Source of the DNA: Candidatus Rubrimentiphilum sp.
Lineage (GTDB): Bacteria > Vulcanimicrobiota > Vulcanimicrobiia > Vulcanimicrobiales > Vulcanimicrobiaceae
Length of the DNA: 64,000 nucleotides
Assembly (NCBI GenBank): GCA_035710515.1
Contig: DASTDE010000001.1
Location: forward strand, 930,001 to 994,000
Direction of reading: 5' to 3'
The notes beneath the pieces are model-generated. The model had not been told where the DNA came from. It searched no databases and saw only the letters and a program-made list of their open reading frames with translations. Below are positions 1 through 64,000 of the stretch, one piece after another (position 1 is the first letter of the stretch; each line of letters starts with the position of its first letter). Made by a program: the position numbers and the translations under genes.

Positions 1-88
1 CTAGCGGAATAGTAATAAGCGGTCCGATGCCGACCATCGTGATCACGTTGATCGCGACGCCGCTGCGCAAGCCGATCCCGCGGATCAT
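1..88 (-). CDS. Amino-acid permease (APC superfamily), N-terminal fragment
   Basis: This minus-strand gene starts with ATG at 88 and runs off the left edge, so only 29 residues are visible. They begin MIRGIGLRSGVAINV and continue into VITMVGIGPLITIPL. This resembles the first transmembrane helix of APC-type amino-acid/polyamine permeases, where the unwound G-x-G-P-x-I segment binds substrate. It is transcribed divergently from the esterase that starts about 50 nt away. The substrate cannot be told from so short a piece. The family call rests on this one motif. Confidence 0.55.
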   Translation of the reverse strand, partial: MIRGIGLRSGVAINVITMVGIGPLITIPL

Positions 89-139
89 CCGCCGACCTTC
101 GGGGTAGTGAGTCCCGGACCTGGCGGCGAATTGCAACGC

Positions 140-1183
140 ATGCAAGATTCCAAATCGCGATACGCGCGCTTATTGCGGCTCGCCGGCGATATTCGCATCG
201 AGTTCATCGAAAGCGCAGCATTAAAAGACAATCCGCTGGGGGATCCGTCGGAACGTCCGGTGGTCGCGTATCTGCCGCCCGGTTACGACCCGCAGGGCTC
301 GCGCCGCTATCCGGTGCTGTACTGTTTGCACGGATACACAGGCGACGCGGCCGCGCTCATCGGCGCGCGTCCGTGGGAAACGAATGTCGTCCAATGGATG
401 GACCGGCTCGTTTCGTCGCGCCGCATGCCCGAAGCCATTCTGGTTATCGTGGACGGATTCTCACGTTTGGGCGGCTCGCAGTACGTGAATTCAATTCACA
501 ACGGCGATTACGCAACGTACGTCATCCGGGATGTTATCGGCCATGTCGACGCCACGTACAGGACGATCGCTGCCGAAGGCGGACGCGCGGTGCTCGGAAA
601 GTCGTCGGGCGGTTTCGGCGCGCTGTACCTGTCCATGCAATATCCCGGGGTGTTTGCGGCATTCGCCTCGCACAGCGGCGACTCGTACTTCGAATATGCG
701 CATCCGCGTGCGTTCCCGGACGTTCATCGAACGCTCGAGTCGTTCGACTGGAATATTGAAGCGTTTGTCGACCGGTTCGAGCGGCAGCGCAAACGGCAGC
801 CGGCTGAGTACTCGACGATCGAGATGCTCGGATATGCGGCAGCGTACTCGCCGCGCAGCGCGGCAGCCTTCGACCTGGACCTGCCGTTCCAGCGCGAAAC
901 GGGCGAGCTCGATCAAAAAGTTTTCGATCGCTGGCTCGCCTTCGACCCGGCCCGGATGTGCCTGGACAAGCGGGCGGAACTCGCCCGTTTACGCCTACGT
1001 TACCTGGATTGCGGCCGCAAGGACGAGTACGGGCTCGACATCGGCGCTCGCGTGATTGCGCGGCGCCTTCGTGAGCTTGGCCTCGAAGTGCGGCACGAAG
1101 AATTCGATGACGATCATCGAAATGTAGGCTACCGTTACGAAATCTCGTTGCCGGCGTTAGCCGGCGTGTTGGAGTCGCAGTGA
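140..1183 (+). CDS. Putative esterase (esterase D / enterochelin-esterase-like alpha/beta hydrolase)
   Basis: This is a serine hydrolase of the PF00756 type, about 347 aa with no signal peptide. From ATG 140 the strand YPVLYCLHGYTGD (about residues 58-70) precedes the oxyanion region, and the nucleophile elbow GKSSGG puts the serine at about 155. A late DDDH (near residue 325) likely carries the catalytic histidine. The family includes S-formylglutathione hydrolases, trehalose mycolyltransferases and siderophore esterases; the substrate here is unknown. A GTG at 107 is in frame, but it would leave only 18 nt to the divergent permease start, so ATG 140 is preferred. The next gene starts with a GTG overlapping this stop, so the two are probably co-translated. 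Confidence 0.75.
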   Translation: MQDSKSRYARLLRLAGDIRIEFIESAALKDNPLGDPSERPVVAYLPPGYDPQGSRRYPVLYCLHGYTGDAAALIGARPWETNVVQWMDRLVSSRRMPEAILVIVDGFSRLGGSQYVNSIHNGDYATYVIRDVIGHVDATYRTIAAEGGRAVLGKSSGGFGALYLSMQYPGVFAAFASHSGDSYFEYAHPRAFPDVHRTLESFDWNIEAFVDRFERQRKRQPAEYSTIEMLGYAAAYSPRSAAAFDLDLPFQRETGELDQKVFDRWLAFDPARMCLDKRAELARLRLRYLDCGRKDEYGLDIGARVIARRLRELGLEVRHEEFDDDHRNVGYRYEISLPALAGVLESQ

Positions 1184-1761
1184 ACCGTTTTCTTCTTGCT
1201 GTTGCGATGTGCGCGCTGATGGTGTCCGCGAAAGCTTTCGCGCAGACGCCGCCGCCGCCGTCACCCGATGCGACACCGACGCCCTCCCCGTTTGAGTACA
1301 GCGATCCCGCCATGTCGTTCACGGCTCCTGAGGGTTTCTTACGCGTTCCGCTGGCTCCGCGCGACCCGGCAAAGTTCGACCAGCAAACGCTGATGGCCGG
1401 TTGGGTACGCGATCCGGGAAAGCCCGAGCAGCTGACGATCACGATCACGATGGAGGAGCACGATCAGGCGCTGGACGGCTTCGAAATGATCACTGAGAAC
1501 GAATTGCGCAACAAAGTTGACAGCGTGTTTTTTAAGAAGCCGCAGCTGACGCAGCTGAGCAACGGCATGCCGGCGTACTGGCAGGAACTGACGCTCGGCT
1601 CCGGTTTCGATACGCTCAAGCGCTTCGATTATGTCTGGATAGACGGAGTCCGGGGAGTCATCCTGGCGGTGACGGGCAAGTACGGGCATCTCGACGAGCC
1701 GACGGCGAAGAAATTGCTGGCCAACGCCTACGGCGTTCAGTACCCGAAGTACCGGCTCTAA
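1180..1761 (+). CDS. Secreted protein of unknown function with Pro-rich linker
   Basis: The 193-aa product has a clear Sec signal peptide (MNRFLLAVAMCALMVSAKAFA, cleavage near AFA-QT) followed by a proline/threonine-rich linker (PPPPSP, TPTPSP). The mature domain begins near FEYSDPAMSFTAPEGFLRV. The S-F-T-A-P-E-G-F wording recalls small secreted domains that bind or present a hydrophobic face, but I do not recognise a named family. GTG 1180 overlaps the TGA of the upstream esterase, so expression is likely coupled. The 3' end overlaps the convergent transsulfuration gene by 4 nt. Extracytoplasmic location is well supported; function is unknown. Confidence 0.7.
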   Translation: MNRFLLAVAMCALMVSAKAFAQTPPPPSPDATPTPSPFEYSDPAMSFTAPEGFLRVPLAPRDPAKFDQQTLMAGWVRDPGKPEQLTITITMEEHDQALDGFEMITENELRNKVDSVFFKKPQLTQLSNGMPAYWQELTLGSGFDTLKRFDYVWIDGVRGVILAVTGKYGHLDEPTAKKLLANAYGVQYPKYRL

Positions 1762-2888
1762 CTCAGCGCGCTGCGCAGATCGTCGATCAAGTCTTCGCTA
1801 TCCTCGATTCCAACGGAAAGCCGCAACAAGCGGTCGGTCAAACCGCGCCGTTCGCGCTCTTCCTTCGGAATGGATCCGTGCGTCATGCGCGCCGGATGAC
1901 AGATCAGCGACTCGACGCCGCCTAGACTCTCCGCCAGGCTGAAGTACTTCAATTTATTCGGGAAGGCGAGCGCGCGCGCGTCGTCACCCTTTAACGTAAA
2001 CGAGACCATGCCGCCGAAGCCGCTCATCTGGCGCTTGGCGAGTTCGTGCTGCGGATGGCTCGGAAGTCCAGGGTAGTAGACGCGATCGATCGCTGGATGC
2101 GAGGCGAGAAATTCCGCAACCGTCTGCGCGTTCTTGGCATGTTCGCGCATGCGCACTGCCAAGGTTTTTGCGCCGCGCATCACGAGAAAGGCGTCCTGCG
2201 GGCCCGGCACGCCGCCCGCCGAGTTCTGTTGAAACTTTAGCGCATCGTAGAGAGCCTTGTCGTTGGTGACCGCGGCTCCGCCGACGACGTCGCTATGGCC
2301 GCCGATATACTTCGTCGTCGAGTGGACCACGACGGTCGCGCCGAGTTCGAGCGGCTGCTGAAAATACGGTGTCGCAAATGTATTGTCGACGGCCACGATG
2401 AGTCCGGGCGCCGCCGCGACCGCCGCGCGTATATCCACAAGATGCAGCATCGGATTTGTGGGTGTTTCGATCCACACCATCTTGGTTGTCGGGCGAAGCG
2501 CCTTGCGCAACGCGTCCAGGTCCGTCATGTCAATGTACGTGAATTCCAGCCCATAGCGGCCGTATACGTTGGTAAAGAGTCTGTACGTGCCGCCGTACAG
2601 ATCGTCCGAAACGATCACATGGTCGCCCGATGACAGTTGTCCGACGACGGCCGCCGTCGCGGCAACACCGCTGGAGAATGCGCAGCCGAACTCAGCGTTT
2701 TCGAGGGAGGCGAGTTGCGTCTCAAGTGCGCGCCGCGTTGGGTTGGCGGTGCGGCTGTAGTCGAAGCCTTTGTGCACGCCGACTGCGTCTTGCGTGTAGG
2801 TTGACGTCTGATAGATTGGAACGATAGTCGCGCCCGTCGTCGGGTCCGCGCCTTGCCCGGCGTGTATGGCTTTGGTGCTGAATTTCAT
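1758..2888 (-). CDS. Cystathionine gamma-lyase / gamma-synthase (PLP-dependent)
   Basis: This 376-aa protein is a full-length member of the Cys/Met-metabolism PLP family (PF01053). The cofactor lysine lies in HSTTKYIGGHSD (K193). The Y-S-R-T-x-N-P-T-R motif (about 44-52), FSSGVAATAA (71-80) and VDNTFATPY (168-175) are also present. It starts 3 nt after the cystathionine beta-synthase gene on the same strand. With that partner the natural reading is reverse transsulfuration, cystathionine to cysteine, 2-oxobutyrate and ammonia. Sequence alone does not separate lyase from gamma-synthase, so no symbol is given. The enzyme is cytosolic and usually a homotetramer. Confidence 0.9.
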   Translation of the reverse strand: MKFSTKAIHAGQGADPTTGATIVPIYQTSTYTQDAVGVHKGFDYSRTANPTRRALETQLASLENAEFGCAFSSGVAATAAVVGQLSSGDHVIVSDDLYGGTYRLFTNVYGRYGLEFTYIDMTDLDALRKALRPTTKMVWIETPTNPMLHLVDIRAAVAAAPGLIVAVDNTFATPYFQQPLELGATVVVHSTTKYIGGHSDVVGGAAVTNDKALYDALKFQQNSAGGVPGPQDAFLVMRGAKTLAVRMREHAKNAQTVAEFLASHPAIDRVYYPGLPSHPQHELAKRQMSGFGGMVSFTLKGDDARALAFPNKLKYFSLAESLGGVESLICHPARMTHGSIPKEERERRGLTDRLLRLSVGIEDSEDLIDDLRSALS

Positions 2889-2891
2889 GGC

Positions 2892-4292
2892 CTAACTTTT
2901 CAGTGGTTCGGAGGCGGTCGAGAGATAGCTGATGATATCCTGGCGCGTCAGTACGCCGATCGGCTCGCCGTCGTCGGTGACGACAACAGCGTGATTGGCC
3001 AGCGTAAGAAGTTTGTACGCGAGCTCGATAGCCTCGCTCTGATCGAGCACGGGGAACGGGCTGCCCATAACCTCGCTCACGGGCTTGTGAATGATGTCGG
3101 AGCGGTCGAAGACCGCCTGCATAACTGCAACGTCGTTGATGCTGCCGATCTGCTCGCCATCGTGCATCACGGGAATCTGCGAGATCTCATACTGGCGAAG
3201 AAGGTCGAGCGCGTCTTTGACGACGTCGGTGTCTTTCACCGTAATCATGGGTGGCAGCGGCCGTTTGCTGCGCAGAACGTCGCCGACGATGGCGCGGCGT
3301 TTGCCTTCCGCCAAAAATCCGTTGGCAATCATCCATTCGTCGTTGAAGATCTTGGACATGTAGCCGCGGCCCGAGTCGGGAAAAATGACGACGAGTACCG
3401 CGGTTGGCGGTAACGTTTTGGCGAGCTTGATCGCGGCGACCGCGGCGGTGCCGGAAGAGCCGCCGACCAGCAAGCCTTCCTCGCGCGTAATGCGGCGCGC
3501 CATCAGGAACGACTCGCGGTCCGAGACGCGTACGACCTCGTCGATCACTTTTAAGTCCACGGTTTCGGGCAAGTAGTTCAGGCCGATGCCCTCTACGGCG
3601 TATGACTTCGGTGTATCGCCCGAGTAGATCGAGCCTTCGGGGTCCGCACCGATGACGTGAATCTTCGGATTCTGTTCTTTCAAATATTGTGCGGTGCCGG
3701 AGATCGTGCCGCCGGTTCCGATACCCGCTACCAGATGCGTGATCTGTCCGCCGGTCGCTTCCCAGATCTCCGGACCCGTCGTGTGATAGTGCGCCTCGGG
3801 ATTGTGATGGTTATGGAATTGGTTGGGCTGAAAGGCTCCCGGGATCTCCGCCGCGAGCCGGTTGGCGACGCCGTAATATGATTCAGGCGACTCGTTCGGC
3901 ACGCTGCTCGGCGTGACAACGACCTCGGCGCCGTACGCGCGCAACAGGTCCACTTTTTCTTTTGCCATCTTGTCCGGCATCACGAGGATGCAGCGGTAGC
4001 CGCGAATCGCCGCCGCCATCGCAAGTCCGGACCCGGTGTTGCCGCTGGTCGGTTCGACGATCGTGCCGCCGGGCTTCAGGTAGCCCGCTTTTTCGCCGGC
4101 CTCGAGCATGGCAAGAGCAGGCCGATCCTTGACGCTGCCGCCGGGATTCATGTACTCGACTTTTGCGAGCACGAGGCACGCCGCGCCGTCGGTTACTTTG
4201 TTCAGCCGAATGAGCGGCGTGTTGCCAATTGCTTGCAGGGCGTCGTTGTAATAACGCATGCCCGTGCGCCGGTCCGTGGCTGTGGTCGCCAA
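2892..4292 (-). CDS. Cystathionine beta-synthase with C-terminal CBS domain pair
   Basis: The enzyme condenses serine (or O-acetylserine) with homocysteine to cystathionine. The N-terminal fold-type II PLP domain has the cofactor lysine in NPGGSVKDRP (about K55) and the phosphate/substrate loop EPTSGNTGSG (about 80-89). Two CBS motifs occupy roughly residues 345-466 (MITVKDTDVVKDALDLL onward) and in homologues act as regulatory domains. TTG 4292 is chosen because a GGAGG sits at 4299-4303, 6 nt upstream. A longer frame reaches 4367 without a ribosome site, and a later ATG lies at 4259. The gene forms a two-gene operon with the gamma-lyase/synthase downstream. A plain cysteine synthase would normally lack the CBS pair. 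Confidence 0.88.
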   Translation of the reverse strand: MATTATDRRTGMRYYNDALQAIGNTPLIRLNKVTDGAACLVLAKVEYMNPGGSVKDRPALAMLEAGEKAGYLKPGGTIVEPTSGNTGSGLAMAAAIRGYRCILVMPDKMAKEKVDLLRAYGAEVVVTPSSVPNESPESYYGVANRLAAEIPGAFQPNQFHNHHNPEAHYHTTGPEIWEATGGQITHLVAGIGTGGTISGTAQYLKEQNPKIHVIGADPEGSIYSGDTPKSYAVEGIGLNYLPETVDLKVIDEVVRVSDRESFLMARRITREEGLLVGGSSGTAAVAAIKLAKTLPPTAVLVVIFPDSGRGYMSKIFNDEWMIANGFLAEGKRRAIVGDVLRSKRPLPPMITVKDTDVVKDALDLLRQYEISQIPVMHDGEQIGSINDVAVMQAVFDRSDIIHKPVSEVMGSPFPVLDQSEAIELAYKLLTLANHAVVVTDDGEPIGVLTRQDIISYLSTASEPLKS

Positions 4293-4385
4293 GGGGAACC
4301 TCCAGGAGTGCTTACGGAGAAGAATTCGGCTTCCGCGTGTCGCGGGGATGGCCCTTCGGTTGGTCATATTGCCGGGAGCCGGGCG

Positions 4386-4391
4386 TATAAT
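4386..4391 (+). promoter_or_regulatory. Sigma70-type -10 box (TATAAT) for the lipoprotein gene
   Basis: A perfect TATAAT lies 20 nt before the lipoprotein ATG at 4412, leaving a leader of about 14 nt that contains the purine-rich ribosome site GGAAGAAGGA. A good -35 at 17 nt is not visible, so the promoter may need an activator or rely on the -10. Confidence 0.45.
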
Positions 4392-4411
4392 GTAGGAAGA
4401 AGGAAGCCGCT

Positions 4412-4744
4412 ATGAGACGTGTACGACTACTGGGCGCACTTTTCGCAGTTCTCGCGCTGGCCGCATGCAACGACAGCGCCCTGCCGCCCGGCGGCACGTA
4501 CAATGCGGTGCAAGGCGTCGTACTCGACGCCGCCACGAATCAGCCCGTAGCCGGAGCCACGGTGACGATCGATACGGTTCTCACAACGACCACCGACGCG
4601 GCCGGCAAGTTCGCGTTCGCGCAAGTTCCGGTCGGCGACATGGACGTGGTCGTAACGGCGCCGGGCTACAAAGAATACAGCGCTCCGGCCAGGCTGGAGC
4701 CGGATAAACCGCTGAGCCTTTCGGTTTCGCTTACGAAGCCTTGA
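4412..4744 (+). CDS. Small lipoprotein with carboxypeptidase-regulatory-like (CarboxypepD_reg) domain
   Basis: The 110-aa product starts MRRVRLLGALFAVLALAAC; LAAC at 16-19 is a lipobox, so the protein is lipidated at C19. The mature part is one Ig-like beta-sandwich of the PF13620 type: VQGVVLDAATNQPVAGATVT, then TTDAAGKFAFAQVPVGDMDV and APGYKEY. Such domains often serve as adhesion or structural modules of envelope proteins. The gene stands alone on the plus strand behind a TATAAT and overlaps the 3' end of the convergent YvcK-like gene by 14 nt. Envelope location is well supported. The specific role is unknown. Confidence 0.75.
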   Translation: MRRVRLLGALFAVLALAACNDSALPPGGTYNAVQGVVLDAATNQPVAGATVTIDTVLTTTTDAAGKFAFAQVPVGDMDVVVTAPGYKEYSAPARLEPDKPLSLSVSLTKP

Positions 4745-6068
4745 CCTGCGAGGGTTTAACGTACGACGCGCGGTGAGCGATCGCGCGGTCGATCACGCCC
4801 AGAACTTGCTCACCGAGTTTCTCCGGATCGTGACGAACGTTCACCGTCTCGCTGATCATCTGAGCGCGCACCGGCGTCACTCCTAATTCGCGGATGCGAT
4901 CGAGATCGGCCGTGACCGGTATCTGGCCTTCTTTGGCGTAGGCTTCGCGCAGCTTCGACGGCGGCTCGTCGTTGACGATCACGTAGTCGCAGATCTTCGC
5001 GCCGGCATTGTCCAGCAGCGCCTGCACGTGATCGCTGGCGGTCATGCCGTCGGTTTCGCCGGGCTGCGTCATGACGTTGCAAACGTAGATTTTCACGGCG
5101 CCTGAAGCGGCGATTTCGCGCGCAATGCGGTCGACCAGCAGATTGGGAACGATCGACGTGAACAAACTTCCCGGGCCAAGGACGATCGCGTCCGCTTCGG
5201 CGATGGCGGCAATCACTTCGGCCAGCGGCGCCGCGAAGGGCGGATCGAAAAAGACTTGCTTGATGCGCCGGCCCGAGGTCGAAATCGTGGACTCGCCTTC
5301 GACGACGGTGCCGTCCTCCAGGCGCGCGCACAAACGCACGATGCCAAGGGTTGAGGGCAGCACGCGCCCTTTGATGTTGAGGACGCGGCTCGACTCTTTG
5401 ATCGCCTTGTCGAAGTTCCCGGTGATGCCGCTCATCGCGGCCAAAAACAGATTGCCGAATGAGTGTCCGCTCAGCCCTTCTCCCTCGCTAAAGCGGTACT
5501 TGAAGAGATCGGTGACCATCGCTTCGTCGTCGGCGAGGGCGACCAGACAGTTGCGAACGTCACCGGGCGGCAAGACGCCGAGTTCTTTCTGCAGCCGTCC
5601 GGAGCTGCCGCCGTCGTCGCTCACGGTAACGACGGCCGTCAAATTGCTGGTCTTCCGTTTTAATCCGCGCAACAGCGTCGAGAGTCCGGTGCCGCCCCCG
5701 ATTGCGACAACTTTGTAGCCTTGCTGCAAGCGCATGTCCATCAGCGTATCGATGATGTTTTCTTTTCCGCCTGCGGTGCTGGCGCGCAAGATCGCGATCA
5801 GCCACTGACGGATGCCGAAGAAGATCAACGCGATGCCGACGATGACGAATATCCAGGCAAGATTCGACGGCGAGAAATAGTCAGAAACGAAGCTGTCGAC
5901 CCACTCGTTTGCGTTGACGCCGGCACCTTCGGCGACCAAATAGCGATCGACGCCGTTCACGAGCAGAAGAATGCCGACGATGACGACGGCGAGCCAGCGT
6001 TTTACGCCCAGACCCGGATAGGCCCAACGCAACGCGGGCGGCAGTTTTTGCAAGCGCCGCTGCATCAT
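4731..6068 (-). CDS. YvcK/CofD-like protein with two N-terminal membrane helices
   Basis: The family (PF01933) comprises the gluconeogenesis factor YvcK/MgfK, which binds UDP-sugars and is needed for growth on gluconeogenic carbon and for cell shape. Two hydrophobic segments (about 26-41 and 70-93) tether the protein to the membrane. The nucleotide-binding core follows, with AIGGGTGLSTLLRGLK (122-137), VSDDGGSSGRLQ (149-160) and LPPGDVRNCLVAL. The GHSFGNLFL and LGPGSLFTSI motifs are also intact. The classic Bacillus protein is soluble; membrane-anchored forms are known in other phyla. Its ATG overlaps the stop of the RapZ-like gene, keeping the rapZ-yvcK pairing seen in Gram-positives, but whiA is absent from the window. 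Confidence 0.88.
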   Translation of the reverse strand: MMQRRLQKLPPALRWAYPGLGVKRWLAVVIVGILLLVNGVDRYLVAEGAGVNANEWVDSFVSDYFSPSNLAWIFVIVGIALIFFGIRQWLIAILRASTAGGKENIIDTLMDMRLQQGYKVVAIGGGTGLSTLLRGLKRKTSNLTAVVTVSDDGGSSGRLQKELGVLPPGDVRNCLVALADDEAMVTDLFKYRFSEGEGLSGHSFGNLFLAAMSGITGNFDKAIKESSRVLNIKGRVLPSTLGIVRLCARLEDGTVVEGESTISTSGRRIKQVFFDPPFAAPLAEVIAAIAEADAIVLGPGSLFTSIVPNLLVDRIAREIAASGAVKIYVCNVMTQPGETDGMTASDHVQALLDNAGAKICDYVIVNDEPPSKLREAYAKEGQIPVTADLDRIRELGVTPVRAQMISETVNVRHDPEKLGEQVLGVIDRAIAHRASYVKPSQVKAS

Positions 6069-6475
6069 CGCCGAGCGTCCCGCATTTCGAGTTTGACGTC
6101 AACGCCGTCATTCGAATCGAGGTGAGCTGCCAAACGATGCGCGATGTACACGGACCGGTGGCGTCCGCCGGTGCAGCCAATTGCAATGGTTAGGCCGCTG
6201 CGGTCGTCCGAGTAGAGCGGCAGCAAGAAATCGATAAGCGCGAAGAGCCGCTCCAAGAATGGGCCTGTATTCGGGTCGGCAGCAATGTACGCGCCCACCG
6301 CCGGGTCTTCGCCGGTCAGCGGTTCGAGCTCGGGCTCGTAGTTCGGGTTGCGCAGAAAGCGCACGTCAAAGAGCAGATCGATGTCGGCCGGGAGGCCGTG
6401 TTTGAATCCGAAGGCCACGATCTTGACGGCCAGCCGTCTGCCCAGCATGCTCACTGGACGGCCCCGAAGAACCAT
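6065..6475 (-). CDS. Stand-alone RapZ C-terminal domain protein
   Basis: The product matches only the C-terminal half of RapZ (YvcJ): AFGFKHGLPADIDLLFDVRF (21-40), RNPNYEPELEPLTGED and the anion-binding signature IAIGCTGGRHRSV (about 98-109). Full RapZ is about 285 aa with an N-terminal P-loop ATPase domain that is entirely missing here; nothing in the upstream DNA encodes it. In enterobacteria the C-terminal half binds GlcN6P and small RNAs. The start is uncertain: ATG 6475 and ATG 6448 both fit and neither has a strong ribosome site. The open frame reaches 6700 but would run through the divergent DUF2203 gene. It is coupled to the YvcK-like gene by a TGATG overlap. Confidence 0.78.
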   Translation of the reverse strand: MVLRGRPVSMLGRRLAVKIVAFGFKHGLPADIDLLFDVRFLRNPNYEPELEPLTGEDPAVGAYIAADPNTGPFLERLFALIDFLLPLYSDDRSGLTIAIGCTGGRHRSVYIAHRLAAHLDSNDGVDVKLEMRDARR

Positions 6476-6499
6476 AGAGTCTGACCGGACCTCATTTGC

Positions 6500-6895
6500 A
6501 TGAAACTGTTTTCGCCTGAAAAGGCCAACGCCCTCATCCCCAAGATAGCCCCGCTCGTCGAAGAGCTGTGGCAGAAGCGGCGCGACCTGGCGATCAGGTT
6601 GCTCGAGACCGACGCGGCGCTGCATGGGGTCGAGGCCTCGCCGCCGATGCGAATGGCTGTTCCGCGCTCGCCGTTTACGCCGAGCCGGTTCGGCGAGCAA
6701 AAGGCCGAGATCGTGCGCATCATCAACCGCATCGAAGCGTACGGCTGTCTGTTGAAAGATCTGGATTTGGGATTGCTGGATTTTCCGTCAATGCGCGACG
6801 GACGCGCGGTCTATCTCTGTTGGAAGGCGGGCGAACCGGAGATTACGCACTGGCACCCGATGGACGAGGGCTACTCGTCACGACGGCCGGTCTAA
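6500..6895 (+). CDS. DUF2203 family protein
   Basis: The 131-aa protein opens MKLFSPEKANALIPKIAPLV, the typical start of DUF2203 (the F-x-x-x-x-A-x-x-x-L-P motif), followed by a helical region and RIEAYGCLLKDLDLGLLDFP. It ends in VYLCWKAGEPEITHWHPMDE, where the W-K-x-G-E...WH pattern is conserved in the family. The family function is unknown. There is no signal peptide or membrane segment. The gene is divergent from the RapZ-C gene and meets the DUF1858-like gene tail to tail with no gap. Confidence 0.8.
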   Translation: MKLFSPEKANALIPKIAPLVEELWQKRRDLAIRLLETDAALHGVEASPPMRMAVPRSPFTPSRFGEQKAEIVRIINRIEAYGCLLKDLDLGLLDFPSMRDGRAVYLCWKAGEPEITHWHPMDEGYSSRRPV

Positions 6896-7312
6896 CTAAG
6901 CGGTTGTCGCGTCCGCTGTAGCGGGAAGAAAATCTTCCGCTAAGCCCTGCAGCCGCACTTCGCCGAACTCGGCGGTATAGGCGCCGCTCTCAACGCTCTT
7001 AATTTCGCCAACTTCGGGCACGTCCGCAAGTTGCGGAATCTTCGAGCGGATCTCATCCGGAATACGCACCTTGTCACCGACGGCAAGTGTGCCTTGATCC
7101 CACAGCGCGTTCAAACTTTCGAGCAGCATCGGCAACGGAATGCCGTAGTCTTCGCTGATCGCGCCGATCGTATGCGATTCGCTGATGGCGCAATTGGAGC
7201 AGCCGCCCAGATGAAACTTGGCAAAAACGCGACGCGCGCCCGCGTGCATCTTGAAGGCTTGGTCGACGGTCATCTCGGGCGTAAAACGCTGTTCGGTCAT
7301 CATAGTATTCAT
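6896..7312 (-). CDS. DUF1858-like redox protein
   Basis: The 138-aa product has an N-terminal DUF1858-like domain: TPEMTVDQAFKMHAGARRVF then HLGGCSNCAISESHTIGAI, with a C-x-x-C pair at about 38-41. Such domains accompany hybrid-cluster or sulfur-relay proteins and the pair may form a redox disulfide or hold a metal. The C-terminal half (from about 75, VGDKVRIPDEIR onward) is a separate acidic beta-rich tail I cannot assign. A second ATG three codons downstream could also be the start. The gene lies downstream of rnpB on the same strand, separated by a perfect inverted repeat. Confidence 0.65.
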   Translation of the reverse strand: MNTMMTEQRFTPEMTVDQAFKMHAGARRVFAKFHLGGCSNCAISESHTIGAISEDYGIPLPMLLESLNALWDQGTLAVGDKVRIPDEIRSKIPQLADVPEVGEIKSVESGAYTAEFGEVRLQGLAEDFLPATADATTA

Positions 7313-7354
7313 TGGCTAAAACGCACGCCGGCCCCGCTTGGTTGCATCGGCTCG

Positions 7355-7406
7355 CCGTATGTCAGCCTCGCTTTAGGGCCAGGTTAATCGCTCGGCTGAC
7401 ATACGG
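7355..7406. repeat. Perfect 13-bp inverted repeat downstream of rnpB
   Basis: CCGTATGTCAGCC at 7355-7367 is exactly matched by GGCTGACATACGG at 7394-7406, with a 26-nt spacer. It sits between the 3' end of rnpB and the DUF1858-like start on the minus strand. There is no T-tract after either arm, so a simple intrinsic terminator is unlikely. A processing hairpin or protein-binding site is possible. Confidence 0.7.
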
Positions 7407-7430
7407 ACTCACCGGACAGAATTTGAATTA

Positions 7431-7772
7431 GCGGAGTACGCCTATAAGCCGGATTCTGTAAATGACGGCCATCTATCTGGGACGCGCGTTGCCGCGCGCC
7501 TCATGCGACTCATGCTCATCGGAGGGCATCCGCCCCGTGAGGGGACGAGCGTCTTGCTTCAGGTGGGGTTTGCCCGAGCGCACGTCTCCGTGCAACTCCG
7601 TGAGCTCTTACCTCACGATTTCAACCTTACCGGTTCGCCGGAGCGAACAGGCGGTATGTTTCTGTGGCACTTTCCTTCGAGTTGCCCCGACAGGACGTTA
7701 TCCTGCACCCTGCCCTGGTGAAGCCCGGACTTTCCTCTCCCTTTCGGAAGCGGCCATCCAGCGTACTCCGCG
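7431..7772 (-). ncRNA. rnpB: RNase P RNA, bacterial A-type-like
   Basis: Read on the minus strand this is the catalytic RNA of RNase P, which matures tRNA 5' ends. The universal GAGGAAAGTCCGGGCTTC box is followed by CAGGGTGCAGGATAACG and GGAAAGTGCCACAGAAA, and the 3' part contains ACAGAATCCGGCTTAT. The ends are set by helix P1: GCGGAGTACGC (5', plus positions 7761-7771) pairs perfectly with GCGTACTCCGC (3', 7431-7441). Length is about 340 nt, normal for the family. A good promoter lies directly upstream. Apparent open reading frames across this segment on either strand are not genes. Confidence 0.95.
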
Positions 7773-7778
7773 GCGCTC

Positions 7779-7807
7779 AGTATACGCCACCAGCCGGGAG
7801 GTAGCAA
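7779..7807 (-). promoter_or_regulatory. Sigma70 promoter of rnpB
   Basis: On the minus strand TTGCTA (7802-7807) and TATACT (7779-7784) are separated by exactly 17 nt. Transcription would start about 7 nt downstream, near 7772, which coincides with the first base of the RNase P P1 helix. Confidence 0.75.
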
Positions 7808-7846
7808 GCGGGCGGGGCTGTTCCCGCGCAGCTCGAAACCAGGCGC

Positions 7847-8662
7847 GTGGCCTCTCGGTTAGATGTGCCGCCGCCTTTTCGATCGGTCGACGACGTCGTC
7901 GGCGGGCTTGCCGCGCTCGACCGGCAGTTTCAAGCCGCACGCGACCTACGCGGCCTGTTCGTAATGGCGTACGTGGCCACCACGGACACGATCACGCGTT
8001 GGATCGATCAAGGCGCTTTTCTGGACAATGCGGCTATGACCCGATACGTCGTTGCGTTTGGGAACGCGTACCGCCGTGCACTCGAAAGCAGGGTCGCCGG
8101 CGAGCACTGGCGCGTTCCGGCGGCCTGGCGGCAATCTTTTGATGCGTGCGACGCACGAACTCCGGGCGTGTACCGGTGCTTGATGCTCGGAATCAACGCT
8201 CATATCAATCGTGACCTGCCGCACGCGGTAATAGAAGCGGGCGTCAATGTCAATTGCGCCGGTTGTTATCAGGACTACGTGCGAATCGATGATGTGCTGC
8301 GGCTCAATATGCCGCTCGTCCGGCGGCGCATCGCCGATGCGTACGGTGCGGAGCTTCCGGTTAGTCAGCGGTGGCTAGGCCATTTCGCCGGCAGCAGGAT
8401 ACACCGCAGGTTTAAACATGCCCGCCGCAATTCGTGGGAGTTTGCGACGCTGCTCGCGCGGGCCGATACGAAAACTGCGCGCCGCCGCGTGTACAATTTG
8501 ATCGAGGAGCGTGCCGAAAATGCGGGGCGGAAAATCCTGTTGAGCGCGACCGGCGTAGGCCACATCGCGTCGACTGCGGGGACCGCAGCGTACAATCACT
8601 ACGTGCGGTACTTCGGCGATCGTAGGAGGCACGCTCGCGGTCCCGTTTTTTTTGACCGTTAA
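7847..8662 (+). CDS. DUF5995 family protein
   Basis: The 271-aa protein contains the DUF5995 hallmarks: a Trp/Arg-rich helix RVPAAWRQSFDAC (about 84-96), then LGINAHINRDLPHAV (about 109-123), and a later basic helical half (SRIHRRFKHARRNSWEFA). The I-N-A-H-I-N-R-D-L motif with its His and Asp is suggestive of a metal site or an all-alpha hydrolase-like fold, but no activity is established. No signal peptide is seen. GTG 7847 is the first usable start and lies only about 40 nt from the rnpB promoter, transcribed divergently. The stop overlaps a possible small lipoprotein frame. Confidence 0.8.
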   Translation: MASRLDVPPPFRSVDDVVGGLAALDRQFQAARDLRGLFVMAYVATTDTITRWIDQGAFLDNAAMTRYVVAFGNAYRRALESRVAGEHWRVPAAWRQSFDACDARTPGVYRCLMLGINAHINRDLPHAVIEAGVNVNCAGCYQDYVRIDDVLRLNMPLVRRRIADAYGAELPVSQRWLGHFAGSRIHRRFKHARRNSWEFATLLARADTKTARRRVYNLIEERAENAGRKILLSATGVGHIASTAGTAAYNHYVRYFGDRRRHARGPVFFDR

Positions 8663-8825
8663 CCGCCGGTCATTCCTTGTATCCGTCGGATCGATGGGCG
8701 TTCTCACCGCGTGCGGCGGCGGGGCGTACAATCCAGCTCAGTCGGGCCCAACGCTAGGCAGTGCGCCGACGCCGTCACCTCCGGCGTTGGTTGGAGGGCC
8801 GGCGAATACAGTAGGTCGGCGCTAA
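8652..8825 (+). CDS. Possible 57-aa Tat-type lipoprotein (small ORF)
   Basis: From TTG 8652 the frame reads MTVNRRSFLVSVGSMGVLTAC and continues GGGAYNPAQSG to a Pro-rich end (SAPTPSPPALVGGP) and TAA. N-R-R-S-F-L is a twin-arginine motif and LTAC is a lipobox, a combination expected by chance only rarely. The start is unusual: TTG follows a run of eight T, and the nearest ribosome site (AGGAGG at 8624-8629) is 22 nt away. The T-run could hide a frameshift that once joined it to something longer. It overlaps the DUF5995 stop by 11 nt. Real but degenerate, or a true small lipoprotein; not certain. Confidence 0.4.
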   Translation: MTVNRRSFLVSVGSMGVLTACGGGAYNPAQSGPTLGSAPTPSPPALVGGPANTVGRR

Positions 8826-8839
8826 ATGACTGAAGACAG

Positions 8840-9439
8840 TTATCCGGCGATTTTCAGAACCTCGTCTGCAAGTCGACTGTAGTTCGAAAATGTAGAATCG
8901 CGCTCGTGAAGCTCAGCCAAGAACGCTGCCGCGGCGTGGTCGTGCTGTTTGTCTAAGCATAGGGCCTCCAAAACGCGCTTGTTATCCTCGCTGGTTGCAT
9001 AGCCTTCCGGATGGGCCGGATCATCGGCCTGAAACTCGTGAAGATGTCTTGCTACGTCCGCAAGAGTCGTGATTGCGTCGCAAATCCGAATCCCATTGTA
9101 CGCGTCGCCATTGCGTTGCTGAAGTTCGGCATGAAGTTTCTTACGAGAGTAGATTTTCTGCACTTCTCCGTTCCTCGGCTTGTATTCTGGCGTCAACGAA
9201 TCATCATCTACGAGAAAACGAACTATGGCGTAGTCAAGAATAAGCATCAGGGCGTTCCCGCAATCTTGCGATAACCGGAGGGCGACTGTACGGGGATCGC
9301 CTTCTGGCACGAGTGGATGTGATCGCCAGTTCGTGATGGTCATCTCGAAGAGCAGGGCGAGGATGGACTTTCGTTCCGCCATGCTGTGCACGAAGTTATT
9401 CTTGGCCTCATCTTTGGTCATCAGTGCGGGTTTCACCAC
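8840..9439 (-). CDS. Hypothetical protein in AT-richer island
   Basis: The 199-aa product is mostly helical and cytosolic, with no signal peptide or membrane helix and no recognised motif. It includes ERKSILALLFEMTITNWRSH and a central LMLILDYAIVRFLVDDDSL. Base composition over this gene is visibly lower in GC than the flanking housekeeping genes, and codons such as aga/ata are more frequent. The setting, between a recombinase remnant and rnpB, suggests acquired DNA. A second Met is seven codons downstream. No function is proposed. Confidence 0.55.
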   Translation of the reverse strand: MVKPALMTKDEAKNNFVHSMAERKSILALLFEMTITNWRSHPLVPEGDPRTVALRLSQDCGNALMLILDYAIVRFLVDDDSLTPEYKPRNGEVQKIYSRKKLHAELQQRNGDAYNGIRICDAITTLADVARHLHEFQADDPAHPEGYATSEDNKRVLEALCLDKQHDHAAAAFLAELHERDSTFSNYSRLADEVLKIAG

Positions 9440-9598
9440 GACGCTCGCGCATCCGTCAAAATGACCGGAAGACTTGAAAGATTAGGAAGGGAGTCCATGA
9501 CGCCTTGAAGCTCTGCGCCACGACGAGCAATGTCAAGCATGGCCCGCGCGCGACATCCGAATAACGCGGAGAGCCGCGCGCGAGCGCTAGGGACGAAG

Positions 9599-10000
9599 TT
9601 ACGAGTCGATGGCAGTCCCCAACATTAGGAGCGTCAGACCCGCGTCTGGGCTTGGACGTTTCGTGCCTGTGGAACGCTTTGGCATTCCCTGCATCCAAGA
9701 CCTTAGCGCGGCATTGTATTTCTCTCCCGCCGCTAGGACCGCTGTCGTTTCGGACGCGGTCAAAAACGCGTCGATTTGGGACGCCGCAACTTGTGGCTCC
9801 AAACGTCCCTTTGTCACCTGGTCTATTATCAGCTCAGCACGAGTTCGGTGATCTGCGGTTAGAGCAACGAATGCTTGGTGCCGAGCCTCGCTCAGAGCTT
9901 GCTTCACAGACGGCGGAAAATGGTTCACGTTCTTGTTTTCCTTACCTACTGCCCCACTGACTGCGAGGACAACAGCCAGGACGATAACAGTCTGTCGCAT
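9599..10000 (-). CDS. Small secreted protein of unknown function
   Basis: From ATG 10000 the 133-aa product starts MRQTVIVLAVVLAVSGAVGK, a signal peptide with cleavage near AVG-KE, followed by a helical, charged domain (SVKQALSEARHQAFVALTAD). This start is preferred over the in-frame ATG at 10051 because GGGGG lies about 8 nt upstream and it places the signal peptide at the terminus. It shares the AT-richer composition of the neighbouring gene. No family is recognised. Confidence 0.5.
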   Translation of the reverse strand: MRQTVIVLAVVLAVSGAVGKENKNVNHFPPSVKQALSEARHQAFVALTADHRTRAELIIDQVTKGRLEPQVAASQIDAFLTASETTAVLAAGEKYNAALRSWMQGMPKRSTGTKRPSPDAGLTLLMLGTAIDS

Positions 10001-10434
10001 TAGGCCCCCAAAGAGATTATGGTTCTTGTGATTGATGAGTTTCATACGCATTGCAACACATATTTCCTAGCAGTCTGGGGCACCCCGGATGAACGCTGTT
10101 TGAATCCAGTAGTCGCCGCCAAAGACGATTCCCGTGAAGACCTCCAATTCGTTACGTTGAGTAGCTACATCGGGATTTGTTTTGATCGCCATTCTCTTCA
10201 GATAGCAAACCAAAAACGGCGCCTTCTCAAGGCGGACCCGATTTGAGGAAGTCATGTTGGGATCGGCCGCGATTCTTATGCCGCCGCTAGAACCACCCTC
10301 ACCCTGCTGTCGTTATCACCCCCTGACCTAGATCAGTAGTATGCGCTTCTCACGAAGCAATATTCAAGACCCGTTGTGATGGTCGTTTCCAGTTAGATCA
10401 TACTTGTTACGGAACGTCAGAGTCCATACTGAAA
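10001..10434. other. 434-nt stretch without a supported gene
   Basis: Short open frames exist on both strands but none has a convincing ribosome site, domain or composition. The stretch precedes the recombinase remnant and may hold decayed parts of it. No repeats, tRNA or terminator were seen. Confidence 0.5.
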
Positions 10435-10794
10435 ATGCATTACGCCGCGCCAGGCGACTCTGAAGTGCATCGCACGCTTTCGGTAAACCGGGGCCCGCGT
10501 CGTTGGGGCTTTCGGCCCACGGCTCCCCAGCGGGATGCCCACAATGGACCGTTAAACGTCATCAAAGGCGTAACGATACACGGACTGCGGCACAGTATGA
10601 CGACGCTTGCACTGAGTGAGGGGCTACCCATCAAATCGGTTGCAGCACGACTAGGCCATGCGACTACGCGCATGACGCTCGACCGCTATGGGCACCTGTT
10701 GGCGGGCGCTGACCGGGCGACAGCAGACGCGCTCGACGGTGTACTCAAACCTGCGCCTTCGGTGCCAGCCTTGACTGCTAAAGTCTTAGAATAG
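10435..10794 (+). pseudogene. Tyrosine recombinase (phage-type integrase), C-terminal remnant
   Basis: Only about 119 aa remain against 300-400 for a complete integrase. The C-terminal catalytic part is clear: HGLRHSMTTLALSEG (H49, R52 of the box II H-x-x-R), ARLGHATTRMTL with the third-position His at 75, and the nucleophile tyrosine in DRYGHL (Y85). The N-terminal DNA-binding domain and first catalytic Arg are absent, and the first 40 residues are unlike any integrase, so the protein cannot catalyse recombination. It points toward the 3' ends of two tRNA-Ala genes about 90 nt away, a usual integration target. It is the scar of an integrated element. Confidence 0.75.
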
Positions 10795-10852
10795 GTTGTC
10801 AAATAGGCTGTCAAACGTTTTCCGGCCGTTTTCTCGGAGATCGAAAAGAAGC

Positions 10853-10878
10853 AAAAAGCCCGTGGTTACGGGCTTTTT
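10853..10878 (-). terminator. Rho-independent terminator (bidirectional) after the tRNA-Ala genes
   Basis: AAAAAGCCCGT (10853-10863) pairs with ACGGGCTTTTT (10868-10878) around a GGTT loop. Read on the minus strand it ends the tRNA-Ala transcript with a T-run; on the plus strand it would end the recombinase remnant. Confidence 0.85.
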
Positions 10879-10883
10879 AATTG

Positions 10884-10956
10884 TGGAGGCAAGGAGACTT
10901 GAACTCCTGACCCCTTGCATGCCATGCAAGTGCTCTACCAACTGAGCTATGCCCCC
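10884..10956 (-). tRNA. tRNA-Ala (anticodon GGC)
   Basis: The 73-nt minus-strand gene folds as a full cloverleaf. The acceptor stem is GGGGGCA/TGCCTCC with discriminator A, the D-arm begins TAGCTCAGTTGGT, the anticodon stem is CTTGC/GCAAG with loop ATGGCAT (GGC), and the T-arm is AGGAGTTCAAGTCTCCT. CCA is not encoded. It lies 13 nt downstream of a second tRNA-Ala and directly before a terminator. Confidence 0.95.
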
Positions 10957-10969
10957 ACGCGCGAGAATT

Positions 10970-11042
10970 TGGAGATGAGGGGACTCGAACCCCTGACATC
11001 CTGCTTGCAAAGCAGGCGCTCTACCAGCTGAGCTACATCCCC
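10970..11042 (-). tRNA. tRNA-Ala (anticodon TGC)
   Basis: The 73-nt minus-strand gene has acceptor stem GGGGATG/CATCTCC with discriminator A, anticodon stem CCTGC/GCAGG with loop TTTGCAA (TGC), and T-arm AGGGGTTCGAGTCCCCT. CCA is not encoded. It is the first gene of a two-tRNA alanine transcript. In many bacteria this tRNA sits in the rRNA spacer; here it is separate. Confidence 0.95.
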
Positions 11043-11126
11043 TGGACGCCGCGCAGTTTTTTCGGCCCCACTAGAGACAGCCCTTGCCTGCGGGTGCGAT
11101 AATCAGAACGTAGGGGTCTATAAGGA

Positions 11127-11858
11127 ATGTTTCCCGCAGTCGTCCTTGCCGCCGCAGTTTCGGGTCAGCCGTGCTGGGATATCTTCGCGGGGGCCTTGCA
11201 GCACAACGCCGTCGGTGCGCATCCAGCCTATGTGAGCTACGACGAGCGCATCTCCGTGATGGGCGACGATTACCCCATCCTCTACAGCCTGGCGCACGTG
11301 GACTACCGTGACGACGGAACGGCGCGCGTCGAGGACCAGCGCTTCAACTATTTGCCGATCTATACCACTCATGCAGAGCCGGGACCACCGGAGCTTGGGC
11401 CGTACGGGAAGGCTCGATCTGCGTGGCTTCCGTTGGAGGGCGTGCAAGGGCTCCCGGTCATCACGAGCGTGCATGTCAACGGCAACATCACCTGCACTGT
11501 GGCCGGCGTCGAAGACTACAAAGGCCATCGCAGCTACCACATCGTGTTTGGAAATCTGGCGCCCAACAAACCCGCGATCAAAGCCATTTGGATCGACGCG
11601 GCTTCGCGCGACGTGTGGAAGCTGATTGTGAGCGGCTACATCATGTTCATCAACGCCAACGAAGCGCCGCCGCTGACCGACTTCCAAGTGGAGTTGGGAT
11701 ACTCAGGGCCATTCCTAGTGGTGAACCACGTCGTGTGGCAGCTGCGCCGGCGCGAGTATTCGCAGTGGGCGAGCTATTTCGGCGAGTACACGCTGAGTGG
11801 ATTCACATTCCCGAACACGTTACCGCCGGGATACTTCGGCGAGAGCGAGCAGCGCTAG
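11127..11858 (+). CDS. Secreted hypothetical protein
   Basis: The 243-aa product has a short hydrophobic N-terminus (MFPAVVLAAAVSGQP) compatible with a signal peptide, then a beta-rich domain with repeated aromatic residues (YPILYSLAHVDYRDDG, SYHIVFGNLAPNKPAIKAIW, WASYFGEYTLSGF). The repeated strand pattern and IWIDAASRDVWKL resemble LolA/LolB-like or lipoprotein-carrier folds, but this is a weak impression. The start ATG 11127 follows TAAGGA closely; the signal peptide looks short, so the real start may differ. It is flanked by tRNA-Ala and tRNA-Ile genes on the opposite strand. Confidence 0.55.
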   Translation: MFPAVVLAAAVSGQPCWDIFAGALQHNAVGAHPAYVSYDERISVMGDDYPILYSLAHVDYRDDGTARVEDQRFNYLPIYTTHAEPGPPELGPYGKARSAWLPLEGVQGLPVITSVHVNGNITCTVAGVEDYKGHRSYHIVFGNLAPNKPAIKAIWIDAASRDVWKLIVSGYIMFINANEAPPLTDFQVELGYSGPFLVVNHVVWQLRRREYSQWASYFGEYTLSGFTFPNTLPPGYFGESEQR

Positions 11859-11867
11859 ACGGGATGG

Positions 11868-11941
11868 TGGGCCACCGAGGATTCGAACCTCGGACCCCCG
11901 CCTTATCAAGGCGATGCTCTAACCAACTGAGCTAGTGGCCC
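11868..11941 (-). tRNA. tRNA-Ile (anticodon GAT)
   Basis: The 74-nt minus-strand gene has acceptor stem GGGCCAC/GTGGCCC, discriminator A, a D-arm starting TAGCTCAGTTGG, anticodon loop TTGATAA (GAT) and T-arm CGAGGTTCGAATCCTCG. CCA is not encoded. Like the two tRNA-Ala genes it lies outside an rRNA operon. Confidence 0.95.
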
Positions 11942-11955
11942 CCGGGTAGCGGCCA

Positions 11956-12186
11956 TTATATCATCGCGATGTATTTTTTCAATGCTTCATCGTCGGCTTT
12001 GAGTTGAGCCAGCATCATATCGCGCCGTACTCCCGCTTCGCGCAGCAACTCGGCCCGTTCGGCCATCTCGAAATCGAAGGCTTGGTGTTGAGCGTCCGTT
12101 GCCTCGTCGGGCGCGACGGGTTTTCCTTTGGAAAGAGAAGGCCGCGACGAAGGCTGCCGCGGCCCGATCTGCCTAGTGGGCTCCAT
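11956..12186 (-). CDS. Small helical protein, third gene of lytic-transglycosylase cassette
   Basis: The 76-aa product has a basic, proline-rich, probably disordered N-terminus (RQIGPRQPSSRPSLSKGKP) and a long amphipathic helix (AFDFEMAERAELLREAGV to LKADDEALKKYIAMI). No signal peptide or family is seen. Its ATG shares one base with the TGA of the preceding glycine-zipper gene (TGATG), so it is translationally coupled. The helical, Glu/Lys-rich build resembles the C-terminal half of that neighbour, and the two may interact. Function is unknown. Confidence 0.6.
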   Translation of the reverse strand: MEPTRQIGPRQPSSRPSLSKGKPVAPDEATDAQHQAFDFEMAERAELLREAGVRRDMMLAQLKADDEALKKYIAMI

Positions 12187-12566
12187 CAGCTGCCGATGGA
12201 CTCAATGAATTTTTTCGTGATGGCGTTGTCTTCTTTGCGCTGAACCATCTGCACGTCGCGCAACGTGTTCACCTCGCGCATCTGTTCGGATTTCTCGTCC
12301 ATCATCTCGTCGAACGCCTCGGACTGCTTTTGCATTTGCTCCTGATGCCGGATCTGTTCGCCGTACATGGCAAGCTGAAACGCTTCGTCCTGCGCGTTGA
12401 GCGCACCGAGTCCGGCATTACCCGCCGCGCCGGCGACGTTCCCGGCGGTGACGCCGCCGGTCGTTGCGCCGGCCAGACCCATGCCGATCGCGGCCAGCGG
12501 GTTACCGCCGCTTTCCAGCAGCCCAAGGCCCGCGTTCAAAAGTCCGCCTATTAAATTGAAGCTCAT
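12186..12566 (-). CDS. Glycine-zipper / coiled-coil protein, middle gene of cassette
   Basis: The 126-aa protein has two parts. Residues 1-60 are Gly/Ala-rich and hydrophobic (FNLIGGLLNAGLGLLESGG, AAIGMGLAGATTGGVTAGNV), a pattern seen in membrane-inserting glycine zippers and in small secreted filament or pore components. Residues 60-126 form a charged Gln/Glu/Met-rich helix (IRHQEQMQKQSEAFDEMMDE). There is no cleavable signal peptide. It starts 4 nt after the transglycosylase gene with GAGGTGA as ribosome site and ends overlapping the next start. I do not recognise a family; holin-like, needle-like or tape-measure-like roles are all conjecture. Confidence 0.6.
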   Translation of the reverse strand: MSFNLIGGLLNAGLGLLESGGNPLAAIGMGLAGATTGGVTAGNVAGAAGNAGLGALNAQDEAFQLAMYGEQIRHQEQMQKQSEAFDEMMDEKSEQMREVNTLRDVQMVQRKEDNAITKKFIESIGS

Positions 12567-12570
12567 CGTT

Positions 12571-13242
12571 TCACCTCACGTCAGAGAGATCGTCGTCACC
12601 GTCATCCGCGATGATCGATCCGGGGTTCGCAGTATCGTGTCCGGCCAGCTGCCGGTAGGAGTGCGTGTTCGGCGCGGCCGGCGGAGGCATCAGGGATGCA
12701 AAGGACGCCAGCGTATTGATGCTGTGTTGCTCGGTTGCGCTCTCGGCGCTAAGTTCGTTTACGGTTTGCTCGCCGCCGAGCTGCGCGTAGTGACGCAGCA
12801 CCGAATCGGCGTAACTTAGGCGGCGCCCGTCCCGCCATTCGGTCACAGTGCCGGTCGCGTTGGGATCGCCCGCGTTGTACGCGGAGAGTGCTTTGTGAAC
12901 GTCGCCGCCGTACCGGCGCAGCAAGCCCGAGATCATGCCGGCCGCGTAGTCCGCATTGGCTGCCGGATTCATTGCCGCGGCTGTCCGCGCGAAGGTGTGC
13001 CACCGATCGTCGATCTGGAAGATGCCGTGCCCATGGCCGCCGTCGCCGACGATGTTGCTGCCGGCGTTGGCGCCCGGGCCGCCGGTCTCTTGAGCCGCGA
13101 CTGCCGCCAAGAGCGCAGCGTCGACGCCGTGGCGTTGGGCCGCCTGGACGATTTCGGGCGCGTAGGCCACGCCTTGCCGGGCCAGGGTAGCCGCCGATTC
13201 AATCATGCGAGGGTCTATACCGTCGACGAACCCGTTTGACAA
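12571..13242 (-). CDS. Lytic transglycosylase (SLT domain), first gene of cassette
   Basis: The 223-aa protein carries a soluble-lytic-transglycosylase/goose-lysozyme fold that would cleave the glycan strands of peptidoglycan. The catalytic glutamate lies in AAVAAQETGG (about E52), then GHGIFQIDDRWH (about 71-82) and the conserved SAYNAG (120-125). No signal peptide or lipobox is present, so export must use another route or occur with a machine. The C-terminal 60 residues are disordered and end acidic (IADDGDDDLSDVR). The start is uncertain: TTG 13242 or ATG 13206, both without a good ribosome site. It leads a coupled three-gene cassette. Confidence 0.75.
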   Translation of the reverse strand: MSNGFVDGIDPRMIESAATLARQGVAYAPEIVQAAQRHGVDAALLAAVAAQETGGPGANAGSNIVGDGGHGHGIFQIDDRWHTFARTAAAMNPAANADYAAGMISGLLRRYGGDVHKALSAYNAGDPNATGTVTEWRDGRRLSYADSVLRHYAQLGGEQTVNELSAESATEQHSINTLASFASLMPPPAAPNTHSYRQLAGHDTANPGSIIADDGDDDLSDVR

Positions 13243-13264
13243 GGCCTGGAGCGCGTTCTACAAT
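13236..13264 (+). promoter_or_regulatory. Near-consensus sigma70 promoter of the DUF177-rpmF-fab run
   Basis: TTGACA (13236-13241), a 17-nt spacer and TACAAT (13259-13264) match the sigma70 consensus with one mismatch. Transcription should start near 13271, which excludes the upstream in-frame starts of the DUF177 gene. The -35 overlaps the start region of the divergent transglycosylase gene. Confidence 0.85.
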
Positions 13265-13275
13265 GGGTCGAGTTT

Positions 13276-13299
13276 GGAGGGCCCCCGGCGGGGCCTTCC
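13276..13299 (+). promoter_or_regulatory. Leader stem-loop upstream of DUF177-rpmF
   Basis: GGAGGGCCCC (13276-13285) pairs with GGGGCCTTCC (13290-13299), ten base pairs including one G-T, around a CGGC tetraloop. It begins about 5 nt after the predicted transcription start and ends 8 nt before ATG 13308. The only strong Shine-Dalgarno-like sequence, GGAGG, is inside the stem. There is no T-run, so it is not a terminator. Confidence 0.6.
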
Positions 13300-13307
13300 T
13301 CTATGTT

Positions 13308-13772
13308 ATGGGTTCTGCGCACAAAGTTGACGTCGGTGGGCTGCTCGCGGGCAGCCGTCAAAGGCTCGTCCTGGATGACCAGGTGCCGTTGGAGCCGTTC
13401 GAGGGCATCACGTTCCCGGAGCGGGCGGAGGTGCATCTGGAACTGGAGGCTGCGGGGCAGCTCCTGGAGATCGCCGGCAAGGTTGATGCGAAGATTCAGG
13501 GCGAGTGCGTGCGCTGTTTGGGCGAGGTCCACGGCGACATCCACTTGGAGGTTGACGAGCAGGTCGAGACCGGAGCGAAACTGCAAGGCAACCCGTTCGA
13601 CGACAGCAACGTCTTGGCGGGCGACCGCCTGGACGTGGCCGACTTGACGGCCCAACTGGTTTGCAGCGCGATACCGATTGGGTTATTGTGCAAAGAGGAT
13701 TGCAAGGGAATCTGTCCGCGATGCGGAGAGAATCGAAATACTGCAAAGTGCGAGTGTAACGGAGACAGCTAG
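13308..13772 (+). CDS. DUF177 (YceD-like) protein
   Basis: The protein (154 aa from ATG 13308) belongs to the YceD/DUF177 family encoded next to rpmF across bacteria and linked in some organisms to 23S rRNA/50S assembly. Its metal-binding signature is complete: GECVRCL in the middle and a C-terminal C-x-x-D-C-x-G-I-C-P-x-C-G block (LCKEDCKGICPRCGENRN) plus CEC. Earlier in-frame starts at 13236 and 13263 lie on or before the -10 box, so 13308 is used although no free ribosome site precedes it. Its TAG overlaps the rpmF GTG. Confidence 0.9.
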   Translation: MGSAHKVDVGGLLAGSRQRLVLDDQVPLEPFEGITFPERAEVHLELEAAGQLLEIAGKVDAKIQGECVRCLGEVHGDIHLEVDEQVETGAKLQGNPFDDSNVLAGDRLDVADLTAQLVCSAIPIGLLCKEDCKGICPRCGENRNTAKCECNGDS

Positions 13773-13975
13773 TGGCTAATCTAAAATGGAAGACCCCCCG
13801 CAGCAAGACGCGCAGCCGTCGCGCTGCCAATTGGAAGCTCAACCGCGTTACGACGGTCGAGTGTCCGCAGTGTCACGCCGCCAAGCGTCCGCACTTCCTC
13901 TGCGAGAACTGCGGCACGTATGCCGGGCGCCAGGTCATCGAGATAAAGGATGATCACAAGCAGAGCCAAGGCTAG
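13772..13975 (+). CDS. rpmF: Ribosomal protein bL32
   Basis: The 67-aa basic protein is a 50S subunit component. It starts (M)ANLKWKTPRSKTRSRRAANW, a variant of the bL32 N-terminus, and has the zinc-type CPQC...CENCGTY knuckle (C31, C34, C44, C47). Zinc-binding rather than zinc-free bL32 is therefore encoded. GTG 13772 overlaps the DUF177 stop by one base. The first Met is followed by Ala-Asn as usual for removal of Met. Confidence 0.95.
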   Translation: MANLKWKTPRSKTRSRRAANWKLNRVTTVECPQCHAAKRPHFLCENCGTYAGRQVIEIKDDHKQSQG

Positions 13976-13978
13976 AGA

Positions 13979-14959
13979 TTGACGGGAGTCAAAATGAGCG
14001 CGGTCGGGCATTACGCGCCGCCCGGCCTTCTGACGAACCAAGACCTCGAGAAAGTGCTCGACACCTCCGACGAGTGGATCGCCTCTCGCACGGGCATGAA
14101 ACGCCGCCACATCGCCGCGCCGGATCAAGCGACCAGCGATCTGTGCATCGCGGCGGCAAAAAACGCGTTAGGAAAAACAACCCTCAAGCCATCCGACATC
14201 GATTGCTTTATCGTCGCGACCGCGACGCCGGATTACCCGTTCCCCGCAACAGCCTGTATCGTGGCGTCGAGTTTGGGCGCCACCGACAAGCCGGCATTTG
14301 ACGTCGAGATCGCGTGCAGCGGTTTTATCTACGGATTGACGCTTGCCTCGGGTTTGATCATTTCGGGCGTGTACTCGCGCGTGATGCTGATCGGCGCCGA
14401 AACGCTCAGCAAGATCGTGGATCGTAGCGACCGCAGCACTGCCGTACTGTTCGGTGATGGAGCGGGCGCGGTTATTTTGGAAGCCTCGGAGCAGAACTCG
14501 TTTCTTTCCAGCGACTTGGGCTCCGACGGGAGCCGCCCCGAAATGCTGTGCCTGTTGGGCGGCGGTTCACGCCGGCCGTTCACCGTAGAGTCGTTGGAAG
14601 CCGGCGAACAGTATCTGCGCATGGAAGGCCGCGAGGTCTTCAAGTTTGCGGTTACCAAAATGATTCACTCGACCGGCGTTGCGCTGAAAAAGGCGCATCT
14701 GCACAAGGGCGATGTGGATTGGCTTATCCCGCATCAGGCGAACCGGCGAATCATCGACGCGGCCGCCAAATATCTCGACATGCCCGAAGACAAAGTCATT
14801 ATCAACATCGAGGAGTACGGGAATACGTCGGCCGCCTCGATTCCGATCGCCTTATCGGAAGCCTTGGACAGCGGCAAGATCAAACCGGGCGATGTAATCG
14901 TGTTCGTCGGTTTTGGCGGCGGCCTGTCGTGGGGCGCAGTCACGTGGAGATGGGCGTGA
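13979..14959 (+). CDS. fabH: Beta-ketoacyl-ACP synthase III
   Basis: FabH condenses acyl-CoA with malonyl-ACP to start type II fatty-acid synthesis. The catalytic triad is complete: Cys in EIACSGF (C113), His in IPHQANRR (H252) and Asn in EEYGNTSAASIP (N282). DTSDEWIASRTGMKRRHIA near the N-terminus is typical. TTG 13979 gives the usual first strand (MTGVKMSAVGHYAP); ATG 13994, with GGGAG upstream, would cut into it. It follows rpmF by 3 nt. plsX, which usually lies between rpmF and fabH, is missing. Confidence 0.95.
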   Translation: MTGVKMSAVGHYAPPGLLTNQDLEKVLDTSDEWIASRTGMKRRHIAAPDQATSDLCIAAAKNALGKTTLKPSDIDCFIVATATPDYPFPATACIVASSLGATDKPAFDVEIACSGFIYGLTLASGLIISGVYSRVMLIGAETLSKIVDRSDRSTAVLFGDGAGAVILEASEQNSFLSSDLGSDGSRPEMLCLLGGGSRRPFTVESLEAGEQYLRMEGREVFKFAVTKMIHSTGVALKKAHLHKGDVDWLIPHQANRRIIDAAAKYLDMPEDKVIINIEEYGNTSAASIPIALSEALDSGKIKPGDVIVFVGFGGGLSWGAVTWRWA

Positions 14960-15897
14960 AAGCCGCGGCGATTTTTCCGGGCCAGGGATCGCAGATCGTC
15001 GGAATGGGCGCCGACGTTGCGAAATCCTCGCAAGCAGCGCGCGAACTCTTCGAGCGCGCCGCGACTGTGCTCGGCTACGATCTCTTGCACTTGCAGGAGC
15101 ATGGGCCTGAAGAACAGTTGCGTGAAACGCAGTACAGCCAGCCCGCGATCTTCACGACGAATCTTGCGCTCTATTACGCAGCCGGCGACACACTCGCGCC
15201 GGTCGTGAGCGCGGGACATTCGTTCGGCGAGTTCTGCAGCCTGACGATTGCGGAGGCACTCTCATTTGAAGAAGCGCTGCGCACGGTCGACGCGCGCGGC
15301 AAAGCGATGCAGCGTGCGGCCGAGATCGCGCCGGGCGGCATGACGGCCGTGCTGGGAATGGAAGCGGAAAGGATCCGTGAGGTTGTATCCCGCGTGCAGT
15401 CCGAGCGCGGCGGGCGCGTTCAGCTGGCGAACTTTAACTCACCCGCGCAGATCGTGATTAGCGGCGACCTGGCCGCAGTCCAAGCTGCCGGCGATGTGTT
15501 GCTCGAAAGCGGCGCAAAACGCGTCGTACCGCTGAACGTCTCCGGCGCGTGGCACAGCCAATTGATGGATCCGGCCGTGGAAGAGTTCGCGGCGGCCGTC
15601 AACAGCGCGCATTTCAACCTGCCGAAGTTCAACGTCATCTCCAACGTGGATGCGCAGCCGTACCGTGACGTGGAAACGATCAAGCGTAACTTAGTGCGAT
15701 CGATAACGGAAGAAGTCCGCTGGCACGATACCGCGCAGAAACTCGTTTCCTACGGTCTCGACTTGGTGATCGAATTCGGCGCGACGCCGGTGCTGGGTCC
15801 GCTCATGAAGCGTTTGCCCGGCGCGCCCGACGTGCTGAACGTCACGGACTCTGCGGGGGTTGAAAAGCTACGCGAGAAAGTGCGCGTGCAGGTATGA
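14956..15897 (+). CDS. fabD: Malonyl-CoA:ACP transacylase
   Basis: FabD loads malonyl groups onto ACP. The 313-aa protein starts MKAAAIFPGQGSQIVGMG; the nucleophile serine is in AGHSFGEF (S89) and the partner histidine in SGAWHSQLM (H200). GTG 14956 overlaps the fabH TGA as GTGA and has GGAGA six nt upstream; an ATG two codons earlier is possible. A much longer open frame upstream is only an out-of-frame overlap with fabH. It is cytosolic. Confidence 0.94.
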   Translation: MKAAAIFPGQGSQIVGMGADVAKSSQAARELFERAATVLGYDLLHLQEHGPEEQLRETQYSQPAIFTTNLALYYAAGDTLAPVVSAGHSFGEFCSLTIAEALSFEEALRTVDARGKAMQRAAEIAPGGMTAVLGMEAERIREVVSRVQSERGGRVQLANFNSPAQIVISGDLAAVQAAGDVLLESGAKRVVPLNVSGAWHSQLMDPAVEEFAAAVNSAHFNLPKFNVISNVDAQPYRDVETIKRNLVRSITEEVRWHDTAQKLVSYGLDLVIEFGATPVLGPLMKRLPGAPDVLNVTDSAGVEKLREKVRVQV

Positions 15898-16640
15898 TCT
15901 TCGACGGCAAGGCTGCGATCGTTACCGGCGCGAGCCGCGGAATCGGACGTGCCATTGCGGTGGATCTCGCGCAGCACGGCGCCGGGATCGCCCTGGTAGG
16001 CAGAGACCGCGAAGCGCTCGACGCAACGGCGGCGGCGTGCCGGGCCGCGCGCAGCGGCGTGAAGTGTTTGATTCTGACGGGAGACGCGGCCGATCCGGCC
16101 GCGGTCGACTCGTTCGTGACGCAAACGCTGGATGCGTTTGGCCGGCTCGATTTCGCCATCGCGAATGCGGGCCAGTCGCGGGACGGCCTCATCGTCCGTC
16201 TCAAAAATGAAGCGCTGGACGATCTGCTTGCGGTAAATCTGAAGTCGGCGTTCTACCTGTGCCACGCGGTTGCGAAGCCGATGATGAAGCAGCACGCGGG
16301 CTCGATAGTGCTGATTTCGAGTATCGTGGGATTGACCGGCAATGCGGGGCAGGCCGTCTATGCGGCCTCGAAGGCCGGGGTTCTCGGGCTCACCAAGTCC
16401 CTAGCAAAGGAATTGGGTTCGAGGAACATAAGAGTCAACGCCGTCGCGCCCGGCCTCATCGAAACGGCGATGACCGAGAAGATGCCGGACGCCGCTAGGG
16501 AGTATTTGCTCAAGCAAACGGCGCTCGGGCGCGCCGGAAAACCTGAAGATATTAGCGGAGTGGTCCGCTTTCTTTGCTCGGATGCTGCCGGCTACATAAC
16601 GGGCCAAACGCTCGTGGTCGACGGCGGAGTCGTAATGTAG
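15894..16640 (+). CDS. fabG: 3-oxoacyl-ACP reductase
   Basis: FabG is the NADPH-dependent reductase of the elongation cycle. This 248-aa short-chain dehydrogenase has the cofactor loop TGASRGIG (11-18), NAG (91-93) and the catalytic S143, Y156 and K160 (VYAASKAG). The C-terminal segment [13 protein letters not shown] is characteristic of FabG. The start ATG overlaps the fabD TGA (ATGA). Only fabH, fabD, fabG and acpP are present here; fabF and fabZ must be elsewhere. Confidence 0.95.
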
Positions 16641-16647
16641 GAGACCT

Positions 16648-16887
16648 ATGTCCACGTTCGATAAAGTCAAAAAGATCATCGTCGAACAGCTTGGCGTCGA
16701 CGAATCTGAAGTAACTCCCGAAGCATCGATTACCGACGACCTCGGTGCGGATTCGCTCGATCAGGTCGAGCTCGTCATGGCATTCGAAACGGAATTCAAT
16801 ATCGACATTCCGGACGAAGAAGCGGAAAAAATCAAGACCGTCGGCGATGCCGTCAAACGTATCGAGGAAACAACCACTAAAGAGTGA
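16648..16887 (+). CDS. acpP: Acyl carrier protein
   Basis: The 79-aa acidic protein carries growing acyl chains on a 4'-phosphopantetheine attached to the serine of the invariant [14 protein letters not shown] (S36). The rest ([36 protein letters not shown]) is standard ACP. It has a GGAG ribosome site 7 nt upstream. ffh follows after 3 nt, whereas in most genomes fabF and rnc come next. Confidence 0.97.
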
Positions 16888-16890
16888 CTT

Positions 16891-18231
16891 TTGTTTGAAA
16901 CCCTCTCGGATCGCTTAGGCGCGATCTTTTCCCGGCTGAGCGGCCGAGGCCGGCTCAGCGAAGCTGACGTAAACGAAGTGATGCGCGAAGTGCGCATCGC
17001 TTTGCTTGAGGCCGACGTTTCGCTGGCTGCAGCCAAAGCATTTGTGGGCCGCGTCAAGGAACGCGCTGTCGGAGCCGAGGTGTTGGCTTCGCTTTCGCCG
17101 GCGCAAACGATCGTCACGATCGTTCATGCGGAGCTCGTCGAATTGCTCGGTCCGCCCGCGGAATCGCCGCAAGCGCGTCTGCATTTTTCCGACGCGCCGC
17201 CGTCGGTGATCATGCTCGTCGGTTTACAGGGTTCAGGTAAAACAACGCAGGCCGGCAAGTTGGCGCTGCGCCTGAAAGAACAGGGGCGCCGTTCGCTGCT
17301 TGTCGCGGCGGACGTTTACCGCCCGGCAGCCATTACGCAATTGCAGACTATTGGCAAACAGATCGATCTGCCGGTCTTTGAAAAAGGCGCGGCCGATCCG
17401 GTAGAGATCGCGCGCGACGCGGTGGCCGAGGCGCGCAGGCTCGGCGTTTCGACCGTCATCTTGGATACTGCCGGCCGCTTGCAGATCGACGACGATCTGA
17501 TGAGCGAGCTGAAGCGTATCAAGCAAGCCGTTTCGCCGAGTGAAATTCTGCTGGTAGCCGACGCGATGACGGGACAAGAGGCGACGAACGTCGCCAAGGG
17601 CTTCCATGACGCGCTCGCGATCACGGGCGTGATCCTGACGAAATTGGATGGCGATGCGCGAGGCGGAGCTGCGCTTTCCATCTATAGCGTGACCGGCGCG
17701 CCTATCAAATTTGCCGGCGTCGGCGAAAAACTCTCGGCGCTCGAGCCGTTCTACCCCGACCGGCTGGCCTCGCGCATTCTCGGCATGGGCGACGTGCTGA
17801 CGCTCATCGAGCGCACGCAAAGCGTCTACAGCCAGGAACAGGCCAAAGCGATCGAGCAAAAGCTGCTCAAGCAGCAGTTCACCCTCGACGATTTCCTGGA
17901 TCAGATGCGGCAGATCCGCAAGATGGGTTCGATGGGCGAGATTCTCAAGATGATTCCAGGCCTGTCGCGCGCGCTGCCCAAGGACTTCGAAATCCCCGAG
18001 CGCGACCTGAAAAAAATCGAGGCAATTATCTGCTCGATGACCTCGCGGGAACGCCGTGACCCGGCGCTCCTCAACGGCTCACGCCGCAAACGCATTGCGG
18101 CGGGCAGCGGCACGCAAGTGGCCGACGTCAACCGCTTGGTCAAGCGCTTCGAAGAGTCGCGCAAAATGATGAAATCTATGGGTTTTGGCCGAAAGGGCAA
18201 AACACGTCTTCCGATGGGAATGTTCAAATAG
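16891..18231 (+). CDS. ffh: Signal recognition particle GTPase Ffh
   Basis: Ffh binds signal sequences and, with 4.5S RNA and FtsY, targets membrane proteins to SecYEG. The 446-aa protein has the N-domain, G1 loop GLQGSGKTT (111-119), the DxxG-type DTAGRLQ, G4 [10 protein letters not shown], and a C-terminal methionine-rich M domain ([18 protein letters not shown], later [14 protein letters not shown]). The start is TTG 16891, three nt after acpP. FtsY is not nearby and no 4.5S RNA gene was found in the window. Confidence 0.97.
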
Positions 18232-18233
18232 CG

Positions 18234-18482
18234 ATGGTAAAAATTAGATTGCGGCGCATGGGCGCCAAAAAACAACCGACATACCGCTTCGTTGTTGCCG
18301 ACCAGCGCGCGCCGCGCGATGGACGCTTCATCGAGATTCTCGGGCACTACAATCCGCGCACCGACCCGCGCACGATCGTGGTGAACGAAGAGAAAGCCAA
18401 GGCGTGGCTCGCCAAAGGTGCGCAGCCTTCGGATACAGTCCGCCGCCTCTTCACCGAGAAGGGCATCATTGAAACGAAATGA
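18234..18482 (+). CDS. rpsP: Ribosomal protein bS16
   Basis: This 82-aa 30S component starts [20 protein letters not shown] and contains the family pattern [13 protein letters not shown]. It lies 2 nt after ffh and overlaps the KH-domain gene by 4 nt (ATGA). ffh-rpsP-KH-rimM is a widely conserved order; trmD and rplS, which usually complete it, are not found after rimM here. Confidence 0.97.
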
Positions 18483-19003
18483 GCGCGTACGACGACGAGT
18501 TCGGTTTATTCGGCGATAAAGAAGAAGAGGGCGAACGCCGCTCCACGTTAGGCGCGCGAAAGATCGCGTCCAACGAAACGATCATCGACGACGTCGAACC
18601 CGAAGATGAAGCTCCGCCGCGCCGCCGGCCGTCTGCCGGAGGCCCCGTGCCGCGCCGCCGTCCGATGGCGCCTCGCCGGGCGCCCGACGATCCGATCGCC
18701 GCGCAGAAACGCGCGAGCGATCTATTGGAGTTTCTGGCAAAGAAGTTGGTCAGCAAAGCCGACGAGGTCGTGATTGAGAGTTTTCCGGCCGAGAACGGCG
18801 AGCAGCCGCTCATCGAGATCGGTGTCGATCCGGAAGATATCGGTAAGGTCATCGGCCGGGGCGGCCGCGTCGCGCACGCTTTGCGCACGATCGTGCGCGC
18901 CACCGCCGAGGGCCGGATCCAAGTTGAGATCCTCGACACGGACGAGTTTTACGACGACGGCGAAGGCGATGAAGGCGAGGAGCCGCAAGACGCGCCCGAG
19001 TGA
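18479..19003 (+). CDS. KH-domain RNA-binding protein (KhpA-like) with long disordered N-terminus
   Basis: The KhpA/YlqC-type KH domain lies at about residues 80-155: [16 protein letters not shown] then [22 protein letters not shown], with the G-x-x-G loop as GRGG. KhpA proteins are normally about 75-80 aa and bind sRNAs and tRNA. Here an extra 80 residues precede it, acidic first ([15 protein letters not shown]), then Pro/Arg-rich ([20 protein letters not shown]), and an acidic tail follows. The position between rpsP and rimM matches khpA. The extension is unusual and may give extra RNA or protein contacts. Confidence 0.85.
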
Positions 19004-19490
19004 CGAGCTGCCCGTCGGGCGAATCGCCGGCTTGTTCGGTGTCAAAGGTGAATTGAAATGCGACCCGACCAATGCGGGTCGCATGCTTTTTGAAGCGGGC
19101 CAAGTGTTGCGAGCGGTGTTAGCCGGAGGCGTCGAGCGCGAGTTGCGTCTGGCCACGGTTCGCGAACATAAGGGCCGCCTGCTGGTGACCTTCGAAGGTG
19201 CCGCCTCCGCAGATGAAGCCGAAAAACTTGCGGGCGCAACGCTGTACGCCGACCGCAGTCGAATCGAGCTGAAGCCGGACGAATACTTGGATCGCGATCT
19301 TATCGGGTGCGCAGTGCGCGATGCAAGCGGTACGCTGGGCGTCGTCGAGCGCGTCGATCACTATCCGGGCTCGGACATGCTGGTGGTGAACGGCAAGATG
19401 ATTCCGCTCGTGCAGCCGTTCATTACCGCGATAGACGTCGGCGCAAAGCGAATCGACGTTGACCTGCCCGCGGGGCTGCTCGACGATTAG
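18969..19490 (+). CDS. rimM: 16S rRNA processing / ribosome maturation factor RimM
   Basis: RimM aids 30S head assembly and binds uS19. The protein shows the opening strand VGRIAGLFGVKGELKCDP, a central segment with DRSRIELKPDEYLDRDLIGC, and the PRC-barrel part VERVDHYPGSDMLVV and PLVQPFITAIDVGAKRIDV. ATG 18969 is the nearest acceptable start and overlaps the KH gene by 35 nt; a longer frame upstream is an artefact. It is the last gene of the plus-strand block. Confidence 0.92.
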   Translation: MKARSRKTRPSDELPVGRIAGLFGVKGELKCDPTNAGRMLFEAGQVLRAVLAGGVERELRLATVREHKGRLLVTFEGAASADEAEKLAGATLYADRSRIELKPDEYLDRDLIGCAVRDASGTLGVVERVDHYPGSDMLVVNGKMIPLVQPFITAIDVGAKRIDVDLPAGLLDD

Positions 19491-20498
19491 TTAATTGTTT
19501 TGCGGGTGATCGGTCGCGTACGACGCGACGGCTGCATTGACGGCGCCGCTGATGGAATCTCCGTCCGCCGATGCCTCGGCGAGTTTGGCTCCGAAACACG
19601 TGTACACGGCGAGCGCGAAGGTGTACTGCTTGTGGCCGAACAGCCCGCGCCGCACGTTCTTGGAGGAGAGCACGCCGCCGGCTACCGTGTTGTTCCGCTC
19701 GCTTCCGCAGATCGCGTTGGCTTGTTTGGAAGCGTCGCCGCTCGCGTTGGTCATGTGCGCGTCGTAGCGTTGGTTCAGCGCCATGTAGAACGCGGCGGTC
19801 GCCGAACTCAGCTCGCCGGAGGTTAAACCGCCGCCAACGTGCACGACGAAGATGCCCTTTGAAGGTTTGATGACCGGCGTAGCGTGCGGATCGGGCGTCT
19901 CCTTGGCACGGTGTTTGAAGAGGCCCGCAATGCCTGCGCCCAGATTGGCTTGGTTACTCGGAAGCGGCGCCGGCGTGGCTTGTGCCGAGCTTTGATCGAA
20001 AGATTGCGCTTTGCCCTGTTCGCGCTGTACGATGCCGTCGCGCAGCTGCACTGCCTGCGAAGCAGCGTCTTGGAATGATTGGATCTGCGCGGTGGCGCCC
20101 AGAACGATCGTGCCCGAGCTTACGTCGATGACCTGTTCGACCAGCGACACACCGCCGCCGAGCGGCGTCATGTAACCGGCGACGTAATAGGCCGCGTTCA
20201 ACGATTTTGCATACGTCAGGAAGTCGGCGCGCTTAACCGTCGTGGGCGCTTGCAGCGCGTCCACGCCGCCGGCCGCATTCATCTCCGCGACAAACAGCGC
20301 GGCCGCTTTGGTGCCGGTGTCCGCGTGCAGGTCGCTGCTAAAATCAAACGGGTAAATGACGACCATCGGCAGGCGGGGCGCCAGCGTCGGTGCCGGGGTC
20401 GGGCTGGGTGTCGGCGTGGGTTTGGGGGCAGGCGGACGCGCCGCGCCGATCAGCGCGAAGCTTAAGCCGAGTAAAACCACCGCGAAGACGCGACCCAC
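19491..20498 (-). CDS. Secreted protein with TolB/CsgG-like N-terminal fold
   Basis: The 335-aa product has a signal peptide (MGRVFAVVLLGLSFALIGAA), a proline-threonine linker (PAPKPTPTPSPTPAPT) and a domain starting MVVIYPFDFSSDLHADTG. That strand, followed by AALFVAEMNAAGGVDAL and ADFLTYAKSLNAAYYVAGYM, resembles the nucleotide-free TolB/CsgG-like fold in which a secreted protein assembles a periplasmic signal such as V-x-P-F. A second domain (KGIFVVHVGGG onward) follows a disordered Gln/Ser stretch. It is convergent with rimM. Role unknown. Confidence 0.65.
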   Translation of the reverse strand: MGRVFAVVLLGLSFALIGAARPPAPKPTPTPSPTPAPTLAPRLPMVVIYPFDFSSDLHADTGTKAAALFVAEMNAAGGVDALQAPTTVKRADFLTYAKSLNAAYYVAGYMTPLGGGVSLVEQVIDVSSGTIVLGATAQIQSFQDAASQAVQLRDGIVQREQGKAQSFDQSSAQATPAPLPSNQANLGAGIAGLFKHRAKETPDPHATPVIKPSKGIFVVHVGGGLTSGELSSATAAFYMALNQRYDAHMTNASGDASKQANAICGSERNNTVAGGVLSSKNVRRGLFGHKQYTFALAVYTCFGAKLAEASADGDSISGAVNAAVASYATDHPQNN

Positions 20499-20562
20499 TC
20501 GAGACCCTTTCTAAGGAAGCAGCAACCCGCAGAGAAACGTCGGGCCTTGGGCAATCGTTTCC

Positions 20563-21441
20563 TCAAGCGTCACGGGGCGCCCTCGCAAGCGTTTCAACGA
20601 CGTCCTGTTGCGCGGGGCGAACCGGATCCACCAGCGGCGCGACGGTTTCGGTTCCCTTGTGGTGCGCCCAACCGGCGCTGAGCTCGGCACCGAAGAGAAA
20701 GATCGCTCCGAGGAGATAGAACCAGAGCAAGAGGACGAGCGGCGCGGAGAGAGCGCCATAGATATGCGTGAAATTAACGTGCACGGTATAAAAGGCGAAT
20801 GCGTATTGAGCGGCGGGCCACATCAACGCCACGAAACTCGCACCGGGAACCGCGAACTGCCACTTGACCGAGCGGTTTGGAAGAAACGTATACAGCACGA
20901 TGACCACGATGAAGATCAGCAGCATCGACAGCGCGTAAGCCACCACTTCGGAGACGTTCTGCGGATCGGGCAGTTTTGCATAAACCACGAAAAGCGAGAT
21001 GACTATGGGTAGGCCCATCGCAACGATCATGACCATGCCGGCTGCCGGCAGCATGATGATCGAGAGCGCGATATCGTGAAGCAGCGGCCTGCTTTTCGGT
21101 ACGGCGAGCGCGCGGTTGAGCGCGAAGGCCAATCCCATGAACAAATTCTTTCCCGCCCACACCACCACCAGAAGGGCGATGATGCTGGATATTCCACGGC
21201 TGTAGACGTACGTTTGAAGATCGTTCGCGACCGTCTCGTGAAGCGCCGGGGCGAACTCGTCGATGAAGGAGAGAATCTGGGCGTTGGCGTCGGGGTAGAC
21301 CAGCGAGGCTCCGGTGATAATGAGAACGAGCAGCGGGAAGACCGCGAACATCGAGTTGAACGCAATGGCTTGTGACAGGAACGCGCAGCCGTCTCGCGTG
21401 AAGCGCATGCCGGCCTCGCGGAACGCTAAGATGAGTCGCAT
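20563..21441 (-). CDS. YihY/BrkB-family integral membrane protein
   Basis: The 292-aa protein has about six transmembrane helices and the family pattern: AGMRFTRDGCAFLSQAIAFN near the start, FPLLVLIITGASLV, VVVWAGKNLFMGLAFALNRA, and the terminal LLLWFYLLGAIFLFGAELSA. Members were once called ribonuclease BN but are now seen as inner-membrane proteins of unknown or transport-related function. AGGACC precedes the ATG by 2-6 nt. The gene is divergent from a secreted beta protein across a 30-nt gap containing a palindrome. Confidence 0.88.
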   Translation of the reverse strand: MRLILAFREAGMRFTRDGCAFLSQAIAFNSMFAVFPLLVLIITGASLVYPDANAQILSFIDEFAPALHETVANDLQTYVYSRGISSIIALLVVVWAGKNLFMGLAFALNRALAVPKSRPLLHDIALSIIMLPAAGMVMIVAMGLPIVISLFVVYAKLPDPQNVSEVVAYALSMLLIFIVVIVLYTFLPNRSVKWQFAVPGASFVALMWPAAQYAFAFYTVHVNFTHIYGALSAPLVLLLWFYLLGAIFLFGAELSAGWAHHKGTETVAPLVDPVRPAQQDVVETLARAPRDA

Positions 21442-21449
21442 AAGGTCCT

Positions 21450-21462
21450 GCGATAGTATCGC
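21450..21462. promoter_or_regulatory. Perfect palindrome GCGATA-g-TATCGC in divergent gap
   Basis: GCGATA (21450-21455) and TATCGC (21457-21462) flank a single G in the 30-nt gap between divergently transcribed BrkB-like and stalk-like genes. It lies just upstream of both ribosome sites, where a repressor could act on both genes. Confidence 0.5.
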
Positions 21463-21471
21463 GGTTGACCG

Positions 21472-21957
21472 ATGATATTCCCACTTTTGACGCCCGCGCT
21501 GGTCGTGGTGCTGAACGGCTCAGTCGTACATTCGTACAGCCCGGCATATCTGCATAACGGGCACATTATGGCGCCGTTGCAGCCGTACGTGACGGCTGTG
21601 GCCGCCCGCATTGCTTACAGCGGCTCGAGCCTGGTCGTAACGCGCGGCGACCATCTGGCGAAACTTCGATTCGGCGGGCAAGCGCCGCCGGGGCAATGGG
21701 ACCAGACGTACGTTGAAATTGTACCGCTTCTGCGCAGTCTCGGCGTGAACGTTGCATACGACCCGCAGCGGCGCCGCCTTGAGATCGACACGCTGCAGAC
21801 GATGCTGGTCACGCCGACGCCATTTAATCCGGCCGTTCCGCTGGCATCGCCGGCCGCGATTTTTACGCCCACCGCGACGGCAACGCCGCGTCCGCAAGTC
21901 AGCGGCAGTCCGGCTCCGCGCCGCACGCCGCTTCCGCTGGGATGCTGCACGCTGTAG
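21472..21957 (+). CDS. Copper-amine-oxidase-N-like stalk protein with Pro-rich tail
   Basis: The 161-aa product starts with a hydrophobic stretch (MIFPLLTPALVVVLNGSVVH), then a beta-alpha-beta domain YLHNGHIMAPLQPYVTAVAARI with a later EIVPLLRSLGVNVAYDPQRRRLEID. The pattern is that of PF07833 (Cu_amine_oxidN1), commonly a cell-envelope stalk domain. The C-terminus is low complexity (FTPTATATPRPQVSGSPAPR). The gene overlaps the next, an alpha/beta hydrolase, by 16 nt, so the two are probably one operon. Surface or periplasmic location is inferred. Confidence 0.65.
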   Translation: MIFPLLTPALVVVLNGSVVHSYSPAYLHNGHIMAPLQPYVTAVAARIAYSGSSLVVTRGDHLAKLRFGGQAPPGQWDQTYVEIVPLLRSLGVNVAYDPQRRRLEIDTLQTMLVTPTPFNPAVPLASPAAIFTPTATATPRPQVSGSPAPRRTPLPLGCCTL

Positions 21958-22781
21958 CGCTCGCGGTTGGTCTGACGTTCGCATCGGCGGACGGCAGTTC
22001 GATCGCGGGTACGTTGTCGTTTCCGGTCGCCTCGCGTGCGGCAGTGCCTGCGATTGTTTTGGTTGGAACAAATGGACCGGCGGACCGTACCGAGCCGGTC
22101 GGCGCGACGCCGTTATTCGATCTTTACGCGCAGGCGTTTAATGCCGCCGGGTTTGCGGTGCTGCGGTACGATACGCGCGGCATCGGCGAGAGTACGACGA
22201 AAACGGAAGCGCACGCGGTGCGCCGGCAAAATTTCGTTGACGATGCCGCGGCGGCGGTGCGCGCCCTAATCGCCGATCCGAGGATCGACGCCTCCCGCGT
22301 CTATGTGCTCGGTGTAAGTGAAGGCGGTGAGACCGCGCTGGCCGTTGCGCTGCAAGGCGTGCCGGTGCGCGGCTTGGTTCTGGTTGGGCCGCTCAGCGTG
22401 CCGTACGCGCAAGCGCTGGCGCAGCAGGATCGCGGCGCGCCGCCGCCCGTCCTCGAACACGACGCGCTACTCCTAGCCGAGCCGTATTTTCAGAGCTATC
22501 AAGCGATCGATCCGCGCAAGGAGATTGCATTCGTTCGCCAGCCGATCTTGGCGCTGCGCGGATTTGCGGACACGCAAACGCTGCCTATAGATTTCGATCA
22601 GCTTGTGCAAGCGGCGAAGGATACGCGCCGGGAGATTACCGTCCGGCGGTTTTCCGGTGACGACCACTTCTTGCTGGAGTTATCCGACGACGAGTTGCAC
22701 ACCGGGCCGCAGTACCAGCGGCGGCACGAATTCGATCCGGCCGCCGCGGCTGCGATCGTTACTTGGCTGCGTTCGCACTAG
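21942..22781 (+). CDS. Alpha/beta hydrolase (secreted or membrane-anchored)
   Basis: The 279-aa protein has a probable signal peptide (MLHAVALAVGLTFASADGSS) and an alpha/beta-hydrolase core. The strand AIVLVGTNGPADR, the oxyanion region VLRYDTRGIGES and the nucleophile elbow GVSEGGE (S126) are visible, and the late GDDHFLLEL region supplies the histidine (about 245). Members of this group are esterases or dienelactone-hydrolase-like enzymes; the substrate is unknown. It overlaps the preceding gene by 16 nt and ends convergently into the DoxX gene. Confidence 0.8.
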   Translation: MLHAVALAVGLTFASADGSSIAGTLSFPVASRAAVPAIVLVGTNGPADRTEPVGATPLFDLYAQAFNAAGFAVLRYDTRGIGESTTKTEAHAVRRQNFVDDAAAAVRALIADPRIDASRVYVLGVSEGGETALAVALQGVPVRGLVLVGPLSVPYAQALAQQDRGAPPPVLEHDALLLAEPYFQSYQAIDPRKEIAFVRQPILALRGFADTQTLPIDFDQLVQAAKDTRREITVRRFSGDDHFLLELSDDELHTGPQYQRRHEFDPAAAAAIVTWLRSH

Positions 22782-23271
22782 CGGGCTGCGGAAGAAGGCG
22801 TGCACCCGCGCTGAGCAGCGCGAGCACAACCGCAACGCCGATGGCGATCCAGCGAAGGTTTTCCGTCGCAACGATGGTCAAGCCGACCGCGTTGTCGACC
22901 GAGTAGATCCCAAAACCGGCGAAATCGATTGCCAAAGCGCCGGCGATATAGACCCCGGGCAGCTCCCAGCCGGTTGGCGCGAAGAAGCCCTTGCCGATGT
23001 GGCTCGTCAGAATTGCCGTTAGCATCACGATGATGATAATGGCCGGACCGATGCCGCCGAGCAGACCCAGTGCCAGCAGCAGGCCGCCGCCGACCTCGCC
23101 CAGACCGGCCGCCACGGCGAACAGCACGCCCGGGCGCCAGCCCATGCTTTCAAAGAAGTCCCCCGTCCCCTTGGGGCCGTAGCCGCCGAACCAGCCGAAG
23201 AGTTTCTGGGCGCCGTGCGCGGCCAGCCCCAGGCCGAAAATCAGGCGCGCGAGCAATAAAGCGATGAACAT
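22759..23271 (-). CDS. DoxX-family membrane protein
   Basis: The 170-aa protein has four membrane helices and the DoxX hallmark near the start: RLIFGLGLAAHGAQKLFGWF. The motif GGYGPKGTGDFFESMG, the segment LGEVGGGLLLALGLLGGIGP and a third helix (FGIYSVDNAVGL) are present. DoxX proteins are linked to thiosulfate oxidation in archaea and to redox stress (SodA-linked complex) in mycobacteria. It starts 72 nt from a divergent HxlR regulator, and the pair DoxX-HxlR is common. Regulation by that protein is the natural inference. Confidence 0.88.
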   Translation of the reverse strand: MFIALLLARLIFGLGLAAHGAQKLFGWFGGYGPKGTGDFFESMGWRPGVLFAVAAGLGEVGGGLLLALGLLGGIGPAIIIIVMLTAILTSHIGKGFFAPTGWELPGVYIAGALAIDFAGFGIYSVDNAVGLTIVATENLRWIAIGVAVVLALLSAGARLLPQPASANAAK

Positions 23272-23291
23272 TCTATACCTACCTATCGTCT

Positions 23292-23310
23292 GCTACTCAC
23301 TTTAAGTAGC
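23292..23310. promoter_or_regulatory. Likely HxlR operator (GCTACT-n7-AGTAGC)
   Basis: GCTACT (23292-23297) and AGTAGC (23305-23310) form an inverted repeat with a 7-nt centre in the 72-nt gap between the divergent DoxX and HxlR genes. This is the expected place and symmetry for a dimeric HxlR/MarR-type winged-helix repressor controlling both promoters. A TAAAATAGTAAG stretch downstream is a possible HxlR -10 region. Confidence 0.55.
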
Positions 23311-23343
23311 CATGTGCTAAAATAGTAAGGGAGTCTATCGAAG

Positions 23344-23676
23344 ATGTCAATAGCCACGCACGGGCTCTGCCCCCGTTACCATCGGGCTGTAGAGCTGGTT
23401 GGCCGCCGCTGGACGGGGGCGGTCGTCCGTACCCTTATGCCCGGCCCGCGGCGCTTCAACGAACTCCTGACGTCCATTCCGGGCCTCTCGGACCGGCTGC
23501 TCACCGAGCGGCTGCGCGAACTCGAGGCGGCCGGCATCGTCCGGCGCGAGGTCAAGCCTGATCCGCCGATTCGGGTGGTCTACGAGCTCACGGAGTCCGG
23601 CCGCGATTTGGGCCCGGCCCTCGACGAGATCGCGCGATGGGCGGAGCGCTGGATCGCTGCTCCGGCACAATCGTAG
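23344..23676 (+). CDS. HxlR-family transcriptional regulator
   Basis: The 110-aa winged-helix protein has the HxlR signature: CPRYHRAVELVGRRWTGAVVR (the N-terminal Cys may be a sensor), GPRRFNELLTSIPGLSDRLLTERLRELEAAGIVRR as recognition helix and wing, and YELTESGRDLGPAL. Many members sense electrophiles or redox stress through this Cys. The gene is divergent from doxX-like with a shared palindromic operator, and the locus likely autoregulates. It is followed by a terminator-like hairpin. Confidence 0.9.
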   Translation: MSIATHGLCPRYHRAVELVGRRWTGAVVRTLMPGPRRFNELLTSIPGLSDRLLTERLRELEAAGIVRREVKPDPPIRVVYELTESGRDLGPALDEIARWAERWIAAPAQS

Positions 23677-23705
23677 AGGTCCGCAGCTAACCGGAGACGG
23701 ATTGG

Positions 23706-23730
23706 AAGCCCGGTGAAAGCCGGGCTTTTT
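23706..23730 (+). terminator. Terminator-like hairpin enclosing the next gene's GTG start
   Basis: AAGCCCGG (23706-23713) pairs with CCGGGCTT (23720-23727) around a 6-nt loop, followed by TTT. It would end the HxlR transcript. Its 5' arm and loop contain the GTG (23713-23715) of the large downstream protein, so it may also regulate that gene's translation. Confidence 0.7.
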
Positions 23731-26700
23731 GCATGTCTGCTCCTTTTGTGCGCCGTCACGGCCGCGTCCGCGGATTCATCGCCATTCGGCGATCTTGCCT
23801 ATCGCTGGATCGGGCCGGCCGTAATGGGCGGGCGCCTCGACGCGGTCGCAGGCATACCGGGAAACGCAAAGATTGTTTATCTCGCGCATTCGTCGGGCGG
23901 CTTGTGGAAGTCGGAAGACGGCGGGCTTTCGTTTGCGTCGGTATTTCAGGCCGGCCAAACCGCGGCTGTCGGCGCCGTAGCGATCGATCCGCGCGACCCG
24001 CAACGCCTGCTGATCGGAACAGGTGAGGGATTTCCGCGTAACACCGCCGCGTACGGCGACGGCATTTGGCTTTCGGTTGACGCAGCGCGGCATTGGCGAA
24101 ACACCGGTTTGAGCGACAGCGGAAGCATCGCCAAGATCGCATTCGATCCGCAAGACGATCGCATCGTGCTGGCTGCCGCAATCGGACATGAGTTTGCGCC
24201 CGGCGGCGACCGCGGAATTTACCGCAGCTCCGACGGCGGCTTGCACTGGAGCCGCGTGCTGTATGTTAATGAAACCACGGGTGGCAGCGACATCGCCTTC
24301 GATCCGCACGACGGCAATATCGTCTATGCGGGAACGTTCGATTTCTTGCGGCGCCCATGGACGATGCGCAGCGGCGGCCCGGGAAGCGGATTGTACAAAT
24401 CCACGGACGCCGGCCGCACCTGGCGGCGGCTAACCGATCCGGCTCTGCATAACGGCTTGCCCGACGGACCGATCAACCGCGTCGGCGTGAATGTGTGCTC
24501 GAGCAATCCGCGGATCGTCTATGCGTTCGTGCCGGTGAAGAAGGGGATGCTCTACCGCTCGCTCGACGGCGGCGCGCACTGGGAGTTGAGAAATTCGAGC
24601 CAAGAGATCAATTTCAGACCGTTCTACTTTTCGCAAGTACGCTGCGACCCGTCCAACCCGCAGCGAGTCTTCGCCGTGGCCGGCGGATTGACGGTCTCAA
24701 AAGACGGCGGCATACATTTTCACAATGCGGGCGGCGGCGGCGACAACCATGACCTGTGGATCGATCCGAAGGATCCGCAGCGGCTGCTCAACGGCAGCGA
24801 CTTGGGCTTCGACTATTCCGTGGACGGCGGCAAGACATGGAACTTCGACAACGTCGTGCCGTTCGCGCAGATCTATCGTGTCGGCTACGACATGGACGTG
24901 CCGTACCACGTGATGGGCGGTTTGCAGGACCATGAGGTTTGGCGCGGACCGAACGAAACGTTGAACACCAACGACGGCGTGGGCGGCGGCGCCTGGCTGA
25001 ACATCTCGGACTGGGGCGACGGCCAGTATGCGATGGCCGATCCGCGCGATCCGAATATCGTTTACGAGGATACGCACTTCGGAGATCTCGCGCGCGAGAA
25101 TCTGCTCACGGGAGAGCGGCGATACATTTCGCCCCAGCCGATCATCGGTTTTGGAACGCCCCCCTCCACGAATAAGTATCGTTTCAATTGGAGTGCGCCG
25201 CTGCTCATCTCGCGCTTCGACCCGGACGTCATTTACTTTGGCGGCAACGTTCTGTTCCGTTCCGGTGACCAAGGGAACTCGTGGAGCGAGTTCAGCCCCG
25301 ATCTCACCCGCTGCGAACCGTCGCAACTGGCCGCGAGCGGCGGTCCGATCACGTTCGATGAGACCAATGCGGAGACGTATTGCACCATCTACGCGATCGG
25401 CGAAGACGCCAAGGACCCGGCCACCGTCTGGTACGGCACGGATAACGGCCACGTAGAACTGACGCGCGACGGCGGGAAGAACTGGCAGGACGTCATCGCA
25501 AACGTTCCCGGTCTACCGCTGCCCGCGCGCGTGAGCTCGCTCGCACCGTCGCCGGCTACCTCGGGCGTAGCGTATGCGACGTTCGATCGTCATCAGTGGA
25601 ACGACTACGCACCGTATGCGTACGTCACGCGCGACTACGGAAAGTCGTGGGCGGCAATCGGGCGCGGATTGCCGAGTTACGTGCACGTGGTGCGAGAGGA
25701 CCCGCGCAATTCTCAGCTGCTATACGCCGGAACGGAGACGGGCGCGCTTGCCTCTTTTGACGGCGGCGCACACTGGAACGACATTCGGTTGGGGATTCCG
25801 CACGTCGCGATCTTCGATCTGCAGGTGCATCCGCGCGACAACGACCTGATACTCGGTTCGCACGGGCGCGGCTTCTACGTGTTGGACGACGTAACACCGT
25901 TCCAACAATGGACGCGCGCGACGTCCGCGGGCACGTATCTCTTTCCACCGATGCCGGCGCTGCGCTATTCGAGTTCGTTCTACCGCGAGCACGGCCGCGG
26001 CGAATTTGTTTCGGATAACAAACCATATGGCGCGCTCCTGAGTTTGTATCTCGCCCGGACGCCCCCGGCTGCGCCGAAGGCAAAGCCTGCGGTAAACGTG
26101 CGTGTGCTGGATGCTCAGAAGCAGTTGGTCGCAGCGTTCCCTGTCACGGTGCATGCGGGACTCAACCGCTTTACCTGGGATCTTCGCACGTTGCCCCCGT
26201 CGGGTCGTGCGACGGTGCAAGACCGCCGCCGCAACTACATTTTCTATTCGATGAGGATTACGGGCCCGCAAGTCTTGCCGGGAACTTACACGCTTGAAGT
26301 TGATGCTCCGGGGGGCGTGGTGACGGCGCCGCTGGTTGTCGCAATGGATCCGCATCACCCGGCCGCGGCCGCAGATTTGCAGGCGCAATACGACGCGCTC
26401 ATGGGACTTGCGGCGACGCAGGAACGCGCCGAAGTTGCGATCGCGCGGCTCGAGAACCTACGCCGCCAAATCGCGGCGGTGAGAGCGCGGGCCGGGTCGC
26501 TGGGTCCGGCGCTCGATGCGTACGACGGATCGTTGTCGGCGCAACTCGATCGACTGCGCAATCCCGAACCCAGCGGCTATCGCCGCCCGGCGATGGTGAG
26601 CGAACAGTTGGCTTACCTGCGGAATACGATCGAGCAATATGACGGTCCCCCGACCAGCACACAACAGAATTTCGCAAAGCAATACGCGGGCGAGATGACG

Positions 26701-26796
26701 CAGATCGAAGGCGATCTCGCGCCGTTGTTCGGAGCCCAACTCACCGCACTCAATGCGCAGTTACGCGCCGCGGCACTTCCGGAGCTGCATCTCTGA
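23713..26796 (+). CDS. Large secreted beta-propeller protein with Asp-box (BNR) repeats
   Basis: The 1027-aa product has a signal peptide (MKAGLFACLLLLCAVTAASA) and about ten Asp-box motifs spread over residues 60-740, for example LWKSEDGGLSF, IYRSSDGGLHW, LYKSTDAGRTW, SVDGGKTW and TRDGGKNW. Such repeats form the seven- to ten-bladed propellers of sortilin/VPS10-like and sialidase-like families. A Cys-containing C-terminal domain with an Ig-like part (TPPAAPKAKPAVNVRVLDAQ) and a helical region with repeated Gln/Arg follows. No catalytic residues of a sialidase are evident. GTG 23713 lies inside a hairpin; the next in-frame start would remove the signal peptide. Likely an envelope or secreted binding protein. 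Confidence 0.8.
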   Translation: MKAGLFACLLLLCAVTAASADSSPFGDLAYRWIGPAVMGGRLDAVAGIPGNAKIVYLAHSSGGLWKSEDGGLSFASVFQAGQTAAVGAVAIDPRDPQRLLIGTGEGFPRNTAAYGDGIWLSVDAARHWRNTGLSDSGSIAKIAFDPQDDRIVLAAAIGHEFAPGGDRGIYRSSDGGLHWSRVLYVNETTGGSDIAFDPHDGNIVYAGTFDFLRRPWTMRSGGPGSGLYKSTDAGRTWRRLTDPALHNGLPDGPINRVGVNVCSSNPRIVYAFVPVKKGMLYRSLDGGAHWELRNSSQEINFRPFYFSQVRCDPSNPQRVFAVAGGLTVSKDGGIHFHNAGGGGDNHDLWIDPKDPQRLLNGSDLGFDYSVDGGKTWNFDNVVPFAQIYRVGYDMDVPYHVMGGLQDHEVWRGPNETLNTNDGVGGGAWLNISDWGDGQYAMADPRDPNIVYEDTHFGDLARENLLTGERRYISPQPIIGFGTPPSTNKYRFNWSAPLLISRFDPDVIYFGGNVLFRSGDQGNSWSEFSPDLTRCEPSQLAASGGPITFDETNAETYCTIYAIGEDAKDPATVWYGTDNGHVELTRDGGKNWQDVIANVPGLPLPARVSSLAPSPATSGVAYATFDRHQWNDYAPYAYVTRDYGKSWAAIGRGLPSYVHVVREDPRNSQLLYAGTETGALASFDGGAHWNDIRLGIPHVAIFDLQVHPRDNDLILGSHGRGFYVLDDVTPFQQWTRATSAGTYLFPPMPALRYSSSFYREHGRGEFVSDNKPYGALLSLYLARTPPAAPKAKPAVNVRVLDAQKQLVAAFPVTVHAGLNRFTWDLRTLPPSGRATVQDRRRNYIFYSMRITGPQVLPGTYTLEVDAPGGVVTAPLVVAMDPHHPAAAADLQAQYDALMGLAATQERAEVAIARLENLRRQIAAVRARAGSLGPALDAYDGSLSAQLDRLRNPEPSGYRRPAMVSEQLAYLRNTIEQYDGPPTSTQQNFAKQYAGEMTQIEGDLAPLFGAQLTALNAQLRAAALPELHL

Positions 26797-29147
26797 AGTC
26801 CAACTACAGCCTCTGGAAGTCCGCGCTTCTCAACGCTTTTTGGGTTCCGCTGCATTTTCAAGATACGGCGCTCATTGCGATCTCCGTGCCGGCAGCAGTC
26901 GTCTATTTTGCTCCGCAAGATCATGTGAGAGTCTTTGCGGTCTTGGCGGCGCTCGTAGCGTTTGTGTCGATGGCCGTTCCACCCGTGGCGGGCGCGCTCT
27001 CGGACAGATTGCGGCGCGAAGGCGTTCCGAGGCGCGCGTTCATCCTTGCAGGCGCCGCCGTTGACGTAGTCTGCTTGGTCATGATGGCCGAGGTCCGCAG
27101 CCTCGGCCTTTTCGCACTATTTCTCTTGCTTGCAACGGCGGGCGCGAACGTCGCCTTGGCGGCGTATCAAGCGCTACTGCCCGACGTCGTGCCGAAACAA
27201 TTCTGGGGCACGGTCTCGGGCGTTCGAGGCGTCGCGATGGTTATCGGCGTCGTCGTCGGCATCGGTGTTGCGGCGGGTACGTATCCGCAAAGCACGTTCA
27301 TCGGAATTGCCGTTGCGGTGGCGCTCGGAGCGATTACGCTGTTCGCGGTAAGCGAGCACGACGCGGGAAACGCAGAAGAAGATCACGCGCATATCAGCGA
27401 CTGGCACGATTTCGTCGTGGTCTTTATAGCGCGGCTGTTTCTGGCGTTCGGGTTGTCGCTGTTGATGACGTTCATTTTGTACTTCTTTCGCGACGTGCTC
27501 AAGGTCGGCGATCCGAAGGTTGGAACCGGCTTAGTCGCCGCCGCGGCATTGATCGGCTCGATTGCTTCGGCGGTTTATCTGGGCTGGCTCTCCGATCGCG
27601 TGCCGCGCAAGCTTGTGGTTGCGGCCTGCGGCATTCCCATGACGCTGGCAGCGGCCGGCTTTGCGATCGTGCCGGAAGAGCGATGGATGTATGCGTTTTC
27701 CGTACTCTTTGGAATCGGGTTTGGCGGAGTTCTTTCGACCGGATGGGCGCTTGCGATCGACAGCGTTCCAAAGTTACGCGACGTCGCGCGCGATCTGGGC
27801 ACCTGGGGCATCGCGCAAAATTTCCCGGCGGTTATCGCGCCGCTGTTCGGAGGCTGGCTGCTGGCGACGTACGGCACGTCGATCGCGGGGTATCGTCTGC
27901 TGTTCTTCGCAGCGGCAGGCAGCTTCGCCATCGGTTCGTTGTCGGTTTTGGCCGTGGGCCGCCGGCCGCTGTTGCCTTGGTGGGGCATGCTGCTGCGCCT
28001 GATCATAGGCTCCGTCGTTTGGATTTTCACGCACGCTGCAAACCGGATTCGTATGTGGGGACGCTTGCCGCGCCGGCGCGGCCCGGCACTTGTGATTTCA
28101 AATCATCAAAACGAGTTGGACTTGATGCCGTTTACGGCGCTGGGGTTTCTTACCGCGACGTTCCGTTCACCGTTTCTGGCGGCGACAGCGAAGCTGTTGT
28201 TCGAACCGGGCTTTATGGCGGTGCGTTTTCCGTCACTGTGGCGCGTGCTGCGAAACCTCAACATGAATGGTTTCTTTCGTTCCATCGGCTTGCTACCGAT
28301 CGAAAACGAACTGCAGTCGCGGTCGATCGCGCGTTGGGCCTGGAGCGTCGAGCGTTCGCACGGAGTCCTTCCGCTTGAGGAGATCTTCAAAGCCCCGGTC
28401 ATCGAGCGTTATGGCCTGCAAGGGCTGACGACGCGCGATCTGTTCCGCGCCCAGTACTTTCAAACAGCCCAGGACGCGTACGTTCGCATCACCGAGCTGC
28501 AGGCCGTGTACGGCAAAGAGCAGTTGGACGTGTCGCGGCGAGGCGTCGAAGAGGATATGGCAGCTTTCGAAGACGCTGTGCGCCGGGGCGCGACAATGTA
28601 CGTGACGCCGGAAGGCGGATATACCGTAACCGGCGCGGCGTTGCCGTTTCGAGGGATCTGGGAGAGGCTGGAGCCGCTCGCTGGAGAGATCTATATCGCC
28701 GCAATCAGTTACGATCCGTTCGCGCCGAAGTTCTCGCAACTGTACCACGTGGTTCCATTACAGCGACGCGAGCAGGCCGAAAACGAGTTGCGCGCAGCGC
28801 GGGCCGTGACGGTCAGCGCGCTGCTTTCAAGCTGGCTGATAGAGCGGGACGCGGCATTTACCGAAGACGAGGCGGTCGACGCGGTGCGCACGAGTTTGAG
28901 CGCTTTACCCCGGGGCGTTTTCGTCGACCCCGAACTGGAGCAATCGCCGGACGCGGTAACGAGACGTGCCCTTGCCTCGATGCTTCGGCTAAAGATACTG
29001 GAGCGAACGGAAACCGGATACATGTTGGCTGCCGAGCGCAAACATCCGAATTATCCGATGGTAGAGGACATTGTGGCGTTTCAGGCGCGCTTTATCGGCG
29101 AGACTCTTGACGCAGCCGTTGCCTTGTCGGCCAGCGAACGCCAGTAG
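26793..29147 (+). CDS. MFS transporter fused to an acyltransferase (LplT-Aas-like architecture)
   Basis: The first half (about 400 aa) is a 12-helix MFS transporter with an A-type loop, RLRREGVPRRAF, and later LSDRVPRKLVVAA. The second half is an acyltransferase with the H(x)4D box SNHQNELD and the partner TPEGG, as in PlsC/Aas enzymes. The order mirrors the LplT-Aas lysophospholipid salvage fusion; the actual substrate is not known. The start is unusual: the first helix begins before the only ATG/GTG/TTG in frame (GTG 26886). CTG 26793, with GGAG about 8 nt upstream and a CTGA overlap with the preceding stop, is the best start. The 3' end overlaps the convergent permease by 67 nt. Confidence 0.8.
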   Translation: MKSNYSLWKSALLNAFWVPLHFQDTALIAISVPAAVVYFAPQDHVRVFAVLAALVAFVSMAVPPVAGALSDRLRREGVPRRAFILAGAAVDVVCLVMMAEVRSLGLFALFLLLATAGANVALAAYQALLPDVVPKQFWGTVSGVRGVAMVIGVVVGIGVAAGTYPQSTFIGIAVAVALGAITLFAVSEHDAGNAEEDHAHISDWHDFVVVFIARLFLAFGLSLLMTFILYFFRDVLKVGDPKVGTGLVAAAALIGSIASAVYLGWLSDRVPRKLVVAACGIPMTLAAAGFAIVPEERWMYAFSVLFGIGFGGVLSTGWALAIDSVPKLRDVARDLGTWGIAQNFPAVIAPLFGGWLLATYGTSIAGYRLLFFAAAGSFAIGSLSVLAVGRRPLLPWWGMLLRLIIGSVVWIFTHAANRIRMWGRLPRRRGPALVISNHQNELDLMPFTALGFLTATFRSPFLAATAKLLFEPGFMAVRFPSLWRVLRNLNMNGFFRSIGLLPIENELQSRSIARWAWSVERSHGVLPLEEIFKAPVIERYGLQGLTTRDLFRAQYFQTAQDAYVRITELQAVYGKEQLDVSRRGVEEDMAAFEDAVRRGATMYVTPEGGYTVTGAALPFRGIWERLEPLAGEIYIAAISYDPFAPKFSQLYHVVPLQRREQAENELRAARAVTVSALLSSWLIERDAAFTEDEAVDAVRTSLSALPRGVFVDPELEQSPDAVTRRALASMLRLKILERTETGYMLAAERKHPNYPMVEDIVAFQARFIGETLDAAVALSASERQ

Positions 29148-30433
29148 AAATACACCGGAATACCGGTGAGCAGAATGCCGATCCCGATCAGCGTTTCGCG
29201 CGGGACGGTTATCAGGGCGTTGACAACCACGTAGACGCTCGCGGCAATAAAGAAAAGCGTCGTCCAGGGATGACCCGGAACGGCGAAGCCGGCATGCGCC
29301 TCCGGATCGCGGCGGCGAAAGACGAAGAGCGTGTACGCGATCAGCGCAAAGTAAATAAAATCTATCGACGTTACGTAGGTGACGATTTGCTGAAAACCGT
29401 TGAAGGCCGTGATGATCGCTGCGATGATTCCCTGCACCGCGATCGCGATAACCGGCACTTGGGTTCGAGGGTGGATCCAGGCGAGCTGTTTGAAGAAGAG
29501 ACCGTCGGCGGCCATCGCATAATAAAGCCGCGGCGAGACGAGCATCGCGTTGCTCAAATACCCGAGAGTTGAAATCGCAACCGCCGCTGCGACCGCACGC
29601 TGGCCGGGCGCACCGAAGACGTTGCGGACCATGTCCGCGGCCGGCGCGTGTGAATGTGCTAGGCCGTCGGGTCCGAGCATGCGAAGCGCCGCCAGCGTAA
29701 TTGCCAAATACAATGCGATAACGCCGATGACGCCCCACAGCAACGCGCGCGGCATGGACCGGCGAGCATCCTTGAGTTCGGCGTCGATGAACGGCGCGGT
29801 TTGCCAGCCATCGTATGCAAACAGGACAGGAACTAAGGCGAAACCGACGAGCACGATCCAAGAACCGGGAGCGATCGGTCCCGGCAATGCAGCCGCAGGA
29901 TGCGAGGCGCCGAAAAAACCGGTTAGGATGATGGCCGCGATGGCAGCGATCTTCAAGACCATGAAGACGTTTTGCGTCGTGCTGCCGGAGCGAACGCCGA
30001 GACAGTTGACAAAGGTGAGCGCCAGAATCAACGCAGCCGCCGTGATCCACAATGGTATGTGCCAACCGGTCATCGGCTCGAGATAGGCTGCGAACGCGAT
30101 CGCGGAGGCTGCCATTGCGCCGGTATAACTCACCAGCAGCGCTGTCCAGCCGGCGGTAAAGGCGATGGCCGGATGCAATCCGTCGCGCAAGTAGCCGTAG
30201 ACTCCGGAGACGCCGGGCCGCCGCGCGGCAAGTTCGGCGAAGATGAAGGCGCCGGCCAAAGCAACGACGCCTCCCAAAATCCAGGTCGCGACGATCAATG
30301 GCGCGGTTCGCGCGAGCTGGGCAACAAGCGGCGGCGTAAGAAATATTCCCGAACCGACCATCCCGCCCATCACGATGAGCGTGGCGTCGAAGGTGGTTAA
30401 TTTGCGAGCAAGTTTCTCTTGGCCATCGGTCAT
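29081..30433 (-). CDS. APC-family amino-acid permease
   Basis: The 450-aa protein has 12 predicted helices and the APC signatures: GGMVGSGIFLTPPLVAQ in the first helix, YLRDGLHPAIAFTAGW, and SGSTTQNVFMVLKI. It belongs to the amino acid-polyamine-organocation superfamily (basic/neutral amino-acid antiporter-like). The gene starts immediately after the stop of a Rieske oxygenase, with no gap, so it probably imports that enzyme's substrate. Its 3' end overlaps the convergent MFS-acyltransferase gene. Substrate specificity is not determined. Confidence 0.86.
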   Translation of the reverse strand: MTDGQEKLARKLTTFDATLIVMGGMVGSGIFLTPPLVAQLARTAPLIVATWILGGVVALAGAFIFAELAARRPGVSGVYGYLRDGLHPAIAFTAGWTALLVSYTGAMAASAIAFAAYLEPMTGWHIPLWITAAALILALTFVNCLGVRSGSTTQNVFMVLKIAAIAAIILTGFFGASHPAAALPGPIAPGSWIVLVGFALVPVLFAYDGWQTAPFIDAELKDARRSMPRALLWGVIGVIALYLAITLAALRMLGPDGLAHSHAPAADMVRNVFGAPGQRAVAAAVAISTLGYLSNAMLVSPRLYYAMAADGLFFKQLAWIHPRTQVPVIAIAVQGIIAAIITAFNGFQQIVTYVTSIDFIYFALIAYTLFVFRRRDPEAHAGFAVPGHPWTTLFFIAASVYVVVNALITVPRETLIGIGILLTGIPVYFYWRSLADKATAASRVSPIKRA

Positions 30434-31534
30434 CTAGCGCATGATCCGCAAATAGTGGCGGTCAAACGCGTGCAGTAGGCCTTCCTGTTGAGAATATGGA
30501 CCGGGCGTGTAGGCGCGGGACGCAACGCCGGCTTGCGTCAACTCGTTAACCGCCCAATCCTGGCGGTTGGTGAGATCCCAAAAGTCCACCACGTCGGAGG
30601 AATCAAAGTACCATTCTGCCATTGTCTGCGGATCGAAGAGCCAGTCGCAAACAATCCGCGTTCGGGCCGGCCCGAGCGGCTGCACGTAATGCACCATGAC
30701 GTAATCAGGATGCAAGCCGAGCAGAAGCGACGGAAAAATCGTGTAGTAGTAAACGCGCGAGCTATTTTCGTCACCCGCAAGCAACGGCCGCTGTGTCCTA
30801 CCGCTTACGGTCAGGGTCGCAGCGGATTCGCGCAGTTCGGAGTAGCCGCCAAGAAACGGCCCCTCGATGAGGTCGTTCCGCCCGCTATCTGAAGGTGACA
30901 GGCGTTCGAGCTGCGGGTGAATGACCGGGCAGTGATAGCATTCGGAATAGTTTTGAAAGACGAGCTTCCAATTGCACGCCACGTCATAGGTCATGGATGC
31001 AGCCCGGCGTAGTTTCGGCAACTGCCAGGCTGCGAACCGGCCGGCGAGTGAGGCGAAAGTTTCTGCGAACGGCTCGAGCGGATCGAGCGCGACAAAAACA
31101 AATCCTTCGAACTGCGCAACGGACGCTTCGCGCAGCGGATAGGCGCTCAGGTCGAAATCCTCGACGCCGTCCATGTTGCGCGCAACACGCAGGGCTCCGT
31201 CTAAGCCGTACGTCCACGCGTGATATGGACATTGAATCGTACCTTTGAAAATGCCGGTCTCGTCCGCACAGAGACGCGTGCCGCGATGACGGCAGACATT
31301 GTAGAAAGCGCGAACGTTGCGCGCATCGTCGGCCGTGAGAATGAGACTCTCGCCGGCGATCTCCCGGACGACATAGCGTCCCGGTTCCTCCAGGTCTTCG
31401 ATTCTCGCCGCACAGATCCAGGAACGCGAGAAGATCCGCTCATTTTCGCGCGCGAATATATCCGGCGAACAATACCACTGCGAATCGAGCGTGCGCGCGC
31501 CGCGCGCGGCTGAAGCCTTGACGAACGTCGTCAC
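30434..31534 (-). CDS. Rieske non-heme iron oxygenase, alpha subunit
   Basis: The 366-aa enzyme carries a Rieske [2Fe-2S] centre, CRHRGTRLCADE then CPYHAWTYG (C-x-H and C-x-x-H), and a catalytic Fe(II) domain with NYSECYHCPVIHPQL (2-His motif). The pattern resembles GbcA-like demethylases and related ring-hydroxylating oxygenases; a separate reductase would supply electrons and is not adjacent. GTG 31534 is the first start. The permease follows directly, and MsrA lies 41 nt upstream on the same strand, possibly in one transcript. Substrate is unknown. Confidence 0.86.
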   Translation of the reverse strand: MTTFVKASAARGARTLDSQWYCSPDIFARENERIFSRSWICAARIEDLEEPGRYVVREIAGESLILTADDARNVRAFYNVCRHRGTRLCADETGIFKGTIQCPYHAWTYGLDGALRVARNMDGVEDFDLSAYPLREASVAQFEGFVFVALDPLEPFAETFASLAGRFAAWQLPKLRRAASMTYDVACNWKLVFQNYSECYHCPVIHPQLERLSPSDSGRNDLIEGPFLGGYSELRESAATLTVSGRTQRPLLAGDENSSRVYYYTIFPSLLLGLHPDYVMVHYVQPLGPARTRIVCDWLFDPQTMAEWYFDSSDVVDFWDLTNRQDWAVNELTQAGVASRAYTPGPYSQQEGLLHAFDRHYLRIMR

Positions 31535-31575
31535 GAGGCGCGTCTTCCGCGCCGGCTAGGTGCGAGCCTGTGCGT

Positions 31576-32178
31576 TCAGTTGCGGAGCAGTTGCGGGAAA
31601 CGGTGCCGCAACGCGGCCAGTTTCGGCTTGTCGTTGTAGACGACGTACGGATTGTCGGGATTGTGGGCGACGTAATCCTGGTGATAGCCTTCGGCGGCAT
31701 AAAACGCCCGGAGCGGCTCGATCTTCGTAACGATGGGCGCGGAGTAAACCTTTGCGTTCGTCAAGTGCTTTATGTAAGCGCCGGCCTCGTCGCGCTGCGC
31801 GTTCGTCGTAAAGAAAATCTCGGAACGGTACTGCGTTCCTTCGTCAGGCCCTTGCCGGTTCAATTCCGTCGGATCGTGCGCGACCAAAAAATACACATCG
31901 AGGAGTTGCTTGAACGAGATCTGCGCGGGGTCGTAGGTCACTTCGACCGACTCGGCGTGACCGGTCATCCCGGTGCTCACGATTTCATAGTGCGCCGTCA
32001 GGGCATTGCCGCCGGAGTAGCCGGCCACGGCCTTGGTGACGCCCTTGAGCGGTTCGAAGACGGCCTGCATGCCCCAGAAGCACCCGCCGGCGAGCACGAC
32101 GCGTTGGAGCGGCGCGGCCGATGCGGCGGCCGGAGAGAAGAGGGCGAGACCCACGAGAAGGGCTAGAGCGCGTTTCAT
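31576..32178 (-). CDS. msrA: Periplasmic peptide methionine sulfoxide reductase A
   Basis: MsrA reduces methionine-S-sulfoxide in oxidised proteins. ATG 32178 with AAGGA upstream gives a 200-aa protein with a signal peptide (MKRALALLVGLALFSPAAA) followed by the catalytic GGCFWGMQAVF. GYSGG, GHAESVEVTYDP and QYRSEIFF are typical. A longer open frame upstream is discarded. The signal peptide implies a periplasmic enzyme, so the electron source is not thioredoxin directly. The gene is divergent from an HD-domain protein. The Rieske oxygenase and permease follow downstream. Confidence 0.9.
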   Translation of the reverse strand: MKRALALLVGLALFSPAAASAAPLQRVVLAGGCFWGMQAVFEPLKGVTKAVAGYSGGNALTAHYEIVSTGMTGHAESVEVTYDPAQISFKQLLDVYFLVAHDPTELNRQGPDEGTQYRSEIFFTTNAQRDEAGAYIKHLTNAKVYSAPIVTKIEPLRAFYAAEGYHQDYVAHNPDNPYVVYNDKPKLAALRHRFPQLLRN

Positions 32179-32242
32179 ATTCCTTATAACGCTTGCGGAC
32201 CAAGCCTGGATGCGACTGCGGAGCGCCGAAGAGGTCAAGATT

Positions 32243-32929
32243 ATGAAAGTATTCATCGCCGCGTTTTTGGCGGTATCGCTCGTCACCCCGCTACAGGCCG
32301 CAACCGTTCCAACGACGGCAACCGGCATTCCGTTGGATGCGCCGTGGAAAGTGACCGTCTACACACTCGCGCAAACGACATTCAAGCACCCGGCGTGGGG
32401 CTGGCAGCATTCCGAACGCAACTACCGGATCGCCTTGCAACTCGCGCAGGGCGACAATCTGCACGTGGACACCGATGTGCTCTTCGCGGCGGCGTTCTTG
32501 CACGACATGGCCGCATTCAAGCCGTGCAGCGATCCGAAGATGGAACATGGCGATTGCGCTGCGATCGAAAGTGAGGCCATTCTTCGCCCGGCGGGATTTC
32601 CGATGCAGAAGTATGCCGCTGTGGCTGCGGCCGAACGCGGTCACATGTACTATCGCGATCCGGGGACGATACCGGAAGCGATCGTCCTGCACGACGCGGA
32701 CTCGCTTGATTTTCTCGGGGCGATCGGCGCCGCGCGTATGATCTCGCTAACGGGTGCGCAGAAACCTAGCTTCGGACCGGCGATTAAATCGCTGCGCTCG
32801 TTCATCAAGGATATTCCGCCGAAGCTCGTTACGCACACGGCGAAGACGATGGGCGCTGCGCGCGTTGCCGAACTGCAGGCGTTCCTCGACGCCATCGATC
32901 GCGAAACATTTTCAGGGACGGCGATGTAG
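32243..32929 (+). CDS. Secreted HD-domain phosphohydrolase
   Basis: The 228-aa protein has a signal peptide (MKVFIAAFLAVSLVTPLQAA) and an HD domain: H56 in WQHSERN, the H87-D88 pair in FLHDMA, H134 in ERGHMYY and H150-D151 in LHDADSLDFLG. The full metal ligand set is present, so it should act on a phosphate ester or diester outside the cytoplasm. GAGG lies 8 nt before ATG 32243. A following alpha/beta hydrolase starts 3 nt after its stop, probably the same operon. Nucleotide or lipid phosphate substrates are both possible. Confidence 0.8.
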   Translation: MKVFIAAFLAVSLVTPLQAATVPTTATGIPLDAPWKVTVYTLAQTTFKHPAWGWQHSERNYRIALQLAQGDNLHVDTDVLFAAAFLHDMAAFKPCSDPKMEHGDCAAIESEAILRPAGFPMQKYAAVAAAERGHMYYRDPGTIPEAIVLHDADSLDFLGAIGAARMISLTGAQKPSFGPAIKSLRSFIKDIPPKLVTHTAKTMGAARVAELQAFLDAIDRETFSGTAM

Positions 32930-32932
32930 GCG

Positions 32933-33730
32933 ATGCCCTTTGCCGATGTAAACGGCACGCGCCTCCACTACGAAGTCGCCGGCGAAGGACCGCCGGTGGT
33001 TTTCGTTCACGGTCTGGGGCTGGACATGCGCATGTGGGACGATCAATTCGACGTATTCGCGCGTCGCTATCGCGTCATGCGGTACGACCTGCGGGGCTTT
33101 GGAAAATCGGCTCCCCAGACAGAAGAGCGATTTCTACACGCGGAAGATCTGCGCGCTCTCATGGACCATCTCGAAGCTCCAAAGGCAAACGTGATCGGCC
33201 TGTCGCTAGGCGGTATGATTGCGCTTCAATTTGCGTTGCTGTTTTCGGACGCTTTATGGAAATTAGTCTTGGTGGATGCAGCGCTGGACGGCTTCGAATG
33301 GAGCGGCGAGTGGGAAGCGGCCTATGCCGCGATTCGGGAGAGAGCGGCGCAGCAAGGTGCGAGCGCCGCAAATCAGATGTGGATGGAGCATGACTTGTTC
33401 GCTCCGGCGCGCGAACGGCCTGAGTGCCGGTCGAAGTTAGCGCAGATGGTGACCGAGTGTTCAGGATGGACATGGGTGAATAAGAGCACGGCGCGCGGCA
33501 TTCGGCCGCCGTCAGCCGAGCGATTGGGCGAGATACTCGCGCCAACGCTGGTGCTTGTCGGCGAGCGCGATCTGCCGGATTTCCAGCGCATTGCGAACAA
33601 ATTAACCGCGGAAATTCCGGCCGCGCGTAAGGTCGAAATGAAGGGTGTGGGCCACATGAGCAACATGGAGAATGCCGAATTGTTCAATACGATCGTAAAC
33701 GGATTCTTATCGGAGCTAGATTCCCGCTAG
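32933..33730 (+). CDS. Alpha/beta hydrolase (3-oxoadipate enol-lactonase-like)
   Basis: The 265-aa protein opens VNGTRLHYEVAGEGPPVVF, then HGLGLDMRMWDDQF and YDLRGFGKS. The nucleophile is S91 in GLSLGGM; the acid is probably in LVGERDLPDF and the histidine in MKGVGHMSNMEN. This arrangement matches the PcaD/epoxide-hydrolase-like branch; actual substrate is not known. It is cytosolic (no signal peptide). It follows the HD-domain gene by 3 nt, and the convergent secreted protein gene overlaps its end by 15 nt. Confidence 0.8.
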   Translation: MPFADVNGTRLHYEVAGEGPPVVFVHGLGLDMRMWDDQFDVFARRYRVMRYDLRGFGKSAPQTEERFLHAEDLRALMDHLEAPKANVIGLSLGGMIALQFALLFSDALWKLVLVDAALDGFEWSGEWEAAYAAIRERAAQQGASAANQMWMEHDLFAPARERPECRSKLAQMVTECSGWTWVNKSTARGIRPPSAERLGEILAPTLVLVGERDLPDFQRIANKLTAEIPAARKVEMKGVGHMSNMENAELFNTIVNGFLSELDSR

Positions 33731-34495
33731 TATTGACTTGTGCGCTTGGTCGAGCGAACTGAAGCGCCGGTAGTTCGAATACGCCGACACGACGTCACGG
33801 CTGCCGTGAATGAACAAAACGTGGCCGGTCCAATGCTGCCGAACCTCTACGACGCTCCAAAGGTCAGGCGTGACCCGGCCAAATGTGACTGTTATGGTTC
33901 CCGAATCGGCGTCTTTCGGGAGAACGGCCGGATGACACACGATCTGCGTTAGGCGGCCCGTTCGGCCGTCAATGATGTACATACCGTCATTGTGATTGGC
34001 ATCGCGCTTTGAGCTCGTAAAGGAGAACGCGATGCTTCCCGGCGCACAACTGCTGCACGCCGCCGGAGCGAGACGGTATTCGGCCAGTGCGTCCGGGCTC
34101 AAAGGAACGTCAACATCTTCGCCGGGCGGCTTCTTGTCTAGTTGCGCATTGACTTTGGCAATGTCGTCAGCGGTGTACTGTTTGCCGCCGGCATTGCCGC
34201 TATAGCGATGTGCCCACACGAGACGCCCGTCATCCCGTAGGCGCCCCGAGTCATTTGCGTCGTCTTCGTTGTGGCCGGGTGCGCGCTGGGTGACTACGTA
34301 GTGCCGGTGAAAACCGATGAGCCCGTGGTGCTCGGCGGCGAGCGTTTGCAACGCCTCGCGGAGTCGTTGGGGAACGTCCGAACTCGACGCGCGAGCAACG
34401 GGGACGCCAAGCAAAAGCCCGCAAAACGCCAATACGGCGACTCTGAACAGCAACATATCTTTGATACGTTCGCGAGCCGGGCGAAGTTTCGGCAC
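33716..34495 (-). CDS. Secreted hypothetical protein
   Basis: GTG 34495 with AGGA 4 nt upstream gives a 259-aa product with a basic leader and hydrophobic core (MLLFRVAVLAFCGLLLGVPV, cleavage near ARA-SSS). The mature domain includes HRHYVVTQRAPGHNEDD, a CSSC pair (APAACSSCAPG) and several Asp/Gly-rich strands. I see no known family. An ATG at 34456 would also give a signal peptide. It is convergent with the alpha/beta hydrolase. Confidence 0.55.
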   Translation of the reverse strand: MPKLRPARERIKDMLLFRVAVLAFCGLLLGVPVARASSSDVPQRLREALQTLAAEHHGLIGFHRHYVVTQRAPGHNEDDANDSGRLRDDGRLVWAHRYSGNAGGKQYTADDIAKVNAQLDKKPPGEDVDVPLSPDALAEYRLAPAACSSCAPGSIAFSFTSSKRDANHNDGMYIIDGRTGRLTQIVCHPAVLPKDADSGTITVTFGRVTPDLWSVVEVRQHWTGHVLFIHGSRDVVSAYSNYRRFSSLDQAHKSILAGI

Positions 34496-34549
34496 GCGTT
34501 CCTAGCTAGGTAGGCATCACCCGGGCCGATCTCGCACTTTGAGGAGACT

Positions 34550-35056
34550 ATGAAACTGTATAGTACGGCTGCTCTGCTGGCGGCGATCGCGTTGCTGGTT
34601 GCAGCCAATCCGCCGGCAAAGAGCATCAACGCAACGCGCGCTTTTGCCGCGATTGCGCCGAAACTGAAAACGGCAACGCGCGTCCCAGTGCTGCTCCCGA
34701 CGCGACTGCCGAGCTGGGTCGACGCCGGCCCGTTTGCCATCATCGAACAAAGTTCAAAGACGCATTATGCCGTGGATATTGCGGCGGTTGCGGACTGCAA
34801 CGGCGCGCACGTCTGTAGTTTCGGTCACGTGTACGGTTCGTCGAAGCCCCTGAGTATAGATGACATACCCGGCGGCGGCACCTGGGTCGTGCTCGGATCG
34901 GGCGTGAAAGTCCGGTACGTCGCGTCGGTCAACTACGCGTATCCTTCGGACGCAGTCTTAGCATGGCAAAGCGGCGGCAACTATTACGCGATCACGCTGA
35001 AGGGCGGCAGTCTCGCGGACTTGGCAGCCACAATGCGGAGCATGCGCCGCTATTAG
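34550..35056 (+). CDS. Secreted hypothetical protein
   Basis: The 168-aa product has a signal peptide (MKLYSTAALLAAIALLVAAN) and a beta-rich mature domain with a Cys pair (DCNGAHVCSFG) and a repeated G-G-x-W pattern (PGGGTWVVLGSGVKVRY). It has TGAGGAGA 7 nt before ATG. No recognised family. A small unknown gene follows 20 nt later. Confidence 0.55.
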   Translation: MKLYSTAALLAAIALLVAANPPAKSINATRAFAAIAPKLKTATRVPVLLPTRLPSWVDAGPFAIIEQSSKTHYAVDIAAVADCNGAHVCSFGHVYGSSKPLSIDDIPGGGTWVVLGSGVKVRYVASVNYAYPSDAVLAWQSGGNYYAITLKGGSLADLAATMRSMRRY

Positions 35057-35075
35057 CGTCTATCGGGACGAGTTA

Positions 35076-35363
35076 TTGGACGCCGAGCGCCAAGGCTTGG
35101 CCGCGTATAACGCGATGGAAGAGTGGGTGAGCCGTCCTCCGGATGCACCCGAAGTCCCAGGTGCCGTGTTGGAAGGCTGGGCGAAACAGTTGCGCGAGAG
35201 CCGTGAGCGCATATTGAAGCTCTTTAGGGAGCAGGGAACGCGAGACGACATCGCCGAGGCGCTCGCACGTAGCGAAACCTATCACAAGTCGCTTGGCCTA
35301 ACCATTCGAGACAAACCGGAGCAATCCGAAGCGGAAGAGGAAGATAAGCCCGTCACCGGCTAG
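35076..35363 (+). CDS. Small acidic helical protein of unknown function
   Basis: The 95-aa cytosolic product is charged and helical (AKQLRESRERILKLFREQG, EALARSETYHKSLGL), with a Glu-rich end. TTG 35076 is the start, following GGGACGAG. No family is recognised. It stands between two unrelated plus-strand genes. Confidence 0.45.
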   Translation: MDAERQGLAAYNAMEEWVSRPPDAPEVPGAVLEGWAKQLRESRERILKLFREQGTRDDIAEALARSETYHKSLGLTIRDKPEQSEAEEEDKPVTG

Positions 35364-35369
35364 CGCGCG

Positions 35370-35401
35370 AAACAACCAGCCCGTTGTTTTGTAATACGGG
35401 C
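35370..35401 (+). promoter_or_regulatory. Two mutually exclusive leader hairpins before the oxidoreductase
   Basis: AAACAAC (35370-35376) can pair with GTTGTTT (35383-35389), while GCCCGT (35379-35384) can pair with ACGGGC (35396-35401). The two stems share 35383-35384 and cannot form together. They end 2 nt before the ATG at 35404. An attenuator-like switch is possible; chance is not excluded. Confidence 0.3.
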
Positions 35402-35403
35402 AG

Positions 35404-36375
35404 ATGAGAATCGCCGTATACTCAGGTTACGGCAACGCCGATGTTGTCCGGATTTGCGATGCGCCGGAACCGGTGCCGAATGAAGACGAAGCGCTCATTT
35501 CCGTCCGGGCCGCGTCGATCGAAGCGCCCGATTGGCGCCTCATGCACGGTAAGCCGGCGATTGTGCGGCTTTTCTTCGGCATGCGCAAACCGAAGTTCAG
35601 GCCGGGTCGCAACGTGTCCGGAGAGGTTGTGGCCGTGGGCTCGCGTGTCACCGGCTTCAAACATGGCGACGCCGTTTTAGGCATGTGCCCAGGCGCTTTT
35701 GCGGAGTACGTCTGTGCGCGGGAGTCCCGCCTCGTCAAGAAGCCGGAAACCCTAACGTACGAGGAAGCCGCGGCATTGCCGATATCTGCCCTCACGGCTT
35801 TGCAAGGGTTGCGCGACTACGGAAAAGTCCGCCCTGGGCAGCGTGTCCTGATAAATGGTTCGTCGGGCGGCGTCGGTACGTTCGCGGTGCAGATTGCCAA
35901 GAACTTGGGCGCAACCGTAACCGGCGTTTGCAGCACGGGCAACGTAGAGTTGGCGCGATCTCTTGGCGCGGATCGTGTCATCGACTACACACAGCAAGAT
36001 TTCACGCAAACCGAAGATCGATATGATGTTATTTACGATCTTGTAGGAGATCGGCCGCTCGCGCAGCTCGGAGCAATCCTAACTGCCGACGGTCGTTACG
36101 TCGCGGCGGGCGCGCCGAAAAATGTCACACTTTTCGGGCTGTTGGCTCGGCTAGTGGCAATGACGGTGCGTTCGCGCCTTGGCTCGCGCAAGTATGTGTC
36201 GTTCATTGCAAGGAGCAATCAGGGCGACCTAGGCTTTCTGGCCGGACTTGCCGGCGAGGGAAAGCTCAAGCCCGCCATCGATCGATGCTATACCTTGGAC
36301 GAAACGGCTGCAGCACTCGGGTACGTGGATCAAGGTCACGCTCGCGCGAAGGTCGTTATCGTCATTAATGGCTAG
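35404..36375 (+). CDS. Zinc-independent medium-chain oxidoreductase (quinone oxidoreductase-like)
   Basis: The 323-aa enzyme of the MDR superfamily has the N-terminal GroES-like fold (YSGYGNADVVRICDAPEP, GRNVSGEVVAVGSRVTGF) and the NADP-binding loop SSGGVGTFAVQIAKNLGA followed by TGVCSTGNVELARSLGAD. The zinc-ligand Cys/His set of alcohol dehydrogenases is absent, pointing to quinone oxidoreductase or crotonyl-type reductases. It is cytosolic. It stands alone between a small unknown gene and a convergent secreted protein. Confidence 0.85.
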   Translation: MRIAVYSGYGNADVVRICDAPEPVPNEDEALISVRAASIEAPDWRLMHGKPAIVRLFFGMRKPKFRPGRNVSGEVVAVGSRVTGFKHGDAVLGMCPGAFAEYVCARESRLVKKPETLTYEEAAALPISALTALQGLRDYGKVRPGQRVLINGSSGGVGTFAVQIAKNLGATVTGVCSTGNVELARSLGADRVIDYTQQDFTQTEDRYDVIYDLVGDRPLAQLGAILTADGRYVAAGAPKNVTLFGLLARLVAMTVRSRLGSRKYVSFIARSNQGDLGFLAGLAGEGKLKPAIDRCYTLDETAAALGYVDQGHARAKVVIVING

Positions 36376-36832
36376 CGCGGACGCAGGTATCGACTGAGGT
36401 GATGGTCTTGCCACCCGTGCGAACCGTTCCGTGCAGCGTGTATTCCGTCGCGGAGACGCGATCGAACGTTACCGCAATACTTGCGTCGGGGTAGATGCTG
36501 TGATAGGCGATGTGCGTCGGATCGCTGCCGGTCGCACGCATGACTGTGGCAGTTCCTTGTGTGTCGAGAACGATCGCCGTCCAACGGCCGTGCTGCGCGT
36601 CGTACGCTTGTAACTCTTCGTCGCCGCCGCCCGTCCAAGTAGCACTTTGCCGTAAAATACGGCCGTCACTATCGTAAGCATAGGCGGCACGGTAAGCGAA
36701 GCGTGTCGCTCCCGCGTGGTACGTGCAGTTCCAGGTACCAACCAGATACTGCAGACCGGCGAGTGGCGCCGGCGCTGCAGGCAAAGCCGCAGCAAGCACA
36801 AGGGAGGCGATCGTCACGACAATACCGTTCAT
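36365..36832 (-). CDS. Small secreted beta-barrel-like protein (LVGTW motif)
   Basis: The 155-aa product has a signal peptide (MNGIVVTIASLVLAAALPAA) and begins the mature part LAGLQYLVGTWNCTYHAGATR. The L-V-G-T-W-x-C opening is typical of DUF1579/lipocalin-like or THAP4-type small barrels that bind hydrophobic ligands. Later strands (RWTAIVLDTQGTATVM, SIYPDASIAVTFD) agree. It is convergent with the oxidoreductase by 11 nt. Function is unknown. Confidence 0.6.
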   Translation of the reverse strand: MNGIVVTIASLVLAAALPAAPAPLAGLQYLVGTWNCTYHAGATRFAYRAAYAYDSDGRILRQSATWTGGGDEELQAYDAQHGRWTAIVLDTQGTATVMRATGSDPTHIAYHSIYPDASIAVTFDRVSATEYTLHGTVRTGGKTITSVDTCVRASH

Positions 36833-36901
36833 GGATAGGCCATATATCCCAAGTGGAGTCTATTCCTGTGTCGAAATGATGGGCCGGCAGGAGGTACGTT
36901 C

Positions 36902-37543
36902 TTGAGACGCCTTGGATCGTTGTTAGCCGGCGTGATCGCCGCAGTCATATTTCTTTGCGGCAGCTTCTTAGGTGAGGCCCCAGCGGCGGCTCAGGTACCG
37001 TGCGCAGGTGTCGGCCAAGAATTCAGTCTTCAGCAGATGAGATCGACCCTAAAGGACATGTCGACGGAAGATCCCGCCATCATCGATCGGAATCTCAAGA
37101 ATTACACCTTCCTCGTAGAACACTGGCGCGTCGTCACTCCCGGCCAGGAGAATCCAGCGGTGCGGCTCTACAGCGACGCGCTGGAGTATTGGCGCGAGAA
37201 GAAGGCTCGTCTAGAGTTGGGCGATACGGTCGAGGTTCACGCGGGTAAACGCTGGGCTTCGTTTCTTCGCGCTACGATCGACAAAGAGGAGAAGCGCATC
37301 GTCGGCACGTGGAATTGGTGGAACGGCTATACTGTCACGTTCAACGAGAACGGCGGCGCGTCATATAGGGGCAGTTCGCTCGTGCAGAGCGGCGTCGGCC
37401 GGTGGCAAAATACCGGCGGGAATACCTACCACGTGCACTGGCTGCAATCCAAGACGGACGACTACTTCACGCTGTCCTTCAACGGTATGAAGTTAGAAGG
37501 AAAGTACGATGGCAAGCCGGGTGTTAGCACGCGGAAATGCTAG
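36902..37543 (+). CDS. Secreted protein with C-terminal GTWNWWNG barrel
   Basis: TTG 36902 with GGAGG 7 nt upstream gives a 213-aa product with a signal peptide (MRRLGSLLAGVIAAVIFLCG). A helical stretch (LQQMRSTLKDMSTEDPAII) is followed by a charged middle (EYWREKKARLEL) and a barrel starting RIVGTWNWWNGYTVTFNENG. The terminal GKYDGKPGVSTRKC is exposed. The G-T-W motif resembles the 36365 protein and many extracytoplasmic lipocalin-like domains. It overlaps the next gene by 7 nt. Confidence 0.55.
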   Translation: MRRLGSLLAGVIAAVIFLCGSFLGEAPAAAQVPCAGVGQEFSLQQMRSTLKDMSTEDPAIIDRNLKNYTFLVEHWRVVTPGQENPAVRLYSDALEYWREKKARLELGDTVEVHAGKRWASFLRATIDKEEKRIVGTWNWWNGYTVTFNENGGASYRGSSLVQSGVGRWQNTGGNTYHVHWLQSKTDDYFTLSFNGMKLEGKYDGKPGVSTRKC

Positions 37544-37947
37544 GACTACATTTGAACCGCAACAACCGTATCTTAACCGTCATGTCTTTGCTCGCGATCA
37601 TTCTGCTGTCGCTCCACTTGACGGATGACATCGTCTATGGGACCGATAGGTCGCCGGCCGCAAACATCGCGGTAATAGCTATCCTCGTCATCTGGCTATA
37701 CGGGGCGCTGGTGCTCGCCGAGCGGCGATCGGGGCACGTGATCATGCTCCTCGGATCGCTGGCCGGCATGGTAGTTTTCACCGTTCACGTGAACAGACCA
37801 GGAGGACTGCCGGCCGGCACGCTCGCTGCATCTAGCGGAGTGTTCTTCTTCGTTTGGACACTCCTCGCGCTCGCAACCACCTCCGTTTTCTGCGCTATCC
37901 TCGCAGCGCACGGGTTATGGAATCTGCGACGCTCAAAACTGCCTTGA
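37537..37947 (+). CDS. Small four-helix membrane protein
   Basis: The 136-aa protein has four predicted membrane helices (about 15-32, 43-61, 67-84, 97-125), with a polar loop VNRPGGLPAGTL between the last two. No family is recognised. It overlaps the preceding secreted-protein gene by 7 nt and the MerR regulator starts 7 nt after its stop. Operon membership with both is likely. Confidence 0.6.
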   Translation: MLGLHLNRNNRILTVMSLLAIILLSLHLTDDIVYGTDRSPAANIAVIAILVIWLYGALVLAERRSGHVIMLLGSLAGMVVFTVHVNRPGGLPAGTLAASSGVFFFVWTLLALATTSVFCAILAAHGLWNLRRSKLP

Positions 37948-37954
37948 GCGCTGG

Positions 37955-38767
37955 TTGGAACCTCTACTGACGATCGGCGATTTCTCACGGGCAACGCACT
38001 TGAGCGTGAAGGCCTTGCGGCACTATCACGATGTGGGCTTGCTTAGCCCGTTCGACGTCGACCCGAACACCGGGTACCGCTTTTATAGCGCAGCGCAACT
38101 CGAGGCTGCGCAGTTGATCCGTCACCTCCGCAAACTCAAAATGCCCGTGGAACAGGTCAAGGCGGTTCTGGGGGCCTCAAACATGGACGAGCGCAACGAG
38201 ATCATCGTTGCTCATCTGAAACACATGGAGGCACAGCTCGAAAATGCGCGGGTGACCGTTGCGCTGCTTCGTGCCATGCTCGAGCCTACAACCATGGAGA
38301 TTGCGGTGGAACACCGTTTTGTCCCGGCTGTTATGGCAGCGGCGATCACCGAGATCGTGGAATTGGGTGCAATGGCCGCATGGTGGGCAGAAGCGTTCCG
38401 AGAAATCTATGCCGCGTTGCGTGCGCAAGGTGAAACTCCCGCCGGACCGGGCGGCGGGCTCTTTGCAACCGAAGTTTTCAGCGAGGAAATCGGCGAGAGC
38501 CTGATCTTCGTGCCGATTTCGAAAGCGCTAGCAGAATCGGGTCGCGTGCGCGTAATGGAGATTCCCGCGGTCGAAGCAGCCGTTGCCGTGCATCGTGGGC
38601 CGCTGTCCACCGCAGGGCCCTCTTATGCTGCCCTTGGCAAGTACGTGGCGGAGCATGCGATCGGGGCGGACGGTCCGATTCGCGAGTGCTATCTCGAGAT
38701 GACCGGAATGTCAAACGACGACGTCGTGCGTACGGAAATCTTCTGGCCGATCTTGACTCTCCCGTAA
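37955..38767 (+). CDS. MerR-family regulator with GyrI-like effector domain
   Basis: The 270-aa protein combines an N-terminal MerR HTH (MEPLLTIGDFSRATHLSVKALRHYHDVGLL, then NTGYRFYSAAQLEAAQLIRHL) with a C-terminal GyrI/AraC-type ligand-binding domain (VEAAVAVHRGPLSTAGPSY, ECYLEMTG). This architecture is that of BmrR-like multidrug or ligand sensors. TTG 37955 is the start. It sits in a run with a small membrane protein and a SnoaL-like protein, and may control that run. Confidence 0.85.
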   Translation: MEPLLTIGDFSRATHLSVKALRHYHDVGLLSPFDVDPNTGYRFYSAAQLEAAQLIRHLRKLKMPVEQVKAVLGASNMDERNEIIVAHLKHMEAQLENARVTVALLRAMLEPTTMEIAVEHRFVPAVMAAAITEIVELGAMAAWWAEAFREIYAALRAQGETPAGPGGGLFATEVFSEEIGESLIFVPISKALAESGRVRVMEIPAVEAAVAVHRGPLSTAGPSYAALGKYVAEHAIGADGPIRECYLEMTGMSNDDVVRTEIFWPILTLP

Positions 38768-38789
38768 CCGGATACTGGAGAATCAACGC

Positions 38790-39209
38790 ATGGAGGCTAT
38801 TATGGCAGAGGACGACGAGCAAACCCTAATTTCCATCGTGAAGGAAATGGCAGAATCAATGACCGGTGAGCAGAGCACGCGGCACTGGGCGCCCAATGTG
38901 CTTTGGTTCGACATTCCGCCCTTTGCGTCACGGGGCGTTCAACCGGCGCGAAAGATGTTTGACAGTGTCTTCAGCAATTTTCAATCGTGTCACGTAGAGT
39001 TACTCGAGACCGACGCGATGCTGAACGGTAATATGGGCATTGTTTGCACGGTCCAAAAGGTCGAGATCGTGCTTAAGAGCGGCGCCGCCAAACGCGTAAT
39101 GGCGCGTCAAACCGATTGCTTCGAGAAGCGCGACGGAAGGTGGCAGCTCATCCATCAACACGCGTCTGTCCCGTCGGGCGGCGATTGGGACGGCAAGATT
39201 ACTCTATAG
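38790..39209 (+). CDS. SnoaL-like / NTF2-fold protein
   Basis: The 139-aa protein has the NTF2/SnoaL pattern: HWAPNVLWFDIPPFASRGV, a central strand with VCTVQKVEIV, and DCFEKRDGRWQLIHQHASVP near the end. Such domains bind small hydrophobic ligands or act as cyclases or ketosteroid-isomerase-like enzymes; the function is not known here. ATG 38802 has GGAGG 5 nt upstream and may be the true start instead of 38790. It follows the MerR gene by 22 nt. Confidence 0.7.
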   Translation: MEAIMAEDDEQTLISIVKEMAESMTGEQSTRHWAPNVLWFDIPPFASRGVQPARKMFDSVFSNFQSCHVELLETDAMLNGNMGIVCTVQKVEIVLKSGAAKRVMARQTDCFEKRDGRWQLIHQHASVPSGGDWDGKITL

Positions 39210-39244
39210 TCTGCTGTTGAGCGCCGCTTGATCCGGGGGTATTT

Positions 39245-42200
39245 CTAGCTGCAGCCGCTCGTAGCTCCGCATGAATCGCATTTTTCACACGACCCGTTAC
39301 GCACCATCGTCAGCTGTCCGCATTCCGCGCACGCGTTTCCCGTGTAGCCTTTCGCTTTGGCGGCGGTGATCTGCGCTGTCTTTGACGCTACCGCAGTCGC
39401 GGTGCCGGCGGTGGCCATTGCGGGCGCATCCCCGGGGCTCTCGATAACGCGTTCGACGACGTCAAGCGTTTGTGCATGCGGAACACCGTTGGGCCGCAGG
39501 TGCGTGCTGGTTGGATGCATCTTTTCGCTGACGCCCGCCGTGACGTACTGCACTTCGCCGGCTTCCTCACCGAAGTAATCTTCCTCATGCACGGGTCCCA
39601 TCGAGTCCATGTTCATTTCGGGCTGTACGTGCGCGAGCTCGTAGCGGCCGAGATAGCTGACGGCTAGCTCGCGGAAGATGTAGTCGAGGATCGACGTCGC
39701 CATCTTGATGTGGTTGTGGCCGACGACGGGTCCGTTCGGCTCGAAGCGCGTGAACGTAAATGCGTCGACGAACTCCTCCAGCGGCACGCCGTGCTGTAAA
39801 CCCAGTGAAACCGCGATCGCGAAGTTGTTCATCAGCGAGCGGAAGGCCGCGCCTTCCTTGTGCATGTCGATGAAGATCTCGCCCAGTTGGCCGCCGTCGT
39901 ACTCGCCGGTGCGCAAGTAGACTTTGTGGCCGCCGACGATCGCTTTTTGCGTGTAGCCGCTGCGGCGTTCAGGCATGCGGCGGCGTTTGGCGATGTACCG
40001 GTAGACGATGCGCTCGGCGATCTGCAACGGATGCTGGAACGCTCGCTGCGGCTGCTCTTCCTCGACCGCTTCGCCGCCGAGATCGGACGTCGCTGCGAGC
40101 GGCTGCGAGAGCTTGGAGCCGTCGCGATATAAGGCTACGGCCTTGATCATCCGCTCCCACGCGTAGCGATAGGCTTCTTTGACGTCGCCGATGGTCGCGG
40201 TTTGCGGAAGGTTGATGGTCTTCGAGATCGCACCGCTCACGAACGGCTGCGCTGCCGCCATCATGTCGATGTGCGCCAGCGGCCGGATGAAACGTAACCC
40301 ATGCTTGCCGCACGGATTTGCGCAATCGAAAACAAAGAGGTGCTCGTCTTTGAGATGCGGGGCGCCTTCCAGTGTCATGCGGCCGCAGATGACATCTGAC
40401 GCCTCGTCGATCTGATGCTGCGTGAAGCCCAGCGAGTCGCGCAGAATCGAGAAGCTCCAGCTGTTGAGCTGCTCGTCCGTTAAGCCGAGCGTCCCTTTGC
40501 AGAACTCTTCGCCAAGCGTGTACTTATTGAAAGCGAACTCCAGCTCGAAGGCGCTGGGCAGCGCCGCCTCGATACGCGCGATCGAATCCTCGTCGAATCC
40601 CTTGGCGCGCAGCGTCGCCGCGTTGATGTGGGGTGCGCCCTCCAACGAGCCCGTGCCTTTGGCGAAGGTTTCGATCTCTTGGATCTGCGACTCGCTGTAG
40701 CCCAGCTTGCGCAAGGCCGGCTCGACCGACTGATTGACGATGCGGAAATAGCCGCCGCCGGCGAGCTTCTTGAACTTGACCAATGCAAAATCAGGCTCGA
40801 TGCCGGTGGTGTCGCAGTCCATGACCAGCGCGATCGTGCCGGTCGGCGCGATCACGACGGTCTGCGCGTTGCGGAAGCCGGTGACCTCACCCATCGTTAG
40901 GGCGTCGTCCCACATCTTGCGCGCGAGGCCCCAGGTCTCTTGGGTGAAGAGCGTCGGCGCGTGCGTCACGGGTTTGATGGATAGGCCTTCGTAGGCCTCG
41001 TCGTGTTCGTCGTATGCCGCGCGGCGATGATTGCGGATCACGCGCAGCATCGGTTCGGCATTGGCCTCGAAGCGCGCAAACGGTCCGAGCTCGCGCGCCA
41101 TTTCGGCCGAAGCGCGATACGCCGAGCCGGTCATAAGCGCCGAGATCGCGGCGCACCAGCCGAAGCCGTCTTCTGAATCGTAGGGCAGGCCCATGCGCAT
41201 CAGCAGCGTGCCGAGGTTCGCATAACCCAAACCCAAGGTGCGATATCCGTGGTTCTTCTCGGCGATCGCCTTGGACGGCATCTGCCCCATCGTCACAGAG
41301 ATTTCCAGTGTCGTTGTCCACGTACGGGAGGCGTCGGCAAAAGCGGCGGCGTCGAAGTCGCCGTCGTCCTTGAGGAACTTGACGAGGTTTAGGCTCGCTA
41401 AATTACACGCCGTGTCGTCGATGAAGCAATACTCGGAGCACGGGTTAGTCGCGTTGATGCGATCGTCGTTGGAGCACGTGTGCCACTCTTGCAGAATGTT
41501 GTCGTATTGAATGCCCGGATCGGCGCACTGCCACGCGGCCAGCGCGATCTGCTCCCACAAGCTCGACGCTTTGATCGTCTTCATGACCGCGCCGGTCGTG
41601 CGGGCGGTCAGCTTCCAATCGTCGTCGCGATCGAGTGCCTCAAAGAATTCATTCGTCAGGCGAACGGAATTGTTTGAGTTCTGTCCCGAGACGGTCGCGT
41701 AGGCTTCCGAATCCCAGCCGGTGTCATAGGTCTCGACGTCCAGATGCTTGTAGCCCTGGCGCGCAAAGTCGAGAGCGTATTGAATGTTCGCCTGCGGGAT
41801 GCCGGCGGTTAGCGCGGCGCGCATCGCGCTCTTGAGCGCAGGGTTCAGCGCCGGATCGAGACGCGCGCCTTCGGGCACGGTCTCGTCGTGTGCCGCCTTC
41901 ATGATCGCGTTCAAGTGCTTTTCGCAGCTGATCGAACCCGCAACGAGATCCGAAACTTTTTGTTCTTCGCGAACTTTCCAGCCCACGAACTGTTCGATGT
42001 CAGGGTGGTCGGCGTTGAGCACGACCATCTTGGCAGCGCGGCGCGTGGTGCCGCCCGACTTGATCGCGCCGGCGGCGCGATCAAAGACTTTAAGGAAGGA
42101 CATGAGGCCCGAGCTGGTCCCGCCGCCAGTCAGTTTTTCGCCCGCCGCGCGGAGCTTGGAAAAATTGGCACCGCTGCCGGAGCCGCCCTTAAAGATGCGC

Positions 42201-42838
42201 GCTTCGCGCACGACGCCGTCGAAGATGCCGCCCTCGTTGACGAGATCGTCTTCGATCGAAAGGATGTAGCATGCCGAAACTTGCGGATGCTCGTACGTAT
42301 TGACGGAGCGCTTTACTTGCGAATCCGCCGGATCGACGAAGTAGTGGCCTTGCGCCGGGCCGGAGATGCCGTACGCCCAATGCAAACCGGTGTTGAACCA
42401 CTGCGGTGAGTTGGGCGCGCCGATCTGCCGCGCCAGCATGGCGCACATCTCGTCGTAATAGATTTGCGCGTCTTCTTCGGAGTCGAAGTAGCCGTGTTTG
42501 AAGCCCCAGTAGGTCCAGCAGCCCGCCATGCGGTTGAAGACCTGGCGTGAATCGCTTTCGGCCTCGAACCCGCAGTCGTCGGCAGCCTCGGAGCGCCACA
42601 GCCATTCGGGGACACCCTCTTCGGCGACGCGTTTGAGCTGCGTCGGAACCCCCGCCTTGCGGCAGTATTTTTGGGCCAGGACATCGGTGGCGACCTGGCT
42701 CCAGCCGGACGGCACCATGATGTCAGGAGCCTCGAATATCACCGACCCGTCCGGGTTGACGATGCGCGAGGCTCGCGGTTCGAAAGAGAGGCCGGCGTAG
42801 GGGTCGCCGGGGGCCGAATAGAGGCGGCGGAACTTCAT
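39245..42838 (-). CDS. nrdJ: Adenosylcobalamin-dependent ribonucleotide reductase (class II)
   Basis: The 1197-aa enzyme makes deoxyribonucleotides with coenzyme B12. The first active-site cysteine is in [11 protein letters not shown] (C190); the radical-site motif NPCSEYCF and the later long barrel with [17 protein letters not shown] are present. It ends in a zinc-ribbon ([20 protein letters not shown]) and a Cys-rich reducing tail (CGATSGCS). It is of the long alpha-type seen in many aerobes and needs no activase or NrdF. Tandem NrdR-like boxes lie upstream. No NrdR gene is in the window. The size is within the family range. Confidence 0.95.
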
Positions 42839-42932
42839 CGAGGCTCCTTCCTCCGGGTGGGGAGGACCCGTTCAGTACGAGGGAATTGTGACGAACACCT
42901 GTTCGATTGGCAACGGACACAACCGTTAGGCG

Positions 42933-42980
42933 TGCCCATAAATTGTACTACTGCGGCTTGCTGGATACAAGATATTGTGG
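42933..42980 (-). promoter_or_regulatory. Tandem NrdR-like boxes upstream of nrdJ
   Basis: ATACAAGATATTGTGG (42965-42980) matches the NrdR consensus ACACAATATATTGTGT at 13 of 16 positions. A weaker copy, TGCCCATAAATTGTAC (42933-42948, 9 of 16), lies exactly 32 bp away, the usual spacing of paired NrdR boxes. They are about 95-142 nt upstream of the nrdJ start. The rest of the 279-nt gap shows no further signal. Confidence 0.6.
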
Positions 42981-43117
42981 TTTGGGTCCTTGTGCGCAAG
43001 CTGTCCAGAACGTCAAAAATCTGTGTAGTCGGGACCGCTTACGGTGGAGAGCCGGCCTCGGCGGTGAGGGCGCTGTGGAAACTTCCGAGGATAGCGGGGA
43101 CAAATGGACCAAAACGC

Positions 43118-43609
43118 ATGCGGATGCTCGGCCCTGACCGCTTCGCGCCCCGTCTCCACGACATCGCGCTGGCCGAGCTCAGCGAGGCCGGGATCCGTGG
43201 CCTCATAATCGACCTCGACAACACCCTTTTGGGCTTTCGCGAGACCGAATTGGCCGCCGAGCACCTGGCCTGGGTGCGCGAGGCGCACGAGCGCGGCTTC
43301 GCAATGGTCATGGTGTCGAACAATTTCAGCGATCGCGTGCGCGGCATTGCAGCGCAATTGCACATCGGCTGCATCCCGAATGCGCTCAAACCGCTGCCGT
43401 TCGGTTTTCTGCGCGCGCTCAAGCATTTGGGATTGCCGCGCAAACAGGTGGCCGTTGTCGGCGATCAGCTTTTCACCGATGTTTTGGGCGCGAAACTCTG
43501 CGGAAATCTCTATACCATCTTGACCGAACCGATCGAAACCAAAGACTTTCCAATTACGATGATGTTCCGGTTCTTCGAGCGGCTGATGCTACCGCCGCGG
43601 CGCCGGTGA
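43118..43609 (+). CDS. YqeG-family HAD phosphatase
   Basis: The 163-aa protein is a type IIIA HAD-family phosphatase. The first motif is GLIIDLDNTLLGF (the nucleophile Asp lies in DLDNTLL), the second is MVSNNF, and the third is AVVGDQLFTDVLGAK. Gram-positive homologues (YqeG, PGPP) dephosphorylate phosphatidylglycerophosphate. ATG 43118 is chosen; a longer frame reaches into the promoter region of the gap. Its stop overlaps the aroE GTG by 4 nt, so the two are translationally coupled. Confidence 0.88.
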   Translation: MRMLGPDRFAPRLHDIALAELSEAGIRGLIIDLDNTLLGFRETELAAEHLAWVREAHERGFAMVMVSNNFSDRVRGIAAQLHIGCIPNALKPLPFGFLRALKHLGLPRKQVAVVGDQLFTDVLGAKLCGNLYTILTEPIETKDFPITMMFRFFERLMLPPRRR

Positions 43610-44343
43610 AACTCGCGCTGATCGGCGATCCCGTCGAACACAGCCGCAGTCCGGAACTCCACGGACGGTTTCTGGAAGAGGCGGGAATCGAAGGCACATA
43701 CACTGCGATCCGCGTCGCACGCGGTGGCGGAGCTGAAGCCGTCCGCAAATTACGCGCGGAAGGTTACATCGGGCTGAACGTAACTACGCCGTTAAAAGAA
43801 GAAGTGTTGAGCGCTTGCGATGAGCTGGACGAAGACGCGCGGATGTCGGAAGCGGTAAACACGATATTTCTTGGGCGCACTATTTTGGGTAGCAATACCG
43901 ATGGTGTTGGAGCGCGCTCCGCGCTGGAAACTGCGTTAGGCCAGCCCGTCGCGCTCGAGCGTGTCGGCATCCTCGGCACCGGTGCGACTGCGCGCGCAAT
44001 TCTCGCTCAACTGCACGAGACGGACGCCTACACGTACGTCTGGGGGCGCGACCACGATAAAGTGCTTGCATTGTGCGACCGTTTTGAAGCACAACAATGG
44101 CCTGAGAGCCGGCCGGAGATCGTGATCTCAACGCTACCGCCGAAGACTGACTTGCCAAAACACGTGCTGGAGCACGTGCGCAAAGCGGATCTCGTGATGG
44201 ACACGAACTACGGATCGCGCTCTACGCTGGAAGCGCTCTTGCAACGCGAGGTGATGAAGGGCGGCCATATGCTGGAAGCACAAGCGCGCGCATCTTTCGA
44301 TTTCTGGTTAGCGCACGCTCAAGAACAAGCCGAGCGTCTATGA
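43606..44343 (+). CDS. aroE: Shikimate dehydrogenase
   Basis: AroE reduces 3-dehydroshikimate with NADPH in aromatic amino-acid synthesis. The 245-aa protein starts MKLALIGDPVEHSRSPELHG; the catalytic K64 in NVTTPLKEEV and D99 in GSNTDGVG are intact, and the cofactor loop is GILGTGATARAIL. It is slightly shorter than E. coli AroE (272 aa), but the C-terminal part is complete. GTG 43606 overlaps the YqeG-like stop. A tRNA-Ser follows on the opposite strand 3 nt later. Confidence 0.92.
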   Translation: MKLALIGDPVEHSRSPELHGRFLEEAGIEGTYTAIRVARGGGAEAVRKLRAEGYIGLNVTTPLKEEVLSACDELDEDARMSEAVNTIFLGRTILGSNTDGVGARSALETALGQPVALERVGILGTGATARAILAQLHETDAYTYVWGRDHDKVLALCDRFEAQQWPESRPEIVISTLPPKTDLPKHVLEHVRKADLVMDTNYGSRSTLEALLQREVMKGGHMLEAQARASFDFWLAHAQEQAERL

Positions 44344-44346
44344 ATT

Positions 44347-44433
44347 CGGAGAGGGGGAGATTCGAACTCCCGAGACGCTTTCACGTCTGCTCGCTTTCCA
44401 AGCGAGTGCATTCAACCGCTCTGCCACCTCTCC
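44347..44433 (-). tRNA. tRNA-Ser (anticodon GGA)
   Basis: The 87-nt minus-strand gene has acceptor stem GGAGAGG/CCTCTCC, discriminator G, anticodon loop TTGGAAA (GGA), a long variable arm (AGACGTGAAAGCGTCT) and T-arm GGGAGTTCGAATCTCCC. CCA is not encoded. It abuts the aroE stop on the opposite strand. Confidence 0.95.
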
Positions 44434-44456
44434 CGGTGGGGCCCGTCAAGCCGCTA

Positions 44457-45335
44457 TTATATCCCGGCTGGGTGCCAGATCGTTTTGATCTCGCTGTACA
44501 TCGCGATGTCGTCCAAACTCTGAGCGGCGGGTGAAAACCATTCGTCCCGTTTCTGACGGTGAAGAACGTGCGTGCGTTTGACGTTGTCGGACGCCTCGCG
44601 TTGCAAATCCGTCGTCAGCGGGCCATCGATAAACGCAAGCGCATTGACGTCCATGTGCTTAGCCAGCACTGGGCCCAGTTCGCTGCGGAAACCGGTGATG
44701 ATGTTCACGACGCCTGCCGGTACATCGCTCGTCGCTAACGCTTCGGCGAAAACAACAGCGGTGCGCGGATCTTTCTCGGAGGGGACGAGCACCACGGCAT
44801 TGCCGGCGACCAGCGCCGGCAATAATACTGAAACCAATCCCAGCAGCGCAGGCTCATCAGGAGCAAGGATCCCAACGACGCCGGTCGGCTCGGCGGTCGA
44901 AAAGTTGAAGTGCGGGCCGCCGACGGGATTACGCGTCGAAAGCAACGCGTTGTACTTGTCGCACCATCCCGCATACCACACGACACGGTCGATCGTAGCC
45001 ACGACTTCGGCCTCGGCGTCGCCGGCCGAAAGATTCATTCCCTCGCGTACGCGATCGACGAGCTCCTCGTGGCGGGCTTCCATCATCTCCGCGAGGCGAT
45101 AGAGAATCAGGCCGCGCGTTCCCGGAGCCGTCGCCAGCCATTTGGGCTGCGCCGCTCGTGCCGCGACGACTGCGTCCCGGATGTCTTTGCGCGACCCGCG
45201 CGCGATGTTCGCACCGAACTCCGAGCCGTCCCATAAGGGATCGCTGCGGCCGGATTCCGATCGCACGAACGCGCCGTTGATGAAGAGCTTGTACATCTTG
45301 CGGACGGCAAGCCTGGGTCGATCGACTTTGGGCAT
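44457..45335 (-). CDS. Truncated aldehyde-dehydrogenase-like protein without catalytic residues
   Basis: The 292-aa protein matches only the N-terminal NAD-binding part of aldehyde dehydrogenases: KLFINGAFVRSESGR, ARAAQPKWLATAPGTRGLIL, VLVPSEKDPRTA and VPAGVVNIITG. It stops near FIDGPLTTDLQREASDNVKR and lacks both the catalytic Glu (ELGG region) and Cys (GxVC). A short family of this type is often found beside deoC and a full-length ALDH; here that pair lies 11 kb away. A structural or regulatory partner role is possible; a decayed gene is the alternative. Start ATG 45335 is uncertain (ATG 45296 also fits). Confidence 0.7.
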   Translation of the reverse strand: MPKVDRPRLAVRKMYKLFINGAFVRSESGRSDPLWDGSEFGANIARGSRKDIRDAVVAARAAQPKWLATAPGTRGLILYRLAEMMEARHEELVDRVREGMNLSAGDAEAEVVATIDRVVWYAGWCDKYNALLSTRNPVGGPHFNFSTAEPTGVVGILAPDEPALLGLVSVLLPALVAGNAVVLVPSEKDPRTAVVFAEALATSDVPAGVVNIITGFRSELGPVLAKHMDVNALAFIDGPLTTDLQREASDNVKRTHVLHRQKRDEWFSPAAQSLDDIAMYSEIKTIWHPAGI

Positions 45336-45399
45336 GCCGCGAGCTACGACGCAGGGGAGGCGGGACCCTATGGGGGTATATGCCCGAGGGAGGCTCCAT

Positions 45400-45954
45400 A
45401 TGACGACCACTAAGCCGTTTTTGTCCGACGTACAAGAGCTGCGGCGGCGCGCGCGAGAGAACATGATGCGCGGTTCGGTTACCAGCGATTACAAGGGTGA
45501 CATAAAGCAAGCCGTAGCGGTACTGAATGCAGCGCTAGCGACCGAGATCGTGTGCGTCCTGCGCTACAAGCGCCACTATTACATGGCCAAGGGCATTGCA
45601 AAAGACTCCGTTGCCGGCGAGTTCTTACAGCACGCCAACGAGGAGCAAGGCCACGCCGACATGATTGCCGAGCGCATCACGCAGCTCGGCGGCGAGCCCG
45701 ATTTCAATCCGGAAGGGCTCGCGACGCGCAGCCACTCGGAGTACAAAGAAGGCGACGACCTCGTGGACATGATCAAGGAAAACTTGGTCGCCGAACGCGT
45801 CGCCATCGAGTCATATCGCGAGATCGTGCGTTTCTTCGGCGACAACGATCCGACCACGCGCCGGATGATCGAGGAGATCCTCGCGGTGGAAGAAGAGCAC
45901 GCCAACGACATGGTTGACCTGCTCGAGCAGCACGGATCGAACGGTAAGCGCTAG
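45400..45954 (+). CDS. Ferritin-like diiron protein (bacterioferritin/Dps-like)
   Basis: The 184-aa four-helix protein has a diiron ligand pattern: ALATEIVCVLRYKRHYY (Glu), HANEEQGHADMIAERI (E-x-x-H type), and LVAERVAIESYREIV then VEEEHANDMVDLL. This fits the ferritin/bacterioferritin family rather than Dps, which binds iron at the interface, but family is not sharp. GAGGGAGG lies 5 nt before ATG 45400. The gene is divergent from the ALDH-like gene. Iron storage or redox protection is inferred. Confidence 0.8.
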   Translation: MTTTKPFLSDVQELRRRARENMMRGSVTSDYKGDIKQAVAVLNAALATEIVCVLRYKRHYYMAKGIAKDSVAGEFLQHANEEQGHADMIAERITQLGGEPDFNPEGLATRSHSEYKEGDDLVDMIKENLVAERVAIESYREIVRFFGDNDPTTRRMIEEILAVEEEHANDMVDLLEQHGSNGKR

Positions 45955-46436
45955 GGACGCGGTTTATGCGTCTGCGTGAAGACTTTTACGAGCTTTCCGC
46001 CCCGTAACGCATACGTCGTAACGACGTTCAGCGTGCAGTGGAGGTCGTCGCAAGCGTCAACGTATAAAAACTGTTTCGCGAACCGGATGTGAATGGAAGT
46101 GGGCCCGGCGCCCCAGTCGCTGCCCCAACTGGCAGTCGCAACCTTCGAGAGAAGCACCGCGCCGTTTTTGCGTTCGTCGAAAGCATACGCCGCAGCTTCC
46201 CCGCCGTCGGCCGGATAATCGCACGCCAGCACAACAACTGCCTGTTGCGTGCCCTTGGCCAGACTGCCCTCAACGACGGAATGCACATTTAAATCAAAGC
46301 CCGCGCCCATCTTGTCGTCAAAATAGGAAAAGCTGCCCTTCCGCATGACCACCGGAACCGGCACGTTCGACGGGCACGGGTTCGTGGCGTAGGTGAAGTT
46401 CATAAAGTCGACGGCCAAGAGCAACGGCGCGATCAT
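45951..46436 (-). CDS. Hypothetical protein
   Basis: The 161-aa product begins MIAPLLLAVDFMNFTYATNP, perhaps a short signal peptide, and contains two Cys near the middle and end (LACDYPADGG, DACDDLHC). The rest is beta-rich (ASWGSDWGAGPTSIHIRFA, TTYALRGGKLVKVF). No family is recognised. It overlaps the ferritin-like stop by 4 nt and the next gene upstream (the cobalamin-binding-like protein, stop 46433) by 4 nt; the two minus-strand genes are coupled. Confidence 0.5.
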   Translation of the reverse strand: MIAPLLLAVDFMNFTYATNPCPSNVPVPVVMRKGSFSYFDDKMGAGFDLNVHSVVEGSLAKGTQQAVVVLACDYPADGGEAAAYAFDERKNGAVLLSKVATASWGSDWGAGPTSIHIRFAKQFLYVDACDDLHCTLNVVTTYALRGGKLVKVFTQTHKPRP

Positions 46437-47308
46437 GCTGCCTCCGGATGAAGAAACGAAGCGAAAATCTCGATCGTGTCAACCAAACGCGGTCCGGGAC
46501 GGTTCACATACGCGTTTCCGTCCACCGGATGCACGCGTCCTTCGCGCACCGCGCGTAGCCCCATCCACTCGGGACGCGCCTGCAGCTCCCTCAATGCCTC
46601 AAGCGTCTTCGGCAAACCGTAACCGCATGGAGCGACAATGATTGCATCGGGATCGGCTGCGGTAATCTCGTCCCAGGAGAGCCGCCGCGAGTTCGCTCCA
46701 GGATTTGAAAGCACCGGGTCGCCGCCCGCGGCTTCGACAAGTCCGGGCGTCCAGTGTCCGGCGCCCATCGGTGGATCGGTCCATTCGAGCACCAGCACGC
46801 GCGGCGCGAACTCCGCGGCAGCATAATCGCGCACGGCGGCTTCGCGGCGCCGCAATGCATCGACGACCTCGCGCGCTTTCCACTGAACGCCGGTTAACTC
46901 GCCCAGCGTCATGATGTTCGCATACACGTCCTCCAGCGAAGACGGTTCGAGGGAAACGACGCGCGGATCGGAGGTCAGACGCCGGGCCGCGCGATCGACG
47001 ATCGCATACGAAACGGCGCAAACTTCGCAGAGCTCCTGCGTTACGATGAGATCCGGTTTCAGCTGTTCGAGTAACTCCGCATTCAGCGTGTAGAGACTCG
47101 AGCCGGCATGCAGCGCGCGACGGACGTGACGATCGATCGCGGCCGAAGAATCGGCGAAAGCGAGGGCCGAGGCCGTCAGGCGGGGCAGGCGCAGCGCCTC
47201 CGGCGGGTAGTCACACTCGTGCGTGACCCCGACCAGATCGCCGCCCGCTCCAATGGCAAAAAGCGTCTCCGTGGCGCTCGGAAGCAAGCTAACTATGCGC
47301 AACGGCAC
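46433..47308 (-). CDS. Cobalamin/iron-siderophore-binding-like protein (BtuF-type, Peripla_BP_2) without signal peptide
   Basis: The fold is that of class III periplasmic binding proteins: the protein opens with RIVSLLPSATETLFAIGAGG and continues VGVTHECDYPPEALRLP, PDLIVTQELCEVCAV and PDAIIVAPCGYGLPKTLEAL. From GTG 47308 it is about 291 aa and shows no signal peptide, so it may be cytosolic or exported by an unseen start. The longer frame to 47512 is unlikely, since it overlaps the divergent kinase region. No BtuC/BtuD transporter is adjacent. The B12-dependent RNR gives a reason for cobalamin binding, but the ligand is inference. Confidence 0.72.
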   Translation of the reverse strand: MPLRIVSLLPSATETLFAIGAGGDLVGVTHECDYPPEALRLPRLTASALAFADSSAAIDRHVRRALHAGSSLYTLNAELLEQLKPDLIVTQELCEVCAVSYAIVDRAARRLTSDPRVVSLEPSSLEDVYANIMTLGELTGVQWKAREVVDALRRREAAVRDYAAAEFAPRVLVLEWTDPPMGAGHWTPGLVEAAGGDPVLSNPGANSRRLSWDEITAADPDAIIVAPCGYGLPKTLEALRELQARPEWMGLRAVREGRVHPVDGNAYVNRPGPRLVDTIEIFASFLHPEAA

Positions 47309-47341
47309 TTCAATCCGCGCTTGTATGGGAATAACCTGCGC

Positions 47342-48955
47342 GTGGAACAGGCAACCGTCGACGAACATGTGCCGTCCAAGGGCGCGCGATCCCGTGAAAT
47401 TCTGGCGACCCTCGCCCGCCACGGAGTAAGCGCCGCTACCGGCCACCCCGCCGCCGAGCAGCTCCGGCTGGCGTGCGAAGAGCTCGGCACGACGTTCATC
47501 AAACTCGGCCAATCGCTCTCGACCCGCGCCGATCTCTTACCGGCCGACTATCGCGCCGAACTGCAAAAACTGACCGACAATGTTCCGCCCGTGCCGTACG
47601 AAGAAATCGCCGCGGTCATTCGTGATGAGCTCGGTGCGGCACCCGACAAGCTCTTCGCGCGCTTCGATCGTACGGCGTTGGGATCCGCATCGATCGGCCA
47701 GGTTCACGCCGCCACGCTTCACGACGGCCGGGAAGTCGTCGTCAAAGTGATCAAGCCGGGCGTCGAAGATCTCGTAGGCATCGATTTGCAGATTCTGGAC
47801 GACCTCGCCGGAAAAGCGTCGAAGCGCTGGCCGGTTTTGGATGAGTACGGCGCGGGCGATCTGGTCGAGGAGTTCGCCGACACGCTGCGCTACGAGCTCG
47901 ACTTCACGCGCGAGGCCGCCAGCGCCGAGCTGTTCCGGGCGTTCTTTCAAGACGAGCCCGGCATAAAGATACCGGAAGTGATCTACGAACGCTCGTCGGC
48001 GCGAGTGATTACGCTCGAACGCCTTCACGGTCAAAAGCCGGCCGAGCTTTCGGAACGCGCGCAACGGAAGCGCGAAGTGGCCGGCGAGCGGGTCGCGCGG
48101 TTCATTTTGGAGCCGGCCTTCGGCGAAGGCGTCTTCTATGCGGATCCGCATAGCGGGAATTTTGTCGTCATGCCGGGCGGCGCGATTGGCGTCATGGACT
48201 TCGGCATGACGGGCAGACTAGCGCCGGAAGTGCGGCGCCGGGTAGCGGATATCTTCACCGCGTTCGATCGGCGCGATCCCGAACGCGTCACCGATCGCCT
48301 CTTACAGGTCGCAGGACCGACGCATCCGGTAGACCGCGCCGCCCTAGGCGGCGAGATCGCGCGCATCTTGGAACGTCATTTGGCCGCGGACTTGAAGAGT
48401 ATGGAGTTCGGCGATGCACTGACGGAGATGCTCGACGTCGTGCGCTGCTACAAGTTGCGGCTGCCGGGGCCGGTCGCGCTGCTCTTCAAAGCGCTGGTCA
48501 TGTGTGAAGGTTTGATCGAGACGATCAGTCCGAACGCCAACATGAGCTCGTTCGTCGCATCACTCTCGGAGAAGATTCTCTATCAGCGGTTAAACGGTCA
48601 GGACTGGGCCGGAAACATCCGCAACACGGCGATCGACGCGGCCGAGCTGAGCATCGAGCTGCCGCGCAGAGTCGATCGCGTGCTCTCGGAGGTCGAGCGC
48701 GGCAACTTGCGCGTCTGGGCGCGCATGGAGGACTTCGAACCTGCGCTGGCCCGCTTCGAACGCGCGATTGAGACGACGAACGCGACGATGTTGGCTTCGG
48801 CGTGCATCGTCGGCTTGGCGATCGTGATGCTCGTCTATCACCCGCAGGGCTGGGGCCGCTGGATCGGCTATGCGTTCTGGTCGGTCGTGGCAATCGCGTT
48901 TCTGTTCAGTCTGCGAACCGTCTGGGCGACCTTGAAGAAACGGAAGGTCCGGTAG
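47342..48955 (+). CDS. UbiB/AarF ABC1-type atypical kinase
   Basis: The protein (537 aa from GTG 47342) is a member of the UbiB family needed for ubiquinone or terpenoid-quinone function. The KxGQ motif is present as IKLGQSLSTRADLLP. The Ala-rich loop is ALGSASIGQVHAATL, and the catalytic and metal motifs are in YADPHSGNFVV and VMDFGMTG. Two C-terminal membrane helices (ASACIVGLAIVMLVYH and GYAFWSVVAIAFLFSL) anchor it. TTG 47321 is an alternative start. It is divergent from the binding-protein gene with a 33-nt gap, and a small lipoprotein gene follows. Confidence 0.85.
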   Translation: MEQATVDEHVPSKGARSREILATLARHGVSAATGHPAAEQLRLACEELGTTFIKLGQSLSTRADLLPADYRAELQKLTDNVPPVPYEEIAAVIRDELGAAPDKLFARFDRTALGSASIGQVHAATLHDGREVVVKVIKPGVEDLVGIDLQILDDLAGKASKRWPVLDEYGAGDLVEEFADTLRYELDFTREAASAELFRAFFQDEPGIKIPEVIYERSSARVITLERLHGQKPAELSERAQRKREVAGERVARFILEPAFGEGVFYADPHSGNFVVMPGGAIGVMDFGMTGRLAPEVRRRVADIFTAFDRRDPERVTDRLLQVAGPTHPVDRAALGGEIARILERHLAADLKSMEFGDALTEMLDVVRCYKLRLPGPVALLFKALVMCEGLIETISPNANMSSFVASLSEKILYQRLNGQDWAGNIRNTAIDAAELSIELPRRVDRVLSEVERGNLRVWARMEDFEPALARFERAIETTNATMLASACIVGLAIVMLVYHPQGWGRWIGYAFWSVVAIAFLFSLRTVWATLKKRKVR

Positions 48956-48969
48956 AGAATACCTGGGGC

Positions 48970-49422
48970 GTGAACAGACTGGTGCTGGTTGCCGTTATGG
49001 CGGCCGGGATAGCCGTAGCGGGCTGCGGCGGAGGTTACGGCGGCATTACGATTCCGGGCAGCGGCTCATGCCTCTTTAGCGGGCTGACGCAGCTGATCTA
49101 CCCGATGCCGGGGGCGACGAACGTGCCTGACGCGCCGCAGCAGATCGTCTTTGCGACCAGTCAGCTTTTTCCAAGCGGCTTCGACGTGCTCATCAGCAGC
49201 GATTCGAACCCCAACAACGCTGTAAACGGCACGGCCGCATTCTTCCAGCGCATTCAAGCGTCGCAAGTCCCGTCGCCGTCGGCTACGCTGCAGATCAGTA
49301 ATCCGTTTTATGAAAGCGCGTCGTTAAGCACGTCGTTCCCGCATGGGACGTACTATGTGTTCCTCAACGACTCGCGCGTGAGTTGCACGCCGACTTCGGC
49401 CGGTTCGTTTACAACCCAGTAA
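48970..49422 (+). CDS. Small lipoprotein of unknown function
   Basis: GTG 48970 gives a 150-aa product with a lipoprotein signal (MNRLVLVAVMAAGIAVAGC, lipobox VAGC) and a Gly-rich stretch (GGGYGGITIPGSGSC). The mature domain carries Pro-rich and aromatic strands (IYPMPGATNVPDAPQQIVFA, YYVFLNDSRVSC) that resemble a small beta-sandwich. It is 14 nt downstream of the kinase gene and may share its transcript. A longer frame upstream lies within the kinase gene and is rejected. The icd stop is 3 nt away, convergent. Confidence 0.65.
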   Translation: MNRLVLVAVMAAGIAVAGCGGGYGGITIPGSGSCLFSGLTQLIYPMPGATNVPDAPQQIVFATSQLFPSGFDVLISSDSNPNNAVNGTAAFFQRIQASQVPSPSATLQISNPFYESASLSTSFPHGTYYVFLNDSRVSCTPTSAGSFTTQ

Positions 49423-49425
49423 GAG

Positions 49426-50889
49426 TCACTCGCCTTGGGCGAGCGAGAAGCCGCGGCTCCCGTCGAACGTGTACAGGCCTTCAGTCTTTATGACGTCAAA
49501 GCCGGCGCCGCCCATCGCCGCGAGAATCTCGGCCACGGCACGATTTGAAAAGCCGTCGCCCTCAAAGCGGCAGCTCCAGTGATCGCTCCAGAACGTGTCG
49601 GGATTGCCGTTGGGCCAGACTTTGGTTCCGCGGTTGCTGATGACCGTAAGTTTAGCGCCTGTGAGTTTCAGGGCATTGATACGGTCCGCGATCGTGTCGG
49701 GATTGCCGTCGGGGAGATCGATGAAGACGTCGACGCCGGTGTGCTTTTTGGCTGAGCGCTTGCCGGCGGCGCGCACGGAGACGTTCATCTGCGCGTCCTT
49801 GGCATACTCGACCGGCTGCAAGTTTTGCGGGCGTTCTCCCAATCGCGCGATCACAGCGGTAGCGAACTCTTTGGTGCCGACTTTCTCTTTGCTGACGCCT
49901 TCCTTATAGATGTCGTAGGTGTGAACGCCGTCCTCGATGGTGCGCAGCCAAGCGTTGTGGGCGCGCTCGGCGACTTCGCCTTGACCGATATGCGAGAGCA
50001 TGAGCAGCGCGCCATGAAAGAGGCCCGACGGATTGGCCATATTCTGACCGGCGCGGCGCGGCGCCGAACCGTGAATCGCTTCGAACATGGAGCAGTGGTC
50101 GCCGATATTGGCCGAACCGGCTAACCCGACGGACCCCGTGATCTGCGCGGCGACGTCGGAGAGCACGTCACCGTACAGATTCGGCATCACCAAAACGTCA
50201 AACGCTTCAGGGGTGTCTGCCATCTTGGCTGCGCCGATATCCACGATCCAGTGCTCGTTTTCGATGTCGGGATACTCGGTCGCGATTTCATCGAAGACCT
50301 TATGGAACAGCCCGTCCGTGATCTTCATGATGTTGTCTTTGGTGAAACAAGTCACTTTCTTGCGCTTGTTGGCGCGCGCGTACTCGAACGCGTAGCGTAC
50401 GATCCGCTCGCTGCCCGGGCGCGAAATCAGCTTCAGGCACTGCGTGACTTGCTCGGTCTGGCGGTGTTCGATTCCGCCGTAGACGTCCTCTTCGTTCTCA
50501 CGCACGATTACGAGGTTCATCTTCGGATGTTTCGTCGCGATATACGGATGCAGCGAGGCGCAGGGCCGCACGTTGGCATACATGCCGAGCGTCTTGCGCA
50601 CGGTGACGTTGAGCGACTTAAAGCCGCCGCCCTGGGGCGTTGTAATCGGCGCTTTTAGGAAGACTTTCGTGCGGCGCAGCGAGTCCCAGGAACTGGGCTC
50701 TATTCCGTTGGTGATGCCGCGCGAGTAAATGCTCTCGCCGATCTCGATGCGCTCCATATCGAGGCGCGCGCCGGCCTCCATGATGATGCGCAGCGTCGCA
50801 TCCATGATTTCGGGACCGATGCCGTCGCCGTACGCCACGGTTATTGGGGTCTTTTTTGCGGTTAGAGTGACCACTGGTTCGCGTTCCAT
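49426..50889 (-). CDS. icd: NADP-dependent isocitrate dehydrogenase (long form)
   Basis: Icd oxidatively decarboxylates isocitrate to 2-oxoglutarate. The 487-aa protein has the metal/isocitrate residues in IVRENEEDVYGGIEH and NLYGDVLSDVAAQITGSVGLAGSANIGDH, and AIHGSAPRRAGQNMANPSG. It is the longer branch found in Thermus and Rickettsia, with a C-terminal extra domain (VDVFIDLPDGNPDTIADRIN, then WSDHWSCRFEGDGFSNRAV). ATG 50889 overlaps the SBP gene by 28 nt; GTG 50874 would shorten this to 13. Coenzyme choice (NADP) is inferred from the family. Last gene of the operon. Confidence 0.88.
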   Translation of the reverse strand: MEREPVVTLTAKKTPITVAYGDGIGPEIMDATLRIIMEAGARLDMERIEIGESIYSRGITNGIEPSSWDSLRRTKVFLKAPITTPQGGGFKSLNVTVRKTLGMYANVRPCASLHPYIATKHPKMNLVIVRENEEDVYGGIEHRQTEQVTQCLKLISRPGSERIVRYAFEYARANKRKKVTCFTKDNIMKITDGLFHKVFDEIATEYPDIENEHWIVDIGAAKMADTPEAFDVLVMPNLYGDVLSDVAAQITGSVGLAGSANIGDHCSMFEAIHGSAPRRAGQNMANPSGLFHGALLMLSHIGQGEVAERAHNAWLRTIEDGVHTYDIYKEGVSKEKVGTKEFATAVIARLGERPQNLQPVEYAKDAQMNVSVRAAGKRSAKKHTGVDVFIDLPDGNPDTIADRINALKLTGAKLTVISNRGTKVWPNGNPDTFWSDHWSCRFEGDGFSNRAVAEILAAMGGAGFDVIKTEGLYTFDGSRGFSLAQGE

Positions 50890-52475
50890 CCTTCACTGAT
50901 GCCGTTGGGCGAGAAATTTTGGAGATTGGGGTTCAGTCCGTAGCGCCGCTTCGTGTAATAGTTAAACGCGGCGGGAGCGTCGCCGATGAGGAGCGACTCG
51001 ATGCGGGAGTAAGCGCGTTTGCGCGTTGGCCGGTCGAAGTGATTCAGCGCAGCCGTTTCGGCGGCATCGAGCGCGGGATCGCAGTAGCTGCCGATGTTGT
51101 TTCCTTTTGGCGGCGCCATCTTGCATAGCCACTGCGAGGAGTTATCGGGATCGGCGCCGGCAACCCAGGCGTATTCCGCCAGATCGAATTTGCCGCTTTG
51201 CAGAATGCCGCCCAACTGCTGGGTGGCGTAAAGCATACTGTACGGATAGATCTTGATAGGTACATCGATTCCGGCCCGCCGCAGATCAGATTGCACTTCG
51301 ACGGCGATGCCCTGCGCGGTGGCGCTTCCGGCGCCATAGACGAGTTGCAGCGAGAGTTTGCGGCCGCCCTTGGAGCGCATGCCCGATGCATCGCGGCGCC
51401 ATCCGGCCTGGTCGAGCAGGCGGCCTGCCAGGGACGGATCGTACGCGGCGGGTTTGAGGCTCGAATCGAACGCCCAGTAGAAGTCCGAGAGGTCGGCGAC
51501 CGCGACCGTCGCCGTCCCAAACGTTACGTCTCTTACAAGGCGCGGATCGTTAATGGCAGCGACGATGGCGCGCCGCACGCGGATATCGTCGAGCGGCGGG
51601 CGCTTAAAGTTGAAGACGATCGACGTGTACGAGGGTGCTTTGACCAATAACGCTTTCACGCCGCCGACCTCGGTCAAGCCGTGATACGTCGTCGCACTGA
51701 TGTCGAGCAGTAGATCCGACCCGTGGGATCGCAACTCCGCCATCTGCGTATTGCCGTCGGGAACGGTGTAAACCAGGATCGTGCGCAGCTTGGGCGCGCC
51801 GCCGAAGTAGTGCGGGTTGGCCGCGTACTCAACGTGATCGCCGCGGTACCAGCGCACGACCTGAAAGGGCCCGGTCCCAATCGGCTTTTGATTGAACGGA
51901 ATCCGGTTGATGTTCGGATACCGCGCCAGCAGATGTTTCGGCACGATTCTGAACGGGTCGTCGCTCTCGCCGAAGACGGTGTCAACGAACGGCGCGAACG
52001 GCTGCTTTAAATGAAAGACGACCGTGTAGGGATCGGGCGTATCAACGGAGGCTACTTGATCGTAACCCCGCCGCTCAACCACGTTGTTGTTCGGATTCAT
52101 CACGGCTTGCCAGCTGAATTTGACGTCGGCGCTCGTAAACGGCGCGCCGTCCTGCCATGTCACGCCATGCCGCAGGTAGTACGTGATGGTACGTCCGTCG
52201 GTGCTGATGCCATGATTTTCGACGCTCGGCACCCGAGCGGCCAAGTCGGGTACTTGGTTTCCTTTGTCGTTGAGCGTGACCAGCAGATTGAACGCGAGAC
52301 TGGAAAGGAAGTTCTCGCCCGTGTTCGTTGCCAGCAGCGGGTTGAGCGACGTCGGCTCGACATAGTTGGCCACGCGCAGGATGCCCGTCGGTTTCGCAGT
52401 CGTGCCGCCGTTCTGCTTGGCGCATGCCGAAGCGAGAAGAAGCAGCGCGACGCCTAACGCGGTGAGGCGTTTCAT
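50862..52475 (-). CDS. Peptide/oligopeptide ABC transporter substrate-binding lipoprotein (SBP family 5)
   Basis: The 537-aa protein starts MKRLTALGVALLLLASAC, lipobox ASAC, and then the SBP_bac_5 pattern: TGILRVANYVEPTSLNPLLA, IPFNQKPIGTGPFQVVRWY and SQWLCKMAPPKGNN. It should bind peptides or other solutes at the membrane surface; no permease or ATPase genes lie in the operon, so its transporter is elsewhere. The ATG overlaps the EgtB-like stop (ATGA) and its end overlaps icd. The operon context suggests uptake tied to amino-acid breakdown. Confidence 0.85.
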   Translation of the reverse strand: MKRLTALGVALLLLASACAKQNGGTTAKPTGILRVANYVEPTSLNPLLATNTGENFLSSLAFNLLVTLNDKGNQVPDLAARVPSVENHGISTDGRTITYYLRHGVTWQDGAPFTSADVKFSWQAVMNPNNNVVERRGYDQVASVDTPDPYTVVFHLKQPFAPFVDTVFGESDDPFRIVPKHLLARYPNINRIPFNQKPIGTGPFQVVRWYRGDHVEYAANPHYFGGAPKLRTILVYTVPDGNTQMAELRSHGSDLLLDISATTYHGLTEVGGVKALLVKAPSYTSIVFNFKRPPLDDIRVRRAIVAAINDPRLVRDVTFGTATVAVADLSDFYWAFDSSLKPAAYDPSLAGRLLDQAGWRRDASGMRSKGGRKLSLQLVYGAGSATAQGIAVEVQSDLRRAGIDVPIKIYPYSMLYATQQLGGILQSGKFDLAEYAWVAGADPDNSSQWLCKMAPPKGNNIGSYCDPALDAAETAALNHFDRPTRKRAYSRIESLLIGDAPAAFNYYTKRRYGLNPNLQNFSPNGISEGWNANQWSL

Positions 52476-53740
52476 CTATCGTTGACCAAACGGAACTTCG
52501 CGTACATGTACGGATAGTCGGCAAAGAACCAGTTTCTGAAACTGCGGCGGATCAATTCGCGCGCGGTTACCGGCGAAGCACCCTTCATCACATAGTGTTT
52601 GCCGTCGAAAAAGTCGGCGCTGTATTGGGGATAACTCGCCATCGGTTCGAAGCCGGCAAACGGCGCGAATTGCGTTCCGGTCCACTCCCAGCCGTTGCCG
52701 ATGAGATCGTGGACGCCCCACGCGCTCGCGCCGCCGGGATGCGCATCGACCGGTTCCGGGTCGTAACGCTGGAAGTCGAAGTTTCCGTGTGCCGCATTGG
52801 GAGGCTCATCGCCCCACGGAAACGCGCGCTCCGTTCCTTGCGGCGTGCCGAACGCGGCACGATGGTACTCGGCTTCAGTTGCCAAGCGCGCGCCTTTCCA
52901 CTTTGCGTACGCTTCCGCGTCGGTATGCCGCACGTACACGGGCCACGACAACGGGAGCGGCAGCTCTTCGAAGACGCCGCGCAGCGCAAACGTGCCGTCG
53001 CGCTCGATCCAAAACGGCGGCACGGCGCCGCCGGCGGCGACGAACTCGCGGTACTCGCCGTTGGTCACGGGAAACCGTTGAATTGCAAAGGCTCCGACGG
53101 CGGCTTGATGCTCGTCGAACTCATTGTCCCAGCCGAACGGGATTGCGTCGCGGCGCGCGCCGAGCGTAGCCGTGCCGGACGCGATCTCAACGAATTCGTT
53201 GCGCGGCGGCGTGGAATCGCGGTGTTTTTGCGTCATGCGCCGCTTTTTTTCGGGCGCCAGCTGATGGAGGAGATAGATCAGCGTCTCGTGGTGCATCGGT
53301 TCGTGCTCGAGCGCCGTGTAGATCGCCTGTCCGCGAACGAGGCGCGGCACGTTCGGATCGACGAGCTGCGCGTTTGAAATCGCCGCATAGATGCGCTCGT
53401 CGCACTTGCGGCCGAAAGCTTGGGTTTGCTCTTTAGTCGGCCAATCGTCGCGTTCGTGCTTGCTCGCGTCTGCGACGCTGGACGGATCGATGCCCCGTTC
53501 AAAAATCTTTTCGAGGCGCGCGTCGAGTGGAGCTTCGCCCAAGGCGCGCTCGTTGACGACAAGATAGCTGAACACCGGCAGATGGCCCTCGTAAAACGCA
53601 AACGGGTGCCGCAGCGGAATCGGGCGATCGTAGTACGCGGCCGGTTCGACCAGCGAGAATATGTGGGCGGATCGTTCGCGGTTACGGCGGTACCAATCGG
53701 CGAGCGCCTCGCGGTCGAGCTTTTCAACTTGACTCAGCAC
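52472..53740 (-). CDS. EgtB-like sulfoxide synthase (DinB plus FGE-sulfatase domains)
   Basis: GTG 53740, with AAGGAG 7 nt upstream, gives a 422-aa protein, the usual EgtB size. The N-terminal DinB_2 part supplies the iron triad: H53 in YEGHLPVFSY, and H146/H150 in EHEPMHHETL (HX3HXE). The C-terminal FGE-sulfatase domain has FPVTNGEYREFVAAGG, HTDAEAYAKWKGARLATEAEY, and the end RNWFFADYPYMYAKFRLV. Family members form the C-S bond in ergothioneine or, as SenA, the C-Se bond in selenoneine. No egtD methyltransferase is nearby, so the product is undecided. A longer open frame upstream is an artefact of the next gene. Confidence 0.8.
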   Translation of the reverse strand: MLSQVEKLDREALADWYRRNRERSAHIFSLVEPAAYYDRPIPLRHPFAFYEGHLPVFSYLVVNERALGEAPLDARLEKIFERGIDPSSVADASKHERDDWPTKEQTQAFGRKCDERIYAAISNAQLVDPNVPRLVRGQAIYTALEHEPMHHETLIYLLHQLAPEKKRRMTQKHRDSTPPRNEFVEIASGTATLGARRDAIPFGWDNEFDEHQAAVGAFAIQRFPVTNGEYREFVAAGGAVPPFWIERDGTFALRGVFEELPLPLSWPVYVRHTDAEAYAKWKGARLATEAEYHRAAFGTPQGTERAFPWGDEPPNAAHGNFDFQRYDPEPVDAHPGGASAWGVHDLIGNGWEWTGTQFAPFAGFEPMASYPQYSADFFDGKHYVMKGASPVTARELIRRSFRNWFFADYPYMYAKFRLVNDR

Positions 53741-53751
53741 GGACTCACTCC

Positions 53752-55476
53752 TTACTTGCGGCGGGCGGAGTTTTCCCTGTGTGTTGCGAGCAATTCTTCC
53801 AGCGGCGCCGGGTCCAAGGGCGGGGAGAACAGGTTGCCTTGCACCAGATCGCAGTCGTGGGAGCGCAGAAATTCGAACTGCTCGTTCGTTTCCACGCCCT
53901 CGGCCACGATCTTTAACCCTAGGCTGTGGCCCATGGCTACGATCGCCTTCACCAGGGTTTCGTCGCTGCCGCGGCTGCCGATGCCCGCCACGAACGAGCG
54001 GTCGATCTTCAGGTGGTCGGCCTCGAAGCGGCGCAGATAGTTCAGCGACGAGTGGCCCGTCCCAAAGTCGTCGATGGCGATTTGGGTGCCGGCGTTTTTC
54101 AGGGCGTGAATGGTCTCGATCGCGTGCTTGGCGTCGAAGAGTGCCATGCTTTCGGTAATCTCGACCTCGATGGATTGTGGAGCTAAACCGGCCTCGGCAA
54201 CGATCGAGACCAGCCGCTCGCAGAGATCGCGCTGATGAAACTGCCGCGCCGAGATATTCAGCGCGAGTGTCATGAAGCCGAATTTGTCCTGCCACTTACG
54301 CATGCACTCGGCGGCGGTTTGCTCGACCCATTCTCCCAGCGGAATAATCAGGCCGCTGGCTTCGGCTGCGGGAATAAAAGCGTCGGGCGATATCAACCCT
54401 TGCGTCGGGTGATTCCACCGAACGAGTGCCTCGACGGCAACGATGGGATTGCCGTCAGCCATCTGCAAGATCGGTTGATACTGCAGTAGGAATTCGTCAT
54501 TAGTCAGTGCCGCCCGCAGCTGTTTTTCTTGCGCCAGCCGCGTGCGGATGGGCGCGTCGAATGCTTCGTCGTAGAAGAAGTAGGCGTTACGCCCCTGTTC
54601 CTTGGCGTGATACATGGCGATGTCGGCATTCTTGATGAGCACCTGGTCGTTGCGCCCGTGCTCCGGGTAGATTGCGATGCCGATGCTGGTCGTTATGTAC
54701 TGTTCGTAGCCTTCGATCCGGTACGGCTGGTCGACGCTGTGCCGCAACTCCTCGGCAAGCTGACGCACATCTTCTTTGCCGGAGCAGCGCGAGACGAGCA
54801 CGACGAACTCGTCGCCGCCCAGACGCGCAACGATTCCGCGGTTCTTGACCAGCAGGACGAGCCGCTCGCCGATGAGTTGCAGAAAGCGATCGCCGAGCGC
54901 GTGGCCGAGGGTATCGTTGATGTCTTTAAAGCGGTCGAGGTCGAGAAAGAGCAGTGCGACGCACGGTTCGTGACCAGGAGCATGTTCGAGTGCGTCGCGC
55001 AGCCGTTCCTGAAAGAAGATGCGGTTGGGCAATCCGGTCAGCGAATCATAATAGGCCAGCGTGCGCATGTGCGCGCGCGTGCGGCGCATCTCGGAGAGAT
55101 AGTGGGCCTCTTCGATCCGGAAAAAGATATTGCCGGTGAATTTGCCGCCTTCGACGATCGGGATCGTCGTGACTTGAACCGGCACCGCCGAGCCGTCCAG
55201 CCGTGTGAGATCCATCTCGGCGGCGGTCGGCTTATTGGCGCGCGCGGCCTCGAGCGCCTCAGATACAAATTTTATGGAGTCGGGTGCAAGCTGCGTGATG
55301 TCGAGCTTGAGAAGCGCTTCGTTTGAGTAGCCGGTCAGCTCCGATGCAGCCGCATTCGCGGCTAAGACGCGTCCGGCGCGATCGAGCGCGAAGATCGCGC
55401 TCGGCGTGGTCTCGAAAAGCGATGCAAAGACGCGCGGGTCAGTGGGCCAGGTACTCACGGAGACCGTGGACGCCAC
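53752..55476 (-). CDS. PAS-GGDEF-EAL cyclic-di-GMP regulator
   Basis: The product has a PAS domain (residues about 15-120), a GGDEF domain with an intact LGGDEFVVL (about 220), and an EAL domain starting near VEALVRWNHPTQG, with the EAL glutamate, NISARQFHQ, ESMALFD, DDFGTGHSSLNYL and EGVETNEQ motifs. Both catalytic signatures are complete, so it may make or degrade c-di-GMP depending on the signal. No membrane helix or signal peptide is seen. The start is uncertain: TTG 55512, GTG 55476 and GTG 55458 are in frame; 55476 limits overlap with the ALDH gene to 38 nt. It follows that gene and leads into EgtB-like after 11 nt. Confidence 0.88.
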   Translation of the reverse strand: MASTVSVSTWPTDPRVFASLFETTPSAIFALDRAGRVLAANAAASELTGYSNEALLKLDITQLAPDSIKFVSEALEAARANKPTAAEMDLTRLDGSAVPVQVTTIPIVEGGKFTGNIFFRIEEAHYLSEMRRTRAHMRTLAYYDSLTGLPNRIFFQERLRDALEHAPGHEPCVALLFLDLDRFKDINDTLGHALGDRFLQLIGERLVLLVKNRGIVARLGGDEFVVLVSRCSGKEDVRQLAEELRHSVDQPYRIEGYEQYITTSIGIAIYPEHGRNDQVLIKNADIAMYHAKEQGRNAYFFYDEAFDAPIRTRLAQEKQLRAALTNDEFLLQYQPILQMADGNPIVAVEALVRWNHPTQGLISPDAFIPAAEASGLIIPLGEWVEQTAAECMRKWQDKFGFMTLALNISARQFHQRDLCERLVSIVAEAGLAPQSIEVEITESMALFDAKHAIETIHALKNAGTQIAIDDFGTGHSSLNYLRRFEADHLKIDRSFVAGIGSRGSDETLVKAIVAMGHSLGLKIVAEGVETNEQFEFLRSHDCDLVQGNLFSPPLDPAPLEELLATHRENSARRK

Positions 55477-56875
55477 CCTCGCGCCCGAATCCGGATTCGC
55501 GATAACCGCCAAAGGGCGAACTCGGATCGAATTGGTTGAACGTGTTGCACCACACGACGCCGGCGCGCAAATACTGCGCGATGTACATATTCTTGCTCCC
55601 CTTGTCGGTCCAGATTCCCGCGGAGAGGCCGTAGGGCGTGTTGTTAGCTTTGTCGACTGCTTCTTCGGGGGTCCTGAACGTCAGGATTGAAAGCACGGGA
55701 CCAAATATCTCCTCACGCGCAATCCGGTGAGACTGTTGGACGTTGGTGAAGAATGAAGCCGGGAAGAAGTACCCGCGTTCCGGAAGCGCGCACGACTGCT
55801 GGACGAGCGTCGCGCCTTCGTCGATGCCGCTGCTGACCAGTTCCTTGATTTTCTCCAGCTGCATCTTTGAATTGATGGCGCCGACGTCCGTGTTTTTGTC
55901 GAGCGGGTTTCCCAGGCGCAATGTTTGAATGCGATCGGTCAGCCGCACGACGATCTGCTCGTGAACGCTCTCCTCTACGAGAAGCCGCGAACCCGCGCAG
56001 CAGACGTGTCCTTGATTGAAGTAGATGCCATTCACGATGCCTTCGATCGCTTGATCCATCGGCGCATCGGCGAAGACGATGTGCGCTGCTTTCCCTCCGA
56101 GTTCGAGGGTAAGCCGCTTCCCGGTGCCGGCGATGGAACGTTGAATGGCTTTACCTACTTCAGTCGAGCCCGTGAATGCAATTTTGTCGACGTCGCTATG
56201 GCCGACGAGCGCGGCGCCGCTTGCGCCGTCGCCGGTGATGACATTGAATACGCCCGGGGGAAGATCGGCTTCGGCTGCGATCTGCGCGAGCGCCAGTGCG
56301 GTCAACGGCGTCGTTTCGGCGGGCTTCAGGACCACCGTGTTGCCGCAGGCCAAGGCCGGCGCGACCTTCCACGCCGCCATGAGCAGCGGGAAATTCCACG
56401 GCACGATCTGACCGGCCACGCCGATTGGCTGCGCTTGCTCTCCCGCGCGCATGGCCCACTCGAGTTTGTCGGCCCAGCCGGCATAATAGAAGAAGTGCGC
56501 AGCTGAGAGCGGGATGTCGAAGTCGCGCGATTCTTTGATGGGCTTTCCGCCGTCCATCGTTTCGAGCACGGCCAGTTCGCGCGAACGTTCGGTGATCGCG
56601 CGCGCGATGCGGTACACATATTTGGCGCGATCCGCGGGCCGCATTTTGCGCCAGTACTTGTCGTAAGCTTTGCGCGCCGCGCGCACGGCGCGATCGACGT
56701 CTTCCTCGCTCGCATAGGCAACGCGCGCCAGCGTCTCTTCGGTGGCGGGGTTCACCGTGTCGAAATACTGCCCGCTGCGCGGCGCGGTCCATTTGCCGTC
56801 GATAAACAGTCCGTACTGCTCGCGAATCGGCGTCTTGGTGGTTTCGGGGGCCGGCGCGTATTCAAATATTGCCAT
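55439..56875 (-). CDS. NAD(P)-dependent aldehyde dehydrogenase
   Basis: The full-length 478-aa enzyme has the catalytic Cys (C292 in NQGHVCCAGSR) and Glu (E258 in LELGG). The substrate/cofactor pattern VPWNFPLLMAAWKVAPAL, KPAETTPLTAL and FTGSTEVGK is standard. It follows deoC after a 25-nt gap, so a likely substrate is acetaldehyde or glyceraldehyde-3-phosphate-like product of deoxyribose-phosphate cleavage. AGGA of a short repeat 6 nt upstream of the ATG serves as ribosome site. Specific substrate is inference from context. Confidence 0.9.
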   Translation of the reverse strand: MAIFEYAPAPETTKTPIREQYGLFIDGKWTAPRSGQYFDTVNPATEETLARVAYASEEDVDRAVRAARKAYDKYWRKMRPADRAKYVYRIARAITERSRELAVLETMDGGKPIKESRDFDIPLSAAHFFYYAGWADKLEWAMRAGEQAQPIGVAGQIVPWNFPLLMAAWKVAPALACGNTVVLKPAETTPLTALALAQIAAEADLPPGVFNVITGDGASGAALVGHSDVDKIAFTGSTEVGKAIQRSIAGTGKRLTLELGGKAAHIVFADAPMDQAIEGIVNGIYFNQGHVCCAGSRLLVEESVHEQIVVRLTDRIQTLRLGNPLDKNTDVGAINSKMQLEKIKELVSSGIDEGATLVQQSCALPERGYFFPASFFTNVQQSHRIAREEIFGPVLSILTFRTPEEAVDKANNTPYGLSAGIWTDKGSKNMYIAQYLRAGVVWCNTFNQFDPSSPFGGYRESGFGREGGVHGLREYLAH

Positions 56876-56877
56876 TT

Positions 56878-56900
56878 GTCATCCTGAGCGTGTCGAAGGG
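56878..56900. repeat. Intergenic REP-like sequence acting as ribosome site
   Basis: The deoC-ALDH gap contains TCATCCTGAGCGTGTCGAAG (56879-56898), a motif that recurs in intergenic regions of many unrelated genomes. Read on the minus strand it supplies the AGGA ribosome site of the ALDH gene and abuts the deoC stop. It occurs once in this window. Confidence 0.5.
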
Positions 56901-57779
56901 TCAATCCATCGGAAAGTAGTCGCGCCCGGCGTAGTGGCCGGTCAACTCTTTCTCGTACTGCATCAGCAGATCGTCCAGCAGCGAACTGGCGCCGATGCGG
57001 AAAAGGTCGGGCGTCAGCCACGACTCGCCGAGTGTTTCTTTCATGATGACCAGATAGGTCATCGCTTGTTTGGTGTTGCGAACACCGCCGGCGACTTTGA
57101 GTCCCGCGCGGCGGCCGGTGCGCCGTGCGTAGTCGCGAATCGCTTCGCACATCGTCACTGCGACTGGGAAGGTGGCATTCGTACCGACCTTGCCCGTGGA
57201 CGTCTTGATAAAGTCGGCCCCCGCCTCGAGGGCAAGATCGCTCGCGCGCCGGACGTTGTCGTAGCTGCCCAGCTCGCCGGTTTCGAGGATGACTTTCAAG
57301 TGGACGGGACCACACACTTTTTTCACCGCGACGATCTCGTCGAAGACTTCGCGGTAGTGCCCGGACAAGAAGGCACCGCGATCGATGACCATATCTATCT
57401 CATCGGCGCCGGCCGCGATGGCTTCAGCTGTATCCGCGAGCTTCACGTCCATTGACGAGAGCCCGCTTGGAAACGCAGTCGAGACGGCGGCGACCTTCAC
57501 GTCGGTGCCGCGCAGCAGGTCCTTGGCGATCGCGACCAAGTTGGGATAGAGACAGACGGCAGCGACGTGCGGTACGTCGGGGAGATGCGGCGCCGGGTGC
57601 AGCGCCTTGGCGCACAGCGAGCGCACACGTCCTTCGGAGTCCTTGCCTTCGAGGGAGGTGAGATCCATGCACGCGATCGCGAGCTTGATCCCGGCGACCT
57701 TGGTGGTGGTTTTGATCGAGCGCTTGGCCAGCGAGCCGGCGCGCGCCTCGAGCATGACGGCGTCGACGGTGACGCTCAT
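56901..57779 (-). CDS. deoC: Deoxyribose-phosphate aldolase
   Basis: DeoC splits 2-deoxyribose-5-phosphate to acetaldehyde and glyceraldehyde-3-phosphate. The 292-aa protein has the Schiff-base lysine in DFIKTSTGKVG, the second lysine in GLKVAGGVRN and the DEIDMVIDRGAFLSG strand. It is longer at the N-terminus than the 220-260 aa forms, with LTSLEGKDSEGRV as the first strand. It overlaps the HPPD stop (ATGA) and is followed by an aldehyde dehydrogenase that can handle its product. Confidence 0.93.
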   Translation of the reverse strand: MSVTVDAVMLEARAGSLAKRSIKTTTKVAGIKLAIACMDLTSLEGKDSEGRVRSLCAKALHPAPHLPDVPHVAAVCLYPNLVAIAKDLLRGTDVKVAAVSTAFPSGLSSMDVKLADTAEAIAAGADEIDMVIDRGAFLSGHYREVFDEIVAVKKVCGPVHLKVILETGELGSYDNVRRASDLALEAGADFIKTSTGKVGTNATFPVAVTMCEAIRDYARRTGRRAGLKVAGGVRNTKQAMTYLVIMKETLGESWLTPDLFRIGASSLLDDLLMQYEKELTGHYAGRDYFPMD

Positions 57780-58891
57780 AGCGTTCCCCGGCGTTCTTGC
57801 TCTTTTTCGATAGAGACGAATAACGCCTTAAAGTTACCCTTGCCGAAACTCAAGCTGCCCTTGCGCTGGATGATCTCAAAGAACAAGGTCGGCCGGTCTT
57901 GCAGCGGCTTGGTGAATATTTGAAGCATGTAGCCGAGGTCGTCGCGATCGACCAGGATGCGGAGGTCGCGGAGGATCTGCTTGGCTTCATCGATCCGGCC
58001 CACGCGCGCCTCGAGATCGTCGTAATACGTGTCGGGCGTGTCGAGAAACTCGACGCCGTTGGCTTTTAGCGCGCGAATCGTCGCAATAATGTCGTCGGTG
58101 CGAATCGCAATGTGTTGAACGCCCGCGCCGCCATAGAAATCCAAATACTCCTCGATCTGCGATTTCTTTTTGCCTTGCGCGGGTTCGTTAATCGGAAACT
58201 TGACGCGGTGCTCGGCGTCCGTCATCACCTTTGAGCGAAGCGCCGTGTACTCCGTCGAGATGTCTTTATCGTCGAACGACACCAGCTGCGAAAACCCGAA
58301 GACGCGCGCGTAAAAGTCACCCCACGCATCCATCTCGCCCCAGCCGACGTTGCCGACGCAGTGATCGATGGCTTGCAGGTTGGGCTTCTCGACGCAGTTG
58401 GAGGCTTTTCGTTGCGCCACGAATGTGGGCATGAAAACTCCGCGGTAATTTTTACGCTCGATGAAACTGTGTGCCGTGTCGCCATAGGCGGCGATCGTGG
58501 CTTTTATAATGTGGCCGTCTGCATCGCTAAGTTCGGCCGGCTGCGCGATCGCTTTGGCGCCGCCGGCAATTGCTGCGGCAAAGGCGGCGCGGCAGTCGTC
58601 GACGAGGATTGCAATATCACTGACTCCGTCTCCATGCCGCGCGACGTGGCGCGTAATTGCGTCGTCGGGACGCAAGCTCGACGTCAAAACGAAGCGCAGG
58701 CCGTTCTGCACGAGCACATACGATGCGCGATCGGGCAGGCCCGTCTCCGGACCAGCGTACGCGACCTGCTCGAAACCAAACGCCGAGCAATAGTAATGCG
58801 CGGCTTGCTTTGCGTTGCCGACATAGAACTCGACATAGTCCCAGTCGATCTTCGCGAGCGGATGCGTTTTGGGTGGGGTGAGTGCGGACAT
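57776..58891 (-). CDS. hppD: 4-Hydroxyphenylpyruvate dioxygenase
   Basis: HPPD converts 4-hydroxyphenylpyruvate to homogentisate with Fe(II) and oxygen. The protein starts at ATG 58891 (371 aa), giving DWDYVEFYVGNAKQAAHYY at the front. The three metal ligands are His in AIDHCVGNV, His in GVQHIAIRT and Glu in LFFEIIQRKG. The longer frame to 58951 crosses the divergent start and is rejected. It is the first gene of a minus-strand run reaching icd, with ATGA coupling to deoC. The next pathway enzymes, HmgA and FahA, are 1-5 kb away on other units. Confidence 0.94.
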   Translation of the reverse strand: MSALTPPKTHPLAKIDWDYVEFYVGNAKQAAHYYCSAFGFEQVAYAGPETGLPDRASYVLVQNGLRFVLTSSLRPDDAITRHVARHGDGVSDIAILVDDCRAAFAAAIAGGAKAIAQPAELSDADGHIIKATIAAYGDTAHSFIERKNYRGVFMPTFVAQRKASNCVEKPNLQAIDHCVGNVGWGEMDAWGDFYARVFGFSQLVSFDDKDISTEYTALRSKVMTDAEHRVKFPINEPAQGKKKSQIEEYLDFYGGAGVQHIAIRTDDIIATIRALKANGVEFLDTPDTYYDDLEARVGRIDEAKQILRDLRILVDRDDLGYMLQIFTKPLQDRPTLFFEIIQRKGSLSFGKGNFKALFVSIEKEQERRGTL

Positions 58892-58909
58892 CGCAGAAGG
58901 GCACTTAGC

Positions 58910-58928
58910 GGGCCGCCCGAAGCGGCCC
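58910..58928. promoter_or_regulatory. Perfect 7-bp inverted repeat between HPPD and the 314-aa gene
   Basis: GGGCCGC (58910-58916) and GCGGCCC (58922-58928) flank CCGAA in the 43-nt divergent gap. It could bind a regulator of both tyrosine-catabolic units or fold as a hairpin in either leader. Confidence 0.4.
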
Positions 58929-58934
58929 TGTATT

Positions 58935-59879
58935 ATGGCGACTTCGGTCACGCCTCACGCCGCAGCGCGCGCGGCCTTTACCGGCTTGATCGATTATGCG
59001 GGCCTCTTCCCGCCTGCGCAGCTGGACATGAAGGAGGCCGTCGCGGAGTACGGCGCCGCGCGAATGAGTCCAAACGCATGGCTGCTAGCGCGATTCATCG
59101 TCCCCGAATCGCGGCTGGCCGAATTCCTGGATCAGCGGGCGGAATTGGACGGCGAACGTTTCCCACTGAGCGTGATCGTCGACGCCGGCGACGATCCGCG
59201 TGCATGGTTCGGGCGCGTCCAGTCCGCGCTTGAAGGAATTGCCAAACTGCAAAGCGCCGGCATTCGCGTGGAGGCATTAGAGGCCGCGCTGCCGCCGCTG
59301 CTTTCGTTGCGGGAAACGTATGACGCGACGATCGGTCAATACGCGGCGGCCGTGGCGCAGGCCGGGCTACGCGACCTTCCTTCATTTATAGAAGTTCCGC
59401 GAAACGATCGCCGGCGGGACTTACTGCCCGGCGCGATTGCGGCCATGCACCGCCACCGGCTTGGCGCGAAGCTCCGGTGCGGCGGCCTCAACGCGGATGC
59501 GGTTCCGCCGGTTCTCGACGTCGCGACGTTTCTGGTTGAAGCGCGTGACGAAGGCGTCGCGTTCAAAGCGACGGCGGGGCTGCACCATCCCATCCGCGGT
59601 TACAACGAAGCGAGCGGCTTTGTGATGCATGGCTTTCTGAACCTGTTGGTCGCAGCGGTGCTCGCGAAGTCGGGCGCTTCGCTGGACGAGCTCGTGGCGG
59701 TTCTGGAAGACGATGACGAAACGCAGTTCCGTCTCAACTCCGATACGCTGCACTGGAAGGCGCTCGCCTTCACAGCGGAGAGCATTGCTGAAACACGTGC
59801 GCAGAGTTTCGCCGGCTACGGAAGTTGCAGTTTCGACGAGCCGCTCTCGGATCTGCGTTCGCTCGGAATGATCGCATAA
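58935..59879 (+). CDS. Conserved-looking protein of unknown function in tyrosine-catabolic cluster
   Basis: The 314-aa cytosolic protein has no assigned family that I recognise. It shows regular alpha/beta alternation with PRNDRRRDLLPGAIAAM, GAKLRCGGLNADAVPPVLD and GVAFKATAGLHHPIRGYNEA, which looks like a TIM-barrel with possible basic substrate residues. It begins ATG 58935 and ends 2 nt before fahA, so it is probably co-expressed with fumarylacetoacetase. A role in tyrosine or aromatic breakdown is inferred from position only. The longer upstream frame crosses the HPPD start and is rejected. Confidence 0.7.
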   Translation: MATSVTPHAAARAAFTGLIDYAGLFPPAQLDMKEAVAEYGAARMSPNAWLLARFIVPESRLAEFLDQRAELDGERFPLSVIVDAGDDPRAWFGRVQSALEGIAKLQSAGIRVEALEAALPPLLSLRETYDATIGQYAAAVAQAGLRDLPSFIEVPRNDRRRDLLPGAIAAMHRHRLGAKLRCGGLNADAVPPVLDVATFLVEARDEGVAFKATAGLHHPIRGYNEASGFVMHGFLNLLVAAVLAKSGASLDELVAVLEDDDETQFRLNSDTLHWKALAFTAESIAETRAQSFAGYGSCSFDEPLSDLRSLGMIA

Positions 59880-59881
59880 CG

Positions 59882-61144
59882 ATGCGATCGTGGGTACCGG
59901 TGCCGGCCGGGTCGGATTTTCCACTTGAAAATCTGCCGTACGGCGTCTTCAAGGCGGACGGAGGATCGCACATCGGCGTCGCGATCGGCGACATGATCTT
60001 CGATCTGCATGCGGCGTCGGAGGCGGGTGTGCTCGGCGACTGGTTGCCGCAAGACATTGCACGCGCCGGCACGCTAAATCCGTTATTGGCGCAAGGCCGC
60101 GACGTCTGGTCGAAGTTGCGCGCTCGCTTGCAATCACTGCTTCAGAGCGGAGCTACGGAGCTGGAGGGGCGCAATCGAGAGGCATTGCTGGTGCGCCGCA
60201 ACGGAGCGGAGATGGCGCTGCCCGTTAGCGTGGGCGATTACGTTGATTTCTATTCGTCACTCGAACACGCAACGAATCTCGGAAAGATCATGCGCCCCGG
60301 CAGCGAGCCGCTGCTGCCGAACTGGAAGTGGCTCCCGATTGGATACCATGGCCGCTCGGGAACGATTGTTGTCGACGGCACGCCTATTGTTCGCCCAAGC
60401 GGTCAGATCAAGCCGGCGGACGCCAACCCGGAGTTTGCGCCGACCCGCATGCTCGACGTGGAGTTAGAGGTTGGCTTTCTCACAGGTCCCGGCAACGCGC
60501 TCGGGCAGCCAATCTCTACGGCCCAAGCGCGGGATCATATCTTTGGCTTGGTCCTCGTGAACGATTGGAGCGCACGCGACATACAAGCATGGGAGTATCA
60601 GCCGCTCGGGCCATTCCTAGGGAAGTCGTTCGCAACCTCAATCTCTCCGTGGGTCGTAACGCTCGACGCGCTCGAACACTATCGCGTTCCGGGTCCGGTG
60701 CAGGATCCTCCGGTTCTCGAACACTTGCGCTCTAAAGACGATTGGAACTATGACGTCGCGTTAAACATCGAATTGCAGACCGATGAGATGCGCGCGCAAG
60801 GCGTCGCGGCTGAGGTGATCTCGCGGTCGAATTTCAAATACATGTATTGGAACATGGCTCAGCAGCTTGCGCATGCAACGTCCAACGGCGCTACGGTTCG
60901 CCCCGGCGATCTGTTCGCGTCCGGCACCATCTCGGGCCCCGAACGCGGCAGCTACGGCAGCCTCATCGAATTGACATGGCGCGGAGCGGAACCGCTTAGC
61001 CTTGCATCCGGCGAAGAGCGCAGCTTTCTTGAGGATGGTGATACCGTAACGCTGACGGGCCATTGTGAAGCGCCGGGCAAGCCGCGCATAGGCTTCGGAA
61101 AAGTGAGCGGGACTGTGATTCCCGCGGGGAGGCACAACACATGA
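59882..61144 (+). CDS. fahA: Fumarylacetoacetase
   Basis: FahA cleaves fumarylacetoacetate to fumarate and acetoacetate, the last step of tyrosine degradation. From ATG 59882 the 420-aa length equals the usual 419-420. The N-terminal SH3-like part (PYGVFKADGGSHIGVAIGDM) and the catalytic motifs are present: DYVDFYSSLEHATNLGKIMR, YHGRSGTIV, MLDVELEVGF and VNDWSARDIQAWEYQPLGPF. It follows the 314-aa unknown by 2 nt and overlaps the membrane gene by 4 nt (ATGA). Confidence 0.95.
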   Translation: MRSWVPVPAGSDFPLENLPYGVFKADGGSHIGVAIGDMIFDLHAASEAGVLGDWLPQDIARAGTLNPLLAQGRDVWSKLRARLQSLLQSGATELEGRNREALLVRRNGAEMALPVSVGDYVDFYSSLEHATNLGKIMRPGSEPLLPNWKWLPIGYHGRSGTIVVDGTPIVRPSGQIKPADANPEFAPTRMLDVELEVGFLTGPGNALGQPISTAQARDHIFGLVLVNDWSARDIQAWEYQPLGPFLGKSFATSISPWVVTLDALEHYRVPGPVQDPPVLEHLRSKDDWNYDVALNIELQTDEMRAQGVAAEVISRSNFKYMYWNMAQQLAHATSNGATVRPGDLFASGTISGPERGSYGSLIELTWRGAEPLSLASGEERSFLEDGDTVTLTGHCEAPGKPRIGFGKVSGTVIPAGRHNT

Positions 61145-61851
61145 CCTATACCGGACCGGAGAATCAGCCGGAGATGGGCACCGTTATCGGCTCGGCGTTC
61201 GCCGACGCTTTGGGTCTCATGAAAAAGAACCTCATACCGGTCGGACTTTTTGTGGGCACCGCCGCACTCGGAGGGCTGCTGTTTGCGTTGAAGGCAGCCA
61301 ATTATAATGCAACGCAAGCTGGAATTGCGATATTCTTCGCCCTGTTCTATGTGGTGACGTACTATTCGATAGCTGAGGCCGTACGCACGGTAAATCCATC
61401 GTATCGAATGACCGTCGGGGCATTTTTTGGTTTCTTCGGCTATCAACTGCTCGTGGGACTGTTCACGTTCCTCGCATTTCTGTTCTTGATTATCCCAGGT
61501 TTTTGGGTAGGCGTAAAACTTGCGTTCGCTCCGTACATATATGCGATCACGGATGGCCGATCCGATGCCTTGGGGGATAGCTGGAGTATTACTACGGGAT
61601 ACTACTGGTACTCATTGGGGTTTTCAATTTTGCTTGGCTTGGCGCTTTTCGTGGTTATCTTTGTAGCGGAGCTCGCGGCATACGTGCCTCAGAACAATTT
61701 TGCCATGCTCGCAATTATCGCGTATCCGCTTGGAGCCGCGCTGGGCGCTTGGTCACTGTACGTGCAGTCGCTCGCATACGTGCGCTGGACAAAGGTGCTC
61801 ATGGATCTGAGCGGACAGTTTCGCGGCGACGAGCCCACGCTCGCGGGCTAA
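61141..61851 (+). CDS. Multi-helix membrane protein (DUF975/glpQ-membrane-domain-like)
   Basis: The 236-aa protein has about six membrane helices and a terminal charged tail. Its layout (GSAFADALGLMKKNLIPVGL near the start, then repeated Gly/Phe-rich helices and IIPGFWVGVKLAFAPYIYAITDG) resembles the bacterial YciC/DUF975-type membrane domain. I do not assign a function. It overlaps the fahA stop by 4 nt (ATGA) and ends convergently with the TonB-C-like gene by 4 nt. Confidence 0.7.
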   Translation: MTYTGPENQPEMGTVIGSAFADALGLMKKNLIPVGLFVGTAALGGLLFALKAANYNATQAGIAIFFALFYVVTYYSIAEAVRTVNPSYRMTVGAFFGFFGYQLLVGLFTFLAFLFLIIPGFWVGVKLAFAPYIYAITDGRSDALGDSWSITTGYYWYSLGFSILLGLALFVVIFVAELAAYVPQNNFAMLAIIAYPLGAALGAWSLYVQSLAYVRWTKVLMDLSGQFRGDEPTLAG

Positions 61852-62225
61852 AGACTCGGGTCGAACGTTACTTTAAAGCTGTAATGGTCGACCACCGGCT
61901 TGCAGTCTTTCGCTGCCGGCGCGTAGATCGTGTGCATCGCCGACTCGAGGGCGTTCTGATCAAGCTGCGGTAGACCGCTGGGGTCGACAAGGCGGCCGGC
62001 GGTAACCGAGCCGTCTTTCGCAATTGTCAGATCGATGACAACCGTAAGTAAGCCGGAAACACCGTAGCTCGGGGCCGGGCCTCTGGGTTGCACGCGCTGC
62101 TGCTGCAGAATCGAAGCCGGCGGCAAATTGAGCGGCCTAAGCAGAGATAAAGGAGCTTGCCTAATGATGGCAGGCGGATGATTGCACGGATCGATCGCGG
62201 GAGAAGGCGCCGGCGTCGGTATCAC
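61848..62225 (-). CDS. Free-standing TonB-C-terminal-like domain
   Basis: The 125-aa product opens with Pro-rich residues (MIPTPAPSPAIDPC) and then a TonB-C fold: LLTVVIDLTIAKDGSVTAGRL, LVDPSGLPQLDQNALESAM, and YSFKVTFDPSL. Normal TonB has an N-terminal membrane anchor and long Pro spacer; neither is present. The GTG overlaps the HmgA TGA (GTGA). It may act in trans or be the remains of a longer energy-transducing protein. Confidence 0.7.
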   Translation of the reverse strand: MIPTPAPSPAIDPCNHPPAIIRQAPLSLLRPLNLPPASILQQQRVQPRGPAPSYGVSGLLTVVIDLTIAKDGSVTAGRLVDPSGLPQLDQNALESAMHTIYAPAAKDCKPVVDHYSFKVTFDPSL

Positions 62226-63388
62226 GGATTCGCCGCGTCCGATATCCAGGAGCGGTAGTACTCGTCGTCCTCAATGCCAAGTGCGGCTTCGGCGATCTGC
62301 AGCGGCGCAAACGTGTCCACCATAACCGCGATTTCGTCCGTCGACGTTTTCCCTAAACTCGCTTCGATCGCGCCGGGCTGCGGACCGTGCGGCGCGCCGG
62401 CGGCGTGCAACGTAATCGAACCTTCCTCAACGCCACGCCGGCTCATGAAATTGCCGCTGACGTAATAGAGCACTTCGTCGCAGTCAACGCTCGAATGGTT
62501 GTATGGGATCGGAATTGCGAGCGGATGATAGTCGAACATGCGCGGAACGAAAGCGCAGAACGCGGCGCCGGGCGCTTCAAACGTCGCGTGCGACGGCGGC
62601 GGCTGGTGCAGCTTCCCGGTGACCGGCGCGTATTCGTCGAGATTGAATGCGTAGGGATAGCAATAGCCGTCCCAGCCGATGACGTCGCACGGGTGATTCT
62701 GCACCGTGTACACGGCGTTTCTCCCGGCATTCGTCACGCGCACTTCGAACTCACCCGTTTCGTCTATTGGCGCACGCAGCTGCGGCGCACGGAAGTCGCG
62801 CTCGTAGTAAGGAGCGTGCTCCTCCAACTGCCCAAAATCGTTACGGAATTTACGCGGTATGGTAATCATGCCGCTGCTCTCGTAGACAAGCATGCGCGTG
62901 GCCGAGTCCGGCACAACTTTGTACGTGGTTCCCGTCGGCAAAAGAACGTAGTCGCGCGGGCCGTAGGCGAGGTCGCCGAACGGCGTCTCGATCGTTCCGC
63001 TGCCGCGGTGAATGAACAGCAATTCATCGCCGCCGACGTTGCGGTAGAAGTATTTCATGGGTGAGGACGTTTCGGCGACGCTGATCAACACGTCCGAGTT
63101 TCCTAGGAGCGGCGTGCGAGCTTCGATTGCATCTGCGCCCGGTTTAATCGCTGCGGTCTTAAAATGCCGGTTGCGCAGCGGCTCGTTTGGCTGAAGTTTG
63201 ATCGCGGGACGGCGCCACGGCTTTACGTTGAGGGTGGCGGTCGGCGGGCGCAGATGATACAGCAGCGAGTACGCGCTGTCGAAACCCTTTGTAGAGAAGA
63301 GCTCTTCGGCGTAGAGACCCCCGTCCGGGCGGCGGAATTGAATGTGACGCTTCGGCGGAAGTGCTCCCGCCCGCACATACGATGGCAT
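62222..63388 (-). CDS. hmgA: Homogentisate 1,2-dioxygenase
   Basis: HmgA opens the ring of homogentisate to maleylacetoacetate. The 388-aa protein belongs to the shorter bacterial form. It shows PFGDLAYGPRDYVLLPTGT, the active-site segment NHPCDVIGWDGYCYPYAFN and LHQPPPSHATFEAPG, and the iron region PYNHSSVDCDEVLYYVSGNF with later AAGAPHGPQPGAIEA. The start ATG 63388 gives YVRAGALPPKRHIQFRRPDG, a typical opening. The TonB-C-like gene follows through a GTGA overlap. HPPD is on the same strand 3 kb away. Confidence 0.92.
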   Translation of the reverse strand: MPSYVRAGALPPKRHIQFRRPDGGLYAEELFSTKGFDSAYSLLYHLRPPTATLNVKPWRRPAIKLQPNEPLRNRHFKTAAIKPGADAIEARTPLLGNSDVLISVAETSSPMKYFYRNVGGDELLFIHRGSGTIETPFGDLAYGPRDYVLLPTGTTYKVVPDSATRMLVYESSGMITIPRKFRNDFGQLEEHAPYYERDFRAPQLRAPIDETGEFEVRVTNAGRNAVYTVQNHPCDVIGWDGYCYPYAFNLDEYAPVTGKLHQPPPSHATFEAPGAAFCAFVPRMFDYHPLAIPIPYNHSSVDCDEVLYYVSGNFMSRRGVEEGSITLHAAGAPHGPQPGAIEASLGKTSTDEIAVMVDTFAPLQIAEAALGIEDDEYYRSWISDAANP

Positions 63389-63443
63389 CGCCGAATTACT
63401 CTGTCTTAGCGGGGCGGGAAATCCTCTGGATGTCTACAGGCCG

Positions 63444-63911
63444 CTAGCGCCCGTAGAGGCCGGTAATGTTCGTGCGCGCCAGGACGTGCCTCCGTAGCGC
63501 CGCCTCCAAACGCGGGCCCGTCATTCCGGCGGGTCCGACTTTTCTGACGTTGAGCGCGTAGAGCGTGAATATATAATGATGGACCTTGCCCGGCGGGGGA
63601 CACGGGCCGCCGTAACCGAGTTGTTTGAACGACGTCGCGCCGAGCTCGCCGATCGGAAGACGCACTCCCGCCGTAAAGTGAGCCGTCGATGGCGGAATGT
63701 TGTACGCGACCCAGTGGTACCAGCCGCCGGCTGCGTCCGGGTCGAACACAGTCAGCGCGAAGCTGCGCGTTCCGCGCGGTGCGTTTGACCAGTGCAGCTC
63801 GGGCGAGATATTCGGACCGCCGCAGCCGGTGTAAACCGTAGTTTGCGGCAGCGTCGAATTCGGACGAAAGGTGAGCGAAGCCAGCGCGAACGCCGCGGCG
63901 GCAATCATCAT
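63444..63911 (-). CDS. Secreted YbhB/PEBP-family protein
   Basis: The 155-aa product has a short hydrophobic leader (MMIAAAAFALASLTF) and the phosphatidylethanolamine-binding fold: NISPELHWSNAPRGTRSFAL, the ligand site FDPDAAGGWYHWVAYNIP and GYGGPCPPPGKVHHYIFTLY. The conserved D-P-D, G-x-x-x-H-W and G-P-C-P-P motifs are intact. Bacterial members have no firmly known role. It overlaps the stop of the gene upstream, so they share a transcript. A start at ATG 63908 is equally possible. Confidence 0.88.
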   Translation of the reverse strand: MMIAAAAFALASLTFRPNSTLPQTTVYTGCGGPNISPELHWSNAPRGTRSFALTVFDPDAAGGWYHWVAYNIPPSTAHFTAGVRLPIGELGATSFKQLGYGGPCPPPGKVHHYIFTLYALNVRKVGPAGMTGPRLEAALRRHVLARTNITGLYGR

Positions 63912-64000
63912 GGTGTCGGACTCGCGGAAGCTGCCGGCGTGTTGAACTCGGCGTAAAAGGCATTCGGACTCATCGCACGCCCGAGGAAGCGCTGTACTTC
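63908..64000 (-). CDS. C-terminal fragment of an unidentified protein
   Basis: Only 30 residues and the stop are visible, since the gene enters from the right edge: EVQRFLGRAMSPNAFYAEFN then TPAASASPTP. The end is a Pro/Ser/Thr-rich tail like those of other secreted proteins in this window. The stop TGA overlaps the PEBP start. No family can be assigned from this much. Confidence 0.5.
   Translation of the reverse strand, partial: EVQRFLGRAMSPNAFYAEFNTPAASASPTP

Follow-up and report, generated by a model that had tools for sequence, protein, structure and literature searches.

Which cellular machine does a peptidoglycan hydrolase serve when it carries no export signal of its own and is encoded together with two small helical proteins? 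This question is raised by a cassette of three genes, here named P1, P2, and P3, located in a 64,000-nucleotide stretch of DNA from Candidatus Rubrimentiphilum sp. (hereafter, the window), and carried by a little-known class of soil bacteria. A preliminary description of this DNA had reported three genes on the minus strand, joined by a 4-nt gap and a TGATG overlap, and the open reading frames, the strand and the junctions are as described: P1 and P2 are separated by AACG (12570-12567), while the stop codon of P2 and the start codon of P3 share one base in the TGATG at 12186. The cassette is flanked on one side by the divergent cluster yceD-rpmF-fabH-fabD-fabG-acpP-ffh, whose first gene, yceD, marks its fixed genomic address, and on the other by a tRNA-Ile gene (Table 1).

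Table 1. Features of the P1-P2-P3 locus, in positions of the window
Feature	Position	Strand	Basis
P1, g-type-lysozyme/SLT-domain peptidoglycan hydrolase, 211 aa	12571..13206	-	Pfam SLT, PDB sequence and fold matches
P2, Gly/Ala-rich N-terminal segment, then predicted 85-residue helix	12186..12566	-	class-wide core family
P3, disordered Pro/Ala N-terminus and C-terminal helix as in P2 (paralogue)	11956..12186	-	hhalign
P1 promoter-like sequence: -35 TTGTCA (13242-13237), 17-nt spacer, -10 TATAGA (13219-13214)	13214..13242	-	sequence
yceD divergent promoter-like sequence: TTGACA (13236-13241), 17-nt spacer, TACAAT (13259-13264)	13236..13264	+	sequence, conservation
yceD, divergent neighbour	13263..13772	+	Pfam YceD, E 2.5e-16
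tRNA-Ile(GAT), directly behind P3	11865..11941	-	ARAGORN

The start of P1 had first been placed at TTG 13242. This triplet opens the -35 hexamer of a TTGTCA-N17-TATAGA arrangement, and for this reason the gene very probably starts at ATG 13206 instead. Since the -10 element ends 7 nt upstream of this ATG, transcription would begin at the start codon or next to it, and the P1 message is probably leaderless. In 49 of 66 loci the hexamer is found 33-38 nt upstream of the P1 start. As the yceD -35 overlaps it on the opposite strand and reads as its reverse, this conservation is not independent evidence for a P1 promoter, which we infer from the pattern of the motifs. Neither a sigma-54 nor a sigma-28 promoter pattern was found upstream of P1, or upstream of the export cluster of the same genome that is discussed later.

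Regarding P1, its match to the Pfam SLT model (E 7e-10, 38.9 bits with a cut-off of 21.3) is accompanied by a Glu40, numbered on the 211-aa form, that is invariant in 20 homologues, and its nearest relatives in the PDB are goose-type lysozymes, both by sequence and by fold, with a fold match also to Slt. On these criteria, P1 belongs to the GH23 SLT/g-type lysozyme superfamily. The complete SLT site and the lack of a signal peptide noted earlier were thus borne out: the N-terminus of P1 has no hydrophobic stretch, and a signal peptide is present in none of the three proteins. P1 differs from goose-type lysozyme and Slt, with which it has the catalytic Glu in common, in its added C-terminal tail, which is disordered, Pro-rich and acidic. 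A tail of this type is known elsewhere only in the tail-only paralogue P4, encoded in genus g47 by an additional gene that separates P1 from P2 (L154:6618-6983, L193:6628-6936, L168:6690-7073). P4 carries the P1 tail without the enzyme, has a GTISAxPF-type N-terminus and, in some cases, SGTLHG repeats, and ends like P1 in a TDY..L..D-type sequence. It is only because g47 has the tail as a separate gene that we treat it as a module; similarity of the P1 tail across families is loose.

P2 had been described as a membrane-prone glycine-zipper protein, possibly pore-like. Its structure model consists of two short, low-confidence N-terminal helices and the long helix, in agreement with the Gly/Ala-rich segment and the charged helix that had been noticed. 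The membrane-prone character holds only weakly, as the best 19-residue Kyte-Doolittle mean is 1.2 (0.7-1.6 in the homologues), below that of usual membrane helices; glycine-zipper Pfam models match only single members of the family, and a pore finds no support in a protein with such weak hydrophobicity and a model that matched no solved structure. P3 is indeed a short helix, and not an unrelated one: comparison of the two family alignments by hhalign gives 99.1% (E 1e-18) between P3 and the C-terminal helix of P2, and by this measure P3 is a paralogue of that helix. In Pfam, PHROG, PDB and fold searches, neither P2 nor P3 gave anything above chance, so that, as far as these collections reach, they fit no curated family. 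Beyond the class, the P2 profile gave matches (E 6e-4 to 0.008) that were set aside as weak and mostly confined to the Gly-rich segment.

The same searches, extended to all three proteins, matched no single phage lysis, type III secretion system (T3SS) or type IV pilus set, in line with the expectation that the cassette would not reduce to one of them. P1 is not a flagellar FlgJ, for the rod-cap domain is missing, and P2 and P3 are not recognizable as axial proteins of a flagellum or T3SS, given that they have no Pfam family and that hhalign of P2 with FliE and FlgC of the export system of the same genome is empty. A T3SS translocator, needle and tip set was rejected since the cassette is unlinked from the T3SS locus and only two P2 members touch SctB2 (E 0.018), and a type IV pilus set since the cassette is surrounded by yceD, rpmF, fab genes and tRNAs, not by a prepilin, a secretin or an ATPase.

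The cassette is nevertheless not a chance cluster, as its conservation and low dN/dS indicate. Among the 53 readable P1 loci, namely P1-anchored loci from a species-level genome collection with at least 1.5 kb of sequence behind P1, P2 lies directly downstream of P1 in every one, the three genes stand together in order in 49, and the divergent yceD is upstream in 49; the four loci without P3 are insertions into P2. The neighbours do not, therefore, vary freely, an outcome that would have spoken against the trio described at first. Moreover, pairwise dN/dS within the genus is 0.07-0.15 for P1, 0.02-0.07 (about 0.04) for P2, and 0.11-0.38 for P3, values that place P1 and P2 under strong purifying selection, as estimated from their sequences.

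Nor is the cassette an indivisible trio. At E<=0.01, P2 is detected in 104 of the phylum's 149 genomes, and the strong matches all fall in three families of one class, f1 (the family of the window), f2 and f3. In f3, P2 occurs alone at a different site, adjoining rpmE-prfA; f2 has P2 and P3 without P1; and P1 is confined to f1, where it is absent from the members G011, G017, G028, and G034. As P2 spans the class and P1 only one family, P2 forms the core, with P3 as its later paralogue and P1 as an addition.

The class also has a type III export system, which in the genome of the window is represented by a single FlhA-type gene (G000:C4, ~45,000). Around it, a cluster at ~45,000-59,000 encodes, according to Pfam, FlhB, FliR, FliQ, FliP, FliN, a FliM/N-like protein, FliI, FliH, FliF, FliE, and a rod-like FlgC, with the FliF carrying a FliG_M piece, as well as an SLT enzyme and an aspartyl protease-like protein; the FlgB-like, FlgF/G-like and FliK-like genes of the cluster are named from their sequence and place only. 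A metF-like gene lies inside the cluster (L114, L115) and secDF beside it, and secDF adjoins the export loci in both f1 and f3. Some f1 members have a true flagellar FlhA as a second, separate gene, and in the FlhA tree the FlhA of this f1 system falls in a single clade with its f3 counterpart (100/100), separate from the flagellar FlhA of f1, f2, and the outgroup families f4-f7. Judged from gene content and phylogeny, the export system is derived from the flagellum and restricted to this class of the Eremiobacterota, the phylum to which the genome of the window belongs. In strain WC8-2, which is of this phylum, a published study saw no flagella and detected no flagellin gene (PMC9758169). P2 and the export system have the same taxonomic range and boundary, and both cassette and system are present in G014, which is a single contig of 3.5 Mb. 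The two sets of genes are unlinked, never being adjacent in any genome read.

The lead thus came from their co-decay, where the gene neighbourhood could give none. Of the 57 f1 genomes with a completeness of 90% or more, G001, G005, G006, and G079 lack both FlhA and FliP of the export system; G010 retains the system only as relics; G060 has lost the region from FlgC to mid-FliP and has a frameshift in FlhB and a stop in FlhA; and G068 has frameshifts in FlhB, the FlgF/G-like gene and FliF. The state of the cassette was scored on P2 only, which is the stricter choice because P1 is dispensable. P2 is lost in G010, where a remnant of P3 is left, and in G068, where P1 is cut short; in G079 it has a frameshift at codon 7 and an interruption, and in G060 an interruption. 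In G001, where the contigs end at this place, it was not scored. The system is kept in 50 genomes, with P2 intact in 44 and unreadable in 6 owing to contig ends or missing contigs. Loss or breakage of P2 therefore accompanies that of the export system in 4 genomes, as opposed to 0 of the 44 with the system (Fisher p = 6.5e-5, in a test that ignores the partial dependence among species, and with "broken" defined after the data had been seen); with only the 18 export loci read gene by gene as controls, p is 0.0014. The events are few, and for several of them the assembly is a draft, in which a frameshift may stem from a sequencing error. The P2 losses comprise four different lesions in three genera, and in g1, g47, and g13 broken species have intact relatives of their own genus. 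The plain presence/absence link between the cassette and FlhA looked weak, and became clear only after the broken loci were read gene by gene.

These data support a coupling between the cassette and the export system, as read from the genomes. Because the cassette tends to break where the system is broken, its products are probably unrecognised parts or cargo of that machine, and the reading that we prefer, to which we give a probability of about 0.55, is that P1-P2-P3 form an operon that, though unlinked, is accessory to the class-specific type III export system derived from the flagellum, and encode exported parts of it. The lack of Sec signals in the three proteins and the C-terminal helix common to P2 and P3 fit exported, self-assembling subunits. 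What we infer is that P2 and P3 would be exported by the system and would assemble on or beyond its rod, and that P1, exported alongside them, would open the peptidoglycan locally for the machine, its C-terminal tail acting as a docking part that would hold it at the site. The natural P1-P2 fusion found in G033 (L037:5715-6569) was counted for the link. The suggestion made at the outset, that a muramidase without an export signal next to a filament- or pore-like protein recalls secretion machines, fits insofar as the state of the cassette follows that of the export system, albeit not as to a pore.

Several observations were counted against this reading. P1 is missing from f2 and f3, as well as from some f1 members whose system is intact (e.g., G017), the export cluster has an SLT enzyme of its own, and profile comparison relates P2 to neither FliE nor FlgC of the system. 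In addition, G005 and G006 are without the export genes and keep the reading frames of P2 and P3 intact, with low dN/dS and no sign of relaxed selection. The export losses in these two genomes may be recent. Counted in favour of the link were a stop codon in the P1 of G005, at the Trp of DDRWH, and two changes in G006, namely an insert of ~2 kb of foreign sequence that parts yceD from P1 and replaces the -35, and a Pro at a near-invariant Leu of the P2 helix.

The intact P2 of G005 and G006 is also a point in favour of the main rival, an unlikely explanation that still deserves weight, in which the cassette has a separate function in the envelope or at the surface, for example with type IV pili, and cassette and export system do not cooperate, being both accessory in some lifestyles and lost together. 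The position of the cassette, far from the export genes and beside housekeeping genes in all families, would suit such a function and weighs against an accessory operon of the export system, and one of the broken cases, G010, has a small genome of 1.9 Mb. However, the broken cases also include large genomes (G079, 4.0 Mb; G060, 3.4 Mb; G068, 3.1 Mb) with relatives of the same genus that keep both, the neighbours yceD and fabH remain intact in broken cases, and P2 and the export system have one taxonomic boundary.

Much less probable is a phage-type or programmed lysis set, with P1 as a cytosolic endolysin, P2 as its holin-like releaser and P3 as a helper. The missing signal peptide of P1, its best PHROG profiles, which represent SLT-domain proteins of virions or of lysis, and the Gly-rich, somewhat hydrophobic P2 would agree with it; yet P2 falls short of the hydrophobicity of a membrane helix, often occurs without P1 (in f2, f3 and some f1 members), and is strongly constrained, the promoter-like sequence resembles that of housekeeping genes, and P1 and P2 were found by tblastn in no phage record among 50,697, so that a holin-endolysin-spanin cassette was rejected. 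Least probable, by a little, is a domesticated ejection module like the internal core (ejectosome) of phage T7, in which an unsignalled SLT enzyme (gp16) and a Gly-rich helical protein (gp14) are arranged as P1 and P2 are. In its favour, phrog_342 is the best PHROG match of P1, the fold of P1 weakly matches the T7 core protein, and Pfam T7_gp14 touches 2 of 35 P2 members (E at least 0.007), but comparison of the P2 family with the gp14 profile gives nothing (0.2% probability), the cassette is bacterial and vertically conserved with no other virion genes near it, and the IMG/VR matches that were read, L125 and L126, are host edges of proviruses and not phage genes.

Returning to the exported-parts reading, type III export has two well-studied products, flagella and injectisomes. 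P1-P3 are not a known T3SS set and may work like the outer part of one. More specifically, and only tentatively, P2 and P3 would form the external portion, whether needle, filament, cap or translocon, of a type III machine of a third kind, class-wide, flagellum-derived and without flagellin, served by a dedicated co-exported lysozyme whose tail would be a docking or export tag. If true, there would be a class-wide third type III lineage that lacks flagellin and has family-less partners encoded elsewhere, which would help show how exporters gain outer parts. The cultured Vulcanimicrobium alpinum WC8-2 (PMC9758169) probably carries both cassette and system, and the question is thus open to experiment.

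Among known enzymes, the flagellar peptidoglycan hydrolases FlgJ, SltF and BB0259 stand close to P1: they are of the lysozyme or SLT families and dedicated to a structure built by type III export, and dual-domain FlgJ, like P1, has no Sec signal. Unlike FlgJ, P1 has no N-terminal rod-cap domain and consists only of the SLT domain and the disordered tail; unlike all three, it is g-type-lysozyme-like and shares an operon with P2 and P3 away from the export genes, and SltF and BB0259 have Sec signals whereas P1 has none. The C-terminus of SltF modulates the binding of this enzyme to FlgJ, according to the title of a study cited in PMC8517470, and to the extent of that title it parallels the separate tail of P1. 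As for the exporter, the "Myxo" system of Myxococcales, non-motile and flagellum-derived (Abby and Rocha 2012, PMC3459982), resembles the eremiobacterial cluster in having an export core whose cluster is without any known gene for a secretin or a needle, and in making no flagellum. Myxo systems are without FlgB, FlgC, FliE, and FliG (PMC3459982); the eremiobacterial cluster differs in that it keeps FliE, a FlgC-like protein and a FliG_M-bearing FliF, has its own SLT enzyme, and is tied to the P1-P3 cassette.

Finally, some minor observations concern the locus and its surroundings. A 243-aa secreted-looking protein without a Pfam family (window 11127-11858) is conserved after the cassette in several f1 genomes, and a C-terminal fragment of a tyrosine integrase (window 10435-10794; Pfam Phage_integrase, E 1e-6), near two tRNA-Ala genes, is a probable remnant of an integrated element. 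P3 occurs twice in G018 (L042:10340-12218), with the second copy 1.4 kb further on and 96% identical. Integrating elements have hit P2 repeatedly (L147:5287-12646, L151 ~8187-8549, L152 4799-5161, L193 6958-7254, L125 600-970): in L193 P2 is interrupted by prophage-like genes, at a site different from that in G079, and a 43-kb IMG/VR provirus contig begins at P1-P2. At the far end of the G079 insert, a serine recombinase gene with Resolvase and Recombinase domains ends in frame with the last 14 codons of P2.
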